From positions 1 through 64,000 of the forward strand of contig NZ_JANZKZ010000004.1 of assembly GCF_025770725.1 (NCBI RefSeq): DNA of 64,000 bases, given 5' to 3'. This DNA comes from Sulfurospirillum oryzae. Its GTDB lineage: Bacteria > Campylobacterota > Campylobacteria > Campylobacterales > Sulfurospirillaceae. A program made the position numbers and the translations under genes. Below, in pieces: positions 1 to 64,000 of this stretch. Every line of letters begins with the position of its first letter. Position 1 is the first letter of the stretch. Below the pieces are notes generated by a model. That model was not told the DNA's origin and searched no databases. It saw nothing but the letters and a program-made list of their open reading frames with translations.

Positions 1-344
1 AATTGTTTCGTTGCAGGCATCCATGTTGGAATACAGCCTAAATGGGTACAAAGCCCTATCATGACAGCATAGTGTTTATTGCCCGCTACAATGTCACGTT
101 TCTCGTTCTTAGGCATATCCGCACTTTTTCTCAAGATGAAAATAGGCTTGCCCCTCCATTGGATCGTTTGCACTTCTCCTTCTTTCATTGGAGAGAGATC
201 AACGGTGATGAATCCAGCAGACTGTACACTTGGAAGTGGATCCCAAGTCTTTTTCATAGCGCCAAGGGCTATGACCCCACCTGCCGCTGCAAAACCGCCG
301 AATGCCATGCCTATAAAGTCTCTTCTGCTTGTTTCAACAGCCAT
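1..344 (-). CDS. petA: Rieske iron-sulfur subunit of cytochrome bc1 complex (partial)
   Basis: Reading the minus strand from 344 gives 114 residues that run off the window edge, so only the N-terminal part is present. Residues 7-9 (SRRDF) form a twin-arginine motif before a Gly/Ala-rich hydrophobic stretch, as expected for a Tat-exported, membrane-anchored Rieske protein. Near residues 98-104 the motif CTHLGC is the first half of the Rieske 2Fe-2S ligand set (Cys and His); the second half lies outside the window. The family transfers electrons from quinol to cytochrome c1. An AAAGGA ribosome site lies just before the ATG. The gene points away from mnmG and was its downstream neighbour before the transposon inserted. 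Confidence 0.93.
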   Translation of the reverse strand, partial: MAVETSRRDFIGMAFGGFAAAGGVIALGAMKKTWDPLPSVQSAGFITVDLSPMKEGEVQTIQWRGKPIFILRKSADMPKNEKRDIVAGNKHYAVMIGLCTHLGCIPTWMPATKQ

Positions 345-391
345 TCTTTGTTCCTTTCGTGTAGTTTAATTTGTAACCATTTTATCGCATC

Positions 392-420
392 ATTTATTAA
401 GAATCTATGACACACGTCAA
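392..420 (-). promoter_or_regulatory. Candidate petA promoter
   Basis: On the minus strand TTGACG (420-415) is followed after 17 bases by ATAAAT (397-392), about 50 bases before the petA start. A sigma70-like pair in this place fits petA having its own promoter, which would keep it expressed although the transposon now separates it from mnmG. The -10 box is imperfect, so this is tentative. Confidence 0.4.
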
Positions 421-451
421 TTATATATTTGTTGCAATTTTATTTTTTATT

Positions 452-456
452 AAAAA
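452..456. repeat. Target-site duplication, left copy (AAAAA)
   Basis: Five A residues directly abut the left terminal TGT. They match the five A residues at 26629-26633 next to the right terminus. The low complexity of the sequence makes the match weaker evidence than a mixed 5-mer, but its position at both termini is exact. Confidence 0.8.
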
Positions 457-481
457 TGTTGATATAAATAAAGTTTGATAA
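457..481 (+). repeat. Tn7-like left terminal repeat
   Basis: The terminal TGT is followed by an inner block AAATAAAGTTTGA whose core AAAGTTTGA is at 470-478, the outermost presumed TnsB site. It matches the right end at 20 of 25 positions in inverted orientation. Confidence 0.88.
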
Positions 482-592
482 TTTATATTTTCATATTTTG
501 TTCCATTGTACACTATTTTTATATTGGCTGAGATTAACAATTGTAAGTAAAGCAGGTTTGTTTAAAAAAAAATAGTCTAATATATTTGCATT

Positions 593-601
593 AAAGTTTG
601 A
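593..601 (+). repeat. Inner TnsB-type repeat, left end
   Basis: A second AAAGTTTGA (followed by TAA, like the terminal copy) lies 123 bases inside the first, in the same orientation. It ends 38 bases before the tnsA -10 box, so TnsB bound here could also repress tnsA; that regulatory role is inference. Confidence 0.75.
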
Positions 602-639
602 TAATGCGCAGAAATAAAATATTTTTCTTGATTAAGTGG

Positions 640-645
640 TATAAT
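640..645 (+). promoter_or_regulatory. tnsA -10 box
   Basis: TATAAT lies 24 bases before the preferred tnsA start and just inside the left-end repeats. No clear -35 box is seen, which is normal for Campylobacterota promoters; the upstream DNA is T-rich. Confidence 0.5.
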
Positions 646-669
646 TATCCAAAGGAGATAATATCAGAC

Positions 670-1338
670 ATGGAAGCAGATCATAAAGTATTTTCTCAGC
701 GTAAAATAACAAAAAATTATCGCTCTGTTACAGGATCTTTCCCAAGTGTAAAAAATAAATCCTCTATAGCTTTTGAGTCACTTCTGGAAAGAAGTCTCTT
801 CTTGACGCTAGAATTTGACAACTCAGTAGAAACTTACATAGAACAGCCACAACTTAAAATTGATTATGATGGTAGTATACGAACATACAGTGCTGATTGC
901 CTCATTAAATATTGCAAAGATACTTTGAAAAAAGAGACTATCGTTGAAGTGAAATATCTTACTGAAATCAATAAAGACAAAGAAAAATTTGAACAAAAGT
1001 TTAAAAGTATTCAAGCATCCGTAGAATATATGGGAATGGAATTTATACTCTACACTGATGAAACTTTTCCAAAAAGTTATATTGAAAATCTTGACTTCTT
1101 ATATCGCTATAAAACACAATCATTAGATACTAGAAATGATGAAAAAATTTTGGATTTTGCAAAAGAACCTATGACTGCTTTTCAATTAGCTAACTTGATT
1201 GCTCAATCCAAGATGGAATATTTGCAAGTTGCAAATGCTATTTGGAGCCTAGTGTCCAATGGAAAATTATGCACAGATTTTTATCAAGATGAATTGACTA
1301 TGAATTCACTAGTTTGGATAAATCATGAACGTTATTAG
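670..1338 (+). CDS. tnsA: Tn7-like transposase endonuclease subunit TnsA
   Basis: The 222-residue protein has the TnsA nuclease pattern: a helix with conserved Glu (SLLERS, about residues 40-45), the phrase EQPQL, a metal-binding Asp in YSAD (about residue 75) and the EVKY strand (about residues 93-96) with the catalytic Lys. TnsA nicks the 5' ends of the element so that, with TnsB, transposition is cut-and-paste. A winged-helix-like C-terminus follows and would contact TnsC. I chose the ATG at 670 because AAGGAG at 652-657 precedes it; the frame stays open back to a TTG at 598, but that codon overlaps an end repeat. The gene overlaps tnsB by 14 bases. Confidence 0.9.
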   Translation: MEADHKVFSQRKITKNYRSVTGSFPSVKNKSSIAFESLLERSLFLTLEFDNSVETYIEQPQLKIDYDGSIRTYSADCLIKYCKDTLKKETIVEVKYLTEINKDKEKFEQKFKSIQASVEYMGMEFILYTDETFPKSYIENLDFLYRYKTQSLDTRNDEKILDFAKEPMTAFQLANLIAQSKMEYLQVANAIWSLVSNGKLCTDFYQDELTMNSLVWINHERY

Positions 1339-3223
1339 CTTTAAAATTGGCACAAGCGTGTTTCATCAAGATAAACTTTACACGATTAAAGCATATCCAT
1401 CATTTAATGAAGTGCTTTTGAAATCTGTTGAAAAGCCTTATAAAGAGTGCATTGTTAAGGTGAATACACTTATCAAAGAATCGAAAAATGCAACTTCAAA
1501 GGTTGAGCATCTAGTTGATTTGGATGACAAAGAATACAAAAAGGCACTAGAGCGATATCATATTATAAAACCACTACTTGATATTGAAAAACGATCAACC
1601 CAAGATATACAAACAGTTGCCGATAAACATAGCAAAGGGGTGGCTACTATTTATCGATGGCTAGAGAAATATGAAACCTATGGAACAGTGAGTTCATTGG
1701 CAACTGCATATAAAAATTGTGGTGGAAAATTGAAAGGACGCCTAGATAAATCTGTTGAGGCAATTATTGAGTCTGTGTTTGAAGATTTTTATTTGGATGA
1801 GCAACAATATCCTATTTCAGTTATCTATCAAAAAATAGTTGAAAAGTGTCGCTATGCCAATCAAACTCCACCTACTGATAATACTATTCGTACACGTCTA
1901 AAAAAAATACATCCAAAATTAGTTGCCAAATATCGTAAAAATGTTAGTGTGCGCGATACAAGAGGAATGCCTGGAAAATTCCCAAAAGTCAAAATGCCCT
2001 TGGATATTATCCAGATCGATCACACAAAAGTTGATGTTATGCTCGTAGATGAAATTACAAGAGAAACGATTGGCAGACCTAATATTACGGTTGCAATTGA
2101 TGTTTATAGCCGAATGATTTACGGTTTTTATATTTCATTAGAATCAATTAATTTTTTTAGTGTAGGACAATGCTTACTGAATGCGATTTTACCCAAAGAA
2201 GATCTTCTGCATTACCACAACATTCAAGGAGAATGGCCAGTGTATGGCTTGCCTCGCAAAGTACACATGGATAATGCCAAAGAGTTTCGTTCAACCTCAT
2301 TAGAGAAGTTTTGTCAAGAATACAGCATCGAAAATCAATACCGACCTGTAGCACATCCTGAATACGGTGGTATGATTGAACGTGTGATTGAAACACATAT
2401 GAAAGCAGTGCATCAATTACCAGGAACCACATTCTCTAACATAAAACAAAAAGGTACCTATGATTCTGAATATCATGCAAGCATGACAATTCAAGAACTA
2501 GAGCAATGGTATCTTGACTTTGTGATTAATATTTATCATAAAACCGAACACAGCTCGCTTGGAATGAGCCCTGAGGAAAAGTTCTATCAAGCGTTTTTAG
2601 GTGTGGGTGATGGAACAATTCCATTTTTGCCATCAGCCCCTGCAAATACAATAAAGCTTCGCATGGCTCTTTTACCAGCTTTTGAGCGCACCGTTCAGAA
2701 AAATGGCATTACCATTGATTACATTACGTATTTTTCTGAAACACTTCGGAAGTGGATTGTTCCTTCGGAATATAAAAAACTCTCTGCTAAAATTCACACA
2801 AAATCTGTCATGTGCCGAAGAGATCCTAGAGATATTAGTAAATTATATGTGTATGATCCAGATATTAATGATTATATTATTGTCCCCTATAGTGATATTC
2901 GAAAACCAGCAATCAATTTATCAGAGCTTCGAAAATCTATTGCTGATGCAAAAAAAGAAGTGATAGGGCGAGAACTAGAGATGCATGATATTTTTAGAAG
3001 TTACGAAAGATTGAGCACCTATGTTGAAAAAGCAAAACGCGAAAAGCGTTCTACACTAAGGCGCAATAGTTCAAAGCAACATACGAAAAAGATACTTGAG
3101 TACGAAGAGAAAATCTTGAAAAAAGAGCCAATATCTCGTGATGAAAAGCTGATTATTCAAGAAATAGATGATGATGATGATAGAGAAGGGTATGATTATT
3201 ACCCTGTGGATGAAGTATTATGA
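1325..3223 (+). CDS. tnsB: Tn7-like DDE transposase TnsB
   Basis: This 632-residue protein has an N-terminal HTH region for end binding (around residues 75-125, with ATIYRWLEKY) and an RNase H-fold integrase core. The catalytic triad is visible: D232 in QIDHT, D316 in HMDNA and E352 in GGMIER, with the 35-residue D-E spacing typical of the retroviral integrase superfamily. TnsB binds the AAAGTTTGA repeats and carries out 3'-end cleavage and strand transfer. The C-terminus is highly charged (KREKRSTLRR) and ends in an Asp/Glu-rich tail, the part that contacts TnsC in Tn7. It overlaps tnsC by four bases (ATGA). Confidence 0.95.
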   Translation: MNVISFKIGTSVFHQDKLYTIKAYPSFNEVLLKSVEKPYKECIVKVNTLIKESKNATSKVEHLVDLDDKEYKKALERYHIIKPLLDIEKRSTQDIQTVADKHSKGVATIYRWLEKYETYGTVSSLATAYKNCGGKLKGRLDKSVEAIIESVFEDFYLDEQQYPISVIYQKIVEKCRYANQTPPTDNTIRTRLKKIHPKLVAKYRKNVSVRDTRGMPGKFPKVKMPLDIIQIDHTKVDVMLVDEITRETIGRPNITVAIDVYSRMIYGFYISLESINFFSVGQCLLNAILPKEDLLHYHNIQGEWPVYGLPRKVHMDNAKEFRSTSLEKFCQEYSIENQYRPVAHPEYGGMIERVIETHMKAVHQLPGTTFSNIKQKGTYDSEYHASMTIQELEQWYLDFVINIYHKTEHSSLGMSPEEKFYQAFLGVGDGTIPFLPSAPANTIKLRMALLPAFERTVQKNGITIDYITYFSETLRKWIVPSEYKKLSAKIHTKSVMCRRDPRDISKLYVYDPDINDYIIVPYSDIRKPAINLSELRKSIADAKKEVIGRELEMHDIFRSYERLSTYVEKAKREKRSTLRRNSSKQHTKKILEYEEKILKKEPISRDEKLIIQEIDDDDDREGYDYYPVDEVL

Positions 3224-4089
3224 GTAGTCGACGTCTCACAAAAGCGGCCCTAAGCTATTTAGAAAAAAGTGATGCAGAAAGAGTAGCATATTGTAAAAAA
3301 GACCAGTGGATTACTTATGCTTCGGCAATGAAACTTCTTGAAATATTAGAAGATAAGTTTCATGAACCAAGTCAATTGAGAAATGAAGGCTTATTGGTCT
3401 ATAGTGATTATAATAATGGTAAAACAGCTATTTTAAAAAAATTTTATACTAAGCATAAAGCCTCCTTTGAAACAATAAATGCTAAAGAAGAGTCAGTACA
3501 TGAAATTCCAATTATCTATTTTGAAGCCCCATCCATACCCGATGAAGGTAGACTCTACTCTCTCATCCTCGATGAATTATGTGTTCCACATAAAGTCAGT
3601 GAAAAAGCTATGGAAAAAGCGCGCTTAGTAGAACATTATCTGCGTAAACTTAATACAAAAATGATATTAATTGATGAAATTCATAGCGCATTAACAGGCA
3701 ACCTCAATAAACAACGAACATTTATCAATGATTTAAAACACATTAGCAATAAACTCTCTCTTGCTATTATTCTTGCAGGAACACGCGATGCTTTTTCTGC
3801 TTTAACAATTAATGATGAAATTGCATCGCGCTTCCCATCAGTAGAGCTACCTCGTTGGAGCAATAATAGAAAATTTCGTTCATTTCTTGCTTCGTATGAG
3901 AGTTGTTTACCGCTTAAAGAAGCATCAAATATAGCCGATAATCTACCTTTAGTGGATATTATTTACCAAGAATCAGAAGGATTAATTGGTAAGACTGTCA
4001 ATTTAATGAAAAAAGCAGCTGTAAAAGCGATTAAATCGGGTCGCGAAAGAATAACTGCTGCTGAGATTGAGTATTTGCCAAAATTATGA
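3220..4089 (+). CDS. tnsC: AAA+ target regulator TnsC (TniB-like)
   Basis: The protein is 289 residues. A Walker A of the form YNNGKT (K68) and a Walker B ILIDE (D152, E153) mark an AAA+ ATPase; AGTRDAF (about residues 187-193) fits sensor 1. TnsC polymerises on target DNA, links the TniQ or TnsE target selector to TnsA/TnsB and enforces target immunity. At 289 residues it is shorter than E. coli TnsC (555) and closer to the TniB-like TnsC of compact elements. Start and stop overlap the neighbours by four bases each, so translation is probably coupled. Confidence 0.92.
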   Translation: MSSRRLTKAALSYLEKSDAERVAYCKKDQWITYASAMKLLEILEDKFHEPSQLRNEGLLVYSDYNNGKTAILKKFYTKHKASFETINAKEESVHEIPIIYFEAPSIPDEGRLYSLILDELCVPHKVSEKAMEKARLVEHYLRKLNTKMILIDEIHSALTGNLNKQRTFINDLKHISNKLSLAIILAGTRDAFSALTINDEIASRFPSVELPRWSNNRKFRSFLASYESCLPLKEASNIADNLPLVDIIYQESEGLIGKTVNLMKKAAVKAIKSGRERITAAEIEYLPKL

Positions 4090-5264
4090 GACGTAAGGGA
4101 TGGGTTGATGGGTATGATTGCTTAATCATTCCTCATCCTTATCCTGATGAACTGTTAAGTTCATGGTTAACACGAACGGCTTTCGCTCATGGCTATTCTC
4201 TAACAACCTTTCTTTCTTTGTTTATCAAACATGATGGCAGTGCACTTAGTCGTATAGACTTAGATTTTAATGACACTAAGGCATTGATAAGCCAGCTTGC
4301 CTCCAAATGCCACTTGAATGTGCAAACACTCCAGTCATTAAGCCTACGCAGCGAAGAAGGGTATCTTTTTGAGGGAGATAGTGCTACGCTGTATCCGCCC
4401 AAGCAAATTCGAAAACTCAAAGATAAACGAACGCATTATGGACTGATGTTTTGTCCAAAATGTTTAGCTGAAGATTCCCAACCGTATTGGCGTAAGCAAT
4501 GGCGGTATCTTTTTTATAATGCTTGCCCAAAGCATCGTGTATTTTTAATGGATCGTTGTTGGGTGTGTTATGAACGAGTTCGTTTTTCAAAAATGAAACC
4601 ATCGGAAGAGATAGTGTATTGCAGCAGGTGTGAGCATGATCTCAGACAAACGCTAACGCACCCTATAAGTATGGAACAATCTTTTGGTATACAAGCGATT
4701 GAATGGTTTGAACAAGGATTAAAAGAGGGGTATTTTGAGATTAACAATACAAAAATATCCTCTTTATTTGTCTTTCATGTCTATAATCTACTTTATTACA
4801 AAATAGCTTCATTGAAAGATGCGCTGCGTTTTGAGGCATTTCCTATGATTGATGCCTATAATCAATTGTATTCAAAAGAAGCGCATTATCATTCAAAAAA
4901 AGCGACTTTGATTTATAAAAATTTTTATCTTACAGCTATGATTCACCAGCTATTTCAAAACTTCCCAATAAACTTAATACAATTTGCAAAAGACAATAAC
5001 TTAACACATCGAGATTTCTTACACAGCACAAAGATAGCTCCTTTTTGGTTTAAAGAAGCAATCGATCAATCTATCCCTTTACAAGATACGGTTGGCAGAA
5101 TTATCAGTGAAAATGAAGTCAAAGGTGCAATCAAATACCTTAAAAGTATCGGAAAAAATATAAATCAGAAAAATGTAGCGGATATTTTAGGCTGCCATTT
5201 TACGCTTCATAAACAGTTTGTGGCGTTGTATAAAACTATGGCATTGCGATATGGGAGAATATGA
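4086..5264 (+). CDS. tniQ: Target-site selector TniQ/TnsD
   Basis: The 392-residue protein opens with the TniQ signature PHPYPDELLSSWLTR (about residues 17-31). Two zinc-ribbon-like Cys/His clusters follow: FCPKC with CPKH (about 120-150), then CWVC with CSRC (about 158-182). The C-terminal third has an HTH-like part (NVADILGCH). TniQ/TnsD proteins recognise a specific chromosomal site and recruit TnsC. As the only TniQ here, it is the natural candidate for directing insertion to the mnmG 3' end. It is shorter than E. coli TnsD (508). The gap after it contains a possible relic of further TniQ-like sequence. Confidence 0.92.
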   Translation: MRRKGWVDGYDCLIIPHPYPDELLSSWLTRTAFAHGYSLTTFLSLFIKHDGSALSRIDLDFNDTKALISQLASKCHLNVQTLQSLSLRSEEGYLFEGDSATLYPPKQIRKLKDKRTHYGLMFCPKCLAEDSQPYWRKQWRYLFYNACPKHRVFLMDRCWVCYERVRFSKMKPSEEIVYCSRCEHDLRQTLTHPISMEQSFGIQAIEWFEQGLKEGYFEINNTKISSLFVFHVYNLLYYKIASLKDALRFEAFPMIDAYNQLYSKEAHYHSKKATLIYKNFYLTAMIHQLFQNFPINLIQFAKDNNLTHRDFLHSTKIAPFWFKEAIDQSIPLQDTVGRIISENEVKGAIKYLKSIGKNINQKNVADILGCHFTLHKQFVALYKTMALRYGRI

Positions 5265-5531
5265 ATATTCATCAAAGTATAATGTTTCTTTTGTAATAAT
5301 CCAAAACACTTATTTCATTTCTATAATTATTATGTATATAGAAGAGAATTAAAAAAAGCAATACTCTTAAATGGATTAGGACAAATCAAAGTTGGTTTGA
5401 TAAAAGTAAAGAAAGTAATCTACTAATTGCTACTATGTGTGAAATTATGTATTAATTTCTATGTTAAGAATTCAAATAATACAATATATTTTTAAACTAC
5501 ATTTATGAGTCAAAAAAGGGTAAGATATAAA
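5265..5531. other. Gap between tnsABC-tniQ and the ssp operon
   Basis: The gap is AT-rich and holds no convincing gene. A stop-to-stop frame at about 5351-5458 encodes a short W-rich peptide (KWIRTNQSWF and onward) that faintly resembles the C-termini of TnsD proteins and may be a decayed remnant. A TACAAT box at 5480-5485 is a possible -10 for the following operon. Confidence 0.4.
5480..5485 (+). promoter_or_regulatory. Candidate -10 box of the ssp-dpt operon
   Basis: TACAAT lies about 46 bases before the preferred sspB start. The other genes of the operon overlap or nearly abut, so this is the most likely single promoter for all seven. No -35 box is evident. Confidence 0.4.
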
Positions 5532-6374
5532 ATGATATTTAACAAAATATCCTTTTCAGGACATGAGAAATTTGATTGTAAAGCTTCTTGGCTTTGTTTA
5601 GCATATCGCGATGTAAATGTCATACAAGGACATATAGAAACTGCTATTGAGTTAACAGGGATAGGTAGCAATAAAGTTAAATCCTTACGTCAATGGGTAC
5701 ATAAATTAGGGTTATTTGATGGTGGAAAGTTTAATGAATTAGCAGTCCTTATTTTTTCTCAAGATCCTTATCTTGAAAAAGTTGATTCTCTTTGGATTTT
5801 GCATACATTTTTGACGCAGAATATTGAAAAGGCAACTCTGTATCATCTTTTTTTTAATCAATTCTTTTTCACAACATTTACAAAAGATTCTCTTCAATTA
5901 AAATTAGAAAAGTGGTGTAGTGAGCATCAAATAAGAATGTCTGTAACTACGCTAGAAAGTGATATAACTATTCTGACAAAGATGTATCTCAAAAATAATG
6001 ATAAAGACCAATTTTCAGCAAGTCTATTTCATGATTTAAATATTCTTCACAAAGTAGATAATGAATACATCGTAAATTTAAAAAATCCAGCTCTCTTATC
6101 TGATAAAGCATTTTTATTTATTTTTTGTTATTTCATTCGGTATCATAAAGGTAGCACAATTTCTGTAAAAGATTTACAATTTGGACAGAATAGTTTACAA
6201 AACACTTTATGCTTGACAGAAGAAAAACTATTAGAAAAATTAACCAAGTTGAGTGTTCTTACAGATAATCAAATTGTGTATCAAGAAGCAGCAGGGATAA
6301 AACAAATTTACATTCATCATTTACCAACGCTCCAAGAAGCACTTGCAAATGTTTATGGCAAGGAAGTTGCGTGA
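5532..6374 (+). CDS. sspB: DUF4007 family protein, SspB-type phosphorothioation nickase
   Basis: The 280-residue protein begins with the DUF4007 hallmark FSGHEKF (residues 7-13). It continues with a KSLRQWVHKLGL segment (about 50-61) and SLWILHTFL...FFNQFF (about 92-117), matching the family pattern of an N-terminal DNA-binding region followed by an LW-LH helix. In the SspABCD system the DUF4007 protein SspB is the DNA nickase needed for single-strand phosphorothioation. I chose the ATG at 5532 because AAGGG lies upstream and the family motif normally sits a few residues from the start; an in-frame ATG at 5505 has no ribosome site. It overlaps sspC by four bases. The family call is firm; the SspB role comes from context with sspC and sspD. 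Confidence 0.8.
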   Translation: MIFNKISFSGHEKFDCKASWLCLAYRDVNVIQGHIETAIELTGIGSNKVKSLRQWVHKLGLFDGGKFNELAVLIFSQDPYLEKVDSLWILHTFLTQNIEKATLYHLFFNQFFFTTFTKDSLQLKLEKWCSEHQIRMSVTTLESDITILTKMYLKNNDKDQFSASLFHDLNILHKVDNEYIVNLKNPALLSDKAFLFIFCYFIRYHKGSTISVKDLQFGQNSLQNTLCLTEEKLLEKLTKLSVLTDNQIVYQEAAGIKQIYIHHLPTLQEALANVYGKEVA

Positions 6375-9300
6375 AATATTCTGAAATTTTCAACATAGCA
6401 TCAAATTTCCGAAGATCAACAAATATACTGTATGATACGAATTGTGACTCATATATTTTATCTACTTCTTCTGTTGAGGCGCTACGCAGAATCTTCATAG
6501 GTAGTGCATCGAGTTCTATCGCAATTACTGGTCCTTTTGGATCTGGTAAATCATCACTATTGCTTTTTCTTGAGGCACTTCTTTCTAAAAAAACTGAGCA
6601 TGCAGTTTGTATTCAAAAGCTACATAATAAAGAACCTGAGATATATAAACATTATCAAGATCTTGTTGGAACTCATGTCAAAGGTTTTTTGACTATTAAA
6701 CTGATCGGTGAACATCTATCTTTCAAAAAAATTTTCATTGCTGCTTTATATGCAAAAAAAGAGTTAAAAGCCACACATCAATTTATCAAGACAAATGAAG
6801 AAATATCATTTCTTTCTTTACTTGAAATTTTTAATGATGAAGTTATCAAGCTTGGATATAGTGGAATCTCAATTTTCATTGACGAACTTGGAAAAATTAT
6901 TGAATATGCTTCTGAAAAATATCTTGATTCAGATATTCACGCTTTACAAGATTTAGCAGAGTTTGCAAATAAGCATAAAAATTATCGTCTAGTAGTTGCA
7001 TTGCATAAGAGTTTTAAAGACTACGTACAAAATACGTCCAGTATATCGTTTACAGAGTGGGACAAAATTCAAGGACGTTTTGAAAATATTGTTTTTCAAG
7101 ATGATTTTTATGAGCTTATGCATATTTTTGAAGAGGCAATTACTGTCACTAATAATGCAGCCATTACAAGTATTCAAGCGCATGTTCTTAAACTCTTTAA
7201 AGATTACAAAAAGCATGTTTCACATAAAAGTATTCCTGTCAACGAAGTATCATTACAAAAGCTAGCACCATTGCACCCATTTACGGCACTTGCGCTTTTT
7301 CATATATTCTCTAAATATTTTCAGAATCAACGTTCAGTTTTCTCATTTTTGTCAGCTCAAGAGCCTTATTCATTTCAAAACTTTATTTCCGAAGAACAAA
7401 CAGAGTCATCTCTTTATACATTACCGATGCTCTTTGATTATATCAATTATTTATTGAATGCCTATCGCGTCAACATGATTGATCAAGAGTCCTGGAATTT
7501 GGCTAATGAGTATCTTGATAGTGCAAATATTTTAACAAATACACAGAAGAATATTATCAAGTCTATTGCACTTGTTTCTGCTTTTAAACTAGAACATCTA
7601 ATTCAACTTGATGATTACTCTTTACCGTTAGCTTTACCAGGTTCACAGAATGTACAAGAGTCTATTCACGCATTATTAGACAAGGGTTTAATACTTCATA
7701 AATTGGCTACTAATGCCTATGCTCTAATTGAAGAAACAAGTATTGACATTAATACTGACCTTGCAGCAATTATAAAAGGACAAATCAAAACGGATTTCGA
7801 GGCTGAGATTAATAAGTTGATTCATGAAGACAAAGTCTTGGCTAAACGTTTTTATATCAATACAGGAACGGCAAAGTTTTTTACAAAAAAATTTATAGAA
7901 ACAGATCTTACAAAAAGCCTCACTGATACTTTTGAGTTAATATATGTAAGTACTGATGTATCAGAAAACCAACTTATAGAAGCAAGCAAAAAAAATCCCA
8001 CAAGTATTTATATTCCATTACCACTAACTCGACAGCTAAAAAGCATTATTGAACAATCAATAGCGATTGAGACGATGTTAAAACGCAAAGATGTACAATC
8101 AAATCAACTAGTTCGTAAAATTTTGCACAACATGCTCCACACAAATAAAAATGAAATAGATAAGATTCTAGAAATCAAAGAGCAAATGTATTTTAGCGGA
8201 AGAGTACATCCTTTTACATCAGAACTGCTACAAAAAAGTATTTCTGATATCCTTGAAAAAGCTTATATAAATATGCCAGTCATCATTAATGATCTTGTGA
8301 ATACTATTAATCGTGAACTGTCTGTACCACCTGGTGTCAAAATGCTCTTTAAGCATATGCTAGAGTGTGAAAATGACGCTGATTTAGGTATAGATAAAAC
8401 GCCACCAGAAAAGGCCATTTATTTATCGGTAATGAAAAGATCTGGTCTCCATTTATTCAACGTGAAAAATCAAAAATGGGAATTTTTTAATCCAGATCAA
8501 TGTAATTTCGCACCATCTTGGCAAATGCTCATGAATCAGATGAAAAAGAGTCAGACCCTTAGCGTGGTAACACTGATCAATACATTGACTGAAAGTCCAT
8601 TTGGCTTGAATGATGATGCTGCAAAGTTTGTTGTCTTTTTATTTTTAATTGTCAATGAATCGCGTATCCATTTTTTTAGAGAAAATACTTATCAATTTGA
8701 TTTCGATATTGACCAAGTAATGGATATTTGGAAAAATACAAAACTTTATACTGTTCGATGGTATGAACTTTCGAAAGATGAAGAAGCAATTTTTGCACAA
8801 TATATTTGCATCTTTGATCAATACTTTGATGCAAGTTATTCTAGGCAAAATATCAAGTTTGTCTTCCAAAAGCTCTTTACAAAACTTAACATGCTTCCAA
8901 AATACTGCCATCAAACTCAAAAGCTTTCTGATAATGCAATTAAGCTGAGATCTAGCATACTTTCTTCAAAAGAGCCTCATGTATTATTTTTTGAGCTATT
9001 CCCAAAGGCTATTGGATTTGATTCCCTTACAAGTGCCAATGTAGGTGAGTTTACTGATTCTTTTAAGCAAGCATTCAATGAAATCGTTTTCTCGTATAAA
9101 TCAATGGTTCTGGAGCTTGAACAAACAATGGTAAGTGTCTTCAATTTTGCTAGTAAACATTACCCTTTTGAGAATGAACTTGACCATATTTTAGAGAAAT
9201 ATTTGAAACAAAATGATGATAAAAATATAAATGATATTTCACGTATATCTAAATCCGCAAATGATTTAGTTTCATTTCTCAATGGGATATCGCTTGTGTT

Positions 9301-9625
9301 AATGCATAAAAAAATAGATGATGCATTTGATAATGATGTCCGAGATTTGAAGCGAAAGATTAAATCATTTGCTCAACATATCCTTTCAAAACTTGATATT
9401 ATTGAATTAATGAATGAACGACAGGTAGATGTTAAAAAACTAACAGTCTCTGCTCTCAATAGTGAAAATAATATGGTGGTTTCTGTGGATAATAAAAAGA
9501 TATTAGAGCTAAGCCAGCACGCAGAAAATATTTTATACAATTTCCCACATAATCTATCAAAAGATGAAAAGCTTTATTTAATTGCATTACTCGCAGAAGA
9601 AGCTTCAAAGGAAAATAATGAATAG
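6371..9625 (+). CDS. sspC: Large P-loop ATPase, SspC-type
   Basis: The protein is 1084 residues. Walker A is GPFGSGKSS (K60) and Walker B is IFIDELGK (D171, E172). The rest is a long alpha-helical protein without another recognisable catalytic motif. Its position between a DUF4007 gene and a PP-loop sulfurtransferase gene identifies it as the ATPase of an Ssp phosphorothioation module. It also resembles the BREX ATPase BrxC in size and Walker placement, but no pglX, pglZ or brxL is nearby. The GTG start overlaps the sspB stop (GTGA) and has an AGGAAG ribosome site at 6361-6366. Confidence 0.75.
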   Translation: MKYSEIFNIASNFRRSTNILYDTNCDSYILSTSSVEALRRIFIGSASSSIAITGPFGSGKSSLLLFLEALLSKKTEHAVCIQKLHNKEPEIYKHYQDLVGTHVKGFLTIKLIGEHLSFKKIFIAALYAKKELKATHQFIKTNEEISFLSLLEIFNDEVIKLGYSGISIFIDELGKIIEYASEKYLDSDIHALQDLAEFANKHKNYRLVVALHKSFKDYVQNTSSISFTEWDKIQGRFENIVFQDDFYELMHIFEEAITVTNNAAITSIQAHVLKLFKDYKKHVSHKSIPVNEVSLQKLAPLHPFTALALFHIFSKYFQNQRSVFSFLSAQEPYSFQNFISEEQTESSLYTLPMLFDYINYLLNAYRVNMIDQESWNLANEYLDSANILTNTQKNIIKSIALVSAFKLEHLIQLDDYSLPLALPGSQNVQESIHALLDKGLILHKLATNAYALIEETSIDINTDLAAIIKGQIKTDFEAEINKLIHEDKVLAKRFYINTGTAKFFTKKFIETDLTKSLTDTFELIYVSTDVSENQLIEASKKNPTSIYIPLPLTRQLKSIIEQSIAIETMLKRKDVQSNQLVRKILHNMLHTNKNEIDKILEIKEQMYFSGRVHPFTSELLQKSISDILEKAYINMPVIINDLVNTINRELSVPPGVKMLFKHMLECENDADLGIDKTPPEKAIYLSVMKRSGLHLFNVKNQKWEFFNPDQCNFAPSWQMLMNQMKKSQTLSVVTLINTLTESPFGLNDDAAKFVVFLFLIVNESRIHFFRENTYQFDFDIDQVMDIWKNTKLYTVRWYELSKDEEAIFAQYICIFDQYFDASYSRQNIKFVFQKLFTKLNMLPKYCHQTQKLSDNAIKLRSSILSSKEPHVLFFELFPKAIGFDSLTSANVGEFTDSFKQAFNEIVFSYKSMVLELEQTMVSVFNFASKHYPFENELDHILEKYLKQNDDKNINDISRISKSANDLVSFLNGISLVLMHKKIDDAFDNDVRDLKRKIKSFAQHILSKLDIIELMNERQVDVKKLTVSALNSENNMVVSVDNKKILELSQHAENILYNFPHNLSKDEKLYLIALLAEEASKENNE

Positions 9626-10463
9626 GATTCGGCATATTCTGTCTATATCAGGAGGAAAAGATAGTGCAGCGTTAGCATTTCATCTAAGAGACACTCGCCC
9701 TAATATTGAATTTGAATATGTTTTTTTTGATACAGGAGAAGAACTTCCTGAAACCTATGCTTATCTTGAAAAATTAGAACGTGCATTAGGTATTACAGTA
9801 AAAAAAATTTATCCAAAAAAAAGTTTTAGTGACCTTTTAAAACAATACAATGGATTTTTACCATCACCAACAGAGCGATGGTGTACACGTAATTTAAAAC
9901 TAGAAGCATTAATTGACTATGTCAAAGAAGGTACAATCTATAATTATATAGGTATTCGAGCAGATGAGAATCGAACTGGACTTGTGCCCCATCGAGAAAA
10001 TTTTTATACGGTCACACCATTTGTTGAAGATGGAATAACATTAAATGACGTCAAACGTATTCTTCATGAAAATGGTGTAGGATTACCTGAGTATTATACA
10101 CCTGAATATGATAAAAAATTTGATATTTCCTATAATCGAACACGTTCTGGTTGTTATTTTTGTTTCTTTATGCGCCAAATTGAATGGGTATGGTTACTTG
10201 AAAAACATCCTGAAAAATATTGGGATGCTGCTAATTTTGAAAAAAATGGATACACATGGATTCGAGACATGTCTCTTGAAGAATTTGCAAAACCAGAAAA
10301 TATAGATCGAGTTAAAGAGTCATATAAAAAATATGAAGAATATAAAAAAAGCCACAAGATAAAAAATGGCACCATGATGGAAGAGATGGCATTCTTAGCA
10401 CGTCATGATAAAGATTTAGATGATTTTGAAAATGATCAATTTTGTAGCATGTGCGCGCTCTAG
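9618..10463 (+). CDS. sspD: PAPS-reductase-like ATP pyrophosphatase, SspD/DndC type
   Basis: This 281-residue protein has a PP-loop SISGGKDSAAL at residues 8-18, the ATP-pyrophosphatase signature shared by PAPS reductases, DndC and SspD. Cysteines in ERWCTR (about residue 90), SGCYFCFF (about 177-180) and the C-terminal CSMC are placed like the four ligands of a DndC-type iron-sulfur cluster. The expected role is to activate the DNA phosphate with ATP and deliver sulfur to the backbone. The frame is open from 9582, but the ATG at 9618 follows AAAGGA (9607-9612) and overlaps the sspC stop by eight bases. No cysteine desulfurase lies nearby, so the sulfur donor must come from elsewhere in the cell. 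Confidence 0.85.
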   Translation: MNRIRHILSISGGKDSAALAFHLRDTRPNIEFEYVFFDTGEELPETYAYLEKLERALGITVKKIYPKKSFSDLLKQYNGFLPSPTERWCTRNLKLEALIDYVKEGTIYNYIGIRADENRTGLVPHRENFYTVTPFVEDGITLNDVKRILHENGVGLPEYYTPEYDKKFDISYNRTRSGCYFCFFMRQIEWVWLLEKHPEKYWDAANFEKNGYTWIRDMSLEEFAKPENIDRVKESYKKYEEYKKSHKIKNGTMMEEMAFLARHDKDLDDFENDQFCSMCAL

Positions 10464-10474
10464 AAAGTAGTAAA

Positions 10475-11950
10475 ATGTCTATTGAAAGACTTAAAGAACT
10501 TGCAATTTCTTTGAAATTAGATTGCCAAGAAAAAGAAAGCGGCATTACTCAGTTTTGGATTCAGGCAGGTTATTCTTTTATTGAATTAAAACATCTTTAT
10601 AGTTATTTAGATAGTCTGTACGATATTTCCGATGATAGAGAATTTATCAATAAAAATGAATATTGTATCAGTCTCAAATATATTTTTAGATCATGGCATG
10701 CTAAAGGTAATAGAACTGATTTGAATGTAATTTCATCGATTATTACTTGTGTTTTTTTAAGAGTATGGCTTAACTCTTCATTTCATATGACTGAAATATC
10801 ACATCCAGTTATTGAAGATGAGTTATATGGGGTAGAACTCATCCCATCTCAACCTTTTCATTGTGTATTGAATATAGAGAATAAGACTCATTTCAAGTTT
10901 CTCGAAAATCTTATAGTTAATTTTTTTATCTTGAATCAATCATTTTATTTTTTTACAGGATGTTTATTAAATATTAGCGATGAAATTAGTTATTCAAATG
11001 AAATATTAGATGAGTGGTTAAAATTAATTAATAAAAATAAGAATATTTTTTATTCATGTAATTCAAGGACTAATCCTAAATGGCTCTTTTATAAGGATGG
11101 CAAATATTCAATTATCAAAAGTAAAGAGTTGGTAACATCTTTGCAAATCATTCTCAAAGAATATAATATTGTGATTATCGAAGGAATCAATGGCTTACTA
11201 TTTGTTGGAGATAATATTAATAATATTATCTATCATAAAGAGTACAAAAAAGCTTTGAGTTTACTTCACCGACTAGAAGAAAAACATGAGCATTCAACAA
11301 TTGTAGCGTTAGACAATTTTTCCATACTCCTTGGGATTGAAAACATTGTTATCTTTAAAAATGATGGTTCATTAAAAAACTTCCTCGAAGAAAAAGAGTT
11401 ACTGAAGGAACGACATAATAATGAAACCAAACTACTCTTTAGTGAATATGAAATTTCTATCAAAATCGATTCTCAAGAAGACACAGAAGAATTTGAAAAT
11501 TTAATTCTTGATCTGCTAAAAAAGGAAAAATACATTTATTGGGCCAGGAAAGTTTCTCCTACAAATCAGCCAGACAATGGACGAGATATATTATGTAAAT
11601 TCAATCCTATTTATAACAGTGAACATTTTATACAGGATAGTCCTACATTAAAATATGAAAAGATGATAGTTCAATGTAAAACCATTTTCAGAAAAAGTAA
11701 AAAACAGAGTATAGGTAAAACAGATGTAGATGTTGCTGATACAATTTTTGAATATAAACCTAAAGGATATATGTTAGTCACGAATACGCAAATAACAGCA
11801 CGATTAACAGAATACTTAGAAACTATAGCTACAAGAGAAGGTATATATATCGACTGGTGGAATAAAGAAGATATTGAAGAACGAATAATGCAATATCCTG
11901 AATTAATACAAAAATATAATAACATTCTTATTGGAAAGAGGAGGTTATAG
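10475..11950 (+). CDS. Protein with C-terminal Mrr-like restriction endonuclease domain
   Basis: The protein is 491 residues from the ATG at 10475; a GTG at 10451 would add eight residues and overlap sspD. The first 330 residues match nothing I recognise. The C-terminal part has the PD-(D/E)XK pattern of Mrr-family nucleases: Glu in a helix ending LDLL (about 350), D371 in NGRDI, then VQCK with Q400 and K402, followed by a TNTQIT segment and helices. It lies between the modification genes (sspBCD) and the dptFGH-like genes, 11 bases after sspD and directly against dptF. It probably supplies or regulates DNA cleavage in this defence system; whether it cuts unmodified or modified DNA cannot be told from sequence. 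Confidence 0.75.
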   Translation: MSIERLKELAISLKLDCQEKESGITQFWIQAGYSFIELKHLYSYLDSLYDISDDREFINKNEYCISLKYIFRSWHAKGNRTDLNVISSIITCVFLRVWLNSSFHMTEISHPVIEDELYGVELIPSQPFHCVLNIENKTHFKFLENLIVNFFILNQSFYFFTGCLLNISDEISYSNEILDEWLKLINKNKNIFYSCNSRTNPKWLFYKDGKYSIIKSKELVTSLQIILKEYNIVIIEGINGLLFVGDNINNIIYHKEYKKALSLLHRLEEKHEHSTIVALDNFSILLGIENIVIFKNDGSLKNFLEEKELLKERHNNETKLLFSEYEISIKIDSQEDTEEFENLILDLLKKEKYIYWARKVSPTNQPDNGRDILCKFNPIYNSEHFIQDSPTLKYEKMIVQCKTIFRKSKKQSIGKTDVDVADTIFEYKPKGYMLVTNTQITARLTEYLETIATREGIYIDWWNKEDIEERIMQYPELIQKYNNILIGKRRL

Positions 11951-13759
11951 GTGGGATTAGCTCATTTTTTTAGACTTTTAGCAGCTTATGCGCCAACCTC
12001 TCAAAATAAAGCTGCCTACGATGAACATGTCTCAAAATATGCAAAACGTTTAGGTGTTGAAGAAATTAACATTGATAATGGTCTTTTTCCCAAACTCTTC
12101 CAAACATTTGCTATTCAGCCATGCTCAATCATCCTTTCTGGCTCTGCAGGAGATGGGAAAACCTATCTGTTGAGAAAACTTTTTGAACAAATTAGTGGTA
12201 ATATGGACACTTGGGGGAATACTTACATTCCAGAAGCTGTCTATAATGAGTACAGCATTAAATTCATCAAAGATTTTACAGAGATTGAAAAAGAAGACAA
12301 GCAAGTAGTCCTTGAAGGGCTTTATCACTCGATATTGGGGAATTCTAAACAGCTTTATATTATTGCTGCAAATGATGGAATATTAACAGATACGTTGCGT
12401 GAAGCTATTCATGTTGAGAATGTTCAGCATTTTGGAGAGCTTTTAACACTAATCGAAAAACATATTGATGAAACGCATACTCTCGATGGGAATTTAATTC
12501 TGCTTGATCTTAGCCAAACATCTTCAGCAAAGAACTTTAAACTACTGCTCAACGCAATTTTGGATATGGCCGATCGCTATGAATGCAATTGCCCAAGCCT
12601 ATCTAATCCAGCAATCTTTTGTCCCATTCATGCGAATATTGCATTACTCAAAAAAGAACATATTCAAAAGCAGCTACTGACCATTATTCGAAGCTGTGAT
12701 CTCAACTATAATCACATCACATTACGTAAGCTCTTTATGCTCATTGCTAACATGATCCTTGGATACAAGGGTGAACAACGGGTGTTTTTAAGTTGCGAAG
12801 AAGCAATTGTACACTATGCAGAGCAATCTAATAGAGTTGATGCTTCCTTTTACAACAACATCTTTGGTGATAATCTTTCCCGAAGTAAGCAAGAAAAAAG
12901 CCCTTTCAAAGAGCTACTTGAGCTTCGCATAGGTTACGAAACAACCAATAATATCGATAATTTTATTCTGTATGGAGACATTCAAGCTCCTGAGTTGCAT
13001 ACACAAAGATTGACAAATCCATTTTTTGATTTCAACATATTTAATACGATCAAAGATAAGTACCTTGAAGAGGGAGATAATACAAAAATCCACGAATATC
13101 TTCTCTTTTTACGCCGACATCTTTTTTTCAACTTTGATGAAAAAATTCTCTGGAATGGTGTGACTATCAATGTTAATGAGCTTATGACCTATAAGTATGC
13201 CGAAGAGTTTTATATTAGTGTTATCACGCCACTTAAAAAAAAACAAAGCGTTTCAAAGCACATTATTAAAGAACTCGCTCTCGGGTTAAATCGAATTTTC
13301 CTAGGCGAACTTTTAAGTAGAGAAGGGAGTGATCGGCTTTATATTGGCTCATCATTGACAAGTGCTATGTCAAAGCTCTCATCCGAAGTCATTGCTCGTA
13401 TAGAGTTTAACCAGCGGCATTTGAACCAGGGGCTTCATCTGAATATTGTCGAGGGGTTTGATGAAGAGTATTGCACAGTTAATCTAGAAATAGAATTTGC
13501 TGGAGAACGCATCGCATCTCTAGATCTTGACCTACATATGTTTGAATTTTTACGACGTATAGCAGATGGAATCCTTCCCACAAGTTTCTCTGCAGAGTAC
13601 TATGAGCGCGTGTTGACATTTAAATCACAATTGGTGAACTATATGCTGCAGACACAAGAGCCAGACAATATTTTTAACCTCTTTATGCTCAATGACACTG
13701 AGGGAACATTGCAGTTTAATGAAATTCAAGTGGAGGGTGTCTATGTTCGAGAAAGCTAA
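11951..13759 (+). CDS. dptF: DptF/DndF-like ATPase of phosphorothioation-dependent restriction
   Basis: The 602-residue protein carries Walker A SGSAGDGKTY (K70), a form seen in DptF proteins. A Cys-containing region CNCPSL...FCPIH (about 214-226) may bind metal. In Dnd systems DptF acts with DptG and DptH to restrict DNA that lacks backbone sulfur. A GTG start at 11951 is supported by AGGAGG at 11939-11944, six bases upstream, and by the preceding stop directly before it. The gene overlaps dptG by 17 bases. The family call rests on the P-loop form, size and order (ATPase, middle protein, giant FtsK-like protein); an SspF-type assignment is an alternative. Confidence 0.72.
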   Translation: MGLAHFFRLLAAYAPTSQNKAAYDEHVSKYAKRLGVEEINIDNGLFPKLFQTFAIQPCSIILSGSAGDGKTYLLRKLFEQISGNMDTWGNTYIPEAVYNEYSIKFIKDFTEIEKEDKQVVLEGLYHSILGNSKQLYIIAANDGILTDTLREAIHVENVQHFGELLTLIEKHIDETHTLDGNLILLDLSQTSSAKNFKLLLNAILDMADRYECNCPSLSNPAIFCPIHANIALLKKEHIQKQLLTIIRSCDLNYNHITLRKLFMLIANMILGYKGEQRVFLSCEEAIVHYAEQSNRVDASFYNNIFGDNLSRSKQEKSPFKELLELRIGYETTNNIDNFILYGDIQAPELHTQRLTNPFFDFNIFNTIKDKYLEEGDNTKIHEYLLFLRRHLFFNFDEKILWNGVTINVNELMTYKYAEEFYISVITPLKKKQSVSKHIIKELALGLNRIFLGELLSREGSDRLYIGSSLTSAMSKLSSEVIARIEFNQRHLNQGLHLNIVEGFDEEYCTVNLEIEFAGERIASLDLDLHMFEFLRRIADGILPTSFSAEYYERVLTFKSQLVNYMLQTQEPDNIFNLFMLNDTEGTLQFNEIQVEGVYVRES

Positions 13760-15266
13760 ATACTTAAAGTCATACGGCATCAAAACACCTTTTCTGCAAG
13801 AGTTAATATGGTTTCATCGCATTAACGACGACCAAGACAAAGAACTGCTTACCTTGGAATTTTTAAATGTGTGCGCTAATCATGCCAAAGAAGGCAGGCT
13901 ATTTGATAAAGAGCTTACTACCGTCAATTACCGTAAAGATATTCAGCTTAGAACGATTCTTTACAATTTTCCTGAACTCGAAAGTATTCACAAAACCCCA
14001 GGAGATGATGCTATCAAATGGGAACACATCATATCCTGCTTACAGAATAAACTTGAGAAGCCGTTTGATTATAGTTATTTACGCAAACGATTTGATTCAA
14101 TCGAAACATTTGTTTTCTCCGTATTGTTACTTCGTAAAGCGTCGTTAGGCATTAGCACATCAAGACGATGGACAAGTAAATTCCTTTTTCCCTTCTCTTT
14201 CGATACCTTATTTGTAGATATTGATAACCGTAAAGAGACTTTTTCTATGGATCGGCGTTTCTTCTCAAGAGGTGGAGAAGTGTTATACCTTATGGTGAGT
14301 AGAGGCAAAAATATTGATGAGTTAAAAACTTATATGAAACGTATTTTTGAAAACCCTTCACAAAACAAGCGATGGAATGCACTTACAACAGCTTTTAGAA
14401 GTGAAGAAGAAACCGTTAAAGAGCCTGTAAGGTTAGGCTTTTTACAGCTTAACTCTCATGAGATATACGATCAACTTGTGGATGATTTGATTACATTATT
14501 CAAGTCAAATATTCCAAATAACGATCTTTTCTACCATTTCGCATCTATCGCATCATTTTACATGGTACATTTTATTTTGACCGTTGCCGCACAGAACCTC
14601 AAAAGCAGTCTGATTCAAAATGAAATCCATAAAGTTGTTTATCCTATAGAATTACTCGCCCCTAGAAGCGATCATGTTCGTCGAGCATCACGTCAAATCT
14701 ATAAAATCAATGAAGAGCTACCCTTAAAAATCTTAGAACTTGTACTCACCAATTATTTCCAAGAGATAGCCAATGTCGATGACAAAGATATCCTTCTGAA
14801 AATGCTTGATAATGATCTCAACTATGTAAACGAAGACAATCAATATACCGCTGATATTAACCTCGATGAACTCTTTAAACATATCTGGAACACTATTTCC
14901 CAAAAAGCCAAAAATGATCTTTTGCCAATTCATCGTGTACTTTTAAAAGGTGCAGGACTTGCAAGTGCTAAAAAGACTAACAGCTATCGTTATCTTGCGA
15001 ATGATGAATGGTTGAAAACTCTGGTGCTCATTAATGTTTCGGAACGCATTCCATTTCATCAGTTTATTGATATTCTTTATGAGAAATATGGGTTCATTAT
15101 CTCAAACAAGCACTCTTCACTTCTTATCGAAGCATATTCAGACAATGACTTCAAAAAAAATGAATTAAGACTTTTCGAACGCCTTCGCGCTCTTGGGTTA
15201 CTCGAAAGTAAATCGGATGGATATGCTTATGTCTTAAACCGCCATGGAAGGAATCTGTCAGAATGA
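13743..15266 (+). CDS. dptG: DptG/DndG-like restriction protein
   Basis: This is a 507-residue protein without a catalytic motif that I recognise. It is rich in helices and ends in what looks like a winged-helix region (about 435-500). The ATG at 13743 has GGAGGG at 13732-13737 five bases upstream and overlaps the dptF end; an earlier in-frame ATG at 13692 lies inside dptF without a ribosome site. It overlaps dptH by four bases (ATGA). Its position between a DptF-like and a DptH-like gene is the main reason for the name. It would be the middle component of the restriction complex. Confidence 0.62.
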   Translation: MFEKAKYLKSYGIKTPFLQELIWFHRINDDQDKELLTLEFLNVCANHAKEGRLFDKELTTVNYRKDIQLRTILYNFPELESIHKTPGDDAIKWEHIISCLQNKLEKPFDYSYLRKRFDSIETFVFSVLLLRKASLGISTSRRWTSKFLFPFSFDTLFVDIDNRKETFSMDRRFFSRGGEVLYLMVSRGKNIDELKTYMKRIFENPSQNKRWNALTTAFRSEEETVKEPVRLGFLQLNSHEIYDQLVDDLITLFKSNIPNNDLFYHFASIASFYMVHFILTVAAQNLKSSLIQNEIHKVVYPIELLAPRSDHVRRASRQIYKINEELPLKILELVLTNYFQEIANVDDKDILLKMLDNDLNYVNEDNQYTADINLDELFKHIWNTISQKAKNDLLPIHRVLLKGAGLASAKKTNSYRYLANDEWLKTLVLINVSERIPFHQFIDILYEKYGFIISNKHSSLLIEAYSDNDFKKNELRLFERLRALGLLESKSDGYAYVLNRHGRNLSE

Positions 15267-18200
15267 ATCTCATAGCTAAATATATCTCCGAAAAAATTCT
15301 ATCAGAAAGCTATTCTTCTACAGATGAACAAACGAGAGGGATGTTTCGTCTTTCTCTTTATGCTAAACATGTTATTGAGGATATTCTAAATTATTATCAT
15401 GTAAATCATAACAATCATATTCTATTTTTGCTTGATAATGAATTTGGATTTACCCATCAACACAATTTTGCTATCCATGTTAATCGTGATGTTATGGCGC
15501 AATATCGAAATGAAAATCTCAAAGAACATCAAATTAATCTTGAAAAGATTAGATATCTCGTGTTCGTACCTTTTGAAGATGTTGATACTCTTCTCGACAT
15601 TGATACAATCACACCTGATGATATTGCTAGAAATTTTGAATCTATCATTTCGGCCATTGATCTACCTTTCCTGGATCGCCATAGCAAAATAAAACTCCAA
15701 AAAGTTGCTAAAGTATTTTTAAAAGAGGTTGATGAACTTGATCCATTTCAAATGGAGAGTTTTACACAAACTACTCTTTGTCATTTAAATAATGGCAATC
15801 CTATAGAAGATGCGATGGGACTTTCACTCAATATTTTGAATGCATTTAAGTGTCACAAATTTTTTGTAAGTCTCAAAAAAAATGACTCTGTGCAAGAAGT
15901 TAAAAAGCTTGCGCAATCTTTTAAAACGTTATCTGCTGGATTAGCTAAACGTGTTGGCAATAAAACACTTGATACAGAAATATTGCTCAGCAAAAGAGAT
16001 GAAAACCGTGAAGAGTTTGATCATCTTAAGGTGCTAGATGCAGCAAAGTATGAACTCATAAATAAATTTATTGTAGCAGATTACAAAGAACTGTTACATC
16101 GAAAAGCTGAGTTTAGCCAGCTTGACTGGCAAGAAGATTATGTTTATCGCCTTTTTGAAAAAACTCTATCAGATACGTCCAAAGCACTAGGCGCTGAAAC
16201 CGTAGATTTGCTTGGGGCACTAGACATTGATTTGCATGAACATGAAAAAAATAGTCTGTTCCAATATGATGCACTCAAGGCGAGTGAGAGATTAAATCTA
16301 CGCGATATTCTTGAGCCTATTTATAAAAAATATAAAGGCTACATTGAAAGCAATAAAGCATTGCGCAACAAGTGGGATAAATTTCTTTATCCATCGCAAA
16401 CGAAATCAGATCATTTTATATTGGGTTTACTTGACACAATCAAAAAGCTCAAAGCGGATGTAGAAAATATTGATCATATTGAAGTAACGTTAAAGCAGAC
16501 ACAAACTGCTGCAATCGTACGAAACTACACCAAATATGCGATTGATTATCTACATAAACGTTATGCAATTTTAAACAGGGTATCCCAAAAAATACACTTT
16601 GATTTTAAATTTATTATAGATATTGATGAACGTCTTACAAAGCAAAAACTTTCTGCAGAGGATAAAAAATTTCGTAAAGGAAGTCTATCTAGAGCTTCTA
16701 ATGAACTGCATTTTATCGTCTATGCTAAAAATGCTACTGGTGAAACTTTAAAAGAGCGAAAGTTGATTTGGAGCTATGATCCCAATACTCTCTTAAACGG
16801 TTACAAGGAAGACGTAGAAGCTATTCAAGATCATTTAAAAAATAAAAAGCTTTATTCCAATATCGTTTATCGTGCGAGTAGTTCCGAAAAAGGAGAGAAG
16901 AAACCACTTTCGCTCTATGATTTTTCTTCGCTAGAAACCCGAGGCAATGTCTCTGGATACCGTCTTTTTTCAAAGAAAAATGATCTCGGAATTTCTAGCA
17001 AAGACATTGCGTTATCAGCGCAAAAGCTACTTGATAGTGATTCATTTAACCAGTTTCAAACACTTTTTACTGCGTATATGAAGCAGTATGCATGGCTTCT
17101 AAAAGAACTAGATATCCTCTCTACCGTGGAAAAATCAGTCTTTGATTTTAATGGCGTTGAAAAGCTTAGCCAAGCTTACATTGCACTTTGTCATTTCCTT
17201 TATGACAATAGTAATCATGACGTATTTAAGTCTAATGTCATTGAACCTTTTTTGACTCTATTAACCATACGCGTTGGGCAAGAAGATACGGTACTTATTC
17301 CTGCTTATCACCCCTTACGACTCATTTCATATTTTGTTAAGCTCAAATATACCTTTGATTTTGTAGATAACTACATTACATCTGCAGAGACACCACTGAT
17401 CAAAGAAGACTTGTTTTTCAATGATCTTGAGCAAAGTTTTATTACACCTTACTATCCTGAAGTCTTTCGCCTCTTTGATGTTGAGGGTAATGAACAGAGC
17501 ATATTACATATCTCAGAAGCATATGATGACTATACCATCCTAGAGCCTGTTCAAAACTTCTTAAATAGCGGGCAAAGTGCAGATCCTTCTTCTCAGAGTG
17601 CGATATTAAGTAAAGTCATCGAAAACTATTTAGAACTTAACCAGCACAAGCAAAGCAGTTTAAAAGTTCTACTTCACGCCGTTAATAACTATGACTTCCC
17701 TGTGAAGTTTATGAAAAAATTGATGTCTCTTGATTTTACATCCCAAGAAAACAACTTTGAAATCTACCTGAATGATGTTGATGCAACGCATATTCGAAAA
17801 ATGTACCGAGCATTTTTAGTAAATCAAAATAACCAAGATGCGGAAGAAGCACTTGAATACAATGAAGTCTCTTTCTTATCCAATATCAGGCTAAATGCTT
17901 TTGATCAAAGCTTCAAGCAACTAGATACCGTTAATGACCAACTGAATATTGCATTTTTGAATGACTTTGTGTCGTCCAAAGCAAAAATCGAATTTAGAAA
18001 ACAATTACTTGAAAAACCTTATTCACTGTTTGACTTTCACCCTACAATGTGGTCAAAAAGAAAATATATGACGCAACAAGAGAGCAGTGTAGGCAAATAT
18101 CTTGTCTCACCAGCCAAAAGTGAACTGACTAGTTCCTTTTATAATTTGCTCTATCTCACTATGAGTACGCATCGAGATGATTATACAAATAAGGTTCCCA

Positions 18201-20458
18201 CGCTAAAAGTGGACAGACAGCATAAAAGTCTTCATTCCGACTTAGAAGCGATTCATAAGCGCACGGACTGGGTAGTAAACCTGGATGCCTTGTTGGATAA
18301 GAAAATTCTTGAGGAATTTGGTGCCAATGTCATTAAATACCGCAAGGCACGACATATCAATCGTAACCTTGTTATCTCCTCCAAGGCAAATACCATTCTA
18401 CTTGAAAATCATCTCATGAAAAAATTCAAAGATTTTCATGTGCGTGAAGATATCGTCAAAACGACTGTCGAAAACATCATCAAATCAGCAAATGAATTAT
18501 CTGGTGATGTCTTACTTAAAGCCATTGGAAAAGGATGTTTTGCCAATGAAATGCTTGGTCTTGTTTTGACTAAAACCATACTTGAAGGGTGTTCTGAAAA
18601 TCAAAATATCCTTATCCTTATTGATGATTATGCTGATTGGTTTTTGTCGAGCATTAGCTCAGAAGAAAAGCTACTAATAGCACAGAATAATGTCCTGGCA
18701 GATATTCTTGCGATTACTCCAATCTTTGAGGGAGAAAGACTTAAGACCATTTATATTGATGTCGTTGAATCCAAGTTCTGTAGTGAAAGTAGTCGTGCAC
18801 AAATGGCAAAAAAATCACTTCAGCAAACAAAAGATTCTTATACTCTTTTTAACAAAGTGTTTGAAGATAATACTTATGCCGATAGAGAATATTGGATTGC
18901 AAAAATTTCCGACTTAATTGTTGAAAACCATCATAAAAGTTTTGTTGGTAATTTAACATCAGAAGATATACGTAATGCAATACGTACTGACAAATCAATC
19001 AAATTCATTGTTCGAGGTATGTCATTTGTATGTGTGTATGATTACGAGGAAAATTATCAGCCTGAAACTGGTATAGAGAATGTTACACAATATATAATAG
19101 GATCTAAATCCATTGTAAAAATGATTGAAGAACTGCCACAGTTTAATCATATGTTGCCTGATATAACATTGCCAACTTATAAATTGCAAATGAAACAAAT
19201 ATCTTTTGAGATGAGTTCATGTGAAAATTCTTTGCAAGACACAATTATTGAAACAAGTGTCCCATTAAGCGAAACAAAATCTGAAATTAAGCAGATTACA
19301 ACAGAAACTGTAATTGTAGATACAAAAAATAAAGATGATATAACCATAAGATATACTGAAGAAAAAGCGGCAAAAGAAGTTGCGGAACATGCAGAAGGCG
19401 CAACTGTAAGTACAGCAGTCAAACAGGTAGTTATGCACCATGGTTATCGAGCTAAAATTCTACGATATCTATTTACACCTAATGCAGTGCGGATTTCTCT
19501 TGAGCCAGAATTAGGCTGGAATGAGAATATTTTCTACAAAATGAGTAATGATTTTCTTGCTGTCAAAATGCTCAAGCTACTGCGTGTAGAAGTTGTACCT
19601 GGTTCCTATGAGTTAGTATTTTTACGAAAAGAGCGACAAGTAATTTTCTATGAAGAATGCCTCAAAGATAGGGAATTGAGTGATGGGGCCGGTAATACGA
19701 AGATTCTGCTCGGACGTAATGAAAAAGATAATGAAGTCGTTTACTACAATCTTGATAGTGAAGACCCACACGCACTTATTGGAGGTATGACGAAAAGTGG
19801 TAAGAGTGTGCTACTTAATATTTTCATTGTTGATTTAATTCAAACTAATACGCCTGACGAATTACGCTTGATATTGGTTGATCCAAAACAAGTTGAATTC
19901 ACTCGATATAGGGGTATTCCATACCTCGATGATGATGGAATCATCATCAAAAAGGAGCTTGCTATTGTAAAGCTACATACCCTTGTTGATGAGATGGAAA
20001 GACGCTATTCGCTTTTTGCAGAAGCTGGTGTCAATGAAATCAATAAATATAATAGAAAAGTTGATACGAAGATACCAAGAATTGTCCTTATTTTCGATGA
20101 ATTTGCTGATTGGATGCTTGATGATGAATTTAAAAAAGAGGCTAGTAGTGCCGTTCAAAGTTTGTCTGGGAAAGCAAGAGCTGCAGGTATTCACCTAATT
20201 GTTAGTACACAACGTCCTGACAACTCTGTTGTTGTACCTATTCTGCGAGCGAACTTAGGTGCAAAATTTGCATTACGTGTGGATAGTGAAAAGAACTCAG
20301 CTATCATTCTTGATGAACCAGGAGCAGAAAAACTACTCGGCTATGGTCATATGATTGCTAAATTTGCTGGGCAAAAACAATATATCCAAACAGCATTTAT
20401 ATCTGATGAGCTCATAGACTCCGTTCTAAAGAGTGTCATAACTTGTGAAAAAAAATGA
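15263..20458 (+). CDS. dptH: DptH/DndH-like giant FtsK/HerA-type ATPase
   Basis: At 1731 residues this is the largest gene in the window and close to the usual length of DptH. About 1330 residues of helical sequence precede a linker (about 1330-1390, Glu/Thr-rich). A C-terminal FtsK/HerA-like motor domain follows: Walker A GGMTKSGKS (K1514), Walker B LIFDEFAD (D1612, E1613) and STQRPD. Such domains translocate DNA; in DndFGH the H subunit is needed for cleavage of unmodified DNA. It is the last gene of the operon, with 237 bases of non-coding DNA after it. SspH of an SspBCD-SspFGH system would be an alternative name. Confidence 0.78.
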   Translation: MNLIAKYISEKILSESYSSTDEQTRGMFRLSLYAKHVIEDILNYYHVNHNNHILFLLDNEFGFTHQHNFAIHVNRDVMAQYRNENLKEHQINLEKIRYLVFVPFEDVDTLLDIDTITPDDIARNFESIISAIDLPFLDRHSKIKLQKVAKVFLKEVDELDPFQMESFTQTTLCHLNNGNPIEDAMGLSLNILNAFKCHKFFVSLKKNDSVQEVKKLAQSFKTLSAGLAKRVGNKTLDTEILLSKRDENREEFDHLKVLDAAKYELINKFIVADYKELLHRKAEFSQLDWQEDYVYRLFEKTLSDTSKALGAETVDLLGALDIDLHEHEKNSLFQYDALKASERLNLRDILEPIYKKYKGYIESNKALRNKWDKFLYPSQTKSDHFILGLLDTIKKLKADVENIDHIEVTLKQTQTAAIVRNYTKYAIDYLHKRYAILNRVSQKIHFDFKFIIDIDERLTKQKLSAEDKKFRKGSLSRASNELHFIVYAKNATGETLKERKLIWSYDPNTLLNGYKEDVEAIQDHLKNKKLYSNIVYRASSSEKGEKKPLSLYDFSSLETRGNVSGYRLFSKKNDLGISSKDIALSAQKLLDSDSFNQFQTLFTAYMKQYAWLLKELDILSTVEKSVFDFNGVEKLSQAYIALCHFLYDNSNHDVFKSNVIEPFLTLLTIRVGQEDTVLIPAYHPLRLISYFVKLKYTFDFVDNYITSAETPLIKEDLFFNDLEQSFITPYYPEVFRLFDVEGNEQSILHISEAYDDYTILEPVQNFLNSGQSADPSSQSAILSKVIENYLELNQHKQSSLKVLLHAVNNYDFPVKFMKKLMSLDFTSQENNFEIYLNDVDATHIRKMYRAFLVNQNNQDAEEALEYNEVSFLSNIRLNAFDQSFKQLDTVNDQLNIAFLNDFVSSKAKIEFRKQLLEKPYSLFDFHPTMWSKRKYMTQQESSVGKYLVSPAKSELTSSFYNLLYLTMSTHRDDYTNKVPTLKVDRQHKSLHSDLEAIHKRTDWVVNLDALLDKKILEEFGANVIKYRKARHINRNLVISSKANTILLENHLMKKFKDFHVREDIVKTTVENIIKSANELSGDVLLKAIGKGCFANEMLGLVLTKTILEGCSENQNILILIDDYADWFLSSISSEEKLLIAQNNVLADILAITPIFEGERLKTIYIDVVESKFCSESSRAQMAKKSLQQTKDSYTLFNKVFEDNTYADREYWIAKISDLIVENHHKSFVGNLTSEDIRNAIRTDKSIKFIVRGMSFVCVYDYEENYQPETGIENVTQYIIGSKSIVKMIEELPQFNHMLPDITLPTYKLQMKQISFEMSSCENSLQDTIIETSVPLSETKSEIKQITTETVIVDTKNKDDITIRYTEEKAAKEVAEHAEGATVSTAVKQVVMHHGYRAKILRYLFTPNAVRISLEPELGWNENIFYKMSNDFLAVKMLKLLRVEVVPGSYELVFLRKERQVIFYEECLKDRELSDGAGNTKILLGRNEKDNEVVYYNLDSEDPHALIGGMTKSGKSVLLNIFIVDLIQTNTPDELRLILVDPKQVEFTRYRGIPYLDDDGIIIKKELAIVKLHTLVDEMERRYSLFAEAGVNEINKYNRKVDTKIPRIVLIFDEFADWMLDDEFKKEASSAVQSLSGKARAAGIHLIVSTQRPDNSVVVPILRANLGAKFALRVDSEKNSAIILDEPGAEKLLGYGHMIAKFAGQKQYIQTAFISDELIDSVLKSVITCEKK

Positions 20459-20695
20459 TACAACTAACATTATGACTCTATGTGCCTTAGCCATGCAGAA
20501 AGCTAAGCTGTCACTTGGAACACATTATTTGCGATTCCAATAAAAGATAAAAGGACTTTTTCATCAAATCCATTATATAGATGAAAAGAAATATGAGAGA
20601 AGATCCTCAAATGAATTAATGATAAGTGAACCTAGCTAGCGCATTATTTTAGCTTTAAAATTATCACGAATAAAATAGTGTTTATTAGTATATAA
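20459..20695. other. Convergent intergenic gap after dptH
   Basis: No gene is seen. Two short inverted repeats (CTTAGC with GCTAAG at about 20487-20508, TTGGAA with TTCCAA at about 20515-20540) might slow transcription from dptH, but no T-run follows and no terminator call is justified. Confidence 0.35.
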
Positions 20696-21559
20696 CTAAA
20701 TTTGAATCGTGAAAATCTTTATACCTTTAGCCTCTCCACTATAACCTAGAGCATTGGTGATAAAGCGTTTATCATCATGGCGAGTATAGTCATACGAGGT
20801 ATGGTTATGTCCATAAATCCAAAGATTGGCACGCATCGTTTGAATCAACTCTTCTGCATTAAAACAGAAAAATGATGTGGTAGGATTCTTCTCCCATCTT
20901 GGTGTTTGATGTTTCATATCAATGCTTGGATTGTAATGACTAATCATGACATCACAGTGTTGATGGATACTTTCTAGTTTGGCATATTCTTCTTTATAGA
21001 GTTCATCGAAATAATCAATCTTCATGTGTTTCTTATCATTGATAGCTTCACCCCAAAGATCTTGTAAGAAAGCTTCAATATCACCATAGTAATAGGCTAA
21101 GGCTTGCATGGCTTTAAGAGCGTGTAGGTTTTTTTGAACGTAAGCACTGTTGTACCAACCCATAGCACCACCAAAGGTGATTCCCTCTAAAGTCACAGTG
21201 GTACCATCCAAGACAATAAAACCATTCTTGCGATAGGCTTCTTTGGCAGCTTCTGCTTTTTGAAGTCCACCTTTTGTATATGTGGTGATATATTCATGTC
21301 CAATGAGATAATAGTCATGATTGCCTAAGACCAGAATAATATCTTGATAAAATGCTTCTTTGAGATATTTGAGGATAAGAACATTTTGTTCAATACTGTG
21401 TCCAATATCTCCTGCTAGGATTAAATAATTTCCTTTTGGTTTAAATGTACGCCAAAAACCAATGACGGCATCTTTGGAAGGAAAAAAGGTAGGACTTTGT
21501 GTACGAGGGTAGCCAAACCAGCTATCAAAATGGGTGTCACTGAGAATATCAATTTTCAT
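20696..21559 (-). CDS. Calcineurin-like metallophosphoesterase
   Basis: The 287-residue protein shows the five metal-binding blocks of the family: DTHFD (D8, H10), LAGDIGH (about residue 50), LGNHDYY (about 78-84), ISHYNP (about 203) and GHNH (about 250). Such enzymes are dinuclear-metal phosphoesterases acting on nucleotides, nucleic acids or phosphoproteins; the substrate cannot be read from sequence. It follows a second, shorter metallophosphoesterase by 27 bases in the same direction, probably one transcript. It is cargo of the transposon. Confidence 0.9.
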   Translation of the reverse strand: MKIDILSDTHFDSWFGYPRTQSPTFFPSKDAVIGFWRTFKPKGNYLILAGDIGHSIEQNVLILKYLKEAFYQDIILVLGNHDYYLIGHEYITTYTKGGLQKAEAAKEAYRKNGFIVLDGTTVTLEGITFGGAMGWYNSAYVQKNLHALKAMQALAYYYGDIEAFLQDLWGEAINDKKHMKIDYFDELYKEEYAKLESIHQHCDVMISHYNPSIDMKHQTPRWEKNPTTSFFCFNAEELIQTMRANLWIYGHNHTSYDYTRHDDKRFITNALGYSGEAKGIKIFTIQI

Positions 21560-21586
21560 GAGAAGTCATTTCCTTATCTAAGCTGC

Positions 21587-22201
21587 CTAGCAGAGCTTTA
21601 AAGGCATAAATCGTGTGTGTTCCACACCAACATTCACACAGCGCTCATCTTCATTAATTTTAGAGTGAATATGCCCATGGTAGTTTAAATCACAGTGGCA
21701 CCAATCAAACAGAGTTTCTAAAACTGCTTTTCTCTCATTTTCAATCTCTTTGGCATACACATCGTGATAAAAGCAAGGGTAATGAGAGAATAAAATACGT
21801 TTGCCTTGAAAGTCTTGAATCCAACAGATACAGGAATCCAAAAGTTCTTGAGAGAAAGTATCGTGTAAGCGTTGTTCAATCACCTGTTTTTCTTCCAAAG
21901 GGATATCAAGTATAATCGAATCAATCACTATTTCAAAACCATGTTCTTTTAAAAATGCTGTACTTTTTTTAAAATCATGATTGCCTTTTAAGAGGGTAAT
22001 CTTTCCTTTAAGCACTTTGGCATAATCCCAGCCTTTGGACTTAAATGCAAAATCACCTAAATGCCACACGTCATCTTCATCAGCGACAACACTGTTCCAT
22101 AAATCAATCATCATTTCATCATCAATACTTTCACGTAAGGGTTCATAGAGTTTAATATTGTCATGACCAAAATGGGTATCTGCAATAATGAATAGTGACA
22201 C
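21587..22201 (-). CDS. Calcineurin-like metallophosphoesterase, short form
   Basis: The protein is 204 residues with ADTHFGHDN at the N-terminus, HLGDFAF (about 47-53), LKGNHDF (about 69-75), SHYPCF (about 138-143) and YHGHIHS (about 173-179). This is the compact phosphoesterase type often found in phages and mobile elements, of unknown physiological substrate. It starts with GTG, with an AAAGG ribosome site about eight bases upstream. Together with the longer phosphoesterase downstream it forms a two-gene unit. Confidence 0.88.
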   Translation of the reverse strand: MSLFIIADTHFGHDNIKLYEPLRESIDDEMMIDLWNSVVADEDDVWHLGDFAFKSKGWDYAKVLKGKITLLKGNHDFKKSTAFLKEHGFEIVIDSIILDIPLEEKQVIEQRLHDTFSQELLDSCICWIQDFQGKRILFSHYPCFYHDVYAKEIENERKAVLETLFDWCHCDLNYHGHIHSKINEDERCVNVGVEHTRFMPLKLC

Positions 22202-22340
22202 AACGTTACCTTTAAAATAGACGAAATGAATTAGCAGTTATTGTAACGAGGATATGATGAGGGCAATATTAACCTTAAATTTGTGATAGTTGGTTTTTAA
22301 TATGTCTAGCTAAAAATTCTTTAGTGTAGTGTTTTTTATT

Positions 22341-22829
22341 TCATCTAAATTTATCATACTGTATTGGAATACTAGCGAACTCTATGGGGATAGTTGAAAA
22401 AGATTTTTTTATTTTATTATAAAGAGCTTGTATGGTAATTAGTGCATCTATTTTATCAATTTTAAAAACTAAATAAATTTTTGGACGGGGTATCATATCT
22501 ATATATTTTTGATTATTTTGCAAAGTAAACAAATTTGGTAATGTTGTATATAAATCTACAGTGTTAGCTATAATATCCATCAAATCATTTTCAAATCTTT
22601 TTCCAATAGGAATACCGTGACAATGATACTCCCCATTCAAAATTTCAACAAAAATAATAAACGCTGAATCATTGATATCATGTATATTATCTATATCAAA
22701 ATAATCCATTAGCGAGTTATTTTTTGCTGTTAATCTACCAATTCCATCAACAACTCTATATCCATTTTTATTATATGAATGGTGATAATTGGCAAAAGAT
22801 GCTTTCATTACTTCATGATATTTATACAT
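22341..22829 (-). CDS. Hypothetical protein paired with AAA ATPase
   Basis: I do not recognise this 162-residue protein. It is soluble, with mixed alpha/beta character, no transmembrane segment and no Cys cluster. Charged and aromatic residues are spread throughout (GYRVVDGIGRL near residue 23, RPKIYLVFKIDKID near 115). It lies 21 bases downstream of the AAA ATPase gene on the same strand, so the two are probably co-transcribed. This is the layout of two-gene defence pairs in which a RecF/OLD-like ATPase works with a small effector or regulator; that role is inference only. Confidence 0.6.
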   Translation of the reverse strand: MYKYHEVMKASFANYHHSYNKNGYRVVDGIGRLTAKNNSLMDYFDIDNIHDINDSAFIIFVEILNGEYHCHGIPIGKRFENDLMDIIANTVDLYTTLPNLFTLQNNQKYIDMIPRPKIYLVFKIDKIDALITIQALYNKIKKSFSTIPIEFASIPIQYDKFR

Positions 22830-22850
22830 ATATAATTACTTTATTTGAAA

Positions 22851-24266
22851 TTATTTATTGTTAGATATTGTGTCCATTATTTTTATTGAAATATCGTAAA
22901 AAGGGGATGATAAATCTTGTAATATATCATCGACTTTTTCTAAGATAGCAAGTGAATTGAATTCTTCATTAAATGGCATTTTATTTAGTTCAATTAGCTT
23001 GGCCGCCTCTTGGGGATTTGATCTTATTATTAATTCTAAATATTTTATAATTTCTAAACTATGAGTTGTTATAACAACATTAACACCACTTTTTGCAAGA
23101 TTATATAAAGTATCAACCAACAATACTTGCCATTCAGGGTGTAAATGTGCCTCTGGCTCATCGATAATTAAAAAAGAATTCTTTTTTATTATTTCATTTC
23201 TAATTAGCATACTAATTAGTCCCAAGTTAGCAACGCCCATTGCTGCAAGACCAATTGCTATTTTGTGGGAATTTTGATCTTCAAAAATAATAGTATTATT
23301 AAATTTTTCAATACTTACTTTACCTTGAATTCTTTTTTCAATTTCATTAGCTATCTTTTCAATTTCAGGATCATTACCTTTTAAAATAAACTCACCGTCT
23401 ATATACTTATATAAATCATCAATATACTTCGGATATCCTTTTAATTTTTGATTGAAAAAACTAAAATAAGTATTTTTTACAAGTCCTTGTTTGATTTTTG
23501 TATAGACGGGTGAATCAAGATAAACAATATTGTTTAAAGATTGAATATTATCAAGCAAATCTGAACTGATTTTAAAATAAAAACGATCATTATATAATTT
23601 AATATTTCCTATGGTGGATAAATCAAATTCTATAGGTTGATCAAAATTATAATTTTGTAGAGCTTTTAATGATGTTACTTGGAAATTATTGAGAAAATTA
23701 TCTTTTAAATTTTCTTCTATGTATTTGATTAAAACTTCTTTTGGACCTGTAAAAATTGATTTTATTGTATATAAGGAATCATTAATTCTTCCAGTAATAT
23801 GTTGAACTTTATTAAATTTTGTTTTAGTATTTTTTAAGCTATCTTCATATTCTCTAAATGTATCAATAAATTGTGTAACTGTTTCATTATATATTTTATC
23901 TTTTGATAGTTCTAATTGAGAAAATGTATTTTGCTGCATTACATTATCTACTAAAATACTTAAATCTGATAATATAACTTTCAATGATGATATTGTTTTG
24001 AAATCTTTATTTGTATTCAAAATATCAGCCATTGCATTAAGACTTTCTGACAGAATATTATAACTTTTCTCTAATGAAGATGAGATGTGTTTAATATTCA
24101 GAGACGATAAAATACTATATAAACTTTTGGTGGAAAAAGTTTTTCCAGAATCATTAGGACCAGCAATAATTGTAAATGGCTTTACAGGTAACTGTAATTT
24201 CTGAATCTTTCCAAAGTTACTAATGTTGAAATCAAAATTCAAAATATACCCTTTAAATAACTTCAT
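22851..24266 (-). CDS. SMC/OLD-like AAA ATPase
   Basis: The 471-residue protein has a Walker A AGPNDSGKTF (K42) right after an N-terminal beta strand region. A long helical, coiled-coil-prone middle (about 60-190) comes next, then a late Walker B FLIIDEPEAHLHPE (about residues 359-372), a D-loop and the H-motif VITTHS (about 393-398). This order matches AAA_15/AAA_21 ATPases related to OLD and RecF, which dominate bacterial defence cassettes. No TOPRIM nuclease domain follows the ATPase, so any nuclease activity must come from a partner. The gene lacks a clear ribosome site. Confidence 0.85.
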   Translation of the reverse strand: MKLFKGYILNFDFNISNFGKIQKLQLPVKPFTIIAGPNDSGKTFSTKSLYSILSSLNIKHISSSLEKSYNILSESLNAMADILNTNKDFKTISSLKVILSDLSILVDNVMQQNTFSQLELSKDKIYNETVTQFIDTFREYEDSLKNTKTKFNKVQHITGRINDSLYTIKSIFTGPKEVLIKYIEENLKDNFLNNFQVTSLKALQNYNFDQPIEFDLSTIGNIKLYNDRFYFKISSDLLDNIQSLNNIVYLDSPVYTKIKQGLVKNTYFSFFNQKLKGYPKYIDDLYKYIDGEFILKGNDPEIEKIANEIEKRIQGKVSIEKFNNTIIFEDQNSHKIAIGLAAMGVANLGLISMLIRNEIIKKNSFLIIDEPEAHLHPEWQVLLVDTLYNLAKSGVNVVITTHSLEIIKYLELIIRSNPQEAAKLIELNKMPFNEEFNSLAILEKVDDILQDLSSPFYDISIKIMDTISNNK

Positions 24267-24519
24267 TTAGCTGTTTGCGGAAATTATAACATGTTTTCTT
24301 TAATTCTTAATGCGAGAAATAGCATTAATATTTTCATATGTATAAGATGTTAAAAGAAGTGTAAAGTATGGCAGTTTTTAGATTGAAAGTTTCAAATTGA
24401 AGTTTAAATTATATTTTAATCTTGACTACTTTAGTTTTGAAAATTTAGCTTCAAATCAAAAGATATGAAAAATTCTCAATAGCATTAATTTAAATTAGAT
24501 GAACTAATAATCAATTTTA
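24267..24519. other. AT-rich gap between AAA ATPase and HTH gene
   Basis: No gene is visible. TATAAT on the minus strand at 24288-24283 lies about 17 bases before the AAA ATPase start and is a likely -10, giving a very short leader. The rest has runs of A and T and no repeat of note. Confidence 0.5.
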
Positions 24520-24837
24520 TCACTTGATTGAATCTAAGATGCGATTGACAATTTCTGTAGCTTTTTCTTGATTGTGGTTTGAGCCAATACCCATCACCCA
24601 TTTATCAATTTCATAACGGTCAAAAAGGAGTTTACCTTTTTTATAGTAGTGAACATCTTCTATGAATGCACTGTCTTTTAGCGAATAAATTCTATCTTTT
24701 GAATAACCAAGATAGGTGCTTAGTTCATTAACATTTAGCCATCGTTTTTGCGTAGCACTATCCAAACGCTGTTCAATGATAGTTAATTTTTCAAGTATTT
24801 GAGGTAGAAGTTCGAGATTTTCTAAAGAGATATTCAC
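24520..24837 (-). CDS. Small helix-turn-helix protein (excisionase/AlpA-like)
   Basis: This 105-residue protein has a short N-terminal coiled stretch (about 8-30) and an HTH_17/MerR-like domain at about 32-85: WLNVNELSTYLGYSKDRIY followed by a wing (YYKKGKLLFDRYEIDKW). Such domains serve as excisionases, transcriptional regulators or DNA-architecture factors on mobile elements. It is 18 bases downstream of tnsE on the same strand, so it may regulate the tnsE unit or help target selection. Confidence 0.78.
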   Translation of the reverse strand: MNISLENLELLPQILEKLTIIEQRLDSATQKRWLNVNELSTYLGYSKDRIYSLKDSAFIEDVHYYKKGKLLFDRYEIDKWVMGIGSNHNQEKATEIVNRILDSIK

Positions 24838-24855
24838 AGGGTACCCTTGTATTTG

Positions 24856-26547
24856 TCATAGCTTACTGAGGACGCCAACTACCCATTTCATTTTATCTGC
24901 GTCCGTTAGATTGAGATTTTTTTCATGATTTTTTGTTTTAAATTTGAATCCATTTGTCCCAGAATAAAGCTCTTTCATTTGATTTATGGTCATATCTTCA
25001 TCTACAAAATGATGCAATAACCTCTCAAAGATTTCTTGTCCCAAAGGCTTTTCTGAAGAGATAACCCATGTGCTTGTTGGTGCATTGTTTTCTAACTCCA
25101 ATAAGCCAATATATTTTGACTTATAGTGGAAGAGCGCGGTGATATATTGACGTGCTCTTCCTAATAACATACATTTTGGATTGACTCGGCTATCTTCTTT
25201 ATAGACTAAAGTCATTGCTTGCACATTGTTCGTTACTAAGTTTTGAATTGTATTTTGAGTGCGCATATAAGAAATGTATTGGTTAAATTCAGCAAAATTG
25301 TCTATAGGTTCAGTGGTTTTTATAAACTCTTCTCCTTTTGTAGAAACTCGTGTTTTGCGGATTTTTTTCTTTTTTCCTTCTTCTGATGCATTGAGGCTTT
25401 GATCAGTTGTTTCACCTTCTAAGATTTCTTCTATAAGTTTTAATTTGGCAATTAAAACTTCCTTTTCAATTTTTTCGGTTGACATTTCAACATTCATCAA
25501 ACTGCTGCACTTTTTTTTTCTTTTAGCAGTAATGGAACGTTGTTTATATTTTTTATTTCCATCTTCTGATTCTAAACGATCGGTTGTTTCTGCAGGTACA
25601 TCAACAGGCATAGTTGGAACATTGTCTAAGTCTGTGGCATCTAGTTTATATGTATCTTCATAATAATAAGTAGTGAATTTTGAAAAACCGATGGGTGAAG
25701 TATCGTCTGTAATTTCATGAACGTAGTGGTAATGTTGCCCTTCATAATAAAAAATGGAAACTCGTGTAGAAATGAGAAACTTGCCTTTATAGGGGAATTT
25801 AGCTTTAATAGGAATTGTCGTAACTTCACTTGTTGGATTTTTATCCAGAAATGTTTTGATATAGGTATTAAGAAAAGTGCCCATGCTATCAAATGACTCA
25901 ATGGCATCTTCTTGACACAAGAAACGATGTATAAAAGGTGCATCTTGGTCAGAAACATGATGTGGAAGAGTGATAGATGCATCTTGTGGGTTATCATCAT
26001 AGCTAAGATATAAATTATCCAAGTCACATCGAAATGTTGCTTCTCTAAGCAACGTAGAACGATAGTAATAATAAATGGCAATCGCATAATGTGGGATAAT
26101 CAGATGAATAGCACCAAGTTTGATATGATAACAACTAATCTTTTTTGCATCATCTAAATATGGTTGATAATGCCAGCCTAAAAGCTGGCCAATGAGTGGT
26201 TTCTCAAGTATATCACCAAGTTTAACATTATAGGAGTCGTTTGCTAGTTGAGGCTCAATGGGGTAATCATTTTCTTCAATAAATATATTTTTTTTGGATT
26301 TTCGTTCTTTCTCGAGTTTGCCCGCTTTATAAGCTTGATGAAATTTGTAATGCGTGAAAAAAATTTCAGGTGACATGGGTACGTGAAATAAAGAATTTTT
26401 TGTAATATTTTTAACCACTACATTAAAACAGCTATTGCCTATATTTTCTTTTAGGTCAGGTTTGAGATTGATAGGCATTAAAAACATAAAAGAATCATTC
26501 GGTTCATCCATCATAAAATGCGGAATAATTCTTTTAGTTTTTCCCAT
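24856..26547 (-). CDS. tnsE: Tn7-type target selector TnsE
   Basis: The protein is 563 residues, near the 538 of E. coli TnsE. The middle region (about 160-235) with a YYYRSTLLREA segment, a run of short strands, then IESFDSM resembles the corresponding TnsE part. A Lys-rich low-complexity linker (about 300-400) leads to a C-terminal domain with a YIGLLEL strand, STWVISS and a KELYSG helix end, the layout of the TnsE DNA-binding C-terminus. TnsE directs Tn7 to replicating and mobile DNA such as conjugal plasmids. Unlike Tn7, the gene is at the opposite end from tnsABC and faces inward. The assignment rests on remembered family features rather than an alignment. Confidence 0.72.
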   Translation of the reverse strand: MGKTKRIIPHFMMDEPNDSFMFLMPINLKPDLKENIGNSCFNVVVKNITKNSLFHVPMSPEIFFTHYKFHQAYKAGKLEKERKSKKNIFIEENDYPIEPQLANDSYNVKLGDILEKPLIGQLLGWHYQPYLDDAKKISCYHIKLGAIHLIIPHYAIAIYYYYRSTLLREATFRCDLDNLYLSYDDNPQDASITLPHHVSDQDAPFIHRFLCQEDAIESFDSMGTFLNTYIKTFLDKNPTSEVTTIPIKAKFPYKGKFLISTRVSIFYYEGQHYHYVHEITDDTSPIGFSKFTTYYYEDTYKLDATDLDNVPTMPVDVPAETTDRLESEDGNKKYKQRSITAKRKKKCSSLMNVEMSTEKIEKEVLIAKLKLIEEILEGETTDQSLNASEEGKKKKIRKTRVSTKGEEFIKTTEPIDNFAEFNQYISYMRTQNTIQNLVTNNVQAMTLVYKEDSRVNPKCMLLGRARQYITALFHYKSKYIGLLELENNAPTSTWVISSEKPLGQEIFERLLHHFVDEDMTINQMKELYSGTNGFKFKTKNHEKNLNLTDADKMKWVVGVLSKL

Positions 26548-26564
26548 GTTTTATAAGTCCATTC

Positions 26565-26628
26565 TCAAACTTTATTACGTTTGTTATCAAACTTTGTTGG
26601 TCATTCTCAAACTTTATTTCTTTTTACA
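26565..26628 (-). repeat. Tn7-like right end with three TnsB-type repeats
   Basis: On the minus strand the core AAAGTTTGA appears at 26615-26607, 26595-26587 and 26573-26565, spaced 20 and 22 bases apart, inside the terminal TGT at 26628. The dense spacing resembles the right end of Tn7. The repeats fill almost the whole gap between the mnmG stop and the tnsE start. Confidence 0.88.
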
Positions 26629-28482
26629 AAAAATTTTGATATACACATGTAAAATATCCAATGCTGCGGGTGTGATTCCGCTAATTTCACTGGCTGCAAA
26701 AAGTGTTGGAGGATTGAAGCGTTGCAACTTCTCCACGACTTCGTTACTGAGCCCTGAGATTGAGCTAAAATCCATCATTGGAGGAATCTTAACATTGATC
26801 ATCTCTTTCATCGTGTCTATTTGATCTTTTTGTTTTTCAATATAATTTTTATACTTCGCTTCAATCAAAATTTGCTCTTTGGCGTCTTCGCTAAATTCTG
26901 TTACTAGTGGCGCTAATTTTTCCAGTTTTTCTACGGTAAATTCTGAACGTGCAACAATCTTTTGAAGCGTTACTTTATCGGTGATCTTCTCTTCACCAAT
27001 ATTGGCTAAAAAGGCGTTGTTTTCATTGGATGGTGTCAGCGTTGTCTCTTCAAGATAGGCAAGCCCCTCATTTAACTGCATCTGTTTTTTCACCACACGT
27101 TCATGGGTTTGCTCATCAATCAGACCAATTTTATAGCCGTACGGCGTGAGTCTTAAGTCTGCATTGTCCTCGCGTAAAAGCAGACGATACTCGGCACGAC
27201 TTGTAAACATACGGTATGGCTCTTTTGTCCCTTTAGTGACCAAATCGTCAATCAAAACACCAATGTAGGCTTCATCACGTCTTAAAATCAAAGGCTCTTC
27301 ATCTCTAAGAGAAAGTGATGCGTTAATGCCTGCCATCAAACCTTGTGCCGCAGCTTCTTCATAGCCAGTGGTTCCATTGATTTGACCAGCGCAATACAAA
27401 CCTGAGACTTTTTTGGTCTCAAGCGTATGTTTCAGCTCGGTGGGATCAACATAATCGTACTCGATAGCATAACCAAAGCGGACAATCTTTGCATTTTCCA
27501 TTCCCTCAACGGAGTGGATCATGCCAAGCTGTGTATCGGTTGGAAGAGAGGTGCTAAAGCCATTGATGTAGTATTCGGTAGCTTCTCTTGTTTGAGGCTC
27601 AACAAAAAGATGGTGGCGTTCTTTGTCTCGGAAACGGTTGATTTTATCTTCAATGCTAGGGCAATAACGTGGCCCTATGCCCTCAATCTGTCCTGTAAAA
27701 AGGGGCGCTCTGTGAAAGTTACTTTCGATGATGGTGTGGGTCTCTTCATTGGTATAAGCGATGTAACAAGGAAGTTGGAAAGGTTTAAATGTCGATCGGT
27801 CGGTTCTAAAACTAAACGGCAGAGGATTCTCGTCACCTGGTTGAAGCTCCATTTTGGAAAAATCAATGGTTTTGGCATCAATTCTTGCACAGGTGCCTGT
27901 TTTAAGGCGACCCATTGTGATGCCTAGCGATTTAATGGATGCGGAGAGTTTGACGGAAGGAAATTCTCCCACGCGACCTGATTCATGCTTGTATTCACCA
28001 ATGTGAATGAGCCCTCGTAAAAAAGTTCCTGTGGTGATAATAATTTTTTGTGCATGGTAATGGTTTCCCATCGCGGTAATAACACCGGTTACTTTGCCTT
28101 CTTCAGTGAGAATCTCTTCGGCAACTTCTTGCGCGACACTCAGATTTTCAGTGTTTAAAACGACGGTGCGCATGTAGATGCGGTATCTGTCCATATCAAT
28201 TTGTGCGCGGCTACCACGAACAGCAGGGCCTTTTGAGAGATTAAGCGTGCGAAACTGAATACCCGCAGCATCGGTTGCAAGTGCCATCTGCCCGCCAAGA
28301 GCGTCAAGTTCTTTGACCAAGTGTCCTTTGGCAAGACCACCAATAGCAGGGTTGCAGCTAGCCGCCCCAATTTGTTCCGCTAAAATAGAGATAAGAAGGG
28401 TTTTATGTCCCAACCTTGCGGACGCCAAAGAGGCTTCAATACCTGCGTGTCCACCACCAATTACAATAACATCATATTTCAT
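26614..28482 (-). CDS. mnmG: tRNA uridine 5-carboxymethylaminomethyl modification enzyme MnmG (GidA)
   Basis: The 622-residue protein has the FAD-binding GGGHAG motif at residues 8-13, the family phrase SCNPAIGG (about 44-51), and the C-terminal [12 protein letters not shown] and YIGVLIDDL stretches. With MnmE it modifies the wobble uridine of several tRNAs. The ATG at 28482 gives normal length; upstream in-frame codons would add 32 residues without support. The last four codons (Cys, three Lys) and the stop come from the right end of the transposon. Rejoining the flanks through one AAAAA copy gives an ancestral end Asn-Lys-Lys-stop. Confidence 0.97.
26629..26633. repeat. Target-site duplication, right copy (AAAAA)
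   Basis: Five A residues directly follow the right terminal ACA (TGT on the minus strand). This copy lies inside the mnmG coding sequence. Confidence 0.8.
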
Positions 28483-28519
28483 AATACTAATACCTTCAAT
28501 ACATACTATAGTTTTTATC

Positions 28520-28525
28520 ATTATA
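28520..28525 (-). promoter_or_regulatory. mnmG -10 box
   Basis: TATAAT on the minus strand lies about 38 bases before the mnmG ATG. Transcripts from here could continue through the transposon end into tnsE. Confidence 0.5.
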
Positions 28526-28711
28526 CTACGAATTGACTGTATATTAAATTGAGAAAATAAAACTAAATAAATGGACATTGGCGCAAAACAAGGCGCATTA
28601 AATCTTTACATGTAAAAGCTTTTTTGTCATTTGATTATTTATTAGCCTCCTTATTTTAATCGAACTGTGATACCATTATTTCAAAATTTTTCTTCCGTTT
28701 AGGAGAAGGTG

Positions 28712-29440
28712 ATGATCAAATTAAACTGTGATGCTGGCGAGAGCTTTGGCTCTTGGAAAATGGGGCTTGATGAAGCCATAATGCCTTATGTTGATATGGC
28801 GAATTTTGCCTGTGGCTTTCATGCGGGAGATCCTGTGATTATGGATAGGTCGATTAAATTAGCCCTAAAACACGGCGTTACCATTGGCGCACACCCTGCG
28901 TATCCTGATTTGGTGGGCTTTGGTAGACGCAGCATGGTCTGTTCTCTTGAAGAGGTTGAAACAATGGTCATTTACCAAATTGGCGCACTTCAAGCTTTTG
29001 TGGCGGCAAATGATGCAACGCTTTCGTATGTCAAACCTCATGGAGGGCTTTACAATGACATGATGAAAGATGAGCGCATTTTCAAAGCGGTAGCAACGGC
29101 AGTTGCACGTTTGAACCCAAAACTTAAACTGATGATTCTTTCCATGGTCGACACCTCAAAGCAAGAAGCGATTGCCAAAGAGCTTGGTTTGGAGCTGATC
29201 TATGAAGTCTTTGCAGATAGAGCGTATGATGAGAGCGGTTTATTGGTTCCACGTACTCAAAAAGGGGCTGTGTTGCATGATGTGGAGGCGGTCATTGAGC
29301 GGTTAAAATTGCTTCAAAAAGAGGGTGTTCTTGAGACCATTTCGGGTAAAAAGATCGCACTTCGTGCCGATACCTTGTGTGTGCATGGCGATAATGAAGA
29401 AGCCGTTAAAATGGTAGAAACTCTTAGGAAAAGCATGTGA
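28712..29440 (+). CDS. pxpA: 5-oxoprolinase subunit A (LamB/YcsF family)
   Basis: This 242-residue protein begins with LNCDAGESFG, the LamB/YcsF signature. It continues with ANFACGFHAGDP (about 30-41), GAHPAYPDL (about 58-66) and VKPHGGLYN (about 107-115), with the His and Asp residues of the active site. PxpABC cleaves 5-oxoproline to glutamate using ATP and so repairs a by-product of glutamine and glutathione turnover. The ATG at 28712 has AGGAG at 28701-28705. A perfect copy of the iterated palindrome is about 100 bases upstream. The gene overlaps pxpB by four bases. Confidence 0.95.
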   Translation: MIKLNCDAGESFGSWKMGLDEAIMPYVDMANFACGFHAGDPVIMDRSIKLALKHGVTIGAHPAYPDLVGFGRRSMVCSLEEVETMVIYQIGALQAFVAANDATLSYVKPHGGLYNDMMKDERIFKAVATAVARLNPKLKLMILSMVDTSKQEAIAKELGLELIYEVFADRAYDESGLLVPRTQKGAVLHDVEAVIERLKLLQKEGVLETISGKKIALRADTLCVHGDNEEAVKMVETLRKSM

Positions 29441-30120
29441 GCCGCGTTTATAAAATTGCCTCAGAGTCGTCCGTTATTGTCTATTTTGGAAGTACCATAG
29501 AGCCTGCTATTTCGCAAGAGGTGCAAAAAAGTTATCTGGCTTTAAAAGCGGAAAAGTGTGACGGTTTTTTTGAGATTATTCCCTCTTACGCATCACTGAT
29601 GGTTAGTTATGATGTGATTCAATTTGATTTTGACGGGGTGTGTGAGAAAATTGAGAAGATCATCCATCATGCCGAAGAAATCACGATGAGTGAGCCTAAA
29701 ATCATTACGATTCCGACCTATTATGGACTTGAAGTTGGGCTGGATTTAGAGCTTCTCTCACAAGAGAAAAACCTGAGTGTGGAAGAGATTATCGCTTTAC
29801 ATGTAAAAGGGTTGTACAGTGTTTATGCCATTGGGTTTGCGCCTGGTTTTGCGTATCTTGGCGAAATCGATGAGCGTTTAGCCACTTCAAGACTCGCTAG
29901 CCCAAGGAAATCTGTTCCCAAAGGGAGTGTTTCCATTGCAGACAGACAAACAGCCGTCTATCCAACCCAAAGCCCTGGAGGATGGAAGGTGTTGGGGCGT
30001 ACACCCACAGCCATGTTTGATGCCTCTTATGATGGACTTTCCCTTTTACATGTAGGCGATCATGTGAAATTTGAACCGATCTGTAAAGAGGAATTTTTAA
30101 GACTAGGAGGCACGTTATGA
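29437..30120 (+). CDS. pxpB: 5-oxoprolinase subunit B (KipI family)
   Basis: The 227-residue protein has the KipI-type core: IPSYASLMVSYD in the N-terminal domain (about 48-59), and YAIGFAPGFAYLG (about 131-143), SPRKSVPKGSV (about 155-165) and YPTQSPGGWKVLGRTP (about 175-190) in the cyclophilin-like C-terminal domain. It works with PxpC as the ATP-dependent half of 5-oxoprolinase. The GTG start overlaps the pxpA stop, and the stop overlaps pxpC (ATGA). The gene carries two copies of the iterated palindrome. Confidence 0.94.
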   Translation: MSRVYKIASESSVIVYFGSTIEPAISQEVQKSYLALKAEKCDGFFEIIPSYASLMVSYDVIQFDFDGVCEKIEKIIHHAEEITMSEPKIITIPTYYGLEVGLDLELLSQEKNLSVEEIIALHVKGLYSVYAIGFAPGFAYLGEIDERLATSRLASPRKSVPKGSVSIADRQTAVYPTQSPGGWKVLGRTPTAMFDASYDGLSLLHVGDHVKFEPICKEEFLRLGGTL

Positions 30121-31049
30121 GTAGAGGCTTCTTCGTCGAAAATGGTGGTGTTCAAAGCTGTATCCAAGATGCGGGGCGCAGAGGTTTTAGCGATATTGGT
30201 CTTACCCAAAGTGGGGCTATGGATGAGATGGCATTTGGTTATGCCAACTTTTTAGTCGGTAATGATTTTAATACCCCAGCCATTGAAATAGCGTTGGGAG
30301 GAACAGTGCTCAAAGCACAAAGCGATATGTGCATTGCCATTTGCGGCGCAACGATGCATCCAAAGCTCAATGGTCACACCATTAGTTTGTGGCAAATCCA
30401 TCAACTTCAAAAAGGTGATACACTCTCTTTTGGCTATGCCAGTGAAGGGCAGTTTGCTTACCTCTCCGTTGCGGGAGGTTTTCAAACGCCACATCTTTAC
30501 GGTAGTTTTTCAACCAGTGTCAAAGAGGGGCTGGGTGGCATTGAAGGAAGAAAGCTCAAAGCGGGCGACCAACTTCCTACTTCTGGGGCGCGTTGTCCAA
30601 GGGATAGACGTAAACTTGAAAAACAGCATATACCACACTATCCGGATGAAATAACCTTGCGTTTAGTGAAAGGCTACCAAGAAGCTATGTTTGACAGCAA
30701 AGCACAAGAGACATTTTTTAACAGTGTTTACACCTTTAAAGGTGAGGGTGATCGTATGGGGTATCGTTTGAGTGGAGGAAAAGTAGCTCCCAGTGCAAGC
30801 GGAATTCTCTCTGAGCCTATTTGCTATGGGGCGGTGCAAATCCCAAGTCATGGTGAGCCGATTGTGCTTTTAAAAGAGCGCCAAACCATTGGGGGTTACC
30901 CTAAAATTGGCTCCGTTATTGGTGTGGATTGTTTCAAACTCGCGCAACTTCGAGCAGGCGGACGTGTTCGTTTCAAAGAGATAAGTCTTGAAGAAGCAAG
31001 GGCGATAACACTTGCTTTTTATCGCTTTTTTGGACAGAAGGGAGTGTAG
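30117..31049 (+). CDS. pxpC: 5-oxoprolinase subunit C (KipA family)
   Basis: The protein is 310 residues. It matches the biotin-dependent carboxylase-like KipA family: SCIQDAGRRGFSDIGL near the N-terminus, GAMDEMAF (about 32-39), SVAGGF (about 119-124), GDRMGYRLSG (about 211-220) and KERQTIGGYPKIG (about 250-262). It completes the PxpABC complex. Translation is coupled to pxpB by a four-base overlap. A strong intrinsic terminator overlaps the stop codon. Confidence 0.94.
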   Translation: MSRGFFVENGGVQSCIQDAGRRGFSDIGLTQSGAMDEMAFGYANFLVGNDFNTPAIEIALGGTVLKAQSDMCIAICGATMHPKLNGHTISLWQIHQLQKGDTLSFGYASEGQFAYLSVAGGFQTPHLYGSFSTSVKEGLGGIEGRKLKAGDQLPTSGARCPRDRRKLEKQHIPHYPDEITLRLVKGYQEAMFDSKAQETFFNSVYTFKGEGDRMGYRLSGGKVAPSASGILSEPICYGAVQIPSHGEPIVLLKERQTIGGYPKIGSVIGVDCFKLAQLRAGGRVRFKEISLEEARAITLAFYRFFGQKGV

Positions 31050-31063
31050 AAACACTCCCTTTT
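31040..31063 (+). terminator. Intrinsic terminator of the pxpABC operon
   Basis: GGGAGTGT (31040-31047), a four-base loop AGAA and ACACTCCC (31052-31059) form a perfect 8-bp stem followed by TTTT. The left arm includes the pxpC stop region, and the convergent receptor gene ends two bases beyond, so it may work for both. Confidence 0.85.
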
Positions 31064-31064
31064 A

Positions 31065-33020
31065 TCAGGTTCTAAAGTTTTCTAAAACCCTGTTAAGTTT
31101 TTCGGTCAAGTCACTGAGGTGTTCTGTTGCACTACTGACTTCTTCCATACTGCGTGTATTACTAATCGTGATGGTATTGATCTCTTCAATCTTTTTCACG
31201 ATGGCATCAACTTTAGTCCCTGTTTGAATATAATCTTTGACAGTGTTTTCACTTGAAATCGTGGCATTATCCATAATGACCGCTGTTTCATTGATATTTT
31301 TCTCCACTTCTGAAGCAATTTTTGTAAGGGTTTCCATGCTTTTAGAATTGGCGTTCATGTGATCACTCGCATCGTTGATAGCTTGGACGATGACATTAAT
31401 GGTTGCATTGATCTCGGTAAGGCTTTTTTGGGTACGTTCAGCCAAATTTCTCACTTCATCCGCAACAACGGCAAAACCACGTCCATGTTCTCCCGCACGC
31501 GCTGCTTCGATAGCGGCATTAAGGGCTAAAAGATTGGTCTGGTCGGCAATATCGGAGATAACAGTTAAAACCCCTTTGACTTGGTCAGCGTCAGTGCTTA
31601 ATTGGGCTATTTGGCGTGCTAATTCTCCTTCGGTATGTGCGCTGGATTGAACTTGGTCAGCCATTTTTATAATTTGATTTTTTGCATTAATCAGTTTTGA
31701 ATGTGCTTCAGCAATCTCTTCTTCTGACTTTTTAGCTTTTTGAAGTGAGAGTGAAAGCTCTTCTTTGATACTTCGTGACATGGTATTGGTCTCATAAACA
31801 ATAGACGATGTGTTTTCCGCACGTTTTCCTACTTCAAGAGCCGTAGAACTCAGCTCATTGGCTACCGAAGCATTTTCATGGCTGGACGATTTTGCCATGC
31901 TAACGGTGTTGCGCACTTTATCGATAAAGAGGTTAAATGCCACAGATGCAAGACCTATTTCATCGCCACTGAGAACATCCATTTTTTTGGTGAGGTCACC
32001 ATCGCCACTGGCGAGATTGTCAGCTCGTGCTTTGAGTTCTTTAACCGGATCAATAACGGCTTTTTTCAAGGTTATAACCAACATTGCCATGATAAGTATA
32101 GTGATGATGGACATGGTAATAATAAGCTTTATTAACACATATTGTGCTTCATGTACAGCTGACTTGACGGCATCTAATCTTTTTGCAATGAGGACTTCAC
32201 CAATGCGGTTGCCTTCAAAGCCTTTGATCTCTTGTCGAACAATAAAAAAGTTTGGTGTTGAAAAAGCGTGACCTTGACTTCCTAAATCTAAATCTTTTAT
32301 TTCGTTAAAAAGAGCCATGTCGGTATCCGCTTTAGGCTGAGATAACGCAGTCTCTTTGGCTAAAAGCGCATCTTTGGCATCGGCACTGAGATTGAGGTGT
32401 TTTTTGTCCGTTAAAAAAATGACACGAGCATCAAGATCGTGTTTAGCCGTTTTGACAATGTCATCAAAACCAAGTATAAACTCTACTGAACCTAGATACT
32501 CTCCACCGTCGTTCAACACAGGGGCAAGACCGCGCGCTGACATACCAGCCACACCCATTTCAATGGCATACATAGGTGCTTTGGTCTCTTTAACTTTTTT
32601 GATACTTGGTCTAAAAGAAGAGAGGTCATCGCCAAATTTATTCGGGCTCCATTGGCGCAAGAAGCTTTTAATGTCTTTTGTATGAATATGAATCTGAGGG
32701 TTTTTGCTTTCAGCATAAGTCGTGAAAGATTTGACAATTTCATTGAGCCCTTTGAGCGCCGATTTACGATCACCTGTCTCTAAAGCATTGAGTACATTGT
32801 CATTGCTTCCCAAGACGATTGCATTGGTAAGACAGACCTCTTTTTTGGTTTCCATTTGGTTAGTAATATAAACGTCTAGGTTTATTTTCTCTTTATCGTA
32901 AACATTGTTTTCAATGTCTTTGATACTCAAGTAAGAAGAAAAAAGTATCAGTATAAAGCCAATTACAAGTCCTCCAAAAAGAGGAATGTAAATTTTCTGC
33001 GAAATTGTCCAGTTGCCCAT
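31065..33020 (-). CDS. Methyl-accepting chemotaxis protein with periplasmic double-Cache sensor
   Basis: The protein is 651 residues. A first transmembrane helix (about 9-29) is followed by a periplasmic region (about 30-285) whose [15 protein letters not shown] and SARGLAPV segments fit the dCache_3 family. Then come a second transmembrane helix (about 293-316), a HAMP domain (about 317-370) and a cytoplasmic signalling domain with the conserved hairpin [20 protein letters not shown] (about 503-522). It would sense an extracellular ligand and control the CheA kinase; the ligand is unknown. I chose the ATG at 33020 because AGGAG precedes it by eight bases. Confidence 0.95.
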
Positions 33021-33267
33021 CGTCAAATCTCCTAGTATCGTTTTAAATGATTATACTAAATCCACTCTATTTAAGTTGAATATTTCAAAAATATTCTCTC
33101 ATTATAAGTAATTTAATTCTTGAAATACATACTACCAAGAAAAAAAGGGGAAAAAAGGGGGAAAATGAGAAGTATGTAATCACAACAGGTCAAATATAAG
33201 GGGTTATGAAAGAAGTCTAATCCTAAAAGCGTTATAATAAAACATAAGAAATGTAAAAAGGTTATGT
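33021..33267. other. Divergent promoter region of the chemotaxis receptor and ribE
   Basis: TATAAT on the minus strand (33055-33050) fits the receptor gene and TATAAT on the plus strand (33233-33238) fits ribE. Between them is a pure purine run (33137-33165, with G4 and G5 tracts) framed by the inverted repeat TACATACT (33126-33133) and AGTATGTA (33171-33178). No gene is seen. Confidence 0.6.
33233..33238 (+). promoter_or_regulatory. ribE -10 box
   Basis: TATAAT lies 29 bases before the ribE ATG, which has its own AAAAGG ribosome site at 33256-33261. Confidence 0.5.
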
Positions 33268-33876
33268 ATGTTTACAGGGCTCATTCGAGAATTTGCAGAA
33301 GTTGTGAGTTATAGCAATAATATTTTAACGCTTAAAGCGGCATATAAACCCAAGATTGGCGATAGCATCGCGGTAAATGGGGCATGCTTAACGGTGACGC
33401 ATCTTTCATCCAGCGGATTTAGTGTGGAACTTTCCTTAGAAACAAGAGAATTGCTGGCACTTGAAAATCTTAATGGTAAAGTGCATATTGAGCCTGCCCT
33501 TGCGCTTGGAGATCGTCTTGATGGGCATATTGTACAAGGTCATGTGGATTGCGTAGGTGTGATACAAAGTTTTAACCAACGTGAAAATGGGCTTGATATC
33601 GAAGTTGGCATTCCTGAAAAATTTATCACGTTTGTGATTCCAAAAGGAAGCATTACCATTGATGGTGTGAGTTTGACGGTGAATGATGTCAGCAAAAAGA
33701 GTTTTCGTTTGACGATCATTCCACACACATTAGAAAAAACGCTGATAGGCGAGTATAAAATTGGGCGTAGGGTCAATGTTGAGACCGATATGTTTGCACG
33801 TTACCTTTACCACATGTTTCACAAAAAAGATGCGTTGGACTGGAATGGGGTTGATCGTATTATGGCGCTTTATTGA
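33268..33876 (+). CDS. ribE: Riboflavin synthase alpha chain
   Basis: This 202-residue protein starts with the invariant MFTGLI and contains two lumazine-binding repeats. Each has the pattern GDSIAVNGACLTV (about 32-44) and GSITIDGVSLTV (about 128-139). It condenses two molecules of 6,7-dimethyl-8-ribityllumazine to riboflavin. The stop overlaps the next start by one base (TGATG), so translation of pgeF is probably coupled. Confidence 0.96.
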   Translation: MFTGLIREFAEVVSYSNNILTLKAAYKPKIGDSIAVNGACLTVTHLSSSGFSVELSLETRELLALENLNGKVHIEPALALGDRLDGHIVQGHVDCVGVIQSFNQRENGLDIEVGIPEKFITFVIPKGSITIDGVSLTVNDVSKKSFRLTIIPHTLEKTLIGEYKIGRRVNVETDMFARYLYHMFHKKDALDWNGVDRIMALY

Positions 33877-34550
33877 TGCAGCATTTTTTTACCAACCGTT
33901 TTGGAGGCGTGAGCCAACCACCCTTTGACAGCCTCAATTTAGGATTACATGTAAACGACACGGCTTTACATGTAAAGGAAAATAGAGAGCGCCTTAAAGC
34001 GCAATTGGGTGTTTCCAAACTGGTCTTTATGGATCAAATTCATAGTGATAAAATCGTTTTGATTGAAACAGGCTATGAAACGCCAGAGTGTGACGCCATG
34101 ATTTCCAATGTTCCTGATGTGGCGTTAGCGGTAATGGTGGCGGATTGTATTCCTATTTTATTTTACGATGGGGTGCATCAAGCTATTGGTGTGGCGCATG
34201 CGGGGCGTGTTGGAACACGCTTACATGTAGGGCAAAAAACGGCTCAGGCGATGTGTGAAACGTTTGGCTCATCTTTGGATGAGATGAAAATTTGGATGGG
34301 TCCTTCGATCCATTCATGCTGTTATGAGGTAGGCGTTGAGGCGACACTGGGGTTTGAAAAATTCTTACATGTAAAAGAAGGAAAGTACTTTTTGGATTTG
34401 CAAAATTATAACCGTGAAGCCTTTTTAGCTCTTGGCATTAAGCCAGAAAACCTTACGATTTCGGATGTATGTACGTGTTGTGATGCGGATTATTTTTCGT
34501 ATCGCAGAGAAAAACAGACGGGACGTTTTACAGGAGTCATTGTTTTATGA
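33876..34550 (+). CDS. pgeF: Multicopper-oxidase-like/PgeF family protein (YfiH, LACC1)
   Basis: The 224-residue protein starts MQHFFTNRFGGVS and contains MVADCIPIL (about 88-96), GVAHAGRVGT (about 106-115), GPSIHSCCYEVG (about 143-154) and CTCCDADYFSYRRE near the C-terminus. These supply the Cys and two His ligands of the single-zinc active site of the YfiH family. Family members edit wrongly amidated peptidoglycan precursors or act on purine nucleosides. The usual start signal gives way to the TGATG overlap with ribE. The gene holds four copies of the iterated palindrome within 432 bases, the densest cluster in the window. Confidence 0.9.
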   Translation: MQHFFTNRFGGVSQPPFDSLNLGLHVNDTALHVKENRERLKAQLGVSKLVFMDQIHSDKIVLIETGYETPECDAMISNVPDVALAVMVADCIPILFYDGVHQAIGVAHAGRVGTRLHVGQKTAQAMCETFGSSLDEMKIWMGPSIHSCCYEVGVEATLGFEKFLHVKEGKYFLDLQNYNREAFLALGIKPENLTISDVCTCCDADYFSYRREKQTGRFTGVIVL

Positions 34551-34795
34551 TACACAAGGGATTATCGCACTATCAGAGTGTGCAAAAGAGTGTTAAAGAG
34601 TTAGACAATAGCCATATCTTGGAAAAAATTATGGAAAAAGCGGCGATCTATGACATTGTTTTTTTACAAAATCGTTCTTTGATGGAAACGATTGTGAATT
34701 CGCCAGAGAAAAAAGTGGATGAACAGGTGATACTTCACATTGAAAAGCTCCTCTTGTGGCTTGTTCAGACGCAAGAGGAAGCGAAATTAAGCTAG
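34547..34795 (+). CDS. Small hypothetical protein
   Basis: This 82-residue protein is predicted mostly helical and soluble, with no motif I recognise. Its start overlaps the pgeF stop by four bases (ATGA), so it is the last gene of the ribE-pgeF unit. The convergent tpx gene ends one base after it. The overlap and the non-random charged helix pattern favour a real gene, but the function is unknown. Confidence 0.65.
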   Translation: MIHKGLSHYQSVQKSVKELDNSHILEKIMEKAAIYDIVFLQNRSLMETIVNSPEKKVDEQVILHIEKLLLWLVQTQEEAKLS

Positions 34796-34796
34796 A

Positions 34797-35339
34797 TTAC
34801 TTTGCGCCACAACCACATTTGTGCTCAGGTGTTGCGCTCTCTTTAAGGGCACACAATGCTGCTTCATAGTTAGGTTCTTCTGTAATTTCAGGACAGATCT
34901 CTTTGTAAACAACTTTACCGCTTTTGTTAACGACAAAAATAGCTCTTGCACTTAAACCTTTAAGTGGACCATCTACAATTAAAACACCATAAGCGTTTGC
35001 AACAGCTCTTTCTCTAAAGTCACTACCTACTTGTAGGTTCTCGATGCCCTCAGTGGTACAAAAACGTCCCATTGCAAAAGGAAGGTCCATAGAAACAACG
35101 GTGACTGTTGCGTTAGGAATGGCAGCAGCTTTTGTGTTAAATGTACGGGTCTCTTGCGCACAAACCGCTGTATCGAGTGAAGGTACAATAACGATAACTT
35201 GAGCTTTATCACTTGCTCCACCGACACTAATTTCACTTAAATCTTTTGCAACGACTTTAACACTTGGTGCGTTGTCTCCTACATTGATTTCACTGCCTGC
35301 GAGTGTAACAAGATTGCCTTTGAGGTTGGTTGTTGCCAT
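34797..35339 (-). CDS. tpx: Thiol peroxidase Tpx
   Basis: The protein is 180 residues of the atypical 2-Cys peroxiredoxin family. The peroxidatic Cys is in SLDTAVCAQET (about residue 60) and the resolving Cys in MGRFCTTEG (about 94); LKGLSARAIFV is the usual later segment. It reduces hydrogen peroxide and lipid hydroperoxides in the cytoplasm. The C-terminus is extended by a Cys-rich tail (HKCGCGAK) not typical of Tpx, which may bind metal. A minus-strand TATAAT (35376-35371) and an AAGGA ribosome site precede the start. Confidence 0.94.
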   Translation of the reverse strand: MATTNLKGNLVTLAGSEINVGDNAPSVKVVAKDLSEISVGGASDKAQVIVIVPSLDTAVCAQETRTFNTKAAAIPNATVTVVSMDLPFAMGRFCTTEGIENLQVGSDFRERAVANAYGVLIVDGPLKGLSARAIFVVNKSGKVVYKEICPEITEEPNYEAALCALKESATPEHKCGCGAK

Positions 35340-35426
35340 GTCTGTCCTTTTTTATAGAAAATATACAAAAATTATAGCCAACTCGGATAAATTATGTCTT
35401 AATTAAAATGGTTAATCCCAAAACTT

Positions 35427-37895
35427 TTATTGCAAAATAACTTGAACTTGGTTGCGACCATTTCGTTTGGCGCGGTAGAGCGCTTCGTCGGATCGTTTAA
35501 TGATGTCAAAAACCTCTTTGTCATTTTTGTGAAGACTGCTGATCCCAATACTTACGGTGATGGGAGGGAGATTTTTACCATTGCATATCATCGTCGTTTT
35601 TTCAATGCGATCACGAATTGTTTCGGCAAGGGTTGCTGCCCCTTCTAAAGTGGTATTTTGAATACAAATACAAAATTCTTCGCCACCTACACGTCCAAAA
35701 ATATCGCTTTGTCGGATGATTTCTTTGACGTTTTTACAAAAAGACTTGAGCACTTCATCTCCTATTGGATGACCGTAGGTATCATTGACATGTTTGAAAA
35801 GATCGATGTCTAAAGAAAGAACATGAAGTTCCATGTTGTTACGTTTGGATGTATGAAAGTATTGTGTTGCCATAAGTAAAAAGTGTCTTCGGTTGTCTAT
35901 TTTTGTCAGTTCATCGGTGTTGGCAAGCTCTTTAAGTTTGGTGTTCAAAAGACTAAGCTCGTGAGTCCGATCTTGGACTTCGTGTTCTAAGGTTTCATTA
36001 AAATGCTGAATTTCTTGGGTATGAGAGAGCAATTTTTTATTGAGGCGTTGAATGTAAGCCATAAAAAACAGAGCACTCATAAACGTGATAAAGAGCCCTA
36101 AAAAGAGATATTTATATTGTACCATAACATCTTTGAACGTAAAAGGTGACTGCTCATAAGGGTAGATATTAAACTCTTTGAGGATGGTGTGTACTTTAGA
36201 GTAATCCAAAGGTGTTTTGAGACGAAATGCTTGGTTGCTTTTAGGCGATGTAGAGAGTTTTAAAAGGGTACTCAGTACTTCATTGGTTAGGTATTCGGAG
36301 GTGTGGGGTATTTTGGCTAAAACCCATTCGGGGTAGAGTTCGGTGCTTGTCAAAAAAGGAAAATTAGGGTGTTGTTTAGCACCTAAAACTTTGACATCAC
36401 GAAGTTGCAAAAGCCCTTCATCTTGCATTTTTTCTAAAACATCCGTTCGAATAATACCGGCATCAACGCGTCCTTCTAAAACAGCTTTTACAACATTATA
36501 GTGCGTATCTAAAAAAGTAATATGCTTGATGAGTGAAGGATCATTTAACTCTTTGACTCCTAAGAGATAACCGCCAAAGGAATGTGGCGAAACAGCACCA
36601 ATTTTTTTACCTTTAAGATCACTATAATTTTGAATTTCTTTGGCACTTGCTTTGGTGAAAATAACGCTACCGTACTCACTATAATAGTGGTCTTTGTAGC
36701 GAGGGCTCAGTGTAGCAATACGGCTTAAGCCATAAGATTGTTCGAGTTGGATGGCATAAACAGGGTTTGTAATGATAAATTCGATTTCGCCTTTTTCAAT
36801 GCTTTTTTGCATCTCTTCAAAACTTAAAGGCACAACACTAAATTGATGGGAAGGGAAGAGGGTACTTAAGTAATCTGCACTGTCACTCCACGTTTTTGGG
36901 ATAACATCACTCTCTTCACGGCTGGCTAACATACCAATTTTGACCATGTCTTTCGCAAAATGGAGTGGATCGATAAACCCTTTTAAGTCGTAACCATTTT
37001 TTAAAAGACCACTTATTTTATAAGCATTAGCAATCTCATCAAATTTTTTAGCTTCAATCACTCCAAAAGGTTTTTCTTCATCTAAAGCAAATTTTTTAAG
37101 GGTTTCACCTTCGTAAATAAGCGCCTCAAGGCTTTTATTTTGAGTATTGTACTTTTCATAAATAAGCTGTGCCGTTTCGGGGATGTGCTCAAACGCCCAC
37201 TCCCACCCCTGCTTAGTCGCTGTGTAAAAGCGTTTGGCTCGCTCTTTATGCAAAGAAATTTCATTTTCAGACGTAAAAAGAATATCGCTGTAAAAATCAA
37301 AACCATAATCTCTAGGGTTTAAAATGGTATGTGCAATGTGGCGCGAACTAAGTACAAAAGGCTCATTGGAGATATAACATGACATAGCATCGACTTTGCG
37401 GTTGATAAGGTCGTTAAGATTATAAGAAGGTGGTTGCAAAAAAATGTCCTCTTTTTGTACCCCATGACTTATGAGCATGGATAAAATAGCAACAGAACTA
37501 GACTCTTCTAAACTCATCATGATAGTACGATTGTAAAGATCTTTGGGGGTACTAATGGTAGGATTTGTGGTGATTAAAACAGAAGGAGAGTGCTGAAAAA
37601 TTGCCATAAGGGCAACTATGGGTTTATGATTGCTACGGTCAATAATCAAAGATGATTTGCCAACACCATAGGTACTTTCTTGGGAGAGAACAGCTTCTAC
37701 GACATTGGTTCCTTTTTGAAACTCTTTGATGGTGACATTAAGATCAAGCTCTTCGTAAAACCCTCTCTCTTTAGCAATATAAAACCCTGCTGCTTGGAAT
37801 TGGTGAAACCATGTCAGTTGCACGGAGACGGGTTCAAGGGTATGATGTGCAACGAGTGTTGTCAAACAAAGGAAAAAAAAGATCAGTACTCGCAT
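35427..37895 (-). CDS. Two-SBP sensor diguanylate cyclase (NMT1/PhnD-like domains plus GGDEF)
   Basis: The protein is 822 residues. A signal peptide (about 1-16) leads to an NMT1/THI5-like solute-binding domain (about 22-290, starting with VQLTWFHQFQAAGFYIAKERGFY). A second, PhnD-like binding domain follows (about 312-560), then a transmembrane helix (about 591-612), a short coiled coil and a GGDEF domain whose active-site loop reads RVGGEEF (about 747-753). It should make c-di-GMP in response to small ligands bound outside the membrane. The NMT1 domain hints at a pyrimidine-type or similar compound; this is a guess. AGAGGT precedes the ATG. Confidence 0.92.
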   Translation of the reverse strand: MRVLIFFFLCLTTLVAHHTLEPVSVQLTWFHQFQAAGFYIAKERGFYEELDLNVTIKEFQKGTNVVEAVLSQESTYGVGKSSLIIDRSNHKPIVALMAIFQHSPSVLITTNPTISTPKDLYNRTIMMSLEESSSVAILSMLISHGVQKEDIFLQPPSYNLNDLINRKVDAMSCYISNEPFVLSSRHIAHTILNPRDYGFDFYSDILFTSENEISLHKERAKRFYTATKQGWEWAFEHIPETAQLIYEKYNTQNKSLEALIYEGETLKKFALDEEKPFGVIEAKKFDEIANAYKISGLLKNGYDLKGFIDPLHFAKDMVKIGMLASREESDVIPKTWSDSADYLSTLFPSHQFSVVPLSFEEMQKSIEKGEIEFIITNPVYAIQLEQSYGLSRIATLSPRYKDHYYSEYGSVIFTKASAKEIQNYSDLKGKKIGAVSPHSFGGYLLGVKELNDPSLIKHITFLDTHYNVVKAVLEGRVDAGIIRTDVLEKMQDEGLLQLRDVKVLGAKQHPNFPFLTSTELYPEWVLAKIPHTSEYLTNEVLSTLLKLSTSPKSNQAFRLKTPLDYSKVHTILKEFNIYPYEQSPFTFKDVMVQYKYLFLGLFITFMSALFFMAYIQRLNKKLLSHTQEIQHFNETLEHEVQDRTHELSLLNTKLKELANTDELTKIDNRRHFLLMATQYFHTSKRNNMELHVLSLDIDLFKHVNDTYGHPIGDEVLKSFCKNVKEIIRQSDIFGRVGGEEFCICIQNTTLEGAATLAETIRDRIEKTTMICNGKNLPPITVSIGISSLHKNDKEVFDIIKRSDEALYRAKRNGRNQVQVILQ

Positions 37896-37985
37896 TTGGT
37901 ACCTCTTTTAAAACATAATCGAATGAATTCTATCATAATGTCACACAAAAGATTGATAGGATTGTATGTTTTTTTACATGTAATG

Positions 37986-39200
37986 TTAAAGATGTACATC
38001 CTTTTTGTAACAGGTTTCAAAATGGGATTTTATTTTATCTAGAATGAGCGGATTGAGTTGATACTCATTTCCCATTTTTTGAAGTAAATTTGCTACTTCA
38101 AGATTGCCTTTAAAACTATTTTCATCAGCATTTTGAAGTAAGGTTTGTAATTTATGAGCGATCACCAAAATAGACGCTTCCAAAGGGATGGTTTCGTTAC
38201 CATTTAAAGAGGGACACTCTTCTTGTTTTAAGGTTTTGTGATAAGCAAAAATGATTTGAACAATACGTTCAAACCCTTTAATTTGTCGCAAAATGATGTG
38301 TGCATCAAAACCTTGACGTCTTATTCTCACCTTTTCATCATCGCTCAAAGATATGTTTTTACCCATGATGGCATCGGGGATTCTAAGTTTACCAAGGTCA
38401 TGCAATAAAGCAGCAAGTTCTATTTGCTCTTGTTCCCTAAGCGGCAAGTTGCATAACTCTGCCATGGTACGCGCTAAAGAAGCAACGATGGGCGTATGAG
38501 GTTGCGCTTCGCTTTCTTTTGCATCGACAATTTTGGCAAACATACCGGCAATGCTTTTAAGAAAATCAAATGGAACCGTTTCAATTTCTCCGTGTTCAAT
38601 CCACTCACTAAAATAGTAGTGAATAGGATCAGCTTCTAAATAGTACCAAAATGTATCAGTAGCGGAAATTTCGCTAAAAGCTTGGGTTATTTTTGGTGCA
38701 AACATGGATGGCGTATATTTTTGAATCGTGGAGCGAATATACTCTTTTTCATGTGTCAAATGTGCTCCAAATTGTGATCTCATGGCATCAATGCGGTCAC
38801 TGATAAAAATGAGATTGGCTGAGAGCTTAATGTCCTCGTCAATTTGGGGTAAAAATTGTTCCCAATGGGTATGATGAAATGCAATAACATCAGCAAATTC
38901 TTGGTACAGAGGGACACCTTGGAGTACGCTTGCTCCTTTGGCACAATGAATTTGTGAATCTTCCCAGTCAAGATGGCTGATAATTGAGTGATGCGCAACA
39001 TCTGAGCTGACCCCACAATCATGGAGCATTGCCATAAGAATTAATTTATCCAGTTTGGATTGTCGCCAGCCAAGTTTTTTAGCGATTTCGCAGGCGATAT
39101 ATGCCACGCGTTTACCATGCATTGTATCATCTATGCCAACATAATCGAGTGCTTCTGAGAGTGCGTAGGTGACTTCTCTTAAGTTAATTTGATACAGCAT
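37986..39200 (-). CDS. Tandem HD-domain protein, HD-GYP-like
   Basis: The 404-residue protein has two HD modules. The first (about 25-135) carries H28, LHDCGVS (about 57-63) and AFHHTHW. The second (about 240-350) carries LLHDLGKLRIPD (about 263-274), HIILRQIKGFE and AYHKTL. Both resemble HD-GYP phosphodiesterases of c-di-GMP or 3'3'-cGAMP, although the GYP motif itself is not intact. No membrane segment is seen. A GGAGG ribosome site precedes the ATG. With its GGDEF and EAL neighbours it forms a signalling cluster. Confidence 0.85.
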   Translation of the reverse strand: MLYQINLREVTYALSEALDYVGIDDTMHGKRVAYIACEIAKKLGWRQSKLDKLILMAMLHDCGVSSDVAHHSIISHLDWEDSQIHCAKGASVLQGVPLYQEFADVIAFHHTHWEQFLPQIDEDIKLSANLIFISDRIDAMRSQFGAHLTHEKEYIRSTIQKYTPSMFAPKITQAFSEISATDTFWYYLEADPIHYYFSEWIEHGEIETVPFDFLKSIAGMFAKIVDAKESEAQPHTPIVASLARTMAELCNLPLREQEQIELAALLHDLGKLRIPDAIMGKNISLSDDEKVRIRRQGFDAHIILRQIKGFERIVQIIFAYHKTLKQEECPSLNGNETIPLEASILVIAHKLQTLLQNADENSFKGNLEVANLLQKMGNEYQLNPLILDKIKSHFETCYKKDVHL

Positions 39201-39274
39201 GAGAACCTCCTTTTGAAAATCCTTTTGCTTAGTGAAATTATAGAGCTATTCTGTTGCAATGGCGTTATATTTGT

Positions 39275-39280
39275 TATAAT
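39275..39280 (+). promoter_or_regulatory. -10 box of the EamA transporter gene
   Basis: TATAAT lies 24 bases before the ATG at 39304. A TTGCAA at 39254-39259 could be a -35 box at the short spacing of 15 bases. Confidence 0.45.
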
Positions 39281-39303
39281 CACGCTTCATAAAAAGGATG
39301 CCA

Positions 39304-40200
39304 ATGCACGTTTATTTTTTATTAGTACTGTGTGTACTCTTTTGGTCTGCCAATTTTGTCATCGGACGCTTTGTCGCAGGTGCGATTGAGCCGTGGGAAT
39401 TAGCGTTTTTCAGGTGGCTTGGCGTCTTCATTGTAACGCTTCCTTTTTTGCTTTTACATGTAAATAAAATCTGGAGTGCGTTGAAAAACCACTTTGGTAT
39501 TTTAGTACTGCTTTCTGCTCTTGGTATTGCAGCATTTAACACGCTTTTATATATTGGGCTCCAAAAAACGACAGCGACCAATGCACTTTTGATTAACTCA
39601 TCTATTCCGATCATTATTTTATTTCTCTCTTTTATCATCTTAAAGACGACAATCACTGCCCGTCAGATTGTTGGCATTGTACTCTCTACATTAGGCGTTG
39701 TTTTTTTAGTCCTGAAAGGCGATGTATCGAGTCTTCTTTCTCTGAGTTTTAACCAAGGCGATTTCTGGGTTATTGCTTCATCCTTGTGTTGGGCAAGTTA
39801 CAGTGTTCTGGTCAAATTTAGACCTTCAAGCTTGAGTAGTTTTGAATTTTTTATAACGACCGTAAGCTTAGGCGTGCTTATGCTTTTGCCTTTTTATGTA
39901 GCACAAGGTTATACGTTGGAGCGTGAAGTGATGATCGTAACGAATCACTCATGGGTTATTGCGTATGTTGTGCTTGTCACTTCTATTCTTTGTTACTATT
40001 TATGGCATAAAGGAATTGCACATATAGGGGCCGATAAAACAGGGCAATTTACCCATCTTATGCCACTCTTCGGAAGTTTTTTAGCTTATATCTTTTTAGG
40101 AGAGCGGCTGGAGTGGTACCATTTGGGTGGTATCGTGCTTATTGGTGGAGGAATTTATCTCTGTTTATTTGTAAAGAAGAAAATTACTGTGCATTTATAG
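39304..40200 (+). CDS. EamA-family (DMT) transporter
   Basis: This 298-residue membrane protein has about ten hydrophobic helices in two EamA repeats. The first opens with LFWSANFVIGRF and the second with ASSLCWASYSVLVKF (about 158-172). Family members export amino acids or other metabolites; the substrate is unknown. The ATG at 39304 has AAGGA at suitable distance, while an ATG at 39298 would be too close to it. The 3' end overlaps the convergent GGDEF-EAL gene by 17 bases. Confidence 0.92.
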   Translation: MHVYFLLVLCVLFWSANFVIGRFVAGAIEPWELAFFRWLGVFIVTLPFLLLHVNKIWSALKNHFGILVLLSALGIAAFNTLLYIGLQKTTATNALLINSSIPIIILFLSFIILKTTITARQIVGIVLSTLGVVFLVLKGDVSSLLSLSFNQGDFWVIASSLCWASYSVLVKFRPSSLSSFEFFITTVSLGVLMLLPFYVAQGYTLEREVMIVTNHSWVIAYVVLVTSILCYYLWHKGIAHIGADKTGQFTHLMPLFGSFLAYIFLGERLEWYHLGGIVLIGGGIYLCLFVKKKITVHL

Positions 40201-41623
40201 GAATTTCAGGGTTTGGTTTGCCAATGTGAAAACCTTGCGCATAATCAATCCCGATCTCTTTAACACAAGCAAGGACTTCTTCTGAATGGACATACTCAGC
40301 AATCGTTTTGATATTGAGCTCTTTGGCAAAGCTTACAATGGTTTTCGCGATAATCTTTGTCTCTTCGTTCTGATGGATATTTTTAATTAAACTACCATCG
40401 ATTTTAATGTAATCAACTCTCAGTTCTGTTAAACGCTCAAAATTAGAGTATCCAGATCCAAAATCGTCAATGGCAATTTTTGCACCATAGGACTTGACTT
40501 GGTCAATAAACTTGGCAATCGCTTCGTAATTTTCAATACCATCACTCTCTAAAATTTCAAAAATAACCCATGGTCCTACACTAAATTCTTCAAGTTTTTC
40601 GATGATGAATGTGGTGGTAACGAGGTTTGTCATATCAAGGTAGGAGAGGTTGATCGAAAAGCCATTGGAAGAGATTTGAAATGTCTCAAATGCTTTTTGA
40701 ATAAGCGACATCGAGAGCTTTGAGTAAATTTTTGAGTGTTTGGCAACATCTAAAAATTCTGCAGGTAGGTAGTAACTGCCATTTTCTTTTTTGATGCGCA
40801 TCAGCGTTTCAAATTTTTCGATTTCATTGGTGTGCAAGTTAAGAATGGGTTGGAAAAAAGGAACAACATAGTCTTTTGCAAGCGCTTCTTTAAGCGTATG
40901 GTTCATCATCATATTGTGATGATACTCAGCTTCTTTATGGCTGCTTTTATCGTAGACCATGTACGGTAAACGTTTATTTTTTGCCTCTTTGCACGCAATG
41001 GAAGCGAGCTTTAAAAGGTTTTTCTTACCTTGAAATGCTCCAATGGAGAGTGTCGTGTCCACTTCGACATCATCGCAAATAATGCGATCTTTTGTAATTT
41101 TCATCGAGATTTTTTTGAGGTACTTTTTTAAATTATAATCATTAAAGGGCACGCGAATCAAAATAGCGTAAACATCAGCTTCGAACTTATAAAGTGTGGC
41201 ATCCACGGGAGGAAGATTATTGGAAAGCCACTCGCCAATGGTTTTAAGAAATTTATCGCCAAAGTTATGCCCGTAAAAATTATTGGTGTTTTGAAACGAG
41301 TCTATATTGATAATAATGAGTGTTGAATCAATGTTAGGATCAAGTTTTTTTTTGTCTTGGAGAAGTTTTAGGCGGTTTGGAAGGCGTGTATTGAGGTCGA
41401 TGTAGAGGTTTGTCCGCAGTTCATTCTTAAGTTTAGTATTGCTGTGGAGTACTTTGGTAACAAAGAAGAGACATAGAACCACAAGTGCTGTAAGTAAGAT
41501 ATAAGCAACAATAATATGATGATACCAGATAGCAAGATAGATGGGACATAATGAGAGCGCGAGGAAAAGTCCCGCTTTAACATAGAGCTTTTGACTATTC
41601 TCCACTACCTTCCCTTCATCCAT
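40184..41623 (-). CDS. Membrane GGDEF-EAL protein with degenerate GGDEF
   Basis: The protein is 479 residues. Two N-terminal transmembrane helices (about 14-60) precede a GGDEF-fold domain (about 75-215) whose active-site loop reads FEADVY in place of GGDEF, so it should not make c-di-GMP. The EAL domain (about 235-475) keeps the catalytic set: ETLMR (E for EAL), INLS, EILE, IDDFGSG, IKIDG, AEYV and QGF. It is therefore probably a c-di-GMP phosphodiesterase. An internal GTG six codons in has a better ribosome site than the ATG. An iterated-palindrome copy lies 12 bases upstream of the start. Confidence 0.9.
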   Translation of the reverse strand: MDEGKVVENSQKLYVKAGLFLALSLCPIYLAIWYHHIIVAYILLTALVVLCLFFVTKVLHSNTKLKNELRTNLYIDLNTRLPNRLKLLQDKKKLDPNIDSTLIIINIDSFQNTNNFYGHNFGDKFLKTIGEWLSNNLPPVDATLYKFEADVYAILIRVPFNDYNLKKYLKKISMKITKDRIICDDVEVDTTLSIGAFQGKKNLLKLASIACKEAKNKRLPYMVYDKSSHKEAEYHHNMMMNHTLKEALAKDYVVPFFQPILNLHTNEIEKFETLMRIKKENGSYYLPAEFLDVAKHSKIYSKLSMSLIQKAFETFQISSNGFSINLSYLDMTNLVTTTFIIEKLEEFSVGPWVIFEILESDGIENYEAIAKFIDQVKSYGAKIAIDDFGSGYSNFERLTELRVDYIKIDGSLIKNIHQNEETKIIAKTIVSFAKELNIKTIAEYVHSEEVLACVKEIGIDYAQGFHIGKPNPEIPINAQ

Positions 41624-41724
41624 AAATGCTTACAATTACATGTAGGGGTGGCACTTTAGCACAAAGGTTTTGAAAAAAAAATTAAGGGCACTTTATTATC
41701 AGGTTCATCACAAAAAAGTCACGC

Positions 41725-41730
41725 TATAAT
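41725..41730 (+). promoter_or_regulatory. ccoI -10 box
   Basis: TATAAT lies 36 bases before the ccoI start in the divergent gap shared with the GGDEF-EAL gene. No clear -35 box. Confidence 0.45.
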
Positions 41731-41765
41731 GTTTTCTAAGATGTAACTTTAGATGAAAGATTAAT

Positions 41766-44186
41766 ATGAGCAAAAAATGTTGCGATCACTGCCACCTAGA
41801 ATACGAAACTTCGATGTTATTGCAAGATACAACTTTCGAAACTCCTAAATTTTTTTGCTGCAAAGGGTGTCAAGGTGTCTATCATCTCTTGAAAGAGGAA
41901 GGACTCGATACCTTTTATAAAAAAATGGGTGATATTACCTTAGATCCTCCCAAAACAAATCTAGATGACACCAGCCGTTTTGATTTAGAGGGGTTTGTCT
42001 CCAAGTATGTGAAAAAAAACAAAGAAGGTTTAAGCGAGATTGCGTTGATTATTGAAGGGATTCATTGTAGTGCATGTGTGTGGCTTAATGAAAAGGTGCT
42101 TTCCAAACAAGAGGGCATTGTTGAAGTAAACATCAACTACACAAATCATAAAGCTAAGATTGTTTGGGATGAATCCATCATAAAACTCTCAGGAATTATT
42201 GAAACAATTCGTAGCATTGGGTATAACGCGTATCCGTATGATCCTAAAAGCGGTGAAGAGAGAGCTACGGCACAACGCAGGGAGTATTACTCCAAATTGC
42301 TTGTAGGTATCTTTGCCACGATGAACGTTATGTGGATTGCTATCGCACAATATGCGGGTTATTTTACAGGTATGCAGAGCAACATCAAAAGTATTCTCAA
42401 CTTTGCCGAGTTTATTTTGGCGACACCCACACTCTTTTACACAGGTTCGGTCTATTTTAAAGGGGCATACTATGGCATCAAACATCGCTATGTAACGATG
42501 GACTTTTTGGTTGCCACAGGTGCTACACTTACGTACGTATTCTCCCTCTATGCTATGTTTACTAGAAGTGCTGAGGTTTATTTTGATTCGGTGACGATGA
42601 TTATTACCTTTGTTTTTGCTGGCAAGTATTTAGAAGTTTTAACCAAGAAAAAAGCGGTCGATACGCTCGATGCCTTTGGAAGTTCTATGCCGACGGAAGT
42701 GACTATTATCAAAGGTGATGAGAAGATACTTAGCAGTGTTGAGTCGGTTGAAATTGGTGAAATGATCGAGGTAAAAGCAGGGGATAAAGTCGCCATTGAT
42801 GGTGTGATTGTCGAAGGAGAAGGTTCGTTTGACCTTTCTCGCTTAAATGGCGAATCTATTCCCGTTTTAGCCCAAAAAGGCGATAAAATTCTCAGTGGTT
42901 CGATCTGTTTAGACAGCGTGATTCGCTATCAAGCGACCAATACATTCTCTTCTTCCATGCTCTCCAAACTCGTTTCATTGCTTGAAGATGCCATGAATAA
43001 AAAACCAAAAATCGAAAAACTTGCCAATCAAATTTCAGGTTATTTTTCCAGAACCATTTTACTATTAGCTTTGTCGACATTGATCTATTGGTTCTACCAG
43101 AGTGGTTCATTTGAAACGGGGTTGATTATTGCCATTTCAGTCATCGTTATCGCCTGTCCTTGTGCGCTCAGTCTTGCAACGCCGGTAGCAACCATTGTTG
43201 GGCTTGGTTTGGCAGCAAAGCGCGGTATTTTATTTAAAGAGGCAGGATTTTTGGAGAGCATGGCAAAATGCAATACACTTGTGCTTGATAAAACAGGAAC
43301 GATCACCAAAGGAAAGCCTGAAGTAACCGCACATGAGTATGGAGACAGTTTTGATCATTCATTGCTTTATGCGCTTGTGAATTCGTCTAATCATCCGATA
43401 AGCCAAGGCATTGTCTCTTTTTTAAAAGAGAACGAAACATCTTTACATGTAAAGAGCTTAGAGCAGATCAAAACCATTGAAGCTAAGGGCGTGAGAGCTC
43501 TTTTTGAAGGGCATCAACTCATTGGCGGTAATGCTAAAATGATGCATGAAGCGGGCATTGATGTCAAGGTGCCAGAACACTTTACTTCGCTCAGTCACTA
43601 CTTTTTTGCAATGGATGGTAAGCTTGTAGCTATTTTTGGATTGAAAGATAGCCTCAAAGAGGGTGCGAAAGAGCATTTAGCAGACATTAGAAAGCTAGGA
43701 ATTGAGATCGTGATGCTCAGCGGTGATCATCAAAGCGTTACCCAAGAGATTGCAAAAGAAGCAGGTATAAAGATTTATGAGGCGGCACTTTTACCGCATG
43801 AAAAAGCTGAATATATCGAAGCATTGCGCGAGAAGGGTAAAAAAGTGGTTATGGCAGGCGATGGCATTAACGATACGTTAGCACTCTCTCAAAGTGAAAT
43901 TGCCATAGCCATGGGAAGTGGCGCGGATGTTGCGGTGGACGTAAGCGATGTAGTGCTCACAAACGATAGTATCAAAAGCTTGTATGAAGCATTTGTCATT
44001 TCCCGCAAGAGTTTGCGTGTGGTCAAAGAGAATCTCATGTTTTCTTTACTCTACAATGTTATTACCATTCCTTTGGCAATGAGTGGGCATGTCATTCCTC
44101 TTTTTGCAGCACTCTCGATGTCTCTTAGTTCGTTGGTGGTCGTAGGCAATTCAATGCGTATTAAAAATGTTTTAAAAAGGTCGTAG
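41766..44186 (+). CDS. ccoI: Copper-translocating P-type ATPase, CcoI/FixI type
   Basis: The protein is 806 residues. A Cys-rich N-terminus (CCDHCHLE, FFCCKGCQGVYHLL) is typical of CcoI. A heavy-metal domain with GIHCSACVW (about 98-106) follows, then transmembrane helices, the ion-binding CPCALS (about 463-468), the phosphorylation motif DKTGT (about 507-511) and GDGIND (about 698-703). It exports copper for assembly of the cbb3 cytochrome oxidase. The neighbouring ccoS supports that role over simple copper detoxification. The gene contains one copy of the iterated palindrome. Confidence 0.95.
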   Translation: MSKKCCDHCHLEYETSMLLQDTTFETPKFFCCKGCQGVYHLLKEEGLDTFYKKMGDITLDPPKTNLDDTSRFDLEGFVSKYVKKNKEGLSEIALIIEGIHCSACVWLNEKVLSKQEGIVEVNINYTNHKAKIVWDESIIKLSGIIETIRSIGYNAYPYDPKSGEERATAQRREYYSKLLVGIFATMNVMWIAIAQYAGYFTGMQSNIKSILNFAEFILATPTLFYTGSVYFKGAYYGIKHRYVTMDFLVATGATLTYVFSLYAMFTRSAEVYFDSVTMIITFVFAGKYLEVLTKKKAVDTLDAFGSSMPTEVTIIKGDEKILSSVESVEIGEMIEVKAGDKVAIDGVIVEGEGSFDLSRLNGESIPVLAQKGDKILSGSICLDSVIRYQATNTFSSSMLSKLVSLLEDAMNKKPKIEKLANQISGYFSRTILLLALSTLIYWFYQSGSFETGLIIAISVIVIACPCALSLATPVATIVGLGLAAKRGILFKEAGFLESMAKCNTLVLDKTGTITKGKPEVTAHEYGDSFDHSLLYALVNSSNHPISQGIVSFLKENETSLHVKSLEQIKTIEAKGVRALFEGHQLIGGNAKMMHEAGIDVKVPEHFTSLSHYFFAMDGKLVAIFGLKDSLKEGAKEHLADIRKLGIEIVMLSGDHQSVTQEIAKEAGIKIYEAALLPHEKAEYIEALREKGKKVVMAGDGINDTLALSQSEIAIAMGSGADVAVDVSDVVLTNDSIKSLYEAFVISRKSLRVVKENLMFSLLYNVITIPLAMSGHVIPLFAALSMSLSSLVVVGNSMRIKNVLKRS

Positions 44187-44190
44187 AGAT

Positions 44191-44430
44191 ATGGATGGTT
44201 GGCTTGTTGCGATGATGTTGGGGGCTTCAACACTGCTTGGAGCATTTGGTCTATGGGCATTGCTTTGGGGAATTCGAAGTGGGCAATTTGATGATCATAA
44301 GAAATTTTTAGATGGTGCACAGTTTGACAGCGAAGAAGCGTTGAATGATGCGGTGGTGATGGAGCGTAAAAAAGCGGAAATTTTAAAACAGAAAGAAAAA
44401 AGAGAGACGGGATATGCTCCACCTGACTAA
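44191..44430 (+). CDS. ccoS: cbb3 oxidase assembly protein CcoS
   Basis: This 79-residue protein has one N-terminal transmembrane helix (about 4-27, ending in LWGIRSGQFDD), which is the CcoS/FixS signature. A charged cytoplasmic tail follows. CcoS is needed with CcoI to insert cofactors into the cbb3 oxidase. It starts four bases after ccoI. The last 27 bases of the gene are nearly repeated about 120 bases downstream. Confidence 0.92.
   Translation: MDGWLVAMMLGASTLLGAFGLWALLWGIRSGQFDDHKKFLDGAQFDSEEALNDAVVMERKKAEILKQKEKRETGYAPPD
44404..44430 (+). repeat. Duplicated ccoS 3' end, copy 1
   Basis: The stretch coding TGYAPPD plus stop recurs, with about four base changes, at 44524-44550. The second copy lies in non-coding DNA and can still be read as TGYAPPD in one frame. 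Confidence 0.6.
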
Positions 44431-44523
44431 GTCAATATTCTGCCTCGAAGAGGCAAGCTTTAGCGCCTCAGCGGCTAGCGTAGTTTTTAGAGCTTTGCTT
44501 TAAAAGCGTGTAAAAATAAGGCA

Positions 44524-44550
44524 GACGGGATACGCCCCGCCTGATTATAT
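44524..44550 (+). repeat. Duplicated ccoS 3' end, copy 2
   Basis: The near-copy of the ccoS terminal codons has differences mostly at third positions (for example TAC for TAT, GCC for GCT), suggesting the duplicate was once under coding constraint or derives from a related gene end. Confidence 0.55.
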
Positions 44551-44555
44551 AGATA

Positions 44556-44580
44556 GCTACAAGAACTTTGCCCTTGTAGC
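44556..44580. terminator. Hairpin between ccoS and cytochrome c553
   Basis: GCTACAAG (44556-44563) and CTTGTAGC (44573-44580) form a perfect 8-bp stem with a nine-base loop between convergent genes. No T-run follows on either strand, so it may stabilise 3' ends rather than end transcription by itself. Confidence 0.45.
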
Positions 44581-44597
44581 GTGTAATAATGATAGGT

Positions 44598-44897
44598 TTA
44601 TTTATATGAAGCGATTGTTGCAGATACAGCTTTAAGATCTTCATCACTTAAACCACTAGCGATTGGTTTCATAACACCTTTCATCGCTGCACCATAACTG
44701 CCATCTTTATAACCAACGACTGCTGCGCTAATTTTAGCCGCGTCCCAACCTGCAATGATTTGAGATTTGTTCAATGCTGCTTTAGATGCTTTTTCGCCAT
44801 GGCAAGAAAAACATTTTGATTGGTAGATCGCTGCGCCATCGGCTGCCATCAAACTAGATACTGCTGCAATTGCTAAAATTGTGCATATTTTTTTCAT
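44598..44897 (-). CDS. Small periplasmic cytochrome c (c553-like)
   Basis: This 99-residue protein has a signal peptide (about 1-18, cut after LMAA) and one haem-binding site CFSCH (about 29-33). A distal Met in GAAMKGVMKP (about 70-79) serves as the sixth haem ligand. Such cytochromes carry electrons from the bc1 complex to the cbb3 oxidase, which fits the ccoI-ccoS neighbours. AAAAGGGG and a minus-strand TATAAT (44934-44929) precede it. Confidence 0.93.
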   Translation of the reverse strand: MKKICTILAIAAVSSLMAADGAAIYQSKCFSCHGEKASKAALNKSQIIAGWDAAKISAAVVGYKDGSYGAAMKGVMKPIASGLSDEDLKAVSATIASYK

Positions 44898-45009
44898 ATA
44901 GATACCCCTTTTTGAGTTGTGTGGGAAAATTATAACTAACCATACTTTAACCCCGCTTAGGTTTCCTTTGGTCGCTCAAAGTTCTATTTTCATTTCGGTA
45001 AAACTTGGA

Positions 45010-45015
45010 TATAAT
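45010..45015 (+). promoter_or_regulatory. -10 box of the TPR-heptose operon
   Basis: TATAAT lies 36 bases before the TTG start at 45046. The following genes (TPR protein, gmhB, hldD, hldE, gmhA) abut or overlap, so this may drive the whole heptose unit. Confidence 0.5.
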
Positions 45016-45045
45016 CCAATTCATCTTATATTTTCAGGGGCTCAT

Positions 45046-45750
45046 TTGTTTCGCGGTATCGTTGTTTTTCTTTGTACATTTGTGACACTTTTTGGAGCAA
45101 CGCATAGTGTGTGTGTAACGGAAAGATCTGATACACAAAAAGCAAAAGAGGCGATTGAGACGATTCTAATCGCAGAGCCAACCAATACTGAATGCATGCT
45201 TCAACTTGCAAATATTTACCTTAAACTTGGCAAAATTGCTCAAGGTTTTGAACTTTTAGTAGATGCTTATTCGATCGATCCACACAATGTTCAAAATAGT
45301 CGCATCGCAACCGTTCTTCCTTTTGCGCTCAAAGTCTCCAACTTGAAGCTTCAAGCCAGTAAAACCAACGATAAAGAGACATGGAATAAATTAGGCGATG
45401 GTTATTTTGAAATGGGTATTTTTAATGAAGCTTCTGCGATGTATAAAAAAAGCCTTTTAGTGGATGAACTCCAACACATGGTACGCCTTAAACGAGCCCT
45501 CGCACTCCAAAAAAATGCACAAATCTATACCGCCATTGAAGAGGTTCAAATCGTACTTCTCAAAGAACCAACACACCTTTATGCTAATTATTACATGGGA
45601 AAATTCTTAGCGTATGATTTGCGAAATCGCGCGGAAGCAAAAGCTTTTTTTGTGAAAGCCAAAGTCTCTTTAATAGCACAAAAAGATGCGTTTGGTTACC
45701 TCGAATATACCAATTTACTGAGCGATATTACCAAAGAGATCGGAGAATAG
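45046..45750 (+). CDS. Exported TPR-repeat protein
   Basis: This 234-residue protein begins with a hydrophobic signal segment (FRGIVVFLCTFVTLFGATHS). About five helical repeats of TPR type follow (for example LANIYLKLGKIAQGFELLVDAYSIDP and GDGYFEMGIFNEASAMYKKSL, cut here to short parts). TPR proteins serve as protein-binding scaffolds; the partner is unknown. I chose the TTG at 45046 because AGGGG lies five bases upstream and the -10 box at 45010 would lie inside the longer frame starting at 44917. The stop directly abuts the gmhB start. Confidence 0.78.
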   Translation: MFRGIVVFLCTFVTLFGATHSVCVTERSDTQKAKEAIETILIAEPTNTECMLQLANIYLKLGKIAQGFELLVDAYSIDPHNVQNSRIATVLPFALKVSNLKLQASKTNDKETWNKLGDGYFEMGIFNEASAMYKKSLLVDELQHMVRLKRALALQKNAQIYTAIEEVQIVLLKEPTHLYANYYMGKFLAYDLRNRAEAKAFFVKAKVSLIAQKDAFGYLEYTNLLSDITKEIGE

Positions 45751-46260
45751 GTGCAAAAAGCAATTTTCTTAGATCGTGATGGTGTGATCAATGTTGATAA
45801 AGCCTATGTGTCAAAGATCGAAGATTTTGAGTTTTGCGAAGGTGTTTTTGAGGCGTTGAGACATTTCCAATCTTTAGGGTATTTGCTCATTATTGTCACC
45901 AATCAATCCGGTATTGGACGAGGTTACTATAATGAAGAAGATTTCCAACAGTTAATGTCGTGGATGCGCCAAGAACTTTTACATGTAAACATTAAAATCG
46001 ATGCTATCTACCACTGTCCTCACGCGCCTGAGGCAAATTGTGCATGTCGCAAACCCAGAAGCGGTATGTTTCAAGAGGCGATTAAAGAGTTTGGCATTGA
46101 CGTAACTGCTTCGTGGATGATTGGTGATAAAAAAAGTGACATAGAAGCGGCATTTGGTGCGGGTATTGAAAAGACAATTTTCCTTGGCAATGCGCAAAAC
46201 AGTGGGGCTAAATATTGCGTTAATTTTCTTTTGGATACAATAAACCTTATCAAAAAATAG
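45751..46260 (+). CDS. gmhB: D-glycero-beta-D-manno-heptose 1,7-bisphosphate 7-phosphatase
   Basis: This 169-residue HAD-superfamily phosphatase has the nucleophile motif FLDRDGVIN (about 6-14), TNQSGIGRG (about 50-58), the zinc-binding Cys set CPHAPEANCACRKP (about 90-103) and IGDKKSDI (about 127-134). It removes the 7-phosphate in ADP-heptose synthesis. It starts with GTG directly after the TPR gene. It contains one copy of the iterated palindrome. Confidence 0.94.
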   Translation: MQKAIFLDRDGVINVDKAYVSKIEDFEFCEGVFEALRHFQSLGYLLIIVTNQSGIGRGYYNEEDFQQLMSWMRQELLHVNIKIDAIYHCPHAPEANCACRKPRSGMFQEAIKEFGIDVTASWMIGDKKSDIEAAFGAGIEKTIFLGNAQNSGAKYCVNFLLDTINLIKK

Positions 46261-46268
46261 GGTTTACC

Positions 46269-47279
46269 ATGCATTATACCGAAACAAATTTCAATCATAA
46301 AAGTATTTTAATTACCGGTGGAGCGGGGTTTATTGGCAGCAATCTCGCTTTTTACTTTCAAGAAAATTATCCTACATGTAAAGTCGTTGTCTTTGACATT
46401 TTTAGAAGTGAAGCCACCTTTTCCAATGGCAATCTGAAAAGCTTTGGGCATTTTAAAAACCTCCTTGGCTTTAAGGGTGAAGTGATCAGCGGCGACATCA
46501 ATGATGAAGAAGCGCTCAAAAAACTCTCTTCATACCACTTTGACTATATTTTTCATGAGGCCGCGATTTCTGATACAACGGTTTTAGATCAAGGTATTAT
46601 GGTTAAAACCAATGTGAATGCGTTTAAAAATATCTTAGAACTTGCCCAAAAAAGCAATGCTGTTGTGGTGTATGCTTCAAGTGCTGCCACATACGGCGAT
46701 GCTGCTTCTCCGCAACGTGTTGGATATGAACAACCTCAAAACGTCTATGGTTTTAGCAAACTTGCCATGGATCATTTAGCTCGTGAATTTTGTGCTCAAA
46801 ACCCTACCATGAGCGTGATAGGACTGCGTTACTTCAATGTCTATGGACCAAGAGAGTACTTCAAAAATACAACGGCTTCGATGGTTTTACAACTCGGTCT
46901 TCAGATTTTAAGCGGTAAAACACCGCGACTTTTTTACGGCTCTGATAAAATTGTACGTGATTTTATTTACATTGATGATGTCATTCAGGCGAATATTAAA
47001 GCCTCAGTTTCAGGCAAAAGCGGTGTTTACAATGTAGGAACAGGCAAGCCACGAAGTTTTCAAGACATTGCCGACATCTTGCAAAAAGAGTTAGGCACAA
47101 GTTTAGGTACGGCTTATTTTACCAATCCGTACAGTGCCTATCAAATGCACACTGAGGCAGATATTTCTCTTACATGTAAAGCGTTAGGCTATGCGCCAAA
47201 TGTTTCATTGGAAGAGGGCATTAGGGCGTATGTTCCTGAAATTAAACGTATTTTTAAAAGCGAAGTAAAACATGGATAG
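46269..47279 (+). CDS. hldD: ADP-L-glycero-D-manno-heptose 6-epimerase
   Basis: The protein is 336 residues, an extended short-chain dehydrogenase. The NADP-binding GGAGFIGSN is at about 17-25, SSAATYG at about 137-143, and the catalytic YGFSK at about 158-162 (Tyr, Lys). RYFNVYGPRE (about 189-198) is typical of HldD. It inverts C6 of ADP-heptose, the last step before heptosyl transfer. It overlaps hldE by eight bases. It has two palindrome-core copies, both read in the Thr-Cys frame. Confidence 0.95.
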   Translation: MHYTETNFNHKSILITGGAGFIGSNLAFYFQENYPTCKVVVFDIFRSEATFSNGNLKSFGHFKNLLGFKGEVISGDINDEEALKKLSSYHFDYIFHEAAISDTTVLDQGIMVKTNVNAFKNILELAQKSNAVVVYASSAATYGDAASPQRVGYEQPQNVYGFSKLAMDHLAREFCAQNPTMSVIGLRYFNVYGPREYFKNTTASMVLQLGLQILSGKTPRLFYGSDKIVRDFIYIDDVIQANIKASVSGKSGVYNVGTGKPRSFQDIADILQKELGTSLGTAYFTNPYSAYQMHTEADISLTCKALGYAPNVSLEEGIRAYVPEIKRIFKSEVKHG

Positions 47280-48690
47280 ATTAAGAGCGTATCAGCCGTC
47301 CATTTTGGTCATTGGCGATTTGATGTTAGATCACTACTTGTGGGGAAAATGCGAGCGCATTTCGCCTGAAGCTCCTGTGCAGGTCATTGATGTTCAAAGA
47401 GAAAGCACGGTACTTGGCGGGGCTGGCAATGTGGTCAATAACCTTTTAAGTTTGGGTGCAAAAGTCAGTGTTTTAAGCGTTGTGGGCAATGATGAAAACG
47501 GCAAAGAGCTTCTGTGCATGCTTGAGACTTTAGGAGCTGATGCCAAAGGCATTGTCAAGCAAGAAGGTCGAAAAACAAGCAAGAAAAGCCGTGTCATAGC
47601 CTCACATCAGCAAGTGGTACGCTATGACAGCGAATCCAAAGATGACATCACAGAAACTTCAGCAAACGCTCTTTTGGCACAATGCGTTGCGTACATTCCC
47701 AAAGTAGATGTCATTTTACTCTCCGATTATGGCAAAGGGGTTTTAACAACAACCTTTACACGTAACGTGATTGAGTTGGCTAAAAAGTATCAAAAGCCCA
47801 TTTTGGTTGATCCAAAAGGGGATGACTACCGAAAGTACAGTGGAGCAACACTCATTACACCCAATAAAAAAGAGGCGAGTATCGCTACAAAAATAGCCAT
47901 TAAAGACGATGAAAGTCTGCAAAGAGCAGGGAATTTACTCAAAGAGAGTTTGGGGCTTGAGTACGCCATTATTACGCTCTCCGAAGATGGCATGGCGATT
48001 TTTGGTGAGCATTTTCTTAAAATGCCAACCGTTGCACGCGAAGTCTACGATGTCACGGGCGCAGGAGACACGGTTTTAGCAAGCCTTGGTTATGGTCTCT
48101 CGTGTGGTCTTAGTATGCAAGAAGCTGCCTCTTTTGCCAATTCTGCCGCAGCGGTTGTGGTTGGAAAACTTGGCAGTGCTACCGTAACTTTAGATGAAGT
48201 TGATGCGTACGAGCATAGTTTAAGAGCGGCTACAGCGGAGAGTAAAATCAAAACAAAACAAGAGATGTTGCATCTTTTGCAAACCAAAAAAAATCAAAAA
48301 ATTGTCTTTACCAATGGCTGTTTTGACATTTTACATGTAGGGCATGTGAAGTATCTTGAAATAGCCAAAAGTTTTGGCGATATACTTATTGTTGGGCTTA
48401 ATGCCGATGATTCAATTAAGCGTCTTAAAGGTGAAAGTCGCCCCATCAACCCATTGGATGATCGAGCATATATTTTAGCCAGTTTAGAATCGGTCAGCTT
48501 TGTTGTCCCTTTTGAGGAAGATACACCCTTTGAACTTATCTCTGCCATTAAACCCGACATCTTGGTCAAGGGTGCCGATTATGAAGGTAAAGAGGTTGTG
48601 GGAAGTAACATTGCCAAAGAGGTACGTTTAGTTGAGTTTGTAGAGGGCAAAAGTACCACAAAGATCATAGAAAAGGTACAACAAAAATGA
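47272..48690 (+). CDS. hldE: Bifunctional heptose 7-phosphate kinase/heptose 1-phosphate adenylyltransferase
   Basis: The protein is 472 residues. The N-terminal PfkB/ribokinase domain (about 1-315) has [21 protein letters not shown] (about 45-54) and the catalytic DVTGAGDTV (about 260-268). The C-terminal nucleotidyltransferase (about 335-472) has [17 protein letters not shown] with the HxGH motif and [12 protein letters not shown]. It makes ADP-D-glycero-beta-D-manno-heptose. Four-base overlap with gmhA. Confidence 0.96.
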
Positions 48691-49259
48691 TGGAAATGAT
48701 AAAGCGTGAGATGCTCTCACATCAATTGGTTATCGCTAAAACAATAGAGAGTTTACAAAGTCATATCTATACGGCATCTATTATTGCAACGGAAGCGCTT
48801 AAAAATGGGCATAAAATCCTTTTGTGTGGTAATGGCGGTAGTGCCGCAGATGCGCAACACATTGCCGCAGAACTCAGTGGTCGTTACAAGAGCGAGAGGC
48901 GAGGGCTTGCAGGGATTGCGTTGACCACTGATACATCGGTTCTTACCGCTGTTGGCAATGACTTTGGATTTGACCGTATTTTTGATCGTCAGGTGGAAGC
49001 TCTTGCGCGTGAAGGAGATGTCTTAATTGGCATATCGACCAGCGGACACAGTAAAAACGTTGTACGCGCACTCAGTCTTGCTCGTAACATGGGATGCAAA
49101 ACAATAGGTCTGAGTGGTCGCGATGGTGGCGTGATGAATGAATTTTGCGATATTAATATTGTCGTTCCCAGTGACGATACGCCTCGGATTCAAGAGATGC
49201 ACATTATGATCGGGCATATTTTGTGTCAAGCGGTTGATGACGCTCTAACAGGGAAATAA
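48687..49259 (+). CDS. gmhA: Sedoheptulose 7-phosphate isomerase
   Basis: This 190-residue SIS-fold protein has [21 protein letters not shown] (given here in shortened form [16 protein letters not shown], about 46-61), [10 protein letters not shown] (about 114-123) and GLSGRDGG. It catalyses the first step of heptose synthesis. The last 56 bases overlap the convergent waaF gene. With gmhB, hldD and hldE it completes the four-enzyme route to ADP-L-glycero-D-manno-heptose. Confidence 0.95.
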
Positions 49260-50163
49260 CTTCTTCTGCTTTCATGCCCCTCATACATTCATGTGTTTTG
49301 ATGGGGCACTCTCTTTTCATGCAAGGCGCACAGATAAGATCGTGTGAAAGAACAGTGCTGTTTGGATTTTGCCAAGGAGATGTCTCTTTATACCGTGTTG
49401 GTCCAAACAGAGCAACCGTTGGGATCTGATATGCAGCAGCCACATGCATTGGTCCACTGTCATTCGTAACAAAGAGACTCAGTCCTGCAATGTTTTGAAT
49501 TAGCTCTTGAATCGTTGTTTTGCCAGCTTTGTTGGTGACATTGGTAATTTTATTTTTTTTGAGCTGCTCTTCAACTTCTTTTGCAATATCCATTTCATTG
49601 GGTCCACCAAAAATGACAATATCATAGCGATCTGCAAAATGAATAGCTACTTTTGCGAACTCTTCAGGATACCACCGCTTGGCGCTTCCGTACGTTGCCC
49701 CTGGATTAATCCCCAGTGTTGGTTTGCCAAAGTGAAAAGGTATTTGGTAAAGTTTTAAAGGAAGAGGCTTTGTCTTTACATGTAAAGATTTAGCTATAAA
49801 TTGGGTATATTTTTCAACTTGATGACCCGTAAACATATTTTTTGTATAGTGAAATTTCTTTTTTGCAGAAATACACCATAACAAGAAAGACGATGTCAAT
49901 GAACTTCTAAAACTAATCGCTTTATCAAAAGTACCCAACGTATGTGCTAGGGTGTAAAGCCAGTAAAACCGAAAGAATGCTTTTTTACTCTCATCTATAA
50001 TGCAACGCGAAACTTTTGGATGACTCTTGAGCGCCTCGGTGGAAACAAATGAGCCAAACAGTGTAATATCTGCATCTGGATAGTGTTCGATGATATTTTC
50101 AATGGCAGGCGTTGTCATGATAGCATCGCCTAGCCATGTGGGAAGTTCAATAAAAAGTCTCAT
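49204..50163 (-). CDS. waaF: LPS heptosyltransferase II
   Basis: This 319-residue GT9 enzyme starts [14 protein letters not shown] and has [20 protein letters not shown] (about 152-171) and [13 protein letters not shown] (about 236-248), with [13 protein letters not shown] after it, all typical of WaaF. It adds the second heptose of the LOS inner core. It is the last gene of the minus-strand LOS block and contains one palindrome copy, unlike the genes upstream of it. Confidence 0.93.
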
Positions 50164-51020
50164 TTGATGCGTTTGTAGTGTTTTTTACTCAGCTCTAACC
50201 CAAACAAGTTTTCTAACGTGAGCATCATTCGGTGTTTTTTCTCTTTGCTTGTCAAAACATGATTTTTATCTGCTTGAAAAACACCTTTTTCTTTAGGCAA
50301 CCACTCTTGTACAATCTTGGGATGCGTGCCTGTGAATTCTTGGATGATACGACCATCAATGTCTGCATAGTTAATGGTCTTATGCCCTTTGTTCCAGTAT
50401 TGTTGAACTTTTTCACTTTTTAGATTCATCTGAGCTTCGCTTCTTACCCATCCATAATGGTATATTTTTGCGCCACACTCTACTGCTTTAGGGTATCTGC
50501 CTATTTTATTTTTATCTAAAACAAGCCAAAAAAGCCCATCGGGAGCATAGCTACGGATTGAATTTTTGATAATTCTAGGAGCTTTTCGGTACCAAGCAGG
50601 GCTCCACAGATAGCTATTGGCATTGCCATAAAAATGATAGTAATCAAAAACGATCGCTTCAACATCTGCGTCATCTTTATATTTTTTCATACATTCGTAA
50701 ATTTTATCTAAATCATCTTCGTGAACAACTTCATCACCTTCAAGGTAAAAAGCCCAATCGCCTGTGCAATTAAATTGAGCTATCATTTTTTGTTGACCGT
50801 AAACATAACCACGATCTTTCATGTGATTGTTCCATTGAGATTCTATAATTCTTATTTTAGGGCTATCAATCGCTTGGATGATTTTGAGCGTATTGTCTTC
50901 ACTTGCTCCAACATTGACAACAAATTCATCGATAATAGGCAAAATAGATTTAATGGATTCTACAAAAGGGTACCCTAGTATCTCGCCATTTTTGATAAAG
51001 GTAAATGCGCTAACTTTCAT
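50160..51020 (-). CDS. Glycosyltransferase family 2-like protein
   Basis: This 286-residue protein starts KVSAFTFIKNGEILGYPFVESI and has VGASEDNT (about 38-45) and the metal-binding-like EGDEVVHEDDL (about 94-104), a variant of the GT-A DxD region. It is likely an LOS outer-core sugar transferase; donor and acceptor are unknown. I chose the ATG at 51020 since AAGG precedes it; the frame stays open to 51080. Start and stop overlap the neighbours by a few bases. Confidence 0.82.
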   Translation of the reverse strand: MKVSAFTFIKNGEILGYPFVESIKSILPIIDEFVVNVGASEDNTLKIIQAIDSPKIRIIESQWNNHMKDRGYVYGQQKMIAQFNCTGDWAFYLEGDEVVHEDDLDKIYECMKKYKDDADVEAIVFDYYHFYGNANSYLWSPAWYRKAPRIIKNSIRSYAPDGLFWLVLDKNKIGRYPKAVECGAKIYHYGWVRSEAQMNLKSEKVQQYWNKGHKTINYADIDGRIIQEFTGTHPKIVQEWLPKEKGVFQADKNHVLTSKEKKHRMMLTLENLFGLELSKKHYKRIK

Positions 51021-51819
51021 TATGTGACCTTTTGATGTATTTATCGATTCCATTGTTGCACCAAACAAGCTTTTGCTCAATAGTATTTTTTAAAATTGCA
51101 TCATTTTGAGGAAGGCTGGCTCTCGTATTTTCTTTATGATAAAGATGATAGGCAATTGCATTAAAACGTATATCGTGTCTTTTGATGCCACTATGAAGGA
51201 GCCTGAGGGCAAATTCACTATCTTCTCTTCCCCACCCAACAAAGTCCTCATTAAACCCATTAATTGCAAGGCAATCCTCTTTAAAAAAGGCTAAGTTACA
51301 AGTCTTAATACCTTTGAGATGGTTTTTATGTGTTGAAAACAATGAGCTTAAAAACTTCGAATGGAGCGTGTTTTTGCGGTTTTTAATCCCTTGTGAGAAA
51401 AAATTTAAGGCGAGCTTCTTTGCCTGAAATATTTTCTGTGTCATGTGCTTTTCAACTAAAACGCGTGTTCCTTGCGTGAAAAAACCTTTTTGAGCAAAAG
51501 AGAGATGATCTTGAATAAAGTTTTGATGCAAGCAGATGTCCCCATCAATTAAAATAATATACTCACCGTTTGCTTTTGCAATAGCTCTGTTTCTACTCAT
51601 GGAAGCGCGAAACCCAAGATCTTCTTGCCACGAATGGATAATATGCAGAGTAGGATTTTCATGTGCAAATTTTTCGATAACTTTTTTTGTTTTTTCAGAA
51701 CTTCCATCATCGGCTATAATGATTTCATCGGGTAAAAGTGTTTGTGTCGTGCAACTCAGAAGAACCTGTTGCAGTGCTTCTTCCCAGTTGTAGGTTGTAA
51801 TGATAAGGCTACACGTCAT
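51010..51819 (-). CDS. Family 2 glycosyltransferase
   Basis: This 269-residue GT-A enzyme has SLIITTYNWEEAL at the N-terminus, IIIADDGSSEKT (about 33-44), ILIDGDICL (about 90-98, the DxD motif) and FVGWGREDSEFALRL (about 195-209), which resembles the galactosyl/chondroitin-type C-terminal motif. Probable LOS outer-core transferase. Coupled by overlap to both neighbours. Confidence 0.88.
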   Translation of the reverse strand: MTCSLIITTYNWEEALQQVLLSCTTQTLLPDEIIIADDGSSEKTKKVIEKFAHENPTLHIIHSWQEDLGFRASMSRNRAIAKANGEYIILIDGDICLHQNFIQDHLSFAQKGFFTQGTRVLVEKHMTQKIFQAKKLALNFFSQGIKNRKNTLHSKFLSSLFSTHKNHLKGIKTCNLAFFKEDCLAINGFNEDFVGWGREDSEFALRLLHSGIKRHDIRFNAIAYHLYHKENTRASLPQNDAILKNTIEQKLVWCNNGIDKYIKRSHNES

Positions 51820-52559
51820 CGTTTGTTATTCTCATAGAGCTTGATATATTTGTAAAAGGTACCATTGGCATTTGAGATCGAAATGACAAGTCCTTCATAG
51901 CCATTTAAAAATCCTTTTTTTAAAAAATAAAATTTTATAAACGTAAAGAAGGCTCTTACAACAGCTTGCAAAGGAGATGCTCTCTTCTTACCTTTTTTAT
52001 CTTGTGCCCAAAGAGTGGAATATTTCTGCATTTTATCGATTAACTCATCAGCACTTTTAAAAGAGTAGTGTTCCAATTCGTTATTGAGCTTTTTAATTTT
52101 TAAACCATTGTTCAAAAGGCTTTCATGCACTAAATCATCACTGAATTTTGTGCTTTGTTTATGAAAAATACGTTTCACAAAGTCATTATCCCAGCCACAG
52201 CATTGCATTTTTTTGGTGCCGTAAAAATTAGATCTCTTGATCGCATAAATGATGTTTTTGTCAAATTTTATGGATTGTATTTCATTTATTAAGGCAGGTG
52301 TTGCAATTTCATCACTATCTATGGAAAAAATCCAATCATTCTGGGCATACTGAATGGCAAGATTTTTTAAGGGGCCAAAGCCAATAAATTCATGTTTAAC
52401 TATTTTAACATTAGGATATTGCTGTGCAATTTTTAAAGTGTCATCGGTTGAACCATTATCTAAAATGATAATCTCATCAAATGATTGAAGTGCTTCAAGA
52501 CATTTCTTGATATGCTCCTCAGAATTCTTTGTGAGTATCGTAACGCTTATTTTAACCAT
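51816..52559 (-). CDS. Family 2 glycosyltransferase, WaaE/KdtX-like
   Basis: This 247-residue protein starts VKISVTILTKNSEEHIKKCL and has ILDNGSTDDT (about 32-41), FIGFGPLKN (about 57-65) and FSIDSDEIATPAL (about 77-89). The short form with the GFGPLKN segment is typical of beta-1,4-glucosyltransferases of the WaaE/LgtF type, which add glucose to core heptose. It overlaps both neighbours by a few bases. Confidence 0.88.
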   Translation of the reverse strand: MVKISVTILTKNSEEHIKKCLEALQSFDEIIILDNGSTDDTLKIAQQYPNVKIVKHEFIGFGPLKNLAIQYAQNDWIFSIDSDEIATPALINEIQSIKFDKNIIYAIKRSNFYGTKKMQCCGWDNDFVKRIFHKQSTKFSDDLVHESLLNNGLKIKKLNNELEHYSFKSADELIDKMQKYSTLWAQDKKGKKRASPLQAVVRAFFTFIKFYFLKKGFLNGYEGLVISISNANGTFYKYIKLYENNKR

Positions 52560-53626
52560 TTTTGAACTTCTTGAAAAATAATGTTTGGATGGATGATCGC
52601 TAAACAGTCACTTTGTCCATGTTTATCATCACATCCTGCTTTTCCACAAGGAACACAAGGCATATTGGCTTGAAAAATAGTAATAGCTCCGTAGGTATAA
52701 AAAGGTGGAATCCCTATATCATACGTTCCCGTTTGATTATCCCACGGTGCCCACATGGAAGTAAGGGTTGGACCAAAAATAGCAAAGATACGTTTATTCT
52801 GGGCTGCTGCAATATGCATATTGAGTGTATCCATCCCAATATAAGCTTGAGAAAGGTGTGAAAGAGCAATGTACTCATGTAAAGACGTTTGTCCTATAAA
52901 GTTGTAGATATTAGTAAGGTTTGGAAGGCTTTGGGAAATTTCTTCATCAATGGGCGTTTTCCCTCCTGTAACAATGATGGCAATATTTAAACTATTTAAA
53001 AGTTCTAGAAGAGTGTTGCGAATTTTGCTGTTGAGCATTTTGTATTTATATTGAGCAGATGGGTGAAAAATAATGAAATTTTTAATGTTTTTTTTGTGCA
53101 ATAAATTTTCTATATTTTTGACATCTTCTTCTTTGGGAATAGCGGTTATTTCTAATTTAGAGTGGTTAATTTTTAGCAAATCAAGGGGTGTAGTGTTGTT
53201 CGTAATAATATGCTTTGAAGTATCCAAAAAATAGTGTTGCGTTAATAAAAGTTTTTTCCACCATGATTTTTTGGCATCTTTTTCAATAGCAGCAATAGAA
53301 TAGCTCGCTCCAAATGCAGCATATAAAACACTTCGATCACTGGATGTCAAACTAATGGCTAAATCATACTTTTTAAAGATTGATTTTATTAAGAAAAATT
53401 CTTTTTTGAGCCTTTGTATAACTGAGAATTTTCGCCAAGAATATTTATAAAGATGGATAGCATGGATATGCTCCAACGTCTTGGCAATTCCTAGAGTATC
53501 ATCATTAATCAATAAATCAATTTCTGCCTTTTCATAATGGTGATATAAGGCATTTATTAAAGGAGAGCTTAAAAAAACATCTCCATTTGATCTTTGGATA
53601 ACAACTAAGATTTTAGACTTTTTCAC
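52547..53626 (-). CDS. Heptosyltransferase-family (GT9) protein
   Basis: This 359-residue protein opens KILVVIQRSNGDVFLSSPLI and has a mid-protein FHPSAQYKYKML (about 181-192) and the acceptor/donor motif YIGMDTLNMHIAAA (about 250-263), with IFGPTLTSMWAPW. It is a third GT9 enzyme beside waaC and waaF, perhaps WaaQ-like (heptosyltransferase III). I chose the GTG at 53626 because AAGGA lies eight bases upstream, inside the preceding gene; the frame is open to 53665. Confidence 0.87.
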   Translation of the reverse strand: MKKSKILVVIQRSNGDVFLSSPLINALYHHYEKAEIDLLINDDTLGIAKTLEHIHAIHLYKYSWRKFSVIQRLKKEFFLIKSIFKKYDLAISLTSSDRSVLYAAFGASYSIAAIEKDAKKSWWKKLLLTQHYFLDTSKHIITNNTTPLDLLKINHSKLEITAIPKEEDVKNIENLLHKKNIKNFIIFHPSAQYKYKMLNSKIRNTLLELLNSLNIAIIVTGGKTPIDEEISQSLPNLTNIYNFIGQTSLHEYIALSHLSQAYIGMDTLNMHIAAAQNKRIFAIFGPTLTSMWAPWDNQTGTYDIGIPPFYTYGAITIFQANMPCVPCGKAGCDDKHGQSDCLAIIHPNIIFQEVQKWLK

Positions 53627-54842
53627 CGGAAAAGTCCTTGTAAAGAATGGCACTAAAATAAACAAATAATAGTGCTGTATGATGACCTAAAAGGTAGCTA
53701 TCACTGAGCATAATGGTTAAAAATAAAATGGGGAGCGCAAGTCTTAATGGAGAGAGTGAATCATTTGATTTAAAAAATGATTGTATTTGCATATAAAAAA
53801 TTGAAAGCATTAGCATAAGACCTACAATACCCGTTTGTGCTAAGACAAGCAAGTACATATTGTGAGGATTAACTGTAGGAAGGGCATTTGGCGATCTTTT
53901 GGTATTAACTTTTTCATATTCTTTAGGAAAATCACCTGTTCCAGCACCAAAAATAGGGTTTTCTTTGATAATTTGTAAGGTATTTATTGCAAACGTCATT
54001 CGTAGTCCAACACTGGTATTTGGATTTTTATCAATCATCTGAATGTCATTGAGTCCTTCATGAATTCGTGTGTTAAATAAGGTACTTGAAGAGTATGCTA
54101 TAAAAAAAATGGCAGGTAAAACAACAAGGATCAAAAGTATTGATTTTAAAATATTTTTTTTAAAATACAAGATAAAAGCTAAAGATAATATGACAAAAAA
54201 GCCAATTTGTCCGGCCCTACCACCTGTTATAAAAATATTGATGGTCATAGTTGTTAAAAATAATAAAGATATTATTTTAGAAAAGTTGTTTTTATAGTTT
54301 TTGACGAAAAATATAAAGTAAATTAACAAAAAAATACTGAATGCCAAAAATGGATTGTATGAAATATGGCTCATAAAAGGCGTTGGATTTAGCATGGTAG
54401 AACTTTGAAAAGCTGGAATAATTCCAAACCAAATAAGATACGACAATACTTCTGATATGCTTATGGCTGAGAGGAATGCGATAATATAATATTGGATGTG
54501 CTCTTTTTTAACAATAGTAATGAAAATAAGAGGAAGCAACATACGCCATTCTTTACTAACGATATGAAGTCCCCATTTTAAATCTTCACTCCACAATAAT
54601 CCGATAAGATGTATTATGAAAAAGGCTAAAAAAGCATGTGAAATTTTATTGTGCTGGATGATGGTAAATTTTTCTTTGAACTTTCCTTCTCCTAACCATA
54701 GAAGCATGATGCACCCTATAACAGCTGTTCCAATGGAAACGGATAAAGGAAATGTGAATCCTAATAAGATCAAAAGGTAGCTATTGATTGTTGGAATTTT
54801 TGTTTGAAATGATGAAAAATTATGAATCGTCACTTGTAGCAT
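53613..54842 (-). CDS. O-antigen ligase-like membrane protein
   Basis: This 409-residue protein has about eleven hydrophobic helices and a large periplasmic loop (about 240-330). The loop motif IFGAGTGDFPKEYE and the following NPHNMYLLVLAQTGIVG (about 315-331) are typical of the WaaL/Wzy_C family. It probably joins a saccharide to lipid A-core. The ATG at 54842 overlaps the upstream acyltransferase by 13 bases; an in-frame start at 54884 is possible. Confidence 0.85.
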   Translation of the reverse strand: MLQVTIHNFSSFQTKIPTINSYLLILLGFTFPLSVSIGTAVIGCIMLLWLGEGKFKEKFTIIQHNKISHAFLAFFIIHLIGLLWSEDLKWGLHIVSKEWRMLLPLIFITIVKKEHIQYYIIAFLSAISISEVLSYLIWFGIIPAFQSSTMLNPTPFMSHISYNPFLAFSIFLLIYFIFFVKNYKNNFSKIISLLFLTTMTINIFITGGRAGQIGFFVILSLAFILYFKKNILKSILLILVVLPAIFFIAYSSSTLFNTRIHEGLNDIQMIDKNPNTSVGLRMTFAINTLQIIKENPIFGAGTGDFPKEYEKVNTKRSPNALPTVNPHNMYLLVLAQTGIVGLMLMLSIFYMQIQSFFKSNDSLSPLRLALPILFLTIMLSDSYLLGHHTALLFVYFSAILYKDFSGEKV

Positions 54843-55720
54843 TCCTCGTATTGATTTTTCCATCTGCGGTGAAACCAAAACCATTCATCTGGTTTGTTTT
54901 CAATAATCTGTTGTGTTATATTGGCTTGTGCTTGAATACTATTGATGAGAGATTGTTCGCTATCATCAATAGGTGGTAGAATTGGATTGTAAAAGGTTAA
55001 ATCAAAGTGCTCATGATCTTGGGTTGTAATAAATGCAGGGATAATAATACAGTCTGTTTTTTTTGCAAATTGAGCAGCTGCTGGGGTATGTCTTACCAGT
55101 TTCCCAAAAAAAGGAACAAGCACTCCCTCATTTTCAGAAGTATTCTGATCGACAAGTAAGCCTACACTTCCACCGTTTTTAAGAGCTTTGAGAATGCTTC
55201 GCATGGCACCTTTTTTATCTAAAAGCGTTACATTGAAGCGTTGCCTATTTTTTTCTAGAATGGCATTCATTACTTTAGAGTCTAATTCTCTTCCAATAAT
55301 GCTGATTGGCCCGAATTTTGCGCCTACCGCTAAGGACATAATCTCCCAGTTGCCATAATGTGCAGTTTGAAAAATGACCCCTTTTTTGAGTTTTAAAGCT
55401 TCAACATAGATGTGCTCATTGTGAAAAGTCACTTTTTGAAGTAACTTCTCTTTTGAGATGGTTTGATTTTCTATAAAATCTTTGAGCAAGTAAAGTAAAT
55501 TTTTATAACACTGCTTGATAATCTCTATTTTTTGCTCTTCACTCATGCGATCTTCAAAAGCAAGATCTAAATTTACTTTGGCAATTTTGGTGTGTTTTTT
55601 ATCAACTAAATAGCCAATGGCTGCAAAAAGATTAATCAAAAATGTCAATAAAGGTTTTGGTAGTTTGGTCACGAAGAGTTTAAACAACCAAAAAGCTGAT
55701 AGATAAAAATAATCTAACAC
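54830..55720 (-). CDS. lpxL: Lipid A biosynthesis acyltransferase (LpxL/HtrB family)
   Basis: This 296-residue protein has an N-terminal hydrophobic anchor, then the acyltransferase motif HYGNWE (about 117-122, His and Glu of the HX4E active site), GLLVDQNTSENEGV (about 185-198) and FFGKLVRHTPAAA (about 201-213). It adds a secondary acyl chain to lipid A. Whether it is LpxL-type or LpxM-type cannot be decided from sequence. It overlaps waaC by seven bases. Confidence 0.9.
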   Translation of the reverse strand: MLDYFYLSAFWLFKLFVTKLPKPLLTFLINLFAAIGYLVDKKHTKIAKVNLDLAFEDRMSEEQKIEIIKQCYKNLLYLLKDFIENQTISKEKLLQKVTFHNEHIYVEALKLKKGVIFQTAHYGNWEIMSLAVGAKFGPISIIGRELDSKVMNAILEKNRQRFNVTLLDKKGAMRSILKALKNGGSVGLLVDQNTSENEGVLVPFFGKLVRHTPAAAQFAKKTDCIIIPAFITTQDHEHFDLTFYNPILPPIDDSEQSLINSIQAQANITQQIIENKPDEWFWFHRRWKNQYEECYK

Positions 55721-56676
55721 GGGAGTAGTTCCTTTGCTAATGCAATAATTTTTTGAGGATCAATTTGTCGAATACAAAGATCATATTTGTTGATATCTCG
55801 TGCATTTATAGCTTTTTCACAATTTATTGTCAAATTAATAGCCGTTGTAACGGTGTTGCGCTCACTTGGAGTTGGACCAAAAATAGTAATACTAGGGCGA
55901 CCTAATGCCCACGCCATATGCGTTGGACCACTGTCTGCACCTATGACAAGTTGGCTATTTTTAATGATAACTTTGAGTTCATTCAAACTCATTTTTGGAA
56001 GCATCGTTGCGTTGGTATGACCGCAAATAAACTGTGCATCGTTTCTCTCTTCTTCACTCCCCCAAACAATAAAACTTTTTACATGTAAAGCATTGAGGAT
56101 GGTTACAAAATGCTCTTTGGGATAAACTTTACTTTTCCACGACGAACCTGTAATGACAAGAAGTGTTGGCGTGATGTCACTTATATGTGTTGAAAACAAA
56201 AAAGGCTCTTTGGCTTGAATGTCGGGTACCTCAATGCTCAGAGCTTTACATGTAAGCTTGAGATTACGCATAATGACATTTTCTTCATAAGGAACGTAAA
56301 AAGTACTGCTATAAAACAAAGAAGCAAGAGGTTCCCGAAGACTTTGTTTATCAAAACCAACACAGTTTGGGCTTAAAATTCTAGCGACAAGGGCAGATTT
56401 GATTAATCCTTGCAAGTCCAAAACAACGTCATAGTGATTTTGCTTTGAGATCGTTTTGAGCTTTTGATACTCTTTGAAAAAATGAATTTTATTATTTTTA
56501 AGATGAAGGGGATAAATGGTGTGGATATGAGGGTTGTTTTCTAAGATGCCGACAAATTTTTCTTCCACAAACCAATCAATCTGCGCATCTGGAATGTTTT
56601 TTTTGATGTATTGCAAAACGATCATAGCGTGAATAATATCACCCAGTGCCGATAGTTTTACAATCGCAATTTTCAT
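55714..56676 (-). CDS. waaC: LPS heptosyltransferase I
   Basis: This 320-residue GT9 enzyme starts KIAIVKLSALGDIIHAM, the WaaC signature, and has DWFVEEKF (about 35-42), DLQGLIKSAL (about 86-95) and VIGADSGPTHMAWALG (about 246-261). It adds the first heptose to Kdo. It is the first gene of the minus-strand LOS block. It holds two copies of the iterated palindrome. The divergent gap to the exonuclease gene is 67 bases. Confidence 0.93.
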   Translation of the reverse strand: MKIAIVKLSALGDIIHAMIVLQYIKKNIPDAQIDWFVEEKFVGILENNPHIHTIYPLHLKNNKIHFFKEYQKLKTISKQNHYDVVLDLQGLIKSALVARILSPNCVGFDKQSLREPLASLFYSSTFYVPYEENVIMRNLKLTCKALSIEVPDIQAKEPFLFSTHISDITPTLLVITGSSWKSKVYPKEHFVTILNALHVKSFIVWGSEEERNDAQFICGHTNATMLPKMSLNELKVIIKNSQLVIGADSGPTHMAWALGRPSITIFGPTPSERNTVTTAINLTINCEKAINARDINKYDLCIRQIDPQKIIALAKELLPC

Positions 56677-56707
56677 TCCGTATCATCCCTTTTTAAATGA
56701 GTTAAGT

Positions 56708-56713
56708 TATAAT
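56708..56713 (+). promoter_or_regulatory. -10 box of the exonuclease-manB-rml unit
   Basis: TATAAT lies 31 bases before the ATG at 56744. The same AT-rich stretch may also serve waaC on the other strand. Confidence 0.4.
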
Positions 56714-56743
56714 TTTAACTAAATGTGACTTAAAGGCTGTTCA

Positions 56744-57532
56744 ATGATCTGTGTGTTCGATATAGAGACCATCCCTGATACCAAGCTAATTCGTAATGTT
56801 TTGCATCTTGAAGGAGAAGATCTCGAGGTTTCTCTTTTAGCGCAAAAGGAGCAAGAAGAGAAGAGTGGTAGTAGTTTTTTACCGCTTTCATTTCATAAAA
56901 TTGTGGCAATTTCGGCTGTTATTGCCGATGATTTTGGTATGTTTCGCAAGGTCAGTAGTATCGATGGTGCGAATGAGCATGAAATGATCAAGAACTTTCT
57001 AGGATTCATCAACAAACACAATCCTAAGCTGGTGAGTTTTAACGGACGTAGCTTTGATATGCCTCTTTTGATGCTTCGTGCCATGCAATACAACCTTACA
57101 TGTAACGCCTATTTTGAAGTGGAAAACAAAGAGTTGGGTAAAAACAAGTGGGAAAATTACCGCGCTCGTTACTCAGACCGTTTTCATGTTGATTTGTTGG
57201 ACCATTTATGTGAATTTGGTGCGGTACGAGGTATGAAATTAGACCATGTCTGCTCGATGGTAGGACTTCCTGGCAAATACGATGTCCATGGCGATCAGGT
57301 ACTGGAGCTTTACTATGCAGGTGAGATTGATGCCATCAAGGAGTATTGTGAGAGCGATGTGCTGAACACTTATTGGCTATTTTTGAAGTATGAACTCTTA
57401 AAAGGCAACCTCATTATAGAGGATTATCAGCGCTCTTTAGCTACAATGCAGGAAAATTTGCGAGTCGAGAAGTCTTATACGGACGTCTTTGGCATCGCAA
57501 TTGAAGAAGAATTATACAAGGAGAACCATTGA
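56744..57532 (+). CDS. Predicted 3'-5' exonuclease (DEDD family)
   Basis: This 262-residue protein has the ExoI block CVFDIETIPD (about 3-12), the ExoII block SFNGRSFDMPLL (about 97-108) and an ExoIII-like block YCESDVLNTYWLF (about 205-217). It matches the PF10108-type family of predicted polymerase-associated 3'-5' exonucleases. Its role in the cell is unknown. It overlaps the next gene by four bases, although the functions appear unrelated. One palindrome copy is inside. Confidence 0.88.
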   Translation: MICVFDIETIPDTKLIRNVLHLEGEDLEVSLLAQKEQEEKSGSSFLPLSFHKIVAISAVIADDFGMFRKVSSIDGANEHEMIKNFLGFINKHNPKLVSFNGRSFDMPLLMLRAMQYNLTCNAYFEVENKELGKNKWENYRARYSDRFHVDLLDHLCEFGAVRGMKLDHVCSMVGLPGKYDVHGDQVLELYYAGEIDAIKEYCESDVLNTYWLFLKYELLKGNLIIEDYQRSLATMQENLRVEKSYTDVFGIAIEEELYKENH

Positions 57533-58899
57533 AAACGATATTTAGAGAGTATGACATCAGAGGTATCTACGAAAAAGAGCTTAACGAGCAAACGGTTAAA
57601 TTAATTGGGTATTTTTTAGGAAAACAGATAGCTAAAGTAGGTAAAACGGTTGCCATCGGTTATGACGCACGTTCGCATTCACCGATTTTATGTGAGTATC
57701 TTACAAGCGGACTTAACAAAGCGGGTTGTAAAGTGCTTACAATGGGTCTTGTCGCAACACCTGTAAATTATTTTAGTAACTTTCAAGATTTTAATGGCGT
57801 GAACCCGAATGCTTCGATTATGATCACAGGTTCTCACAACCCAAGTGAATACAATGGTTTTAAAATCACCATCGATAAAAAACCGTTTTTTGGCGAAGAT
57901 ATTTACGCTCTTGGTCGAGAAATTATGCAAAATTATGAGCTAGAGATCGAAGATGATTTAAGTTCAACTTTTATTAATGCAAAAGAGCGCTATATTGCTT
58001 ATCTTATCAAAGAGTTTGACCATCTTAAAGGCTTCAATCAGCCGTTTGTCTATGACTGTGGAAATGGCGTAGCAGGCGTTGTGGTACAAGATGTTTTCAA
58101 GGCTCTAGGCTTTACATGTAAAGGTTTGTACACCGATCCTGATGGCACATTCCCAAATCATCACCCAGACCCAACGGTAGAGAAAAATCTTAAAGATATT
58201 AAAAAAGAGCTTGAGGGCGAGTATGCGCTTGGGTTTGCTTATGATGGCGATGCTGATAGGTTGGCGTTTTTGACCAAACACAACAATGTCAAGGGTGACA
58301 TCATGGCGATTCTTTTCTCAAGTGCTATGAAAAATCCAACCGTCATTGGCGAAGTGAAATGTTCTCAAGTGATGTACGATGAAATCAATAAGCGTGGCAA
58401 GGCGATTATGTACAAAACAGGACACAGTAACCTTAAAGTGATGATCGCTAAAACCAATGCTGATTTTGCAGCGGAAGTCAGTGGTCACCTCTTCTTTAAT
58501 GACCGTTATTTTGGCTATGACGATGCGATTTACGCAACACTTCGTATGATTGAAATGGTGAAAAATGGTTTGGACGTGGATGCTGAAATCGCCAAACTTC
58601 CTGTCGTTTACTCTACCGAAGAGCTTAAAGTAGAAACCAACGAAAATGACAAGTTTCCTCTGGTTGAAAAAGTCAAAGAGCTTTTGAAAAACCCTCCAAA
58701 AGATTTTCCTGCCATCAAAGAGATTGTCGATGTCGATGGTGTTAGGGTTATCTTTAACGATGGTTGGGGTTTAGTGCGAGCAAGTAATACAACACCCGTT
58801 TTAGTCACACGTTTTGAATCAACGAATGCGGATAACGCGAAATTGTATGAGAAAAAACTGAACGAACTGATCGCGTACGCTAAAGCAGAGCTTCACTAA
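57529..58899 (+). CDS. manB: Phosphomannomutase/phosphoglucomutase
   Basis: This 456-residue alpha-D-phosphohexomutase has the phosphoserine loop [11 protein letters not shown] (about 98-108), the metal-binding DGDADRL (about 238-244) and the sugar-binding EVSGHLFF (about 321-328). It supplies hexose 1-phosphates for sugar nucleotides. The TTG start at 57529 has AAGGAG at 57518-57523 five bases upstream and overlaps the preceding stop. One perfect palindrome copy is inside, read in the Thr-Cys frame. Confidence 0.92.
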
Positions 58900-58900
58900 C

Positions 58901-59764
58901 ATGAAAGGCATCATCCTAGCAGGTGGAAGCGGAACGAGGCTTTATCCTGTAACACAAACGATCAGCAAACAACTCTTGCCGATTTACGATAAGCCGATGA
59001 TCTATTATCCCTTGTCTGTTTTGATGCTAGCGGGAATTCGTGAAATTTTAATTATCTCTACACCTCAAGACATTGGTAAATTTGAGGCCCTTTTAGGAGA
59101 TGGTTCACACTGGGGATTAACGCTTTCGTATAAAATTCAGCCAAGTCCCGATGGATTGGCACAAGCGTTTCTTTTAGGTGAAGAATTCATTGGAGATGAT
59201 AGTGTTTGTTTGATCTTGGGTGATAATATCTTCTACGGTCAAGGCTTTACGCCATTGCTTCAAAGCTCAGCCAAACTTGAAAAAGGTGCAATTGTTTTTG
59301 GGTATCAGGTCAAAGACCCTCAGCGTTTTGGTGTGGTTGAGTTTGATGAGAATCAAAAAGCGATTAGCATTGAAGAAAAGCCTAAAAACCCCAAATCTAA
59401 TTTTGCGGTAACGGGGCTTTATTTTTACGACAACAGCGTCATTGAGATTGCTAAAAATGTCAAGCCTTCAGAGCGAGGCGAGCTTGAAATTACAACGGTA
59501 AATGAGGCATACCTTAAACGAGGCGATTTACATGTAGAGGTTTTAGGGCGTGGTTTTGCTTGGCTGGATACTGGAACACATGATAGTTTGATTGAAGCGG
59601 GAATGTTCGTACAAACGATTGAAAAACGACAAGGTTATAAGATAGCTTGTTTGGAAGAGATCGCTTACAATTATGGCTGGATTACCAAAGAGCAAGTGCT
59701 AGAAATTGCAAAACCACTCAGTAAAAACGGTTATGGCGAATACCTCAAGGATTTGGTGAAATGA
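58901..59764 (+). CDS. rmlA: Glucose-1-phosphate thymidylyltransferase
   Basis: This 287-residue protein has [16 protein letters not shown] (residues 3-18), [12 protein letters not shown] (about 26-37), LGDNIFYG (about 107-114) and [14 protein letters not shown] (about 160-173), the RmlA signature. It makes dTDP-glucose. The stop overlaps the rmlB start by four bases. RmlC and RmlD are not seen here, so the final sugar need not be rhamnose. Confidence 0.96.
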
Positions 59765-60783
59765 GTAAAAAACATATTTTAGTTACTGGCTGTGCAGGAT
59801 TTATCGGCTCAAATTTTGTGCCGTACTTCTTAGAACAATACCCTGATTACCATCTGGTCAATCTTGATCTCTTAACGTATGCTGGTAATTTAGAAAATCT
59901 GTGCGAAGTTGAAAACAACGAGCGTTATACGTTTGTTCAAGGCGACATTTGCGATCGAACTTTAGTTGAATCCATCTTTGAAGATTATAATATTAGAGGC
60001 GTGATTCACTTTGCGGCCGAATCGCATGTGGATAACTCCATTAAAAATCCAGGTGTTTTTATAGAAACGAATGTTAATGGAACGTTCACACTTCTTGATG
60101 TCGCCTACAAGTATTGGATGGAAAAACCTTTTGTACTTTTAGAAGGGTATGAAGAGTGCCGTTTTCATCATATTTCCACCGATGAGGTCTATGGAACGCT
60201 TGGAGCTACGGGGCTTTTTACAGAGAGCACTTGCTATGCGCCAAATTCTCCTTATTCGGCGAGTAAAGCGGGAAGCGATATGATTGTCAGGGCGTATCAT
60301 CACACGTATGGCATGAATACCGTCATTACCAACTGTTCCAACAACTATGGACCAAAACAGCATGATGAAAAACTTATCCCTACCATTATTCGCAAAGCAC
60401 TTAGTCATCAAAAAATTCCTATATATGGTGATGGTAAAAATATTCGTGATTGGCTCTATGTCTTAGATCATTGCAAGGGAATTGATCTTGTTTATCATGA
60501 GGGACTTTCTGGTGAGACGTATAATATTGGTGGACGAAATGAGAGAGATAATCTCTATATCGCGCATAAAATTTGTGAAATACTCGACACCCTCAAGCCT
60601 AAAAGAAGTTCATATAAAGAGTTAATTACATTTGTGGAAGATAGAGCGGGTCATGATAGACGTTATGCCATTGACGCCACAAAAATTGAGACAAAACTTG
60701 GTTGGGCTGCTGAAGAGAATTTTGAGAGTGGCATACTTAAAACCATTGAATGGTATTTGGAAAAATATAGGACAGACGTATAA
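59761..60783 (+). CDS. rmlB: dTDP-glucose 4,6-dehydratase
   Basis: This 340-residue protein has the NAD-binding [12 protein letters not shown] (residues 8-19), HFAAESHVD (about 82-90), the active-site STDEVYG (about 137-143) and YSASKAGSD (about 164-172). It converts dTDP-glucose to the 4-keto-6-deoxy sugar. It directly abuts the following DNA ligase gene. Confidence 0.96.
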
Positions 60784-61602
60784 ATGAAGCGTTTGATTGT
60801 TCTTTGGTTAATGCTTGCAAGTATGATGTTCGCGGCAAAGCCTGAACTTATGCTACTGCAAGAGTGGCAAGGGCAAGATGTTTCTGGATGGCTTATGAGT
60901 GAAAAAATGGATGGAGTAAGAGCTTATTGGGATGGACAAAAACTCATCTCTAGAAGCGGGGTTGAACTCTCTCCACCTGCTTGGTTTATTGAAGGGTTTC
61001 CTCCTTTTGCAGTTGATGGTGAATTATGGAGTAAGCGAGGAGATTTTGAGAATATTATCTCGATTGTCAAGAAAAAAGAACCTCATGAGGGGTGGAAAAA
61101 TATTGCTTTTTATGCGTTTGACGTTCCCCATGAAACTGGTGGTTTGATCCAACGATTAATCAAACTTGAATACTATTTAAAACTCAATCAGGCTAATTAT
61201 TTAAAAGTTGCTAAACAGATTACATGTAAAGATGAAGAGCATTTAAAAAGTTTTTTACAAGAGATCGAAAAAGGTGGTGGAGAGGGTGTTGTTGTTCGCA
61301 ATCCTGACACAAAATACGTTGCAAAGCGTGATCCCGCATCTTTAAAAATTAAGAGCTTTCAAGATGCAGAGTGTGAAGTGCTTGAGCATCATAAAGGCGA
61401 AGGTAAATACAAAAACAGCTTTGGTTCGCTTACATGTAAAAACGATGAGGGTGTTATGTTTGATATAGGTTCTGGTTTTAGCGAAGCTGAACGTAAAAAT
61501 CCTCCTTCTATTGGTTCGAAAATTACGTATAAATTTCAAGAAATAACCAAAGGCGGTAAGCCGCGATTCCCTGTTTATATGAGATTAAAAGAAGAGATTT
61601 AG
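60784..61602 (+). CDS. ATP-dependent DNA ligase with signal peptide (Lig E type)
   Basis: The protein is 272 residues. A signal peptide (about 1-18, ending MMFAA) precedes the adenylation motif EKMDGVRAYWDG (about 40-51), whose Lys is the AMP-binding residue. FAVDGELW, FYAFDV, GGGEGVVVRNP (about 160-170) and LKIKSF complete the nucleotidyltransferase motifs. A minimal OB-fold domain follows (about 185-272). Lig E enzymes seal DNA nicks and are thought to act in the periplasm of bacteria able to take up DNA. It is an odd neighbour in a sugar-nucleotide operon. Two palindrome copies lie 210 bases apart inside it. Confidence 0.9.
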   Translation: MKRLIVLWLMLASMMFAAKPELMLLQEWQGQDVSGWLMSEKMDGVRAYWDGQKLISRSGVELSPPAWFIEGFPPFAVDGELWSKRGDFENIISIVKKKEPHEGWKNIAFYAFDVPHETGGLIQRLIKLEYYLKLNQANYLKVAKQITCKDEEHLKSFLQEIEKGGGEGVVVRNPDTKYVAKRDPASLKIKSFQDAECEVLEHHKGEGKYKNSFGSLTCKNDEGVMFDIGSGFSEAERKNPPSIGSKITYKFQEITKGGKPRFPVYMRLKEEI

Positions 61603-61609
61603 GATAAAA

Positions 61610-62872
61610 ATGATGGATAAAATAGCAATTATTGGACTAGGTTATGTGGGGCTTCCTTTAGCAGTAGAATTTTCAAAAAAATATTCTGTTGTTGGATTTG
61701 ATATTTTTCAAGCACGTATTGATGAGCTTAAAAAGGGTCACGACAGAACATTGGAATTAACCACAGAAGAACTACAAGAATCCATCACCCAAGGTATCCA
61801 CTTTAGCACTAACCTTGACGATCTTAGTAGTTGCACTATCTTTATCGTCACGGTACCTACGCCTATTGATGCGAGTAATCGTCCTGATCTTACACCACTG
61901 GTAAAAGCGAGTGAAACCGTGGGAAAAGTACTAAAAAAAGATGACATTGTCATTTACGAAAGTACGGTTTACCCTGGTGTCACCGAAGAGGTGTGTGTGC
62001 CTGTGCTTGAGCGTGTTTCAGGGTTTGTTTTCAATCGAGATTTTTTTGCGGGGTATTCGCCAGAACGTATCAATCCTGGGGACAAAAAGCATACGGTTAA
62101 AAATATTTTAAAAGTCACTTCGGGGTCTACACCTCAAGTTGCTGATAAAGTAGATGCCTTGTATCGCAGTATCATTCTTGCAGGAACGCATAAAGCTTCA
62201 TCGATTAAAGTTGCAGAAGCGAGCAAAGTCATAGAAAACACTCAAAGAGACGTCAATATTGCCTTGATTAATGAATTGGCTCTTATTTTCAATACCATGG
62301 GCATTGATACGGGTGAAGTTATTGAAGCTGCGGCTACGAAGTGGAATTTTATTAAGCTCAAACCGGGTCTTGTGGGTGGGCATTGTATTGGGGTCGATCC
62401 TTACTACCTCACCTATAAGGCAGAAGAGCTCGGTTATAAGCCCAATCTCATTTTGGGTGCGCGCCAGATCAATAATGGCATGGGTAAATACATAGCCGAT
62501 AAAACCATCAAATTGATGATCGAACACGATACAAAAATTAAAGATGCGAATGTTCTCATTTTAGGTCTTACCTTTAAAGAAGACTGCCCTGATATTCGCA
62601 ATACAAAAGTTATTGATATTATAGAAGAGTTGAAATCATTTAAATGCCATGTTGATATTTACGATCCATGGGTTGATAAGGCTGAAGCAAAGCTTCATTA
62701 TGGTTTTGAGCTTATTGATAACCCTTTTGAAAACGATAAAAAATATGATTCTATTGTTGTTGCTGTGGGGCATAGTCAGTTTGTTTCGCTGGGCACAGAA
62801 GATTATGCAAAGTTAAGCAGTGTTATCATTGATGTTAAAGGGATTGTCAAAAATCCTACTTGGAGGCTTTAA
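61610..62872 (+). CDS. UDP-N-acetyl-hexosamine 6-dehydrogenase (WbpA/TviB type)
   Basis: This 420-residue protein has the NAD-binding GLGYVGLPLA (about 10-19), TVPTPID (about 84-90), the catalytic GGHCIGVDPYYLTYKA (about 257-272, Cys nucleophile) and GLTFKEDCPDIRNTK (about 318-332). The GVDPYYLT form is that of enzymes acting on UDP-GlcNAc or UDP-GalNAc rather than on UDP-glucose. It provides the uronic acid substrate for the next two genes. Confidence 0.92.
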   Translation: MMDKIAIIGLGYVGLPLAVEFSKKYSVVGFDIFQARIDELKKGHDRTLELTTEELQESITQGIHFSTNLDDLSSCTIFIVTVPTPIDASNRPDLTPLVKASETVGKVLKKDDIVIYESTVYPGVTEEVCVPVLERVSGFVFNRDFFAGYSPERINPGDKKHTVKNILKVTSGSTPQVADKVDALYRSIILAGTHKASSIKVAEASKVIENTQRDVNIALINELALIFNTMGIDTGEVIEAAATKWNFIKLKPGLVGGHCIGVDPYYLTYKAEELGYKPNLILGARQINNGMGKYIADKTIKLMIEHDTKIKDANVLILGLTFKEDCPDIRNTKVIDIIEELKSFKCHVDIYDPWVDKAEAKLHYGFELIDNPFENDKKYDSIVVAVGHSQFVSLGTEDYAKLSSVIIDVKGIVKNPTWRL

Positions 62873-62874
62873 AA

Positions 62875-63834
62875 ATGAAAAATTTTGCATTAATAGGTGC
62901 CGCTGGTTACATAGCGCCGAGACATATGAAAGCAATTAAAGATACTGGACATGATCTTGTATGTGCTTTAGATAAAAATGATAGTGTAGGTATTATTGAT
63001 AGTTATTTTCCAAATGCTAGTTTTTTTACAGAATTTGAGAGGTTCGATCGTTTTGTAGATAAGTGGCATAGAGAAAAAGATAAAAAAATTGAATATGTAG
63101 CAATTGCAACACCCAATTACCTTCATGATTCCCATATCCGTTTTGCCTTGCGTAATGGTGCGCATGCAATTTGTGAAAAGCCATTAGTCCTTAATCCTCA
63201 CAATATTGATCAGCTCAAAATAATTGAAGAAGAAAGTGGCAAAAAAGTTTATAATATTTTACAACTCAGGCTTCATGATTCTATTATTGCGCTGAAAGAA
63301 AAGATTAGTCAAGAATTAGCCTCTACCCCAAATAAAATATATGATATTGACTTAACCTATCTTACAAGTCGAGGTCAATGGTATTTTACAAGTTGGAAAG
63401 GGGATGCGACTAAAAGTGGTGAAATAGCTACTAATATTGGTGTGCATTTTTTTGATATGCTCTCTTGGATATTTGGACCTATTGAAGAAAATATTGTACA
63501 TCTCAAACAAGCTGATACTAATGCTGGTTTTATGAAGCTCAAAAACGCAAATGTTAGATGGTTTTTGAGTGTCAATTATGACTATATCCCTGAAGAAGTT
63601 AAAGCGAGTGGTAAACGAACATTTCGAAGTATTTTAGTTGATGGTAAAGAATTAGAATTTAGTGAAGGTTTTACAGAACTTCATACCATGAGCTATAAGC
63701 ATATTTTAGAAGGTGGCGGGTTTGGTTTAGAAGAAGCACGTAATTCTATCAATATTGTTTCAACTATTCGAAGATTAGAACCATTAGGTCTTAAAGGTGA
63801 ATACCATCCATTTGCTTACAAGGTGTTACATTAA
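62875..63834 (+). CDS. wbpB: UDP-GlcNAcA 3-dehydrogenase (WbpB/WlbA family)
   Basis: This 319-residue Gfo/Idh/MocA oxidoreductase has GAAGYIAPRHMKAI (about 8-21), AIATPNYLHDSHI (about 77-89) and CEKPLVLNP (about 100-108). WlbA/WbpB enzymes oxidise C3 of UDP-GlcNAcA before transamination by WbpE. I chose the ATG at 62875, preceded by GGAGG at 62862-62866. The stop overlaps the next start by one base (TAATG). Confidence 0.92.
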   Translation: MKNFALIGAAGYIAPRHMKAIKDTGHDLVCALDKNDSVGIIDSYFPNASFFTEFERFDRFVDKWHREKDKKIEYVAIATPNYLHDSHIRFALRNGAHAICEKPLVLNPHNIDQLKIIEEESGKKVYNILQLRLHDSIIALKEKISQELASTPNKIYDIDLTYLTSRGQWYFTSWKGDATKSGEIATNIGVHFFDMLSWIFGPIEENIVHLKQADTNAGFMKLKNANVRWFLSVNYDYIPEEVKASGKRTFRSILVDGKELEFSEGFTELHTMSYKHILEGGGFGLEEARNSINIVSTIRRLEPLGLKGEYHPFAYKVLH

Positions 63835-64000
63835 TGGAAACTATCTCTTATTTTGTACATGAATCAAGTTATCTTGATAAAAATATTGCTATTGGGAAGA
63901 ATACAAAGATTTGGCATTTTTCGCATATATTAAATGGCTCAAGCATAGGGGAAAATTGCTCTTTTGGACAAAATTGTGTAGTTGGTCCAAATGTTAGTAT
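63834..64000 (+). CDS. wbpD: Acetyltransferase of the WbpD/WlbB family (partial)
   Basis: Only the first 55 residues are in the window. Repeated hexapeptides (IGKNTKIWHFSHI, IGENCSFGQNCVVG) mark a left-handed beta-helix acyltransferase. With wbpB directly before it, the best fit is the N-acetyltransferase that acetylates the 3-amino group of the UDP-sugar. The 3' end lies beyond the window. Confidence 0.85.
   Translation, partial: METISYFVHESSYLDKNIAIGKNTKIWHFSHILNGSSIGENCSFGQNCVVGPNVS

What the first reader, a model, noticed from the sequence alone, without database searches (positions are those of the whole stretch)
5532..20458. Hybrid phosphorothioation system: SspBCD-type modification with DptFGH-like restriction
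Seven overlapping genes combine a DUF4007 nickase, large ATPase and PP-loop sulfurtransferase (Ssp type) with an ATPase, a middle protein and a 1731-residue FtsK-like protein (DptFGH type). The published SspBCD-SspFGH cassettes are the closest known arrangement. No SspA/DndA, DndB, DndE or SspE is present, so the element must rely on a host cysteine desulfurase.
Basis: partly seen in the sequence, partly recalled or inferred. Interest (0 to 1): 0.8.

Follow-up and report, generated by a model that had tools for sequence, protein, structure and literature searches.

The report
DNA-sulfur defence operon with extra nuclease
A jumping DNA element in a bacterium carries a known kind of anti-virus system that marks its own DNA with sulfur and damages unmarked DNA, and this copy holds an additional DNA-cutting enzyme in a spot where its closest relatives carry other defence genes or none, which suggests that the spot is an exchangeable bay for extra weapons.

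Summary
The seven-gene operon is real. Profiles identify sspB, sspC, sspD, gene X, sspF, sspG and sspH. It is therefore not an Ssp/Dpt hybrid but an SspBCD-SspFGH phosphorothioation restriction system, a type published in 2021. DptFGH/DndFGH membership was tested and not met. The host lacks SspE and DndB but has NifS, a plausible sulfur donor. Gene X (10475-11950) encodes a Mrr-type nuclease (D...QxK intact) behind an unknown N-terminal ~330 residues. It fills the sspD-sspF junction exactly. In three related operons, DNA similarity stops at the sspD stop codon and resumes a few codons into sspF, and the junction holds GmrSD_N+kinase genes, a DzbA/DzbB-like pair, or nothing. Over 21 surveyed loci this junction carries inserts far more often than the others. 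The only full-length X homologue found (Aminobacter plasmid) also directly follows sspD. The operon is cargo of a 26.2-kb Tn7-like transposon inserted in the last codons of mnmG (5-bp duplication, empty site in 19 of 19 same-genus loci read). Best reading: a canonical sulfur-based restriction system with an exchangeable accessory-effector slot, occupied here by a Mrr-type nuclease. What X cuts is untested.

The parts
457..26628 (.). Tn7-like transposon carrying the operon (TGT...ACA ends; AAAAA duplication at 452-456 and 26629-26633)
   Evidence: Repeated AAAGTTTGA(T/G)AA sites at both ends, 5-bp duplication, empty mnmG-petA site in 19 of 19 same-genus loci read
598..1338 (+). TnsA-like endonuclease
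   Evidence: Pfam Tn7_TnsA-like_N 1.6e-9
1325..3223 (+). TnsB transposase
   Evidence: PADLOC TnsB 1.6e-39
3220..4089 (+). TnsC/TniB ATPase
   Evidence: Pfam TniB 4.8e-56
4086..5264 (+). TniQ target selector
   Evidence: Pfam TniQ 7.6e-28
5532..6374 (+). sspB (DUF4007, DNA-nicking target subunit); ORF opens at 5505
   Evidence: PADLOC SspB 9.9e-52; PDB SspB 6juf 1.2e-4
6371..9625 (+). sspC (large ATPase)
   Evidence: PADLOC SspC 2e-154
9618..10463 (+). sspD (PP-loop sulfurtransferase, SGGKDS and conserved cysteines); ORF opens at 9582
   Evidence: PADLOC SspD 3.9e-90; alignment
10475..11950 (+). gene X: Mrr-type nuclease domain (about residues 340-490 of the ORF) behind an unknown N-terminal region, in the sspD-sspF slot; ORF opens at 10451
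   Evidence: Pfam Mrr_cat 4.2e-5, over cut-off; invariant D379, Q408, K410 over four proteins; only full-length homologue found lies after sspD in Aminobacter
11951..13759 (+). sspF (ATPase)
   Evidence: PADLOC SspF 2.5e-113
13692..15266 (+). sspG (start uncertain)
   Evidence: PADLOC SspG 9.6e-102
15263..20458 (+). sspH (FtsK motor; candidate PD-(D/E)xK nuclease region near residues 1080-1290)
   Evidence: PADLOC SspH 4e-258; FtsK_SpoIIIE 2.9e-34; invariant D1147, E1169, K1171; fold look-up

Best explanation
The operon is a canonical SspBCD-SspFGH phosphorothioation restriction-modification system with an accessory Mrr-type nuclease (X) in an exchangeable slot between the modification genes and the restriction genes, mobilised by a Tn7-like transposon. 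Proposed action: host NifS supplies sulfur; SspD, SspC and SspB place backbone sulfur in host DNA; SspFGH, whose SspH probably joins a PD-(D/E)xK nuclease domain to an FtsK motor, damages incoming DNA that lacks the mark; X adds a second cut, most likely on DNA that evades FGH, with its N-terminal region deciding the target. Shown here: gene identity, intact key motifs, slot exchange among relatives, transposon ends and empty site. From published work on other strains: modification and restriction by these families. Inferred: activity in this host, NifS as donor, and everything about X beyond its nuclease motif and position.
For: Profiles. Slot exchange: the nearest operon (L152, each Ssp gene 77-79% identical in DNA) has GmrSD_N+kinase, L039 has a DzbA/DzbB-like pair, L038 has nothing; homology ends at 10457-10464 and resumes at 11962-11966. 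Junction tally: sspD-sspF 9 of 21 loci with inserts against 2 of 72 other junctions, p = 1.3e-5. Window, L038 and L039 form one SspF clade (100/99 support). X homologue after sspD in Aminobacter. Low GC of X, 27.6%. Sulfur donor. Transposon. Published system: PMC8092258.
Against: X has only one full-length homologue in what was searched (none in 399 order-level genomes besides its own), so its link to SspBCD rests on two loci. Its N-terminal region has no recognised domain, and the structure prediction failed. Four of the nine slot inserts are SspA, not an effector. The Fisher test ignores relatedness of loci. No expression, modification or phage data exist for this strain.
Confidence: 0.72

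Rival explanations
1. X is a sulfur-reading effector: its N-terminal region senses phosphorothioate (or its absence) laid down by SspBCD, and X is an alternative restriction partner comparable to SspE.
For: Both full-length X genes directly follow sspD; in Aminobacter no SspFGH lies downstream. The N-terminal region is shared by these two proteins only; the same Mrr domain elsewhere has a different N-terminal part.
Against: In Aminobacter another candidate effector set lies nearby on the other strand, so X may be an addition there too. No match of X to any sulfur-binding domain by sequence.
Confidence: 0.35
2. X is a type IV-like enzyme that attacks phage DNA carrying base modifications, complementing SspFGH as BrxU complements BREX.
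For: Mrr-type nucleases are classically modification-dependent (established knowledge). BREX with embedded type IV BrxU is a published precedent (PMC8565348). The Mrr domain recurs beside cytosine methyltransferase and type II enzymes in Pantoea and Agrobacterium. GmrSD_N proteins take the same slot in relatives.
Against: No modified-base reader domain recognised in X.
Confidence: 0.35
3. X is an unrelated passenger of a defence-rich transposon that landed between sspD and sspF by chance.
For: Lowest GC in the operon; other defence-like cargo in the element.
Against: The same association with sspD in a distant plasmid, tight spacing on both sides (11-12 bp after sspD, none before sspF), and preferential insertion at this junction.
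Confidence: 0.2
4. The restriction half is DptFGH/DndFGH-type.
For: Shared layout: ATPase, middle protein, FtsK protein; a weak DndF match (5e-6).
Against: SspF/G/H profiles match by hundreds of bits over full length; no DndG/DndH match.
Confidence: 0.02

Closest known systems
SspABCD-SspFGH of Vibrio anguillarum FF-93 (PMC8092258)
   Same: The sspBCD and sspFGH gene families together, with the desulfurase function supplied by a general host enzyme
   Different: Mrr-type gene between sspD and sspF; carried by a Tn7-like transposon; NifS rather than IscS as the candidate donor
SspABCD-SspE
   Same: SspBCD modification module
   Different: No SspE in this genome
DndABCDE-DndFGH (Dpt)
   Same: Sulfur-based self mark; large FtsK-type restriction subunit
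   Different: Protein families differ; no DndB
BREX with embedded type IV enzyme BrxU (PMC8565348)
   Same: Accessory modification-type nuclease carried with a larger self-marking defence system
   Different: BrxU is GmrSD type and BREX marks by methylation

Membership tests
SspBCD-SspFGH phosphorothioation system | SspB, SspC and SspD present | tested here: met
SspBCD-SspFGH phosphorothioation system | SspF, SspG and SspH present next to sspBCD | tested here: met
SspBCD-SspFGH phosphorothioation system | Cysteine desulfurase in the genome | tested here: met
   nifS_epsilon over its cut-off; that it serves SspBCD is not shown
SspBCD-SspFGH phosphorothioation system | Single-stranded phosphorothioate in host DNA | not testable with these tools
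   needs mass spectrometry or sequencing
SspBCD-SspFGH phosphorothioation system | SspFGH damages DNA lacking the mark | not testable with these tools
   shown for FF-93 only
DndFGH/DptFGH | DndF, DndG and DndH as best profile matches | tested here: not met
   DndF 24 bits against SspF 377; no DndG or DndH match
Dnd modification system | DndB regulator | tested here: not met
   no match in the genome
SspABCD-SspE | SspE present | tested here: not met
   no match in the genome with one SspE profile
Type 4 BREX | PglZ and BrxL with the sulfur module | tested here: not met
   none among the operon proteins
Mrr-type nuclease (gene X) | Mrr_cat domain with D...QxK residues | tested here: met
   24.1 bits against a cut-off of 21; invariant in four proteins
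Mrr-type nuclease (gene X) | Modification-dependent cleavage | not testable with these tools
   needs cleavage assays
Phosphorothioate-dependent endonuclease with sulfur-binding domain (ScoMcrA type) | Sulfur-binding domain in X | tested here: inconclusive
   no sequence match in Pfam or PDB; fold prediction unusable
Tn7-like transposon | TnsA, TnsB, TnsC and TniQ | tested here: met
Tn7-like transposon | Terminal repeats, 5-bp duplication and a defined target | tested here: met

The most novel reading that the evidence does not exclude
Gene X founds a third class of SspBCD restriction partner besides SspE and SspFGH, a Mrr-type nuclease that reads the sulfur mark, and the sspD-sspF junction is a general exchange site through which one modification module recruits many unrelated effectors.
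Probability: 0.3. Interest if true: 0.7.

Novelty: new variant of a known kind. Interest (0 to 1): 0.5.

Why it matters
The 2021 survey found sspFGH or sspE beside only a minority of sspBCD modules and asked whether further restriction partners exist (PMC8092258). Four related operons that share six genes but differ in one precise slot give a natural comparison of candidate partners, which makes that question directly testable.

Tried and rejected
Structure of X without an alignment: mean pLDDT 33.7, not used. X homologues in phages, viral contigs and Campylobacterota genomes: none beyond its own. X against PDB sequences: no match. Post-sspD genes of L030 and L031 against X: unrelated. SspH profile over the order: mostly ordinary FtsK; only two further real SspH loci, one of them apparently the same genome as L039. 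Papers with sspBCD plus restriction endonuclease plus Mrr, or Tn7-like plus mnmG: none in the library. Whole-operon DNA in plasmids: no match. Promoter and terminator scans: no more than in shuffles.

Full report
Seven genes lie head to tail on the + strand from 5505/5532 to 20458. PADLOC profiles name SspB, SspC, SspD, SspF, SspG and SspH over nearly full length.

The interpretation needs correction. The last three proteins are SspF (377 bits, against 24 for DndF), SspG and SspH, not DptFGH. This is the SspBCD-SspFGH system published for Vibrio anguillarum FF-93, where SspFGH damages DNA lacking the mark and a host IscS supplies sulfur (PMC8092258). Here the genome has a nifS_epsilon gene (734 bits, cut-off 588) followed by a nifU-like gene, and no DndB or SspE. 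That NifS serves SspBCD is an inference.

From its ATG at 10475, 11 bp after the sspD stop codon, to 11950, directly before sspF, it encodes a C-terminal Mrr nuclease domain with D379, Q408 and K410 invariant across four proteins. Its N-terminal ~330 residues match no family. One full-length homologue was found, on an Aminobacter plasmid, again directly after sspD. The same nuclease domain with a different N-terminal part occurs in Pantoea and Agrobacterium beside cytosine methyltransferase and type II restriction genes.

The sspD-sspF junction is variable. Against L152 (same family; each Ssp gene 77-79% identical in DNA, 73-85% in protein), L038 and L039, similarity ends at 10457-10464 and resumes at 11962-11966. 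L152 holds a GmrSD_N protein plus a protein kinase there, L039 a DzbA/DzbB-like pair, L038 nothing. Elsewhere the junction holds DndB-type genes, an Hsp90-type ATPase pair or SspA. In 21 surveyed loci it carries an insert of over 450 nt in 9, against 2 of 72 other junctions (p = 1.3e-5; one sspG-sspH gap was set aside because that sspG is split). Loci are related, four of the nine inserts are SspA, and one locus (L100) is doubtful, so the p-value is only a guide.

SspH has in all 11 aligned sequences an invariant D1147...E1169-x-K1171 pattern upstream of its FtsK motor. A model of residues 940-1310 (mean pLDDT 71.6) aligns best with PD-(D/E)xK nucleases such as HamA and McrC, but no single match is strong (best Z 7.6; no Foldseek E below 0.001). 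DndH likewise joins a nuclease domain to a HerA/FtsK motor (PMC10853773). So SspFGH probably has its own nuclease and X is an addition.

The operon is cargo of a Tn7-like transposon, 457-26628, with TnsA, TnsB, TnsC and TniQ, TGT...ACA ends and an AAAAA duplication. All 19 same-genus loci read have mnmG followed directly by petA, the empty site. The element lies in the last codons of mnmG and its end supplies a near-equivalent C-terminus. A related element with SspBCD sits at mnmG in another genus (L031/L138).

Verdict: a new variant of a known system. The gene identities and the slot exchange are well supported. The role of X is open between a sulfur-reading effector, a type IV-like complement such as BrxU in BREX (PMC8565348), and a passenger.

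Noticed in passing
window 452-26633; L031 and L138: Tn7-like element targeting the last codons of mnmG and restoring its C-terminus; a related element with SspBCD sits at mnmG in another genus. No paper in the library joins Tn7-like and mnmG.
   Followed up: partly
window 18080-19192 (SspH residues 940-1310): Invariant D...ExK pattern and a nuclease-like predicted fold upstream of the FtsK motor; a candidate nuclease of SspFGH.
   Followed up: partly
L041, L042, L046, L049, L050, L055, L056, L059, L069, L072, L076, L078, L080, L081, L082, L092, L107: A ~795-aa protein (Hsp90-type ATPase domains in the two Pfam-tested, L042 and L076) plus a ~650-aa partner directly after sspD in 17 of 80 loci, without SspE match where tested; a candidate undescribed SspBCD partner.
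   Followed up: partly
L031, L039, L040: DzbA/DzbB-like pairs directly after sspD, with or without sspFGH.
   Followed up: partly
L057, L091, L101, L111: DndB-type genes, each beside a ~165-aa gene, in SspBCD loci.
   Followed up: partly
window 20696-26547: Other transposon cargo: two metallophosphoesterases, an AAA_15 ATPase resembling defence proteins, a HTH protein and a 563-aa protein shared with the related element in L031.
   Followed up: partly
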